A DNA stretch of 25,509 nucleotides, taken from a virus. The stretch is from positions 1 through 25,509 of the IMG/VR virus record IMGVR_UViG_3300026521_000324. One strand, given 5' to 3'. The notes beneath the pieces were generated by a model. The model did no database searches, had not been told where the DNA came from, and saw nothing but the letters and a program-made list of their open reading frames with translations. Position 1 is the stretch's first letter. Each line of letters starts with the position of its first letter. Shown here piece by piece: positions 1-25,509 of this stretch. Position numbers and translations under genes: made by a program.

Positions 1-308
1 TCATAATGTGGATTATCGTTTAATAAACTATCCCAGTATTTTGCCATTTTTATAATTTTTTTTACGTTTGGATGCTTACCTACCAAAAATGAAGATAGTG
101 GCCAATGTTCCGGAGCGACTTTTTCAAAAAAATCAAACGGTCCCCATCGAGGATTTCTATATTGTGGATTAAAATTATCCCAACCTTGATTACCAGGAAG
201 CATTCTTTTTATCCAATCATTTGGACTTAAATCAAATTGTTCAAGTACTTTAAAAAATAAAGCGACTTTTGGATTACTTGACCTTATATTTATATCGTCA
301 TTAAACAT
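1..308 (-). CDS. Hypothetical protein, 3' end outside window
   Basis: The first 102 codons of a gene that runs off the left edge of the window. It starts MFNDDINIRSSNPKVALFF and continues in frame without a stop to base 1. The ATG at 306-308 follows an SD-like AAGGAAAG which overlaps the end of the preceding phosphoesterase gene, so the two are probably co-transcribed. The visible part is rich in Trp, Pro and Asn, with runs such as PQYRNPRWGPFDFF, and looks like a soluble protein. I recognise no family. Confidence 0.7.
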   Translation of the reverse strand, partial: MFNDDINIRSSNPKVALFFKVLEQFDLSPNDWIKRMLPGNQGWDNFNPQYRNPRWGPFDFFEKVAPEHWPLSSFLVGKHPNVKKIIKMAKYWDSLLNDNPHY

Positions 309-316
309 ATCTTTCC

Positions 317-1222
317 TTATATATTAAAATAATTTCGTTTAAGAAATTTTAGAAAAGCTTCTAAATATTCGATTTGTAATTTTTCTCCTCTTGGGGAACC
401 ACCGATACTTTTATGACCACCAGCTTTTTTACCAAAGAATGATTGCAGTGGTTCTATAACTCCATTTTGTCCAAAATATTTTTTAGCAAGTTCCTCATTT
501 TGACAAGCCAATGTAATACTATTACTACCGGTATTATACTGTAATATCATATCGTACACCAAACCATTATTTAAATAACGATCGGTTACCGAAGTATTAC
601 TAATATAGGTTACTAGTATTTTCGGAATACACAACTCAATTTCGGTAATATCTTTTAAAAAATCGTTTTCGTTAATTCCTTGTAAAAGATATTTTTTAAT
701 ATCTTCTGGAACACCAAGAATAATATAATCCCTAATACGAAGTATTAATTTATGAATATCTTTTGATAAACTATTTGGATTAATTTTCCAAAAATTAATT
801 AGACTAGTAATTGCTAAAAGTTTAATATGATTAGGATTATTATAATCAAGTACTTCATTTTTAAATTTATAAAATCCATTTATATCCAAATAAGCTACTA
901 GTTCGCTAATTTTTCTAGCGGTCTCTGTGTTTTTTAAATAACCACCTGCCCACATAATACCAAATACCGTATCTAAATCAACATGACTAATTATAAAATT
1001 ATTATATTTATAATTAACTGGAGAATAATCATCTGGTATTAATATAGTACTGGCTGGTTTATTATTCGATAATTTTCCATGATGGAGCAGTTCTAGAACT
1101 GCTCCATCTTTCTTACCAAAATAATCGTCCCCATATTCTGTTTCTACTGCCACGACATCGGTCATAGTTTTAGAAAGTTTTACGGCATGTTCATACGTGG
1201 CTCCTAATTTTACTTCAATCAT
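317..1222 (-). CDS. DHH-like phosphoesterase (putative)
   Basis: 301 residues. The segment SHVDLDTVFG (residues 79-88) resembles the H-x-D-x-D metal motif of DHH-superfamily phosphoesterases. The C-terminal GGHKSIGGSPRGE (from residue 268) resembles the GGH-x-x-x-x-G signature of the DHHA1 substrate-binding domain. Known relatives cleave phosphodiester bonds in short oligonucleotides, cyclic dinucleotides or single-stranded DNA using Mn/Mg. The order of the two motifs (metal site early, GGH near the C terminus) and the total length fit a compact DHH-DHHA1 protein. I could not place a full canonical DHH triad in the middle, so the family is inferred and catalytic activity is uncertain. It follows the 399-residue protein with a 19-base gap and an SD (AAAGGAGACTTC) before ATG. 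Its coding region contains a perfect 28-bp palindrome. Confidence 0.6.
   Translation of the reverse strand: MIEVKLGATYEHAVKLSKTMTDVVAVETEYGDDYFGKKDGAVLELLHHGKLSNNKPASTILIPDDYSPVNYKYNNFIISHVDLDTVFGIMWAGGYLKNTETARKISELVAYLDINGFYKFKNEVLDYNNPNHIKLLAITSLINFWKINPNSLSKDIHKLILRIRDYIILGVPEDIKKYLLQGINENDFLKDITEIELCIPKILVTYISNTSVTDRYLNNGLVYDMILQYNTGSNSITLACQNEELAKKYFGQNGVIEPLQSFFGKKAGGHKSIGGSPRGEKLQIEYLEAFLKFLKRNYFNI
1081..1108. repeat. Perfect 28-bp palindrome inside the DHH-like gene
   Basis: Two 14-base arms (left arm GATGGAGCAGTTCT) meet with no spacer and form a perfect inverted repeat. It occupies codons 39-48 of the DHH-like gene and is noticeably richer in G+C than its surroundings. It does not extend beyond 28 bases, because both flanking bases are T. 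In RNA it would have to open a few central pairs to form a loop. It could be a protein-binding site or an RNA hairpin, or it could be chance coding constraint. Confidence 0.85.
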
Positions 1223-1241
1223 GAAGTCTCCTTTATTTAAC

Positions 1242-2441
1242 TTAAGCTACTTCATTTTGATCGTCCGAACCATTTTGATTCTCCAAATAATCAAAGATTT
1301 TAAAATCTTCTTTTTTTAAAGTAATGTTCTCCGGAAGATGATCTAAAATTTCCGGATAAATTAGAAACGCGCCGTTGATAAAATCAAAGATTTTGTTTTT
1401 GAATTCATCATTTTTGATAAATGCTTCTAGTATCTCTTTTGAAAATTCTAAATTTTCAGCTGTTTCGTAATCTTTAGATTCGAATACTTCTAGTTCGAAT
1501 TCCTCCGGTACTTCATCTATTACCATATTTTCAGTACTTCTTGCGCTTTCGTTTCTTACTTTAAGATCAACTCTTTTAAAATCTTCAGATAGTAATCTAA
1601 TTTTTACAACATTTGTACTTTGCTCCATTTCCCCATCTTCGTTTTGTACTTCGGTTGTAATTTTTTTAAGAAACACATACTCTCCAAAAGCAATATATGA
1701 ATCAAAATCAAATACAACATTATCAAAAGTTTGGTTTTTATAGATTAAATCATAACTTCTTTCGTATTTAATAGTAATGCTTTTATAAGCGAATGCAATT
1801 TTTACAAGACCAACTATAATATTGATCAATGCTTGTTTATTATCCTTAAAACTTTTAAGAAGAATACTCGCATTGTTTTTATCAATAACATAAAAGAAGT
1901 TTTTGATTTCTGTAATATCCTGTTGAATATTTAAAAGATATTTTTGAGCTTTAAAAATACTCATGTATGAATTGCCGGAAATTTTAGCTGGCTGAACCTT
2001 AGATGTAAGTAAGTTGTTAACCATAACTGAATTGCGCGGTGGTTTAATACGGCTAATGTTGATGCGTTTTACCGCTTCTAGAATTCTTGGTGTGAGTTCT
2101 CCAAATGGTCTTAAATACTGACCCATCTCTTGAATTTTTGCTTTACCCCTTTCGCGGTTTTGGAATAAGGAAATACTTTCATCGTAAGTATAGATATCCC
2201 TTTCAAAATCCCTAATCTTATTGATAATCTCTTCTTCCGAAATACTTACTTGCTGTGGTTCAGCGTAATCTTGTACATCATCTTCTCTTGTTAAACCGAC
2301 AGAATCATTTGTTGTTAAACTAGTTCTAATTGCTGGTCTTGGATCTTCCGCAGTAGTTTGAATAATGCGTTGTCCAATATTGATTTCCGCTTCGTTTGCT
2401 GGTACTTCTCTCGTTTCGTTTTCTGTTGTTAATGTAGACAT
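1242..2441 (-). CDS. Hypothetical acidic protein, 399 aa
   Basis: I do not recognise a family. The N-terminal ~75 residues are Thr/Glu/Asn-rich and look disordered (MSTLTTENETREVPANEAE...). The middle (about 75-260) has amphipathic helices with many Lys/Arg. The C terminus is strongly acidic and ends ...NQNGSDDQNEVA. There is no signal peptide or membrane segment. The ATG follows a good SD (AAAAGGAGACATATA). The gene sits downstream of the RNAP beta C-terminal gene but is separated from it by about 155 bases with several hairpins, so it probably has its own expression control, perhaps strong as for an abundant product. A virion or DNA-associated protein, or a polymerase accessory subunit, are guesses the sequence does not settle. 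Confidence 0.8.
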   Translation of the reverse strand: MSTLTTENETREVPANEAEINIGQRIIQTTAEDPRPAIRTSLTTNDSVGLTREDDVQDYAEPQQVSISEEEIINKIRDFERDIYTYDESISLFQNRERGKAKIQEMGQYLRPFGELTPRILEAVKRINISRIKPPRNSVMVNNLLTSKVQPAKISGNSYMSIFKAQKYLLNIQQDITEIKNFFYVIDKNNASILLKSFKDNKQALINIIVGLVKIAFAYKSITIKYERSYDLIYKNQTFDNVVFDFDSYIAFGEYVFLKKITTEVQNEDGEMEQSTNVVKIRLLSEDFKRVDLKVRNESARSTENMVIDEVPEEFELEVFESKDYETAENLEFSKEILEAFIKNDEFKNKIFDFINGAFLIYPEILDHLPENITLKKEDFKIFDYLENQNGSDDQNEVA

Positions 2442-2500
2442 TATATGTCTCCTTTTTTTAATTTAATTTTTATTTTTTACTAAAAATAAAGAAAAAAATA

Positions 2501-2528
2501 ATAAATATAAACCGTGGTTTATATTTAT
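2501..2528 (-). terminator. 13-bp hairpin followed by T-rich run (terminator-like)
   Basis: Perfect 13-base arms (ATAAATATAAACC and its complement) are separated by two bases. On the minus strand the stem is followed directly by TATTTTTTTCTTT, the form of an intrinsic terminator for transcripts leaving the beta C-terminal gene. It lies about 60 bases before the start of the 399-residue gene, so it could instead be a 5' leader stem that stabilises that mRNA. Confidence 0.6.
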
Positions 2529-2548
2529 CTGATATTAAGATATCTATA

Positions 2549-2579
2549 CAATCATGTCCTTATTTTAAAGACAAGATTG
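2549..2579. repeat. Imperfect inverted repeat in intergenic region
   Basis: Arms 2549-2558 and 2570-2579 pair at nine of ten positions around an 11-base AT spacer. It lies between the hairpin at 2581-2600 and the terminator-like hairpin at 2501-2528. A further small palindrome (GATAT-TAAG-ATATC, 2531-2544) is next to it. An operator or promoter site is possible. No clear sigma70-type promoter was found here. Confidence 0.5.
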
Positions 2580-2580
2580 G

Positions 2581-2600
2581 TAAAGGGCTTCGGCCCTTTA
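2581..2600. terminator. 8-bp GC-rich hairpin overlapping the beta C-terminal stop codon
   Basis: TAAAGGGC and its perfect complement flank a four-base loop that reads TTCG on the plus strand and CGAA on the minus strand. The arm at 2593-2600 includes the TAA stop of the RNAP beta C-terminal gene (2598-2600). On the minus strand the stem is followed by CCAATCTTG rather than a clean T run, so termination there would be weak. Read from the plus strand, it carries the extra-stable C(UUCG)G tetraloop. Function undecided. Confidence 0.5.
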
Positions 2601-4613
2601 CGTAAATTCCATACCAATCATTCTTAATGCAGTGTTAATAGTTTTCTTAGTAACACTTTGATATTTTTGCTTCATATTATATTTGCCATCTTTAATAATT
2701 TTCATTAAGAAAGTTTCCTTATCTTCTTGAGAATCTGATTTAAAAGTATATAATTCTTTTAGTACTGCGTTATTATGTCGGTGCGAAAATAACGAAGCGG
2801 TACTTTGCCAACTTAAATGTTGTCCACCTTCTGCTTTTCTACCCTTAGCTGGTTGACCAGTATTTTTACTATAATTGTTTGCAAAAGATACTGAATTGTA
2901 TTTAGAATTGCTGGTATGGTATAATTTAATTAAGTAATTTTCGCCATACTGCAATTTAGCCTTCGTTTCGTAATAACTTTTAATATCATTCTTTCTAAAA
3001 ATAGTATTTTCCAAATTTAAGAAAGCTCTTAGATAAGTAGTAAATGCTCCAGTAAAAGTAATGTCCTTTTTAGAAGTTAAATTAACATTAAATGTTGATT
3101 CGTACTTATTCATTTTTTTCATAAATTCATAGTAAGGAATATTGGCAAAATTACTAAAAAATAAATATAAACCATTTTTATCAATATCATCCAGTACCGG
3201 ACTAATGGTTTCATTACTAGATAGTAAATTCATTATAGTGTTGTAATATTCTGGATCCGTATCTTTAATAAAAAGTTCCGCCACTAAATGAAGCTTTTCT
3301 ATTCTTAAAACATTATCAGATTTTTCGATATCTCTAATAATTTTACTTAAATTTAATTCATAAATACTTCCCCAGTTATTACGACCAAATATACCAAGAG
3401 AGTTAAAAACAACATCAAATGGTTTTTCAGTATCTGGATTTTTAGGCATAAGTTCATCCGGAACTATTAAAGCAACCGTTCCCTTACCCGCATAAAGATT
3501 ACTAAATTTATCACCTTTGGTTGTTCCAGTAGTATACGAGATATCTAGTTCTACTATATAATCTAAAAATTCAGGATCCACTGAGTACTGTAATTGAAAT
3601 TCTTCTATTAAGTTTTTACTTGGATTTTTCATTTGAAAATATTGTGATTCTATACCATCGATGTATTCTTCAACGTCTTCTTCTTTTAAACCAAGAGATA
3701 AGAATTTCAATCGAAGACTTTCAATATCTTTAAGTTGAATATTATAATAATATTCTAATTCTGTTATTAATTCTGAAGTATAAAAATAATCTTTTCTTTT
3801 CTCGTCAAATGATTTATCCGTTAATTTATGAACTTTAATTCTCTCAACTTTTCCATTTTTAATACCTTCTACTCCCTTAGTATAATACTTGGATTCGGTA
3901 CTCTCATCAATATTGATTAATTCGGTTAGGAAGAAATCTTCCATATCAATATTATAATATTTAGCGATTTTATCCGTATCGTCTAAAGTTTCTCCAAGTA
4001 ATGGAAAATAGGATTCACTTTTTTTATTTTTAATAAATTTCATAAATTTTGTAATCGGTATAAAAATCTTTTCACTGTATTCGATTTCGGTTTTCTTAGC
4101 AAAGCTTTCTGAAATTGCTATAGCATCATCGGCATTGAAACCGAAAAAAGTACTAAATAATATATCGGCTCTGTACCCAACTCTTGGTAGTTGAGTCTCT
4201 GGGATATAGTTACTATAATCAAAAAGAACGTCTCCTTTTTTAAAAGACATCCCTTCGGTTACACAATACTTAAGAGAAAGACTATTATTAATTAACTTTT
4301 TATACAATGGTATATGTTTTAATTCCATTTTCTTTTCAGTAATATAATAAATAATAAGCAGCTCATCTTTTCTAAAGATAACTATTCCGTCTTCCTCGGC
4401 TATTTCCTGGTACGGTGATTGAATAGCGCTAAGATCTTTATAATTTTTATCAATGATGAATGGTGTTTCGGTTTTTTTCGAAATTACTAATTGTCCCATC
4501 TGTTTATTTTCCATATTGAGTCTCGATGCATCCACGCTGGATGCAAAAGGGCAAAATATTTCAACTGCTGGGCTAAATAAAACTACGTTTTTATCATCTT
4601 GATTATTATTCAT
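2598..4613 (-). CDS. Phage RNA polymerase beta subunit, C-terminal half
   Basis: 671 residues matching the catalytic second half of bacterial RpoB. In order: PFASSVDASRLNMENKQMG (22-40) corresponds to the PFxxHxDANRxLMGxNMQ region. GFNADDAIAIS (158-168) corresponds to GYNFEDSILIS, with the acidic pair kept as Asp-Asp. GDKFSNLYAGKG (367-378) corresponds to GDKxxxRHGNKG, with both active-centre lysines. Residues 406-415 (LGIFGRNNWG) match LGVPSRMNIG. QPAKGRKAEGGQHLSW (587-602) matches the QPLGGKAQFGGQRFGEME switch/clamp region. It must assemble with the beta N-terminal piece encoded at 7564-8763 and the two beta' pieces. Split beta chains are known in phiKZ/AR9-type phages. Whether this is the virion or the non-virion enzyme cannot be told from sequence alone. 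Start ATG follows AAAAGGAATATAG. Confidence 0.95.
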   Translation of the reverse strand: MNNNQDDKNVVLFSPAVEIFCPFASSVDASRLNMENKQMGQLVISKKTETPFIIDKNYKDLSAIQSPYQEIAEEDGIVIFRKDELLIIYYITEKKMELKHIPLYKKLINNSLSLKYCVTEGMSFKKGDVLFDYSNYIPETQLPRVGYRADILFSTFFGFNADDAIAISESFAKKTEIEYSEKIFIPITKFMKFIKNKKSESYFPLLGETLDDTDKIAKYYNIDMEDFFLTELINIDESTESKYYTKGVEGIKNGKVERIKVHKLTDKSFDEKRKDYFYTSELITELEYYYNIQLKDIESLRLKFLSLGLKEEDVEEYIDGIESQYFQMKNPSKNLIEEFQLQYSVDPEFLDYIVELDISYTTGTTKGDKFSNLYAGKGTVALIVPDELMPKNPDTEKPFDVVFNSLGIFGRNNWGSIYELNLSKIIRDIEKSDNVLRIEKLHLVAELFIKDTDPEYYNTIMNLLSSNETISPVLDDIDKNGLYLFFSNFANIPYYEFMKKMNKYESTFNVNLTSKKDITFTGAFTTYLRAFLNLENTIFRKNDIKSYYETKAKLQYGENYLIKLYHTSNSKYNSVSFANNYSKNTGQPAKGRKAEGGQHLSWQSTASLFSHRHNNAVLKELYTFKSDSQEDKETFLMKIIKDGKYNMKQKYQSVTKKTINTALRMIGMEFT

Positions 4614-4645
4614 CTATATTCCTTTTAATATTATATTGTGTTATC

Positions 4646-6199
4646 TTAACCAATATTTTTTTCATGTAATGCTTTTCTTAAATCTTCTCTTAATTTATGA
4701 ATTAATTTAAAAGAATTTCTAGAGTCCATGATTTTATTTAAATCATCTGCTTGATCTTTATCATCTCTAAATGTAATAAATCGTGGATGCATCAAACTAT
4801 AATAGTCGTTTTTATCAGATTTGGTAATATCGTTTGCTTCGCCTTCGCAAATTTTACCCAAGTACTTCTCTTGGTTTTCCCAAATCTCTTTTTTAAGATC
4901 TTTATCGATTCCGGATAAATTGGTTTTAACCAAACCATCTTCGGATTCGCAAACCAATGCTCCTAATGTATCTTTTCTCTTACCTTCTTCAAAACCAACC
5001 ACACGTAAATCAAAATCAAAAATATTTTTAAATTTGATACAGTTCGCAGAATGTCCTATCTCGAAAGGAGCTTCCGATATTTTAAAAATAATACCTTCCT
5101 TTCCTTCCTGCAATTGTTTCTCGAAGAAATCAATTATTGTTTCAAAATTGCTTTTTGAAATAGTTTTTGTATTTATTATTTGAAGTAATTCTCCATCATT
5201 AATCTCTTTAAAAGAATTCAAAGCATTTTCCAATCTATAAAATCGAGGTCCGTTATATGGTTGAGAGAAAGTATATGATGGTGAAGTAAGATCCCAAACG
5301 GTATATCTAATCTTTTTTCTCATTTCCGCATCGGAAATACCAAAGACCTTTTTAAATTCGGCTTTATATTTTTTAAATTCTTTTGGATCTTCCTTTTCTT
5401 TAATACTTAATGTAGTTAAAGCTTTAAAAATACCATTTGCTTCTAAACGGTTTGGATATCCATCTACCGTCAGTTCACCATGCAGAGTTACAATATCTTT
5501 TTTTGAAACGAAATTATTTTTCTCCAAAAATATTCTAAAATCTTTGAGTTGGCTCAGAATTTTTTTATCTTGGAACATAATTTCTTTTAATCGCCTACTG
5601 ATAAATTGACCAGTACTTAAATTAGCAAATGCAAATAAGCCATCTGCTTTTTCTTGAACTAATCCAAATGTTTCTCCTTCGCTAATGGTTTCTGTATTTT
5701 GGTATATATTTACCCTATTAATTAAATCTAAAAATCCGTTAAATCCAACTGCTCCCATATACTCGGCAGTTGGAATACACTTTGGAATAACTTGATTAAT
5801 TAATCTAACTCCCAATCCAATATCTAAATCTCTATCTAGAATCATTTTAAGAAATATTTTTGTATTTTGATTACATGAATCGTAAAGTTCTATTAATGCT
5901 TTTTTCCCATTATTTCCTCTTAATTTTTTTACTAAGAATAACTCTTCTATCTTATCCAATAAGGTACCCAAATCGTTTACTGGTACTTTAAAATAATCAT
6001 CCATTAACGCTAACTCTTCTTCTTTTGGATGTGTAATATTAAAAGTTATATATGGACTATAAACATATTGAAAAAATCGGGTAATATTTTTTTTATCTAA
6101 TTTATATAATTGTAATAAAATAGATTTTTTTCCATTAGTACTAGATAAATTTTTAATATCATCCAAATGTTTTATAATAGCTTCTGTTTTTGTATGCAT
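4646..6199 (-). CDS. ATP-dependent DNA ligase
   Basis: 517 residues, close to the size of T4-type ligases. The nucleotidyltransferase motifs are visible: motif I EKADGLF with the AMP-accepting Lys184; motif III TLHGELTVDG (238-247); motif IV EGIIFK (368-373); motif V CIKFKNIFDFDLRVVG (387-402), which leads into an OB-fold C-terminal domain. The N-terminal ~170 residues (FFQYVYSPYITFNI...) resemble the DNA-binding/adenylation-support region of T4 gp30-like ligases. It seals 3'-OH/5'-phosphate nicks, joining Okazaki fragments and repairing DNA. It is flanked by the SSB-like gene upstream and the beta C-terminal gene downstream, in the same direction. SD AAAGGATC precedes ATG. Confidence 0.95.
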   Translation of the reverse strand: MHTKTEAIIKHLDDIKNLSSTNGKKSILLQLYKLDKKNITRFFQYVYSPYITFNITHPKEEELALMDDYFKVPVNDLGTLLDKIEELFLVKKLRGNNGKKALIELYDSCNQNTKIFLKMILDRDLDIGLGVRLINQVIPKCIPTAEYMGAVGFNGFLDLINRVNIYQNTETISEGETFGLVQEKADGLFAFANLSTGQFISRRLKEIMFQDKKILSQLKDFRIFLEKNNFVSKKDIVTLHGELTVDGYPNRLEANGIFKALTTLSIKEKEDPKEFKKYKAEFKKVFGISDAEMRKKIRYTVWDLTSPSYTFSQPYNGPRFYRLENALNSFKEINDGELLQIINTKTISKSNFETIIDFFEKQLQEGKEGIIFKISEAPFEIGHSANCIKFKNIFDFDLRVVGFEEGKRKDTLGALVCESEDGLVKTNLSGIDKDLKKEIWENQEKYLGKICEGEANDITKSDKNDYYSLMHPRFITFRDDKDQADDLNKIMDSRNSFKLIHKLREDLRKALHEKNIG

Positions 6200-6245
6200 C
6201 GTTAAGATCCTTTTTTATTTATTTTATTTAATCCAAAATGATTAG

Positions 6246-6641
6246 TTAGAAAGTTGGTACTGTTGGAATATCTAAATCGTTTACTGGTTCTGGTATTCCA
6301 ATTTGTGGTTGTTGAGTAACCGATTGATTTGTCGGGATTTGTTCCGTTGGTATAATCTCGTTTTCAAATTGAATATCATTTACGGTTAATTGAAATTCAG
6401 TAACTCCATTATACGTATTTTGTGCAAATACTCCAATTAATCCAATAGTTTTACCTTTTAAATTTTCTGGTCCAAAATCTTTAATTTTAGATACTATATC
6501 GGATTTAAAAACTAAAAATTTATAAGTTTGAAAATTTCCAGTCTCGTCTTGTAATCGGATGTAACCAACAGAATATTCTTTATTCTGTTTAGATATATTT
6601 AAATAACACGCAGTTATTTCTCCAGTATATAATTGATTCAT
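6246..6641 (-). CDS. OB-fold, SSB-like protein
   Basis: 131 residues. Residues 1-95 show alternating beta-strand patterning typical of a single OB fold (YTGEITACYLNIS..., YSVGYIRLQDETG, then a glycine-containing strand KGKTIGLIGVFAQ and a last strand EFQLTVNDIQFEN). This is followed by a Gln/Pro/Thr-rich flexible linker and a short tail DLDIPTVPTF that recalls the acidic DDDIPF-type tip by which SSBs recruit partners. Immediately upstream of the ligase gene, so a replication or repair role in binding single-stranded DNA is reasonable. The fold and tail are visible by pattern only. A tRNA-type or primase-type OB protein is an alternative. Confidence 0.6.
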   Translation of the reverse strand: MNQLYTGEITACYLNISKQNKEYSVGYIRLQDETGNFQTYKFLVFKSDIVSKIKDFGPENLKGKTIGLIGVFAQNTYNGVTEFQLTVNDIQFENEIIPTEQIPTNQSVTQQPQIGIPEPVNDLDIPTVPTF

Positions 6642-6642
6642 T

Positions 6643-7029
6643 TTAATTCCTTTCGTTTGTTTTTAAAATTTTATGTATTTGGTTAAGATATCCTATTTTT
6701 TTAATATTTCTTTGGATATCATCCTCGTGTATATAAATCTCTTCGAATAATTGACATGTTTGTTTTATAACATGTTCTTTATACAAATTAATCTTAACAG
6801 ACATATCCAATGGATTTAATTGTATTTTTTCAAATACATTGTTATTAGCTTCGGCTAAGGAAAAATCAATATAAATGTCTTTTGAAGCATCTGAGGTATG
6901 GATCAGATATTCACCTATATACATATATCTCTCTATCTGGTCCAAAGATTCATTTGGATCAAATAAATCGAAATCTAAAAAAGAGTTTATCTTTTCTCGA
7001 GTACTTTGAAAAATATCCAATATATTCAT
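6643..7029 (-). CDS. Hypothetical protein, 128 aa
   Basis: I do not recognise a family. The protein is soluble, acidic at the N terminus (FLDFDLFDPNESLDQIERY) and Lys/Asn-rich at the C terminus (KKIGYLNQIHKILKTNERN), with mostly helical patterning and no Cys pairs. One base separates its stop from the SSB-like start region, and it lies 13 bases after the two-helix membrane protein, so it is firmly in the beta N/ligase operon. The SD AAGGAAT of the SSB-like gene overlaps its last codons. Confidence 0.8.
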   Translation of the reverse strand: MNILDIFQSTREKINSFLDFDLFDPNESLDQIERYMYIGEYLIHTSDASKDIYIDFSLAEANNNVFEKIQLNPLDMSVKINLYKEHVIKQTCQLFEEIYIHEDDIQRNIKKIGYLNQIHKILKTNERN

Positions 7030-7042
7030 TACTTGTATCCAT

Positions 7043-7567
7043 TTATATTTTTATATTTTTTCCAAATTGTTTTTGGTTTACGTACATTTCTCCATCGCTC
7101 GTTATAGTCAAAAATTTATCTTTAAAGAAACATATATTTAAAGTTTCATTATGTGCTTCAAAATACTTAGCCAAATCTGTTCCAGGATTAGTAACTATAT
7201 ATGCTATCACATCGTGTCTATTAAACAAACAATTGTAATTTTTCATTACTAATTTTTTCTCAATTTCGAATAATCTTTTTTGATTTTCTTTAATTGCTTC
7301 CGGTGGCAAATCTTTATAAATATTAATATAATTTATTATTCTTTGTAAACGCTGCCGAGTTTTTTTATTTAATCTTATCATAAATAACAATATCAAACCT
7401 AGAAAACCATCGGTAAGTCCTAGAAAATAATCTTCCTCGTTTTCAGCATTAATTAAAATTAAAGTACTCACCACAAACATATAAAATACCATAAAATAAC
7501 CAAAATTATCAGATGTTATAAATTTTTTAAACTTTTCCCATTTTGTGTTTTTGATCGAATCTATCAT
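7043..7567 (-). CDS. Membrane protein with two N-terminal helices
   Basis: 174 residues. Two hydrophobic helices are visible at about 23-41 (FGYFMVFYMFVVSTLILIN) and 50-66 (GLTDGFLGLILLFMIRL), joined by a short acidic loop (ENEEDYF). Both ends probably face the cytoplasm. The rest is a Lys-rich helical region followed by a small mixed domain (from about residue 110) with no motif I recognise. The ATG overlaps the TGA of the RNAP beta N-terminal gene (ATGA arrangement), so translation is coupled to a polymerase subunit. That is odd for a membrane protein and may only reflect compact packing. Confidence 0.85.
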   Translation of the reverse strand: MIDSIKNTKWEKFKKFITSDNFGYFMVFYMFVVSTLILINAENEEDYFLGLTDGFLGLILLFMIRLNKKTRQRLQRIINYINIYKDLPPEAIKENQKRLFEIEKKLVMKNYNCLFNRHDVIAYIVTNPGTDLAKYFEAHNETLNICFFKDKFLTITSDGEMYVNQKQFGKNIKI

Positions 7568-8763
7568 AATATTTTCCCAAATAAATTAATTTTTGTAGTA
7601 CTTGTAAGTACTACATTAAGAGCTGTTTTATCAGCAGAAACCGAAATTGGACATATCTTTCCAAAAGTTTTTGGATGATTTTCCGTCCAAGATTTTGGTA
7701 AACGACCATCTGTAATAATACTAATATCTTGAGATACTTTATGTATTAATGAAGATGGGTACGGAAGACTTAAATCATATAAGTTACCTCGGTGGAGATT
7801 CTTATTAAAACCTTTGGTCATAATACTATTTTTATTCATACTTGCCAAAAAGTTTTGATTTGCTTTATCAACAGCTCCGTAAAGTAATCTAACATAAATT
7901 TCGAAAACTGGTCTAACCAAATATTCTAAAAGAACTATTCTTCTATTATCTGGATCTGCCATATCAATAGGAGTTTTATTTAAATACATATCAATGATTT
8001 TTTTAAAAATATCAGGGAGTGTTCGCACTCCATAATAATTATCAAACACATCTCGGTAGTATTCAAGCATTAAAAACTTATCGAAGAAATCCGTAAGAGT
8101 TCCTTCTTTTTCAAAAATCTCATAAAAGAAATCTGTTTTATGAAAGCCAAAAAAGTCAACTATCTTTTTTAATTCTTCCTTTGTAAATCTAAATGGATTT
8201 TCTCCGGTTTTTTTATGAATAAGTTTATTTTCTGCTAAAAATTCTAAATATTCATCATCTTTATTAAAAAAGATTTTTAAAAATAAAAGCATATCGATTT
8301 TCTTATTTTTAAATTGAATAAATTTTTCATCGAAATCAAAAGTAAAGTTATAAACTGGATTAATATTAGCGAATATTTTATCTGATTTACCATCTTCTAC
8401 ATTTAATCTATCTATTGGAGCTTTTTCCAAAAATAATAAAGGTACATAGACCATATTATTTAAAATAAAGAAATTATCTTTTATTAATTTAGGAACAAAG
8501 ACTTCGATTTTATTATCAAATTCTTTATACCGCTGAGTAATAATATAATTATCCATAAAAGAATTATCTTTATTTATGTATCCTGGTTGGACATCTTCTT
8601 TGGTTAATGTAAAATTATAATCTGGATTAAGTTCATGAATTTTTGAAAACAGATCTATTAAAATTACTTCTAATTTTCCCAAATCAAACTTTCGAAATTC
8701 TTTTACCAAAAGTTCCTCTTCTTTTCTTTCCACGTCGTATTTACTAAAACTCACTAAATTCAT
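7564..8763 (-). CDS. Phage RNA polymerase beta subunit, N-terminal half
   Basis: 399 residues. The last ~60 residues give the identity. DISIITDGRLPKSWTENHP and HPKTFGKICPISVSADKTA (from about 363) align with bacterial RpoB RRISALGPGGLTRERA and HPTHYGRVCPIETPEGPN, the fork-loop/rifampicin-pocket region. The part before it is very divergent, as usual for phage beta lobes. The protein stops just after this region. The C-terminal piece at 2598-4613 resumes downstream of it, so the split falls between the two halves of the polymerase active channel. The start ATG overlaps the TAA of the 71-residue gene (TAATG), with GAGGAG as SD. The Pro-Glu-Gly of the bacterial CPIETPEGPN motif is not conserved here. 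No other beta N-terminal candidate was seen in the window. Confidence 0.8.
   Translation of the reverse strand: MNLVSFSKYDVERKEEELLVKEFRKFDLGKLEVILIDLFSKIHELNPDYNFTLTKEDVQPGYINKDNSFMDNYIITQRYKEFDNKIEVFVPKLIKDNFFILNNMVYVPLLFLEKAPIDRLNVEDGKSDKIFANINPVYNFTFDFDEKFIQFKNKKIDMLLFLKIFFNKDDEYLEFLAENKLIHKKTGENPFRFTKEELKKIVDFFGFHKTDFFYEIFEKEGTLTDFFDKFLMLEYYRDVFDNYYGVRTLPDIFKKIIDMYLNKTPIDMADPDNRRIVLLEYLVRPVFEIYVRLLYGAVDKANQNFLASMNKNSIMTKGFNKNLHRGNLYDLSLPYPSSLIHKVSQDISIITDGRLPKSWTENHPKTFGKICPISVSADKTALNVVLTSTTKINLFGKIL
7594..7615. repeat. 10-bp inverted repeat near the 3' end of the beta N-terminal gene
   Basis: TGTAGTACTT and its perfect complement are separated by two bases. It lies about 30 bases before the stop codon of the beta N-terminal gene and contains two AGTACT hexamers. 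It could form a hairpin in mRNA just before the coupled start of the membrane protein gene. It may equally be chance in AT-rich coding DNA. Confidence 0.5.
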
Positions 8764-8978
8764 TAATTCTCCTCTACTGGTTGATCAAAACGTTCGCTCA
8801 GTTTTTCTCGTAACCATTTTTTATGCTTTTCATCGCCATGTTTAATTTCGTCATATAATTCTTGAGCCATCGGACCATTAAATTTAATTCTTCTTCCTAT
8901 CCTAACTAAATATTCTTCTATATCTTTTCTCCAAACGTATAAAATTAATGCGAGTATTCCTACACCAGCTACATCCAT
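8763..8978 (-). CDS. Small single-pass membrane protein, 71 aa
   Basis: A hydrophobic stretch at residues 3-16 (VAGVGILALILYVW) is followed by a positively charged cytoplasmic segment (RIGRRIKFNG, KKWLREK) and an acidic end (PVEEN). This suggests an N-out membrane anchor. Its ATG directly follows the TAA of the 63-residue gene, and its own stop overlaps the start of the beta N-terminal gene. The last codons (GTA GAG GAG AAT) double as the SD of the polymerase gene. Family unknown. Confidence 0.8.
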   Translation of the reverse strand: MDVAGVGILALILYVWRKDIEEYLVRIGRRIKFNGPMAQELYDEIKHGDEKHKKWLREKLSERFDQPVEEN

Positions 8979-9170
8979 TTAATCTCCTTCAAATTTTACT
9001 AAAATATCTTTTGGTTCATCTTTAACTTCTTCAAATTTTCCTTCTTTTAAAAAAAGTTCTATTTCTTCCATTAAAGATAATTCTTTTTTTTCTCGTTTAG
9101 AAAATAATTTTTCTAAAGAATTTGAACCATAATAGCTCTCTCCTGGATATTGATTATTTAAATAACTCAT
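8979..9170 (-). CDS. Hypothetical protein, 63 aa
   Basis: A short, charged protein (MSYLNNQYPGESYYGSN..., then Lys/Glu-rich helix and ...DILVKFEGD). No family recognised. The start overlaps the TGA of the upstream gene by four bases (ATGA). The last codons TTT GAA GGA GAT contain the SD of the next gene, whose ATG follows the TAA at once. The KFEGD ending resembles INFEGD near the end of the 148-residue protein two genes upstream, apparently because both encode the same ribosome-binding sequence. Confidence 0.75.
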   Translation of the reverse strand: MSYLNNQYPGESYYGSNSLEKLFSKREKKELSLMEEIELFLKEGKFEEVKDEPKDILVKFEGD

Positions 9171-9460
9171 TTTATATCCTCATTTTCATCAAACTTAATA
9201 CCAGGTGAAATCATTTCTTTATTCGAAGTTGGTTTTTTAACGATATCCCAACTTCTAAAATTTAATGATTTTTCATAATATGTAGTCTTAATAGATGTAT
9301 CTATATCATCTATATTCCAAGTATTATTATACATATTTGAAATATTATTATTTATCCGTTCATTTAATAAATCCATTATCTGTTTAGTCAATGCTGGATC
9401 AATATTATTTAAATTATTTAATTCCTCTATTGTTGGAAAACTCCAATTATCGTCATTCAT
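9167..9460 (-). CDS. Hypothetical protein, 97 aa
   Basis: Starts MNDDNWSFPTIEELNNLNN and is rich in Asn, Asp and Ile. No family recognised. I chose the ATG at 9458-9460 because it has GAAGGAG six bases ahead. A TTG 15 bases upstream in the same frame lies before that SD and is unlikely to be used. The first codons (ATG AAT GAC GAT) nearly repeat the start of the 148-residue protein (ATG AAT GAT GAT), which hints at a common origin of this row of small genes. It overlaps its upstream neighbour by eight bases and its downstream neighbour by four. Confidence 0.75.
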   Translation of the reverse strand: MNDDNWSFPTIEELNNLNNIDPALTKQIMDLLNERINNNISNMYNNTWNIDDIDTSIKTTYYEKSLNFRSWDIVKKPTSNKEMISPGIKFDENEDIK

Positions 9461-9899
9461 TGGGATCTCCTTCAAAATTAATTTTTAATTTTTCCGGTTT
9501 TTCTGGTTTTTCCGGTTTTTCTGGTTTTTCTGGTTTTTCTGGTTCGCCGAATAATAAATTTTTAGGTATTTTAAGAGTTATTGCAATCTCTTGACATAAA
9601 TTAGTCATTTCTATATCATCTAAAATTATCTCCTTTGGTCTCACACCATTAAATCCATAAGCCGAATTATTGATACCTCTAAGTGAATCGATGTTTATAT
9701 CAACTCCCAATCCCAAACCATAATAACTATTCAATAACATTTTTCTTAAAGTCTCTTTATTATAAATCCTCCAATTCCTATTTCTTTCGGATAAAACTGA
9801 TTCCGGCTGATTATCAATATTATATGAATTTACCGAATCCATCCATTTGGCACATATACTTGATGAACTTCCTATGGTATCTATTTGATCATCATTCAT
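9453..9899 (-). CDS. Hypothetical protein with Pro-Glu-Lys repeat tail, 148 aa
   Basis: Residues 1-115 form a soluble domain without a family match: MNDDQIDTIGSSSSICAKW, then LRKMLLNSYYGLGLGVDIN and SAYGFNGVRPKEI. Then come six Pro-Glu-Lys triplets and the end LKINFEGDPNE. The repeat tail probably makes an extended, charge-rich linker. The ATG follows AAAGGAAATTA, which is the end of a decayed reading frame at 9900-10071. That decayed segment appears to contain a diverged copy of this domain (LRK...NS..G and GF...RP in the same order). The role is unknown. A minor virion or adaptor protein is only a guess. Confidence 0.75.
   Translation of the reverse strand: MNDDQIDTIGSSSSICAKWMDSVNSYNIDNQPESVLSERNRNWRIYNKETLRKMLLNSYYGLGLGVDINIDSLRGINNSAYGFNGVRPKEIILDDIEMTNLCQEIAITLKIPKNLLFGEPEKPEKPEKPEKPEKPEKLKINFEGDPNE
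9489..9542 (-). repeat. Six tandem 9-bp repeats coding Pro-Glu-Lys
   Basis: Six head-to-tail copies of CC(A/G)GAAAAA on the minus strand, with only the third base of the Pro codon varying. In-frame units of nine bases can expand or shrink without a frameshift, so tail length may vary among relatives. Confidence 0.9.
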
Positions 9900-10071
9900 T
9901 TAATTTCCTTTTAGTTTTTTAATTGCCTTTAAAGCGTCTAGTTTGGTTTTATCTTTAATAGTTAAAACTTTTTCTGGTTGTTTAAATTTATATAAGTACT
10001 TTGATTTTCATTATATGGTCTGATAATATCTTGTCGAAATCCAATACCACTAGAAGTACTGAGAGCACCAT
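9900..10071 (-). pseudogene. Decayed segment with radical-SAM-tail and small-protein remnants
   Basis: No intact gene fits here, but two protein-like stretches are visible. The part nearest 9900 reads KYLYKFKQPEKVLTIKDKT then KLDALKAIKKLKGN and stop. It has no start codon and matches the radical SAM C-terminal tail, which reads QYLYKFKQ...KEKLLEEK...DSALAILKELK. The 22 bases at 9979-10000 are identical to 10528-10549 inside that gene. The part towards 10071, in another frame, reads LRKIWRNSINGALSTSSG then IGFRQDIIRPYNENQ. It resembles the 148-residue protein (LRKMLLNSYYG, SAYGFNGVRPKE). This looks like a duplicated, fused and frameshifted leftover rather than a working gene. Confidence 0.55.
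9979..10000. repeat. Direct repeat copy 1 (22 bp)
   Basis: Identical over 22 bases to 10528-10549, in the same orientation. It encodes the YLYKFKQ core in the decayed frame. It marks one edge of an apparent duplication around the 124-residue gene. Confidence 0.85.
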
Positions 10072-10446
10072 TTATTGAATTTCTCCATATTTTTCTAAGA
10101 TTTTTTTAGCCTTTTCTATCTCTTTTTGAGCGATTCTTTTTGTACGCTCCATCTTTTTTAATCTTTCAATGGTTTCTTGTTCGCTTTCCAGAACTTCTTC
10201 TTCCTTTTTAAAAACCATTGTTGTCCCACCATCATATCCATAATAAATAAGTTCGATAAAATCAAAATCAGTTGGAATATTTAAAAGATTTTCAAAATTT
10301 TCAAGTAGTTCTTCTTTCGACATTTGAGTTTTTTTAAATATTTCAGAACAATCTTTTTCAGAAACTATTTTTTTTACTTTTTTAAATTTTTTTTCATTTT
10401 CGATATTGTATTTATCTCTAATAAAGTTTGTCGTTATTTTTGACAT
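10072..10446 (-). CDS. Hypothetical charged protein, 124 aa
   Basis: A soluble protein of two parts: a Lys/Glu-rich helical N-terminal region (MSKITTNFIRDKYNIENE...), a central segment with LNIPTDFDFIELIYYGYDGG, and a C-terminal coiled-coil-like helix (ETIERLKKMERTKRIAQKEI...). No family recognised. Its start lies inside the last codons of the radical SAM gene (13-base overlap), with AAGGAATTAAA as SD, so the two are translated together. That coupling makes it a candidate partner or substrate of the radical SAM protein, but nothing in its sequence proves this. Confidence 0.75.
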   Translation of the reverse strand: MSKITTNFIRDKYNIENEKKFKKVKKIVSEKDCSEIFKKTQMSKEELLENFENLLNIPTDFDFIELIYYGYDGGTTMVFKKEEEVLESEQETIERLKKMERTKRIAQKEIEKAKKILEKYGEIQ

Positions 10447-11375
10447 TTTAATTCCTTTAATATTGCTAAAGCTGAATCTTTTTTAGAAGTTTTTTCTTCT
10501 AAAAGTTTTTCTTTGGTATCAGAAGACTGTTTAAATTTATATAAGTACTGATCGATTACAGATTCCATATGTTCGTTATTTACACAACTTCTACATGGGC
10601 CAAGTACTTGATCAATATCAACTTTCATACTATTCATATTTTCCATATTTTCTATAGAAATTTCAGCTAAATCTATAATAGTACTACACATATCATATTC
10701 CCCAAAAACTACCTTACCATCTTCTTTAATCATCGGTTTACAGAAACTAGTCATACTATGCGTTTTAACATAGTCAATAGCTTTAAACAATTCTCCATCA
10801 TGTTCGCTTAATGAATTATACATATTAAAACAAGATGGGCTTTTTCGATGAGCAATAAAAGAAACTTCTTTTATTTTGTCAATATTTTTTAAAGCTCTAC
10901 CAACTGGAATTATTCCATGATCTAAAGTTTCGCATAAAACCATACGACGTTCTATTTCATCACCATACTTCTTTTTAATTTTAGTGAACTTTTTATTTAA
11001 GAACTTAACTCTTTCATCATGATCTTTATAAATTCCTTTTACTGATATAAGTTGAATTAAAAGATTTGGATATTTTTGCATAAGTTTTAAAACTTTTTTT
11101 AATTGATCCTTATTATAAAAACCTTCACCATTTGTAATAATAGTGATTGGTCTTGGACTAAAAGTTTTTAAAACTTTTTTAAGAATTTTAATAAATTCTG
11201 GATGTTCTGTTGGTTCACCACCACTTAATTGAATAGTAGTAGTAAGTGGAGCAAGTTCTGCAAATCTAATCATCTTATCTATAACTTCCATAGTTGCATG
11301 TTTACCTTTAGTAGTACTATCTTGCATACAATGAATACACTCCATATCGCAATAATTTGTAATTCTAAATACCAT
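10434..11375 (-). CDS. Radical SAM protein with SPASM-like C-terminal cysteines
   Basis: 313 residues. CDMECIHC (Cys9, Cys13, Cys16) is the C-x3-C-x2-C site for the 4Fe-4S cluster, and SGGEPTEHP (51-59) binds S-adenosylmethionine. ITNG (80-83) is a further barrel motif. C-terminal Cys212, Cys230, Cys261 and Cys264 (CRSC) fit an auxiliary-cluster, SPASM/Twitch-type domain, as in peptide-modifying enzymes. The last ~35 residues are a Lys/Glu tail. The reaction is therefore SAM cleavage to a 5'-deoxyadenosyl radical. The substrate is unknown. The start ATG follows AAAGGAGAG, and the start is close to the cluster motif, which is usual for minimal radical SAM proteins. It is the second gene after the hairpin at 11769-11797. 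Tail similarity to the decayed segment at 9900-10000 indicates local duplication. Confidence 0.9.
   Translation of the reverse strand: MVFRITNYCDMECIHCMQDSTTKGKHATMEVIDKMIRFAELAPLTTTIQLSGGEPTEHPEFIKILKKVLKTFSPRPITIITNGEGFYNKDQLKKVLKLMQKYPNLLIQLISVKGIYKDHDERVKFLNKKFTKIKKKYGDEIERRMVLCETLDHGIIPVGRALKNIDKIKEVSFIAHRKSPSCFNMYNSLSEHDGELFKAIDYVKTHSMTSFCKPMIKEDGKVVFGEYDMCSTIIDLAEISIENMENMNSMKVDIDQVLGPCRSCVNNEHMESVIDQYLYKFKQSSDTKEKLLEEKTSKKDSALAILKELKCQK
10528..10549. repeat. Direct repeat copy 2 (22 bp)
   Basis: Identical over 22 bases to 9979-10000. It lies in the radical SAM gene at the codons for YLYKFKQ (residues 277-283). Confidence 0.85.
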
Positions 11376-11412
11376 TATCTCTCCTTTAGGTATTATTTAT
11401 ATTAATCAAAAA

Positions 11413-11742
11413 TTAATTGAAATTAATTTTTAATTTTTTTGGTCTATTTCCAAAATATATTTTGGGATATTCGCCATTATTCGGTTGTGTTAATTTAACC
11501 CATCGATTATGAATATTTTGTAAATCTTCACTTCTTTTCAAACCAAAACTTCGATACTCATTTGCCCAAGTAATAAGATAATTGAAAATATCTCTAATAT
11601 TGTCATCTTGTATGGATTTATTAAAACATTGTTCTAAAGACAGATTTTGAAATCCTGTGTTTTTTCTAAATACGTTTAGTAATGTTTCTATATCTGTGAA
11701 TTCCTTTTCCACGAAATCCATAAAATATACCTTCTCTCTCAT
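11413..11742 (-). CDS. Hypothetical protein, 109 aa
   Basis: First gene after the hairpin element at 11769-11804. It reads MREKVYFMDFVEKEFTD..., a helical soluble domain (LEQCFNKSIQDDNIRDIF, WANEYRSFGLKRSEDL) and a basic end RPKKLKINFN. No family recognised. SD AAAAAGGAATAT precedes ATG. It is followed after about 37 bases by the radical SAM gene and may belong to the same functional group. The LKIN ending resembles the end of the 148-residue protein, which could be chance. Confidence 0.75.
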   Translation of the reverse strand: MREKVYFMDFVEKEFTDIETLLNVFRKNTGFQNLSLEQCFNKSIQDDNIRDIFNYLITWANEYRSFGLKRSEDLQNIHNRWVKLTQPNNGEYPKIYFGNRPKKLKINFN

Positions 11743-11768
11743 ATATATTCCTTTTTAAATTTAAAGAA

Positions 11769-11797
11769 AACTATTCATAGTGACACTATGAATAGTT
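11769..11797 (-). terminator. 14-bp hairpin with T-rich 3' flank
   Basis: Perfect 14-base arms (AACTATTCATAGTG and its complement) surround a single base. On the minus strand the stem is followed by TTCTTTAAATTT, so it can act as an intrinsic terminator after the beta' C-terminal gene, which ends about 25 bases upstream. It also overlaps a sequence shared with the intergenic region at 25.4 kb, so a regulatory role beyond termination is possible. Confidence 0.6.
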
Positions 11798-11813
11798 AAC
11801 TATTGATAAAAAC
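11783..11813. promoter_or_regulatory. Shared intergenic element, copy A
   Basis: Bases 11783-11804 are identical to 25414-25435. Bases 11792-11813 are identical to the reverse complement of 25384-25405. The core is the palindrome AATAGTTAACTATT. Both copies lie between transcription units, about 40-50 bases ahead of a gene start. This suggests a phage promoter/operator or boundary signal. Confidence 0.6.
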
Positions 11814-11822
11814 TATTGGTTT

Positions 11823-13844
11823 TTAATAATACATTTCCAATAGCTCATTATACATATGGCCGGTTCCTTCGATACCAGCATTTTCATTTTTATAAACATT
11901 AGCAATTGCTCTATTACTAAAGTTATAAAAGATTGATAATTTTGGATCTAGTTTCTCGATAATATTTTTTAGAGCTATTTGATTAGCAGCTGGTTTATCA
12001 GAGTACTTACAAATATTATCATCTTCATCATAAAAAATAAGACTAAGAATCATTTCAAAATAAACACTAAGTAAATCATTTTGAGTTATTACTTCTACTA
12101 ATGAATTATAAATTTCATTAGGAGCTATAAATTTATCATCCTTTCTATTTTTATCAATAAGTGATACAATACTGGTAAGAATTTTTACCGAGTCATCGTT
12201 ATATGGTAAATTAATTACCTTTAATGACATTACCGAATCTTTTACAGTGATATCTAAATCGGAATCATTATATTTAGTAAATAAATATTCTGTAATGGTT
12301 TCGAGATTTTCTTCGGTCGATTCTATTATCGTTTCGTCTTGTTTAGCAATAATTTTAGAATCTTTTAAAATATCTAAAATTTTATAATCGATTTCTGTAA
12401 TAAAAGCTCCACCAAAGTGGTGCGCTCGAAGAACGGATTGGATAATACCTTCCGCAATATAACTACCAAGACTTGCTCCAACATGTTTAGAAGTAGGAGT
12501 TTTTTTACCAAAACATTTTTTACATATACCAAATGTTGGAACCTGACATTTTTGAGGACTATACATTCTCCAAGTCTTTCCAACCATATCATCAAAAAAT
12601 AATTTCCAATCTTCATCGGTTGTTTCGATATCTAAATAAAAATCTTCTTTAGTTTCCTCATTAATAAACCAACGATGATTCAAGGATTTAAGATGATCTT
12701 TACTATGTATTTCTATAACAATTGTTTTACGTTCATCTATTGGAACGTTAGCTTGACAATCTTCTATATCTTCTTCAAAGTGTAAAATACCAGTACTGAA
12801 GAAAAATTTTCGTTGTAGTTCTCCACCTCTAGGAATACTATCCTGTCTTTGCATTAGTGCCAGTCTAGCACTATCTCCAGTTTCGTAATATTCCTTTTGG
12901 GTTAAACCATCAAGTAATGAATGTTCAATATTTCTTGGGATAGCTTTACCATAGATATTGGTAGGAATTCCCGTATTACTTGCTGCTTTTAATAATTGAA
13001 CTGATTTCAATCTTGCTCCGGAATCGGATACCTTATGTAAAATATTATCTGGATTCTTTTTAACTTCTGGTCCAACATAATCTTCAAATAATACCATATT
13101 TTGATGAAATGCTAGATATGGTTCGTTTTGAATAAGATTCTTTTTGTACCCTGTAATTTCTTCGGAATTTACAGCAAAGTCATTTAAATCAAAACTAGGA
13201 TTACAATAATCCACGGTTGTTCCGATTTCCATTAAAAATTTATCCAGTTCATGACCAAGATTCCATAACTCATCTGATCTATTATTCGCTTTTAAATCTT
13301 TATAAAATCTCCACATTAATTTAGTAAGATTTTTTTTATTTAGAATTTCAAACTGATGATATATTGTAAAATCATTAGATGTTTCGTCCCAATTAATAGG
13401 ATGTAAACATCTATTAATTAGCCAATCGGCTAAAGTAAGGGTTCTATCTAAATTTTCGATAGATATTACCAAATTATTTTTTTTAATAATATCAAAATCT
13501 ATAAATTTTTCTCTAAGTTCCGCGAAGTCTTTTACAGTTATTTCTATATCACTTAATAATAAAGCATTTTCTCCAAACTCATTATTAAGATCAAAATTTA
13601 TGTTTTCATAGGATCTTTTAGAATACATATAGCTTGCATATATAGCCTCGTGTTCGAAATCAAATAATAACGAATCTCTTTGTTCAAATTCGATATTATT
13701 ATTTACGAACATATATGTAAAATCGTGTTTTGCTTCTTCCGAATGTAACGCAGCAGCTATGACGTTGTCACCATCATAGTCATGATTATGAAGTACAGAA
13801 GTTAAGTTAGATAACTCCATTACTCTATTTTTTCGTATTTCCAT
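11823..13844 (-). CDS. Phage RNA polymerase beta' subunit, C-terminal half
   Basis: 673 residues from the ATG at 13844. Hallmarks of RpoC in order: HNHDYDGDNV, the Mg-binding Asp triad (residues 22, 24, 26), equivalent to NADFDGD. Bridge helix SGARLKSVQLLKAAS (from 275). A second zinc site made of Cys363, Cys433, Cys441 and Cys444 (DCQ..., KCQVPTFGICKKC). Trigger-loop region GSYIAEGIIQSVLRAHHFGGA, equivalent to [24 protein letters not shown]. The downstream ~190 residues complete the jaw/clamp end. I prefer this ATG to a TTG 18 bases earlier because AAGGAAAATTA lies just ahead of it and it overlaps the endonuclease stop as TAATG. It pairs with the N-terminal piece at 18206-19750, from which it is separated by about 4.4 kb of inserted genes. 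Confidence 0.95.
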   Translation of the reverse strand: MEIRKNRVMELSNLTSVLHNHDYDGDNVIAAALHSEEAKHDFTYMFVNNNIEFEQRDSLLFDFEHEAIYASYMYSKRSYENINFDLNNEFGENALLLSDIEITVKDFAELREKFIDFDIIKKNNLVISIENLDRTLTLADWLINRCLHPINWDETSNDFTIYHQFEILNKKNLTKLMWRFYKDLKANNRSDELWNLGHELDKFLMEIGTTVDYCNPSFDLNDFAVNSEEITGYKKNLIQNEPYLAFHQNMVLFEDYVGPEVKKNPDNILHKVSDSGARLKSVQLLKAASNTGIPTNIYGKAIPRNIEHSLLDGLTQKEYYETGDSARLALMQRQDSIPRGGELQRKFFFSTGILHFEEDIEDCQANVPIDERKTIVIEIHSKDHLKSLNHRWFINEETKEDFYLDIETTDEDWKLFFDDMVGKTWRMYSPQKCQVPTFGICKKCFGKKTPTSKHVGASLGSYIAEGIIQSVLRAHHFGGAFITEIDYKILDILKDSKIIAKQDETIIESTEENLETITEYLFTKYNDSDLDITVKDSVMSLKVINLPYNDDSVKILTSIVSLIDKNRKDDKFIAPNEIYNSLVEVITQNDLLSVYFEMILSLIFYDEDDNICKYSDKPAANQIALKNIIEKLDPKLSIFYNFSNRAIANVYKNENAGIEGTGHMYNELLEMYY

Positions 13845-15334
13845 TAATTTTCCTTTGTCCAAATATATTTGAGATGTCCAGCATCAAACATTTTTCGATA
13901 ACCAGTTTTCAGAACAATTTCTTCCTCCGTTAAATCGTCAGAATAATTTTCTTTAAATTCTTCTAGATTTTTTAATTTATGTTTTTGAAACTGACTTCTA
14001 TGTATCGGTTTAGTACGCCATTTAGTAATTTTATAATAATAATACGAAGGATTGGTAATTTCTATAAATCTAAAACCTAATTTAGAGTATATATTATTTT
14101 TTGAAAATACCCATCTTCTATTACCATACGAAATTACACTCGAAGGATTATAATTTCTAATAAAATATTTAAATAATTTACTAGCGCCACCGATAATTTG
14201 AATATTGAGTTTAGAACAAAACCTAATTAATTCATATTCGTATTCCTTATTGAATCTTGGTTTCCCAAAAGTCATCATTGCTAATAATTCATCTTCGCTA
14301 TATAATCCTAATTTAATTTTAGAATATGAAAAACCCTGCAAATGATTTTCATTTAGAAAACTTCTTGCTATATGTGATGGAACTAACCTTACCTTTAATT
14401 TTCTAGCATAATATCTTTTTTCATAACTACCAAATTTGGCATTTATCTTCGACTGCCAAATACCAGGAATATGATTTATTTCATCTTCATTTATTTGAAA
14501 TAAATGAATATCTTTTTTTTCGGCTTCGTTAACTTTTATAAAATGCCGATCTCTGTAAAATTCTTTTGGATGTTTAGTATGATTAACTTGACCATAACTA
14601 TGCCAATAAATACCATTTACTTCTATAGCAAACTTATATTCTGGAATATAAAAATCCAATTCCGTTTTATTATCTAAAACTTTTCTAGTACCTGTAAAAA
14701 TATTAAAATTTTTTACTAATAAATCATTGGTATTATCTAATAAATATTTAACTTTCTTTTCCGTTTCCGGAATTTTATATTGAGTTTTAACACTTATTTT
14801 AAATTTTCTAAGATATTTTTGCACTATTTGCTTAGATATTTTTAAACGATTTTGAACTTCTAAATAATCGATTATATATTCGCCACCCTTTTCTACCAAA
14901 AATTCTTTTATAAATAATTCCTTATCTAATAAATACTTTGCATTTTCTCCATAAAGTTTTCTTAATTTAGTCTCGGTTTGTTTATATCTACTTGCATCGG
15001 AGAACTTTTCTTTTCCGATATTTGATAAATACGAACTTCCTTTTTTACAAGATAAACTACAGAAACTTCCAGGACGAGAATTAGCCAAATTCACCATTTT
15101 ATTACAATTATTTCCTTTACATAATAAATCGCCCTTCGTGTAATGATTCAGATAAAAAGAAACTTTCGACCGAATATCAGTTTTTATATTTTGAATTTCA
15201 TTTAACTTTGCATCGATAAAATAGTTTTCTATAATTTCTCTTTCTTCGGAAAGAATATTTTTTAATAAATGTGAATTTAATATTCCACGTTTATCAAAAT
15301 ATTTTTCGAAAGTATATTTCCTAGGTTCACCCAC
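13844..15334 (-). CDS. Homing endonuclease, PD-(D/E)XK/Vsr-like, with zinc and GNAT-like domains
   Basis: 496 residues, starting at GTG with AAAGGAGAGTAA ahead. Residues 72-96 hold a Cys4 site (C-x4-C-x14-C-x3-C). A helical DNA-binding stretch follows. Then comes a nuclease core ELDFYIPEYKFAIEVNGIYWHS (split here as ELDFYIPEYK and FAIEVNGIYWHS, 225-246), with Asp227 and Glu238 as likely metal ligands and a downstream HLFQINEDE. This is the pattern of Vsr-like/EDxHD homing endonucleases in phages. The last ~220 residues (NENHLQG, KIKLGLYSED, YELIRFCSKL, GGASKLFKYF, SKLGFRF) look like an acyltransferase (GNAT)-type fold. The gene sits directly before the beta' C-terminal gene, and its last codons (AAG GAA AAT TAA) supply that gene's SD. 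It is paralogous to 16663-18234. Confidence 0.8.
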   Translation of the reverse strand: MGEPRKYTFEKYFDKRGILNSHLLKNILSEEREIIENYFIDAKLNEIQNIKTDIRSKVSFYLNHYTKGDLLCKGNNCNKMVNLANSRPGSFCSLSCKKGSSYLSNIGKEKFSDASRYKQTETKLRKLYGENAKYLLDKELFIKEFLVEKGGEYIIDYLEVQNRLKISKQIVQKYLRKFKISVKTQYKIPETEKKVKYLLDNTNDLLVKNFNIFTGTRKVLDNKTELDFYIPEYKFAIEVNGIYWHSYGQVNHTKHPKEFYRDRHFIKVNEAEKKDIHLFQINEDEINHIPGIWQSKINAKFGSYEKRYYARKLKVRLVPSHIARSFLNENHLQGFSYSKIKLGLYSEDELLAMMTFGKPRFNKEYEYELIRFCSKLNIQIIGGASKLFKYFIRNYNPSSVISYGNRRWVFSKNNIYSKLGFRFIEITNPSYYYYKITKWRTKPIHRSQFQKHKLKNLEEFKENYSDDLTEEEIVLKTGYRKMFDAGHLKYIWTKEN

Positions 15335-15349
15335 TTACTCTCCTTTATA

Positions 15350-15721
15350 TTATCCTGAAGCTTTTCTACAATTACTAGAACAAAATTTTTCTGGAATATT
15401 ATATTTAACCCAAACTAAATTTTCACAATTTGGATTATTACATTGTAAATCATCCAAGGTATATTCGAAAAAATAACAAATGCATTTTAATTGGAAAAGA
15501 TCATTGTAAATATTATTAAAAATATCATCTTTTAACCACCCAATATTTTCTTCCCAATATAATTTAATTTCCTGAACTAAATCGCAGTCGTTTTTAATTA
15601 ACCTTAAATATCTTGGAACAAAATTACCATCACGATCTGTAAATTTAATATAATCCTCTAATTTTTCATTTGGGATTAAATTAAGTAATCGTTTTTTATT
15701 ATGATTTATATTATTAATCAT
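15350..15721 (-). CDS. Truncated homing endonuclease (N-terminal zinc region only)
   Basis: 123 residues ending ...CNNPNCENLVWVKYNIPEKF then CSSNCRKASG. Its four cysteines (94, 99, 114, 118) have exactly the spacing C-x4-C-x14-C-x3-C of the next gene's endonuclease, and the surrounding residues match (FCSSNCRK against FCSLSCKK). The nuclease and C-terminal domains are absent, because the frame stops two residues after the fourth zinc-ligand region. The SD is poor (ACAGAGAA), and the start overlaps the stop of the J-domain gene. I read it as the remnant of a third family member, though a free-standing DNA-binding fragment could still be made. Confidence 0.65.
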   Translation of the reverse strand: MINNINHNKKRLLNLIPNEKLEDYIKFTDRDGNFVPRYLRLIKNDCDLVQEIKLYWEENIGWLKDDIFNNIYNDLFQLKCICYFFEYTLDDLQCNNPNCENLVWVKYNIPEKFCSSNCRKASG

Positions 15722-16205
15722 TTCTCTGTTTTACCGCCTTTAGTAAAATATCTTTGTATTTATTGGCTAATTGACTTTTTTCAATATCCGGATAAATTCC
15801 TGAATCTGGATGATATAATTTCTGAATTTCTTTCCATCTATATTTTATTTCGTATTTTGTAACTTCTTCTGCTTTATAAAAATCATAAAATTCCATAGCT
15901 GGCTTAATTTCAGTAATCTTTTCCTTTCTTTTTTCTTTAGCTTTTTGCTCTATATAATCTAAAATTTTATTATAAAATCCGTTGCCAAAAATAAACCATT
16001 TGGGTTTATTTTCTCTAGCTAATTCAAAGGTATTATATTTTGAAATATGATCAAATAATTTATATATTCCATAAAAAAGAATACTAAAAATAATTATTAA
16101 GCTGAATAAAATAGTTAAAGATATTGTCCAAAAATAAATAGCGAGTATTACAAAAATCCAAGATAGAAGATTACCAATCCATGTATAAGCAATATTATTT
16201 TTCAT
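15714..16205 (-). CDS. Membrane-anchored J-domain-like protein
   Basis: 163 residues. Residues 7-50 are hydrophobic and probably form two membrane helices. A charged linker rich in Lys/Glu follows (85-100). The C-terminal ~55 residues resemble a J-domain: YRWKEIQKLYHPDSG (122-136) has the HPD tripeptide at 132-134 after a helix-II-like segment, followed by a helix-III-like QLANKYKDILLKAV. J-domains stimulate Hsp70 (DnaK) ATPase, so the phage could recruit the host chaperone to the membrane. The domain is short and helix I is not obvious, so the match rests on the HPD context. Located inside the island between the two beta' genes, with no evident link to polymerase function. Confidence 0.6.
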   Translation of the reverse strand: MKNNIAYTWIGNLLSWIFVILAIYFWTISLTILFSLIIIFSILFYGIYKLFDHISKYNTFELARENKPKWFIFGNGFYNKILDYIEQKAKEKRKEKITEIKPAMEFYDFYKAEEVTKYEIKYRWKEIQKLYHPDSGIYPDIEKSQLANKYKDILLKAVKQRND

Positions 16206-16206
16206 A

Positions 16207-16455
16207 TTAAGCTCTTATACTCACTCTAACGAAATGATTATTATATTCCTCGGGAATATTAAATAATTCTCTTCCGTAACTTGTTATATCAACATCATTA
16301 AAAGTAACAATATTATTTATAATATTACTACCTCGTCTGAATGTATCAAATACCTTTTTATCATTTAAATATAAATGACCAGATTTTAATTCAAGATTTT
16401 CTCGAATACTGAATGGAAATTCTTTTCCATCTATAACATATATTGCTTCGGTCAT
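16207..16455 (-). CDS. Hypothetical protein, 82 aa
   Basis: MTEAIYVIDGKEFPFSIREN... is a beta-rich looking small protein with LKSGHLYLNDKKV in the middle and VRVSIRA at the end. No family recognised. SD AAAGGAAATAAC precedes ATG. Lies between the 65-residue protein and the J-domain protein in the inter-beta' island, with very short gaps. Confidence 0.7.
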   Translation of the reverse strand: MTEAIYVIDGKEFPFSIRENLELKSGHLYLNDKKVFDTFRRGSNIINNIVTFNDVDITSYGRELFNIPEEYNNHFVRVSIRA

Positions 16456-16465
16456 GTTATTTCCT

Positions 16466-16663
16466 TTATTTAATCATTTCTACATCAGATATTAATCTAT
16501 CTAATGTATCTCGAAGGTCTTTCGCTTCTTTTAAACTCAAATAAATATCTGATCCAGAATCATCCACATTGGCTTCAAATGATTCTATATTTGGAAAATC
16601 ATTTTCTTTCAGACATGTGTTTACTTCGGTTGCACTTATTTTTTTAAGAACTATTAATTTCAT
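16466..16663 (-). CDS. Hypothetical protein, 65 aa
   Basis: Starts MKLIVLKKISATEVNTCLKE and ends ...LDRLISDVEMIK: two or three strands then helices. No family recognised. I chose the ATG at 16661-16663 because GAGGAG lies just ahead and the ATG overlaps the TAA of the endonuclease (TAATG). Longer versions in this frame begin inside the endonuclease gene without an SD. The SD is provided by the last endonuclease codons. Confidence 0.7.
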   Translation of the reverse strand: MKLIVLKKISATEVNTCLKENDFPNIESFEANVDDSGSDIYLSLKEAKDLRDTLDRLISDVEMIK

Positions 16664-18234
16664 TATTTCTCCTCTTTTATCCATTCGTATTTTAAATTTC
16701 CACAATTATAAATTTTTCTATAACCATTTTCAAGCATAATTTGTTTTTCGGTTTTAGAATCTTTATAATTTGGTAAATGTTTTAATTTTGACTTAATAAA
16801 TTTATATCTAGTAAACAATTCTCCATTTTTAGTATAACTATAACTAGGTAAAGATTCTCCTATAAAAGTAAAACCCAAAGTCAGATATAAATTTTTATTT
16901 GAATATGCTATTCTTTTATTCGCATATGATAAAATACTTTTTGGTCGATAATTTTTAATAAAATACTTAAATAATTTACTAGCTCCTCCAACCACAGAAG
17001 TATTTAAAATATTACAGAATCTTATTAATTCATATTCGTATGTTTTATCGTACCTTGGAGTACTAAAAGTCATTAAACTGACCAAAGTATCTTTATGATA
17101 TAAACCCAGTTTTATTTTACCAGGAGTACTTCCCTGCAAATGATTATTTTCTAAAAATAATTTAGAATCTTTAGAAGATACCTCTTTAACGATCAACTTT
17201 CTAGCGTAGTACGATTTGATATTTTTTCCAAGTTTATTCCGAATAATACTTTTCCAAATATCTTTCTTTTGTATCCATTCATTTTCAAAAATATGTAATA
17301 AATTGAAATTTTTTTCTTCCATCACTTGAGTTTTTTCTAAATGTTTAAATTTATATTTATATTCTTGATCAATTTTACTTAAACCAAAACTATGCCAATA
17401 CAAACCATTATATTCTATAGCTAAATTATATTTCGGTATTAAAATATCAATTTCTTTACCTATTAATGATTTATCATTTTCAATAGTTTCTATATTTAAA
17501 CTATTAATGAATGAATTTACTTCCTTTTCTCCTTCGGAATATTTAAGATTTTTTATTTGATATTCTATACCAAGCTTTCGGAATTGTTTGTATGGTAAAG
17601 TTTCGGAACAATTAAAATATTCTCTAAATAATTTCCATTTAATTTTTTTATTTTTATCTAAAAAATTTTTTATAAGAAAATCTCTATTATAAAATAATTC
17701 CTTATTCTGTCGGTGACCAAGAATTATATTATTAATTCTTTTCTTTCTTAGTAAAATATTTTCTTCTTCTAAAATTATTCGATTTTTAAAATTATCCTTT
17801 CCTGGACGATTGTCCCAAGAACCATATTTTTCAATAATTGTTTTTTTACGTTTTTCCAATCTTTTTCCCGCGTTTTCTTTTTCCCGAGTAGATGAATTTT
17901 TTTTATTTTTTGGATCAGTATTAAAACATTTTAAATTACAATATCTTTTAACATATGGTCCGCGATTTGGATTAGCTTTTTCTATTTTAAATTTTAATTC
18001 TTTAAAACATGTTTCGCATAAAGGTTTTTGGTTATAATCATTTTTTATACACCACAATAAATCCCCAAACGATATAGATTCTTTATTTGGAATATTATTT
18101 AAATAAGTATAGATATCCCTTACCAAATCCACATCCTTCTTTAAAGTAAAACTATTTAATTTTTCATTACCATTTTTATCAAAGAATTGAAATTTATATA
18201 TTTTTTTAAGAAGTTCTTCCTTCATTAAACTCAT
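16663..18234 (-). CDS. Homing endonuclease, PD-(D/E)XK/Vsr-like, with zinc and GNAT-like domains
   Basis: 523 residues, paralogous to 13844-15334 over most of its length. Cys73, Cys76, Cys99 and Cys103 form an N-terminal zinc site with different spacing from its paralog. Nuclease core: SEGEKEVNSF (233-242), GKEIDILIPKYN (259-270) and LAIEYNGLYWHS (271-282), with Asp263 and Glu274 as likely metal ligands, followed by HIFENEW. The C-terminal GNAT-like region includes NNHLQG, KIKLGLY, YELIRFCN, VVGGASKLFKYFI and LTLGFTF, ending NGYRKIYNCGNLKYEWIKEEK in shortened agreement with the paralog's GYRKMFDAGHLKYIW. Its start overlaps the end of the beta' N-terminal gene by 29 bases, with AAGGATAAAATAG as SD. 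A homing gene abutting the conserved polymerase gene it interrupts is the expected arrangement. Confidence 0.8.
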   Translation of the reverse strand: MSLMKEELLKKIYKFQFFDKNGNEKLNSFTLKKDVDLVRDIYTYLNNIPNKESISFGDLLWCIKNDYNQKPLCETCFKELKFKIEKANPNRGPYVKRYCNLKCFNTDPKNKKNSSTREKENAGKRLEKRKKTIIEKYGSWDNRPGKDNFKNRIILEEENILLRKKRINNIILGHRQNKELFYNRDFLIKNFLDKNKKIKWKLFREYFNCSETLPYKQFRKLGIEYQIKNLKYSEGEKEVNSFINSLNIETIENDKSLIGKEIDILIPKYNLAIEYNGLYWHSFGLSKIDQEYKYKFKHLEKTQVMEEKNFNLLHIFENEWIQKKDIWKSIIRNKLGKNIKSYYARKLIVKEVSSKDSKLFLENNHLQGSTPGKIKLGLYHKDTLVSLMTFSTPRYDKTYEYELIRFCNILNTSVVGGASKLFKYFIKNYRPKSILSYANKRIAYSNKNLYLTLGFTFIGESLPSYSYTKNGELFTRYKFIKSKLKHLPNYKDSKTEKQIMLENGYRKIYNCGNLKYEWIKEEK

Positions 18235-19750
18235 CTATTTTATCCTTGTATATTTTCTGAATTGCTAATTTCATATTTCTTTCAAAAACTTTTCCCATCA
18301 TTGATCCAGTTTTTATAAGATTCTTAACATATTCCGGGGCTTCCTGCATAGCTTCGAAATATAATAATCTTTCATCTGCAGAAAGATTATCTAATTCTAG
18401 CATTTCTATAATTTCATTTGGAGAATCCCCGTATGCTCTTGCTAACATATAACCAGACATACTCCATTTATATAAATTAGGTTGTCTTTCAACAATCATT
18501 TTAAAATCGGAAATATAGTTTTTAAGAAAATCCGTTAAATCGTCTTCTGGTATAGATATTTCAAAGTTTTTATCAAAACTGTCATACACATATTGAATAT
18601 ATTCGACTATACTAAATAATTTAACATCTCCCTCTTTCTCTATAATTTCGATTTCGTTTTCTTCGTATTTGAGAAATAGATATCTGAGTAGTTCGGGTAA
18701 GAATAGCTTTTTTACGCTTTCTTCTGGAAGACCGATTTGATAAGGTTTTAGAACTGGATTGGGAACAATTACCGCTCTTTGAGAAAATTCTATAGTTTTA
18801 CCAGTTAACGATTCTTTAACGTAATTTTTATTTTTTTGAAAATTAAATTGCAAAATCTCATCGTAGATATCGTTAACGGAATCTTGATACTTGTAAACAG
18901 TGTTTCCAAAAAAATCCGAATTAGCGTTATAAAGATTATCCATGATACTAGTACCTCTGGAAATATTTTTAAGTATCTCAATATACGCTTTTGAAATTGG
19001 GTGTGGAATAATCTTAACATTTGAAATTTTAATAACCTGTCTTGAACCAGGAGGAGTTACTAGAACGTAATTAATAAATATATACTCAATGTATTTACCA
19101 TTCAGTTTATCCGTTATTAAATGTCTGTATTTGTAGACCAAATCATCATTCTGTTTCTCTTCTTCGGTTAAAGGTGTTTCTAAAATTTCCCCAGTTTCTT
19201 CGTTTGTTATATAAAATTTTTCCTTCTTTTCATCCTTTAAATAATTAAATAATAATCGTAAAGAATTGATATCAAATACTGGAAAATCAGTTAAACAATT
19301 TTCGAGTTCTTTTTCGGAAATTTTTGATAATTTTAATAACTTTTCTTTGGAAAAGCTATATAAATAAGGTACTTCCTTATTTGAATTATATTGAAATTTA
19401 TTCAATATATTTTTAATTGCATTAAATCCAAATACCTCTTGAAGAGCGTTTTTAAAATCTGGATTAATAACATAGATCCCTTCTGGTAATAGTATTTTCG
19501 CAAATTGTTCATTACGTCTATCGGATGTATTACATTCGACTCCGCAGATATCGCATATTTCGTTTTTATTAATACGGCTGAATAATTTTCCACATTGACA
19601 TTTATAGTTTTTTACTGGACCAAATATCTGCTCGGAATATAAGGAATCTTTGCTAAATAGGTTGTGTTTATTACTTGTGTATATAGCTGGATTCGTTACT
19701 TCGGGTAACGAATCCACTCTCGCATATTCTTTAAAATTCAATGTAATCAT
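18206..19750 (-). CDS. Phage RNA polymerase beta' subunit, N-terminal half
   Basis: 514 residues. LYSEQIFGPVKNYKCQCGK (37-55) and EICDICGVEC (64-73) reproduce the RpoC zinc ribbon (GLFCxRIFGPxKDYECLCGK...VICxxCGVE), with Cys51, 53, 66 and 69. TPPGSRQVI (232-240) matches LPPDLRPLV. LTGKTIEFSQRAVIVPNP (315-332) matches LLGKRVDYSGRSVITVGP. KPYQIGLPEESVKKLFLPEL matches LHQCGLPKKMALELFKPF. RQPNLYK (422-428) matches RQPTLHR, just before where the catalytic loop should come. Instead of that loop the protein continues ~85 residues into a helical tail. The Asp triad is in the next polymerase gene at 13844. The ATG follows AAAAAGGAATAGA. The tail may help hold the two halves together or be acquired sequence. 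Confidence 0.95.
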   Translation of the reverse strand: MITLNFKEYARVDSLPEVTNPAIYTSNKHNLFSKDSLYSEQIFGPVKNYKCQCGKLFSRINKNEICDICGVECNTSDRRNEQFAKILLPEGIYVINPDFKNALQEVFGFNAIKNILNKFQYNSNKEVPYLYSFSKEKLLKLSKISEKELENCLTDFPVFDINSLRLLFNYLKDEKKEKFYITNEETGEILETPLTEEEKQNDDLVYKYRHLITDKLNGKYIEYIFINYVLVTPPGSRQVIKISNVKIIPHPISKAYIEILKNISRGTSIMDNLYNANSDFFGNTVYKYQDSVNDIYDEILQFNFQKNKNYVKESLTGKTIEFSQRAVIVPNPVLKPYQIGLPEESVKKLFLPELLRYLFLKYEENEIEIIEKEGDVKLFSIVEYIQYVYDSFDKNFEISIPEDDLTDFLKNYISDFKMIVERQPNLYKWSMSGYMLARAYGDSPNEIIEMLELDNLSADERLLYFEAMQEAPEYVKNLIKTGSMMGKVFERNMKLAIQKIYKDKIDEFNEGRTS

Positions 19751-19786
19751 TCTATTCCTTTTTAATTTTTACTGTATTTATTATAT

Positions 19787-20431
19787 CTATAAAGCTAATC
19801 CTCTATCGAAAGATATGTTTATATCCATCGGTTTCGTGATAAGAATATCAAAATTTCGATTTTGATATTCTTCGGTTTCTTCTAAAAAATCCAAAATTTG
19901 CCTTCTAATATAGGATAACGCCGATATAACATCACTAAGCGAAATGATATTTTTTGGAAGCGTTACGTTAGTTAAAACTATATCAAAATCTTTAGCCAAT
20001 GAATTATCAAATGAAGTACCATTAAAAATCATTTTTTCTATAACTCGGTTATATTCATGATATTGGTCATACAAATTATTTGAAAATTTAATAAATTTTG
20101 GATATTTATTCAATTCGAATGGGACCGGATCGGTAACATCCAGAATTGAATCCAAATTTTGAACTCGTATTTGATCAAATGGTCGATTCAATCGTAGATC
20201 AAACCATTTGGAAAAAGTTGGAAAATATAATTTTTCTCCATTTTGCCAATATTCTTTTCTTCCAGTATTCCATAAAATAGCATAACCATTATAATTATTA
20301 TAATTATATCTGCTACCTACGTAGGTACTATTGGAAAACTCTAAAATTATATCCTTTCTAGGAAATTCTTTATTTTTTATATGTTTCTCGAAAATTCTTT
20401 TGTATTGTTTTTCAAAAAAATATCTTACCAT
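19787..20431 (-). CDS. Hypothetical protein, 214 aa
   Basis: No family recognised. Tyr/Asn-rich N-terminal half (TYVGSRYNYNNYNGYAILW, then NTGRKEYWQNGEKLYFP), which loosely recalls single W-x-x-N-G-K units of the repeat protein encoded at 21178-21936. The C-terminal half is helical and charged, with ISLSDVISALSYIRRQ and FLEETEEYQNRNFDIL. No membrane segment. The start follows AAAGAGGTTTT. It lies upstream of the beta' N-terminal gene by about 36 bases, so it is probably co-transcribed with it. Confidence 0.75.
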   Translation of the reverse strand: MVRYFFEKQYKRIFEKHIKNKEFPRKDIILEFSNSTYVGSRYNYNNYNGYAILWNTGRKEYWQNGEKLYFPTFSKWFDLRLNRPFDQIRVQNLDSILDVTDPVPFELNKYPKFIKFSNNLYDQYHEYNRVIEKMIFNGTSFDNSLAKDFDIVLTNVTLPKNIISLSDVISALSYIRRQILDFLEETEEYQNRNFDILITKPMDINISFDRGLAL

Positions 20432-20450
20432 AAAACCTCTTTAATTTAAT

Positions 20451-21161
20451 TTAAGAACTACAAGAACTAGATGAACTACAAGAACTAGATGAACTAGATG
20501 AACTAGATGAACTAGATGAACTACAAGAACTAGATGAACTACAAGAACTAGATGCTAAAATAGCGGTTGTAAAAAGGGTATTATCATCCGAATCTCGAGT
20601 AGTTGAAGATCTAGTTGAAGATCTAGTTGAAGATCTAGTTGAAGATCTAGGAAAAAGTTCATTTATAAAACTCTCCCCATATATTTCCGAATAATCTTCT
20701 TTTTGTGGATGTATTGGAGAGGCTAAATCTATAATTTTCTTAAGAGTTTCAATTTTTTTAATACTTGAAATACCTTTTAATTCCGAGTACGGAACATGAT
20801 TAATTACAATACCAAAAACTTCTAAACACATATCCAAATATTTTTTATTATCTAATAATAATAAATGCCAAATTTCATCAGCCTCTTCGTCAAACATTTC
20901 AAACCCCTCTTCGGATACAGAAGAAGCATATAAAAAATGAAAAAGTCTTTCTCGAGCAGATATGAAACTACTATCTGGAAATTTTTCTAAAAATCTTACT
21001 TTTACATATTCATCCGTATTTTTATAGTTATGGAAATTATTATTAAAATCCGCAACTGGAATTTTTTTCTTTCCATTAACAGCGTGCATAAATTCTAACG
21101 CTTCCTCTAATTCTTTAATCTTTGCTTGATCGTTTTTATTTTTTCTAAATAAACTAAACAT
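20451..21161 (-). CDS. WH-motif domain protein with Ser/Cys repeat tail
   Basis: 236 residues. Residues 70-125 contain DEIWHLLLLDNKKYLDMC then LEVFGIVINHVP. This resembles the pattern D-E-x-W-H-x-H-I-L-D-x-x-x-Y...C...F-G...H-x-P known from bacterial proteins often labelled glycine-rich domain proteins, which also tend to end in Cys/Gly/Ser-rich tails. Here the second His of W-H-x-H is Leu. The tail has four Arg-Ser-Ser-Thr units (about 172-187), an acidic spacer, and eleven (Ser/Cys)-Ser-Ser triplets with four cysteines to the last residue. Function is unknown. The tail could be surface-exposed, cross-linked or modified. SD AAAGGAAAAAA precedes ATG. Confidence 0.7.
   Translation of the reverse strand: MFSLFRKNKNDQAKIKELEEALEFMHAVNGKKKIPVADFNNNFHNYKNTDEYVKVRFLEKFPDSSFISARERLFHFLYASSVSEEGFEMFDEEADEIWHLLLLDNKKYLDMCLEVFGIVINHVPYSELKGISSIKKIETLKKIIDLASPIHPQKEDYSEIYGESFINELFPRSSTRSSTRSSTRSSTTRDSDDNTLFTTAILASSSCSSSSSCSSSSSSSSSSSSSSCSSSSSCSS
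20455..20553 (-). repeat. Eleven tandem 9-bp repeats coding (Ser/Cys)-Ser-Ser
   Basis: On the plus strand the units read GAACTACAA (4 copies) or GAACTAGAT (7 copies), in the order CAA, GAT, CAA, GAT x4, CAA, GAT, CAA, GAT by their last three bases. The two unit types decide whether a triplet starts with Cys or Ser. The array runs up to the stop codon and is identical within unit types, so it is recent or gene-converted. Confidence 0.9.
20601..20648 (-). repeat. Four tandem 12-bp repeats coding Arg-Ser-Ser-Thr
   Basis: Four perfect copies of AGTTGAAGATCT on the plus strand (Arg-Ser-Ser-Thr on the coding strand). This second minisatellite has a different unit length from the one 50 bases away in the same gene. 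Confidence 0.9.
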
Positions 21162-21177
21162 TTTTTTCCTTTATTAA

Positions 21178-21936
21178 TTAATTAAAAATCACATCTAACT
21201 TAAAAGTTTTTATAGTGAAATCTCGTTTTGTAAGATAAATACCATGTATATAATATTTATCATTCTCTTTCTTTTTATAATGTTCAATAGCTGGTCCATC
21301 AATTCTATGCCGCTTACCATTAATATAAAATTGTTGAATGCCACTACTTTTACATATTATAGCTGGCCCATCCGTTTTATGATATTTTCCATCTATTGCC
21401 CAAAATTTGCAATAATTTTTAGATATTTTCGCTGGTCCATCTTCCCGATGCAAATGGCATGGATCTTCTCTTATTAATTTCTTAATAAATTTTCTTCTTT
21501 CTGCCCAGAATGTTATTATTCGGGTTCTATCTTCATAATCCAAATCCATCCAATCTATTTTTATAAAATAGATATTCGAATGATCATATAATAACCAATC
21601 GTTTAGTGGTTTTGCTATCACATATATTTTAAAAAAATGTATATATTTAAAGGCCGTGGACGGTTTATAAAATAACGGAAAAATACCATATTTAAAATAT
21701 TTAAAATAAATATAAATTGGATATAATTTAAAAAATTGCCAGATAAATATGAGAAGCATTCCACCAATTTTAAAAAATTCCATTATTGAATTAAAGTATT
21801 TTATAAACGTTGGGAAACTTAATTGAAACCATAATTTTAATTTTCTTAATCTCAATTGTGAATTATTTCCTAAACTATTTAAATCCTCTCCTCCTCTTTC
21901 ATCTCGCGTGTTAACTGAGCCATCGGTTTCCATCAT
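21178..21936 (-). CDS. Membrane protein with H-x-x-D-G-P-A repeats
   Basis: 252 residues. A polar N terminus (MMETDGSVNTRDERGGEDLN) is followed by hydrophobic, aromatic segments at about 57-70 and 71-92, which probably anchor it in the membrane. The C-terminal 90 residues hold three repeats: HREDGPA (163-169), HKTDGPA (186-192) and HRIDGPA (210-216), each spaced by a short strand such as KFWAIDGKY or QFYINGKR. This H-R-x-D-G-P-A / W-x-x-N-G-K pattern is common in phage and bacterial beta-repeat proteins of mostly unknown role, and probably forms a small beta-sheet surface. The ATG-ATG start follows CAGGAGAATAA and overlaps the end of the upstream endonuclease by 26 bases. Confidence 0.75.
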   Translation of the reverse strand: MMETDGSVNTRDERGGEDLNSLGNNSQLRLRKLKLWFQLSFPTFIKYFNSIMEFFKIGGMLLIFIWQFFKLYPIYIYFKYFKYGIFPLFYKPSTAFKYIHFFKIYVIAKPLNDWLLYDHSNIYFIKIDWMDLDYEDRTRIITFWAERRKFIKKLIREDPCHLHREDGPAKISKNYCKFWAIDGKYHKTDGPAIICKSSGIQQFYINGKRHRIDGPAIEHYKKKENDKYYIHGIYLTKRDFTIKTFKLDVIFN

Positions 21937-22855
21937 TTATTCTCCTGGTTCGAATAAGATATTTTAATAAAATAGTTTCTATATTATTAAAATTCCAATA
22001 AGGTATTCTAATAAGGACTATGTTATTATTTTTACAGTATTCCGTTTTAATTTTATCCCGTCTTTTAGTTTTTTTTAATCCTTCTTCTCCTCCAAAATGT
22101 TCAATACTTTTAAAATGCAACTCTCCATCGTACTCAATAACTGTATTTAAATCTTCTAGATAAAAATCAAATCTATAATTCCCGAAGAGTTTAACTTCTT
22201 GTCTAAAAACTATATCATGATCTTCTAAAAACATGGCTATTCTTTTTTCACCTTTTGAGAATTTGCACTTAGGGCATCCAGAATTACCATTATAAACATC
22301 TCTAAAATTTTTATAATGTTTTCCATGTTTATTACAAAAACATGGAATTTTTTTATTATTTTTTTTTAATAATAAAAATTCCTTTTCTGATAATTTAAAA
22401 ATATTTTGATAAATATCAAAATATTTTTTTTTAAATTTATCATATGATACTCCTGAACAAAAAGGACAATTATTTTTATTTGTAAAATGTTCTATACTGG
22501 TTTGATAAAAAATATGATTTTTATCACATTTGATTTTTAATTTAGAATATGTATTTATATAGTATTTTTTAAACCAATCTTTGGTCAGAAAGGAATAGTT
22601 ATAATTTTTTCTAAATTTTTTTTTAAAATCATCGTAGTCTATTTTTTTAGCTTCTTCATAACATAATCTGCAAGATGCTTTATTTTTTATACTCAAAAGA
22701 CTTTGATAAATAATACCATGTTTTGGGCATATAATTGGAAATAAAGTACTTGTATTTTTATAATGAATATCGAACCAATCTTTTGTAATTAAGATATAAC
22801 TAAAATATTTATTTTTTTTAATTTTTAAAAAACTTAAAAAATTATATTTGACCAT
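21911..22855 (-). CDS. Homing endonuclease with zinc repeats and PD-(D/E)XK core
   Basis: 314 residues. Three repeats of the form C-x2-H...C-x2-C at about 43-65 (CPKHGIIYQS...CRLC), 110-133 (CDKNHIFYQT...CPFC) and 174-197 (CNKHGKHYKN...CPKC) are typical of phage DNA-binding zinc modules. The C-terminal nuclease domain starts SKGEKRIAMFLEDHDI (200-215) and contains RFDFYLEDLNTVIEYDGELHF (split: RFDFYLED and TVIEYDGELHF), with Asp230 and Glu241 as likely metal ligands, then a final helix. This is the layout of free-standing phage homing endonucleases, distinct from the two GNAT-tailed ones in this window. SD GGAAGATAAAT lies in the last codons of the SWIM gene. It may have landed between neighbours once adjacent. 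Confidence 0.8.
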   Translation of the reverse strand: MVKYNFLSFLKIKKNKYFSYILITKDWFDIHYKNTSTLFPIICPKHGIIYQSLLSIKNKASCRLCYEEAKKIDYDDFKKKFRKNYNYSFLTKDWFKKYYINTYSKLKIKCDKNHIFYQTSIEHFTNKNNCPFCSGVSYDKFKKKYFDIYQNIFKLSEKEFLLLKKNNKKIPCFCNKHGKHYKNFRDVYNGNSGCPKCKFSKGEKRIAMFLEDHDIVFRQEVKLFGNYRFDFYLEDLNTVIEYDGELHFKSIEHFGGEEGLKKTKRRDKIKTEYCKNNNIVLIRIPYWNFNNIETILLKYLIRTRRINDGNRWLS

Positions 22856-22857
22856 AT

Positions 22858-23259
22858 TTATCTTCCAGTTTGAATAAGATATTTTAAAGCCGCTGATACA
22901 TGTTTACAATATTTCTTATGACAATCTGGATTTGTATTTTCTGGTGGAGCATCTACAAATCCTTCTGGTATAAATAAAGAGCCCTCTTGATTTAAACAAT
23001 AGGCTCTTCTAAATATGAAATCATGGCAGCTACAATATACTCGTACTTCGGTATTGGGAGTAATTACCGGTACACCATTTCTACCTTCTACCTTAACCGT
23101 ATATAATTGTGGTCCACCATATTTCTTTTTCATAGTCGTACTATTACTTTTAATAATCAACTGTTTACTTTCCTGATCAAAATTACGAGATTTTATAAGT
23201 TTAATAACTTGCATATTATGATCAACGTTACCTGACATTAATTCATGTGCTTTTAACAT
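22858..23259 (-). CDS. SWIM-type zinc-finger protein
   Basis: 133 residues from the ATG at 23259. RVYCSCHDF (73-81) with Cys76 and Cys78, and KKYCKHVSAAL (115-125) with Cys118 and His120, make the C-x-C...C-x-H SWIM pattern. NPDC just before it is also typical of phage proteins of this class (CSCxDF...NP...CKH). SWIM fingers bind nucleic acid or proteins. No further domain is visible, so the role is open. I chose this start over one 30 bases upstream because AAAGGATATGGA precedes it. It overlaps the end of the small Cys-rich ORF. Confidence 0.7.
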   Translation of the reverse strand: MLKAHELMSGNVDHNMQVIKLIKSRNFDQESKQLIIKSNSTTMKKKYGGPQLYTVKVEGRNGVPVITPNTEVRVYCSCHDFIFRRAYCLNQEGSLFIPEGFVDAPPENTNPDCHKKYCKHVSAALKYLIQTGR

Positions 23260-23429
23260 TCCATATCCTTTCTTTTTCCATATAAACAACCAAAATCGCT
23301 TTTTAAAAAAACGTGATCGTAACCAAATAAATCCCTAGACCAATAACAATCCATACTTGGACCATCTTCTTCAACTCCGTATTTACATTCGACGCATAAA
23401 ACTATTTCACCACCTTTTTTCAAAACCAT
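23253..23429 (-). CDS. Small Cys-rich ORF, 58 aa
   Basis: MVLKKGGEIVLCVECKYGVE... with Cys12, Cys15, Cys28, Cys48 and Cys58, including a C-x2-C knuckle (CVECKYG) and CYWSRDLFG, ending KRKDMEC. It looks like a small zinc-ribbon protein or a fragment of one. There is no good SD before the ATG. It overlaps in another frame the end of the short AIG2-like peptide, whose translation might deliver ribosomes to it, and its last codons include the SD of the SWIM gene. It is protein-like but could be the leftover of a larger gene. Confidence 0.5.
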   Translation of the reverse strand: MVLKKGGEIVLCVECKYGVEEDGPSMDCYWSRDLFGYDHVFLKSDFGCLYGKRKDMEC

Positions 23430-23469
23430 TTTTCAAAGAACCATATATGAATATTTTCATAAATCCCAT
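23407..23469 (-). pseudogene. AIG2/gamma-glutamylcyclotransferase-like N-terminal remnant
   Basis: A 20-codon frame, MGFMKIFIYGSLKNGFEKRW, with a good SD (AAGGAAATTAAT). The segment KIFIYGSLKNG matches the start of AIG2/GGCT-family proteins (x-F-V-Y-G-T/S-L-R/K-x-G), where Y-G-S-L forms the substrate loop. The family is normally over 100 residues, but here a stop follows at once. The rest of the gene seems to have been deleted, the junction lying near the small Cys-rich ORF. With so few residues the identification is tentative. Confidence 0.45.
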
Positions 23470-23470
23470 A

Positions 23471-24292
23471 TTAATTTCCTTCTAATATTTCTAAATCTGA
23501 TCTATCTGTAAAAAAATCAGATAATTTTTTAGGTGTAAAATCTATTCGTTCGCAAGAACAATTAAAATATTTTAAACCAAACTCTTCTCCAAATGGATTT
23601 ATATTTCGAGAATGTGTATGACCATGAAAATTAAATTCTATATTTTCGTAATTATCAATTATTCGAATTAACTTATCTATTCTTGGATTAATATTTTTAT
23701 TTTTACCACGATTAGAAATTTCTTTTTCATAATCCGAAATTGGATAATGACTAAAAATAGAATTATTCATAATTAAGGCACTAAAAAGATTATCATCATC
23801 TTCTCCTGGTACTTCCCTCATTATTGTCTTACCAGTTTTTAAAAATAGAATTTCTACGAGTCCTCTAATTACTGTAAAATTTGGATACGAATTTAAACCA
23901 CTTCTATCGTGGTTACCAAGAATTAAAATTTTATTCCCATTTAATTTTGGAATAATTTCTTGAATACCTTTCCAAGCAAAATCACCCAAACATATAATAA
24001 TATCATCCTCTTTGATTACATCATTCCATTTTTTAATTAACATTTCATTATGAAAAATTACTAAATCCTTAGAAATATTTTCTAATCTTTTATGAGTTCT
24101 TCCTGTATCCTGATATTGGAAATCTTTTATTACTTTAATAAAGTCTTCTGGAAGTTCCGGATGTTCCAGAACTAAATCTAATCTAGATTTTTCAAAAAGA
24201 AAAACTTTATCGTGAAAAAAATGGGTATCTGATATTATACGAGTACTAGAATTAATCTTTTTTAAAATTTCGAGATTTTTTCTCTCTAACAT
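23471..24292 (-). CDS. Calcineurin-like metallophosphoesterase
   Basis: 273 residues with all metallophosphoesterase motifs in order: SDTHFFH (21-27, D-x-H), GDF (103-105, G-D), GNHDR (126-130, G-N-H-D), SHYP (181-184) and GHTHSRN (224-230, G-H-x-H). They hold two metal ions that cleave phosphomono- or diesters. The protein resembles the compact phage/bacterial subgroup. The substrate (nucleotide, RNA end, protein phosphate) cannot be read off. An insert at about 31-75 lies between the first two motifs. The ATG follows GGAGGATTAAA, which overlaps the end of the upstream gene. Confidence 0.9.
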   Translation of the reverse strand: MLERKNLEILKKINSSTRIISDTHFFHDKVFLFEKSRLDLVLEHPELPEDFIKVIKDFQYQDTGRTHKRLENISKDLVIFHNEMLIKKWNDVIKEDDIIICLGDFAWKGIQEIIPKLNGNKILILGNHDRSGLNSYPNFTVIRGLVEILFLKTGKTIMREVPGEDDDNLFSALIMNNSIFSHYPISDYEKEISNRGKNKNINPRIDKLIRIIDNYENIEFNFHGHTHSRNINPFGEEFGLKYFNCSCERIDFTPKKLSDFFTDRSDLEILEGN

Positions 24293-24293
24293 T

Positions 24294-25028
24294 TTAATCC
24301 TCCGATTTGACTAAATGATTATCTGGATGTTTTTCCATAGTTAATTTTTTAATAACTTCCGGAATTATACATTTAATACTATCGATTTTTTTATATTTTT
24401 TATTAGTCGATTTTGTATCTTTCGATAATTTATCAATCCATCCGGTAATTTGGCCAGCTCCAGATCCAGTCGTATTACAAACGCATTTTTTAGAAGTAAT
24501 ATAATATTTATATTTTTTAGTAAATAATACTTTCATATTCTCTTTTGGTTGAATAAATATATTTATATCTAAATTATTCCCAATATTAGAATATAGACCA
24601 ACTAAAAAATTGTATAGATATCCATCTTCATTTCCAGTACCAATTCCAGTTCTGACTGGATTAAGCTCAGAGTACTTATAAAAAACTTTATCTTTTTTAT
24701 CAAACAATAGATAAAATTCTCTATTGTTTCCAAATACCTTTACAATAATATTTTTATATGTTTCCTGAGCATTAAGAATATTTTCGGAGTATCTTTTCAT
24801 TTTTTTCTTAAAGTTTTCTATTGGGTCCAAATGCTCCTCGAAGCATTCTTCTGGAAATCCCATTCGTAAAAATTCCACCATATCTGACTCAGGCATAATA
24901 CTTTCATTAATTTTTAAATAATTATTAAAATATTTTTGTCCTTCAAAAACAACTTCATCGAATTTTAATAAACCATCTTTTACTTCTCTTGGTAAATTAA
25001 AAATATATCTTTTTTCCTCTTTTTCCAT
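24294..25028 (-). CDS. Hypothetical protein, 244 aa
   Basis: No family recognised. The N-terminal half is acidic and helical (FNLPREVKDGLLKFDEVV, MPESDMVEFLRMGFPEECFE). The middle has beta-like strands (FYLLFDKKDKVFYKYSEL, NLDINIFIQPKEN). The C-terminal part has a notable segment KKCVCNTTGSGAGQITGWID with a C-x-C and Gly-rich turn, then a basic end. The Gly-rich turn is not a convincing P-loop. No membrane segment. Good SD AAAGGAAAAAG. It is co-transcribed with the metallophosphoesterase, from which it is separated by a single base. Confidence 0.8.
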   Translation of the reverse strand: MEKEEKRYIFNLPREVKDGLLKFDEVVFEGQKYFNNYLKINESIMPESDMVEFLRMGFPEECFEEHLDPIENFKKKMKRYSENILNAQETYKNIIVKVFGNNREFYLLFDKKDKVFYKYSELNPVRTGIGTGNEDGYLYNFLVGLYSNIGNNLDINIFIQPKENMKVLFTKKYKYYITSKKCVCNTTGSGAGQITGWIDKLSKDTKSTNKKYKKIDSIKCIIPEVIKKLTMEKHPDNHLVKSED

Positions 25029-25048
25029 TTCTTTTTCCTTTAATTTAT

Positions 25049-25369
25049 TTAATCATGAAACTGAATTTCAATTTTATGAATATTTTTTTCCTTTGGATAC
25101 AATTCACCAAACGAAATTTTAACTTGTAAATCTTCTAAAGATTGACAATAATTCCACCATGTATTATTTATGCTTTCCCAAATAATTTCATCGTAATGGG
25201 CATTACTCCAAGTAAAAGCAAAATTAATATATTCTCCTACTTCTACTTCCTCATATGGTTTTAAACTAACTAAATCTTTATTTCCTTTACTTGTGTAGGT
25301 CTCTATGAAATCTTGGATTATTTCTGGTGGATAATTATTTCTTAACCATTCCATAAATTCTATTTTCAT
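25049..25369 (-). CDS. Hypothetical protein, 106 aa
   Basis: First gene after the palindromic element at 25384-25446. Acidic, Trp-rich (FAFTWSNAHYDEIIWESINN, split at TWWNYCQSLEDL), with EFMEWLRNNYPPEIIQDFIE at the N terminus. No family recognised. SD ACAAGGAATAATAA precedes ATG. Short and small, placed at the head of a long co-directional run. Confidence 0.75.
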   Translation of the reverse strand: MKIEFMEWLRNNYPPEIIQDFIETYTSKGNKDLVSLKPYEEVEVGEYINFAFTWSNAHYDEIIWESINNTWWNYCQSLEDLQVKISFGELYPKEKNIHKIEIQFHD

Positions 25370-25383
25370 TTATTATTCCTTGT

Positions 25384-25446
25384 GTTTTTATCAATAGTTA
25401 ACTATCAGTACACACACTATGAATAGTTAACTATTAATAGTTATCC
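25384..25446. promoter_or_regulatory. Shared intergenic element, copy B (palindrome cluster)
   Basis: Contains two copies of the AATAGTTAACTAT core (25393-25405 and 25423-25435) in a stem-loop arrangement around a GTGT-rich spacer, plus the 14-bp palindrome AACTATTAATAGTT (25430-25443). Bases 25414-25435 are identical to 11783-11804. Bases 25384-25405 are the reverse complement of 11792-11813. It lies between the stop of the upstream gene and the 106-residue gene. It could be a terminator, a promoter/operator or both. Confidence 0.55.
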
Positions 25447-25460
25447 GTTTTATAAAATTC

Positions 25461-25509
25461 CTAACTAACAGATTTTAAAATAAACTTAAATTCTATTCTT
25501 GGATCCCCT
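25461..25509 (-). CDS. C-terminal end of an upstream gene (partial)
   Basis: An open frame entering from the right edge reads GDPRIEFKFILKSVS and stops at TAG (25461-25463). The residue pattern is protein-like and the position, just before the intergenic element, fits a gene end. Only 15 codons are visible, so the product cannot be named. Confidence 0.4.
   Translation of the reverse strand, partial: GDPRIEFKFILKSVS

Follow-up and report, generated by a model that had tools for sequence, protein, structure and literature searches.

Plant GRDP2, a protein of the GRDP-like family (PF07173, also DUF1399), has a glycine-rich domain at its C-terminus through which cysteines are scattered, as described in PMC4299439. 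MNIO enzymes have been proposed to act on the Cys-dotted Ser/Gly tails of TIGR04222 proteins (PMC12452194). Here, we analysed a viral DNA stretch of 25,509 nucleotides (IMG/VR record IMGVR_UViG_3300026521_000324; hereafter, the window), in which one gene encodes a WH-motif protein with a Ser-rich, Cys-dotted tail built from a DNA repeat. Judged by its sequence, this protein is distantly related to the GRDP-like (PF07173/DUF1399) family. A search of the open-licence literature listed no paper dealing with Ser/Cys tails in GRDP-like proteins of phages. What is new here is a divergent phage member; the architecture was already known, and its function remains putative. The features considered are the following, with coordinates referring to the window.

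20451..21161, minus strand: gene with a repeat-encoded Ser/Cys C-terminal tail, GRDP-like (WH-motif), 236 aa (ORF list and homology)
20455..20554, minus strand: 9-bp array, 11.1 copies, encoding a (Ser/Cys)-Ser-Ser tail that reaches the stop codon (Tandem Repeats Finder, codon reading)
20600..20650, minus strand: 12-bp array, 4.2 copies, encoding (Arg-Ser-Ser-Thr)4 (Tandem Repeats Finder, codon reading)
20787..21011, minus strand: GRDP-like core, helical, spanning residues ~51-125 (region modelled with confidence by AlphaFold)
20791..20879, minus strand: signature D-x2-W-H-x8-Y-x8-G-x4-H-x-P, with seven family-invariant positions (DNA pattern search)
19787..20431, minus strand: 214-aa ORF of no known family, directly downstream of the tail gene (ORF list)
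19806..21159, no strand assigned: two-gene segment, replaced by short stretches in relatives (alignment with G001, G002 and G003)
10434..11375, minus strand: radical SAM gene, the enzyme of an earlier proposal, judged to lie outside the system (PF04055)

Repeat arrays and core domain of the window protein

The two arrays both lie in frame within the single minus-strand ORF at 20451-21161. Tandem Repeats Finder (TRF) scored the period-9 array (20455-20554) at 144 and the period-12 array (20600-20650) at 102 with a 100% match, while the best scores in dinucleotide-preserving shuffles of the window (n=60) averaged 61 with a maximum of 100, so both arrays are beyond chance. The 12-bp unit is read as AGA TCT TCA ACT (Arg-Ser-Ser-Thr) and the 9-bp unit as TCT AGT TCA, with Cys introduced by an 18-bp variant of the latter, TCT AGT TCT TGT AGT TCA. 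An initial annotation, made from the sequence alone, had placed a 12-bp and a 9-bp array in one gene, read the Ser/Cys tail as an in-frame minisatellite and pointed to a WH motif, all of which was borne out. It had also called both arrays tails; the 9-bp array does run up to the stop codon, but the Arg-Ser-Ser-Thr array is internal, and non-repeat residues separate it from the Ser/Cys tail. The four tail cysteines, claimed to be evenly placed, are residues 207, 213, 228 and 234, with spacings of 6, 15 and 6, and the last of them stands 3 residues before the C-terminus of the 236-aa protein.

Another C-terminal minisatellite of the window with a 9-bp period, the sister array at 9489-9544 (Pro-Glu-Lys), counts about six copies there and about one in two relatives, indicating that in-frame minisatellite change occurs in this phage lineage. 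By analogy with this sister array, putative length variation of the tail array between isolates is plausible.

The window protein has no significant match in Pfam, PHROG or NCBIfam, and under the curated Pfam rule for PF07173 it falls below the cut-off, with 0 families matched. A tblastn search of 50,697 phage records returned a single match, gene_95 of Klebsiella phage 05F01, with 41% identity over residues 89-127 (39 aa) around the WH motif; this protein, retrieved independently of the tail, also terminates in SSCSSSSCSSSSCSSSSCSS / SCSSCSTSSCSSSSCSSSSCSSSSCSS. Direct scans of viral contigs yielded no relative, whether the query was the window protein or its Klebsiella counterpart. Seven positions (D, W, H, Y, G, H and P) are invariant in ten diverse relatives and are all kept in the window protein, and the DNA pattern derived from them matched once in the window and in none of 100 shuffles. 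When applied to viral contigs, the pattern gave 71 stretches, all upheld by a profile search except L035 and L065, which were judged false and rejected as family members. GTDB genomes, searched with the pattern plus Cys, gave at least 119 stretches, of which 80 listed loci were analysed, with 0/80 false by profile. The seven positions are invariant in 122/122 rows of alignment A3, in which the other rows had been selected with the same pattern.

Considering that a Halomonas plasmid member (L007) scores above the PF07173 cut-off (25.0 vs 22.7 bits) and that an E of 0.01 or less against PF07173 is reached by 21/122 A3 members (lowest 1.1e-8), the window protein is best described as a divergent superfamily relative and not as a curated PF07173 member. 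Its nearest row in the tree is a tailed protein of the viral contig L037, with which it shares 37% identity across 94 aa (E 3e-16 when compared singly), and it occupies the longest branch (3.05) of a poorly resolved tree. Given this branch and the lack of a significant direct match, its family membership rests on intermediates. The AlphaFold model is helical, and ten-residue blocks across residues ~51-125 mostly have pLDDT values of 85-95. The top viral match in Foldseek was a giant-virus 'glycine-rich domain-containing protein-like' entry (probability 1.00, TMq 0.52) at a non-significant E of 0.08, and no match reached E<=0.001 among PDB and viral structures. Neither a convincing sequence relative in the PDB (best E 0.2) nor a significant VIA-align match to it (best Z 2.8) was obtained, and on these three results assignment to a known fold with a function was rejected.

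Ser/Cys tails across the family

A protein was counted as tailed when at least 60% of its last 30 residues were S, G, C or H and at least three Cys were present. This rule was passed by 16/46 family ORFs against 0/701 other ORFs of at least 100 aa from the same loci (Fisher p 2.6e-21, the relatives not being independent). The gene caller missed some family ORFs in the 46-ORF count, and a wider set including bacteria comprises 154 family ORFs from 150 loci; across these phage, viral, plasmid and bacterial loci, 33/154 were tailed among the matches listed. The last Cys falls 3-8 residues before the C-terminus in 33/33 of the tails among these listed matches (shuffled mean 15.4, with 0/20000 as high), in which the commonest Cys spacings are 4-6. 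The window tail has the top TRF score among the 33 listed tails, its almost pure minisatellite being the extreme of a continuum among family tails. In the tails other than the window's, Ser is encoded by both TCN and AGY codons, so that the pattern persists at the protein level although the DNA repeat is imperfect. This suggests that selection on the protein, beyond slippage alone, maintains the tail pattern. Across these predicted proteins, a C-terminal Ser/Gly/Cys tail is a recurrent family trait, frequent but not universal.

On the tree, members with a tail and those without one fall into clusters (14 changes against a shuffled mean of ~34, with 0/500 as low). The tree is poorly resolved and built from non-independent relatives, and with 14 gain or loss changes on such a tree the tails are perhaps partly convergent. 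A TM-like segment precedes the core in 16/33 tailed and 14/121 untailed forms among the matches listed (p 1.3e-5), and in the examples read by eye it is followed by basic residues. Under the positive-inside rule, basic residues after a TM segment mark the cytoplasmic side. Since the TM segment is absent from the window protein, this argument for a cytoplasmic tail applies to it indirectly.

Two further arrangements were observed within the family. In one bacterial branch (L005:3998-4612 and loci L101, L110, L139, L145 and L153), the core is followed by single-Cys unit repeats such as PAYCAR, AYCAGPGAK, GAGCFV and AWCTSPGK, which resemble multi-core precursors; several of these genes adjoin a sensor/EAL-type gene, a hint drawn from blastp clustering of raw neighbour ORFs, which was dominated by shadow ORFs and served for nothing else. 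In L003, a WH gene whose product has a short Cys-rich end is duplicated in tandem (120-1374 and 1381-4483); the ORFs that follow look, by eye, as if they encoded a glycosyltransferase and an ABC transporter.

Genomic setting and rival explanations

The tail gene belongs to a segment that is replaced in relatives, where the gap between matches is 54 bases long in G001 (window positions 19798-21178), 120 bases in G002 (19805-21160) and 226 bases in the fragment G003 (19793-22020). The 214-aa ORF is missing from the relatives together with the tail gene; as a conserved companion it was rejected, having no match in 19/19 viral records in a search without a positive control. Since three relatives lack the tail gene at this position, we infer that it is an accessory insertion; it would also stand outside any radical SAM pathway.

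Other parts of the window show features of their own. Across 2598-4613, 11823-15334 and 16663-19750, RNA-polymerase-like genes are interleaved with homing-endonuclease-like ORFs; positions 18206-19750 match the PHROG for RNA polymerase beta, 13844-15334 has a weak Vsr match, and it is possible that the polymerase genes are split. Small, partly dissimilar proteins of this phage lineage share a C-terminal motif like K-L/I-K-I-K/N-F-E-G-D, seen in 19 ORF rows, orthologues included (window 9453-9899, 11413-11742 and 25049-25369; L084; L085; L089:6249-10055; L090:5072-6968), which may reflect paralogy or a C-terminal sorting signal.

The initial annotation proposed an enzyme-substrate pair, in which the radical SAM protein encoded at 10434-11375 (PF04055, E 2.2e-13) would modify the Cys/Ser tail by installing thioether bonds or similar links. 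The gene does lie where it was said to, about 9.1 kb from the tail gene against a claimed ~9 kb, and among NCBIfam models it fits HxsC best, an enzyme of the His-Xaa-Ser system whose partner is a repeat-tailed protein. However, the score for that model, 53.4 bits, is far below the cut-off of 267.9, which leaves the claimed 'peptide-modifier features' weak, and orthologues with 90, 87 and 76% identity are kept in three relatives in which the tail gene was sought and found in 0/3; two of these relatives also have the RNA-polymerase-like gene at 2598-4613 (93 and 87% identity). The co-occurrence of the two families, whose absence the initial annotation had named as telling against the pair, is largely lacking as well. 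In a search of 34 records, which left aside the majority of the actinophage-type records as well as L039, nearly identical to L019, and in which L004, L019 and L042 were counted as tailed by eye, PF04055 was found in 3/16 tail-bearing viral records, above the cut-off in 2/16, and in 0/16 other records (13 viral, 3 plasmids). The tailed records free of radical SAM matches include five of more than 200 kb, and many viral records are fragments, for which absence from any one record is no proof. Moreover, two long relatives have 13 and 12 PF04055 matches, so that proximity to such a gene is to be expected in this phage lineage and says little; with about a dozen of them, nearness is a poor guide. 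The substrate-maturase linkage and co-inheritance of a radical SAM-modified, His-Xaa-Ser-like peptide are not borne out by the three relatives and the 16 tailed records. We therefore reject the pairing on the strength of the three relatives that keep the enzyme without the tail gene and of the 3/16 co-occurrence, and regard modification by this enzyme as highly improbable.

Another phage or host thiol-modifying enzyme, of the MNIO type, could modify the tail, for example, to a metal-chelating group, and the family tails do resemble the Ser/Gly/Cys tails of TIGR04222 proteins (PMC12452194). MNIO (PF05114) was nevertheless missing from 19/19 viral records; among the matches listed, it was present in 14/27 bacterial genomes with a tailed homologue but on the homologue's contig in only 1/27, about 1.47 Mb apart, and TIGR04222 had no match in these 27 genomes or in the window protein. 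Both an MNIO pairing and TIGR04222 membership were rejected on these counts, as was a conserved enzyme partner near tailed homologues, nothing being recurrent in the neighbour survey (106 of 143 listed ORFs), in which none of the 25 most frequent of 132 families was matched by more than 3 of the 106 ORFs. Modification of the tail by such an enzyme is quite unlikely. The tail could also be neutral, slippage having added Ser/Cys codons at a permissive C-terminus to give a functionless low-complexity end. The near-perfect DNA repeats are what such a process would leave, and the second, unrelated C-terminal minisatellite of the window differs between relatives; yet composition and last-Cys position are alike in all 33 listed phage and bacterial tails despite mixed Ser codons, and none of the 701 other ORFs ends in this way, which makes a neutral tail unlikely.

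Elsewhere in the contig set, radical SAM genes were seen next to a different Cys-rich protein. At L091:1816-4230, L092:534-2971 and L212:5487-7812, a radical SAM gene (585-615 aa, Cys motifs near the C-terminus) directly precedes a 191-204-aa protein with the Cys-rich end C.CNTVCTCNC..NY; L091 and L092 are two relatives of the window phage and L212 is a third contig, the pair occurring in 3/3 contigs with the DNA motif. The L091 copy of the enzyme belongs to phrog_1802, and the gene ahead of it matches a tail-fibre PHROG. This is a better candidate enzyme-substrate pair than the window's radical SAM gene and tail. A run of small radical SAM-like genes is also present at L091:6552-14798 and in L092, the 13 and 12 PF04055 matches belonging to relatives of 130 and 167 kb.

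Proposed explanation and comparison with known proteins

In the explanation that we favour, the protein would consist of a small helical domain with the invariant core D..WH........Y........G....H.P, followed by a disordered, Ser-rich, Cys-dotted tail. This tail would be a case of the family's recurrent C-terminal thiol tail (Ser/Gly, Cys usually 4-6 residues apart, the last Cys 3-8 from the end), which in-frame replication slippage may have rebuilt into an almost pure 9-bp minisatellite and whose length slippage would alter. Acting through its thiols in the reducing cytoplasm, the flexible tail carried by the helical domain would most likely bind a metal or a partner. Taken as a whole, a phage GRDP-like protein whose family thiol tail was rebuilt by slippage and works via its thiols in the cytoplasm is a likely explanation. 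Identity and origin are its strong part, while the putative metal- or partner-binding mechanism, considered alone, is put forward tentatively.

Phages and bacteria, and according to the literature plants too, thus have proteins of one plan, a core plus a Cys tail with a strict C-proximal Cys position. This makes the odd repeat tail of the window a test case, since one biochemical result on it could explain many unannotated proteins. It is conceivable, if rather doubtful, that the proteins in which a GRDP-like core bears a Cys-dotted disordered tail form a single functional class, common to plants, bacteria, giant viruses and phages, in which the C-proximal Cys would be a conserved working site (for metal, persulfide or covalent attachment) and phages would re-tune the tail against their hosts by slippage.

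Compared with described proteins, the window protein shares a Ser/Gly-rich C-terminal region with Cys with TIGR04222 (near_uncomplex) proteins (PMC12452194), but differs from them in having no TIGR04222 match. Its core is related to that of the GRDP-like family (PF07173; plant GRDP1/GRDP2) but, unlike that of PF07173 members, has diverged so far that Pfam does not match it directly. With plant GRDP2 it has in common a Cys-dotted C-terminal region, which in GRDP2 is glycine-rich (PMC4299439), whereas the window tail is Ser-rich and repeat-encoded, in a protein of 236 aa vs 787 aa. Gene_95 of Klebsiella phage 05F01 (BBK09209.1) has the same WH core and a tail that ends CSSSSCSSSSCSSSSCSS-stop; unlike the window protein, it has 286 aa, an N-terminal hydrophobic stretch and a 15-bp instead of a 9-bp period. 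The L037 protein (IMGVR_UViG_3300045825_000603) differs in that its tail ends in CGGGS, its DNA repeat is less regular and its 46.8-kb record, unlike the window phage, has no radical SAM match; beyond the sequence identity given above, it resembles the window protein in its similar length (239 aa), its Ser/Cys tail and its 9-bp period.
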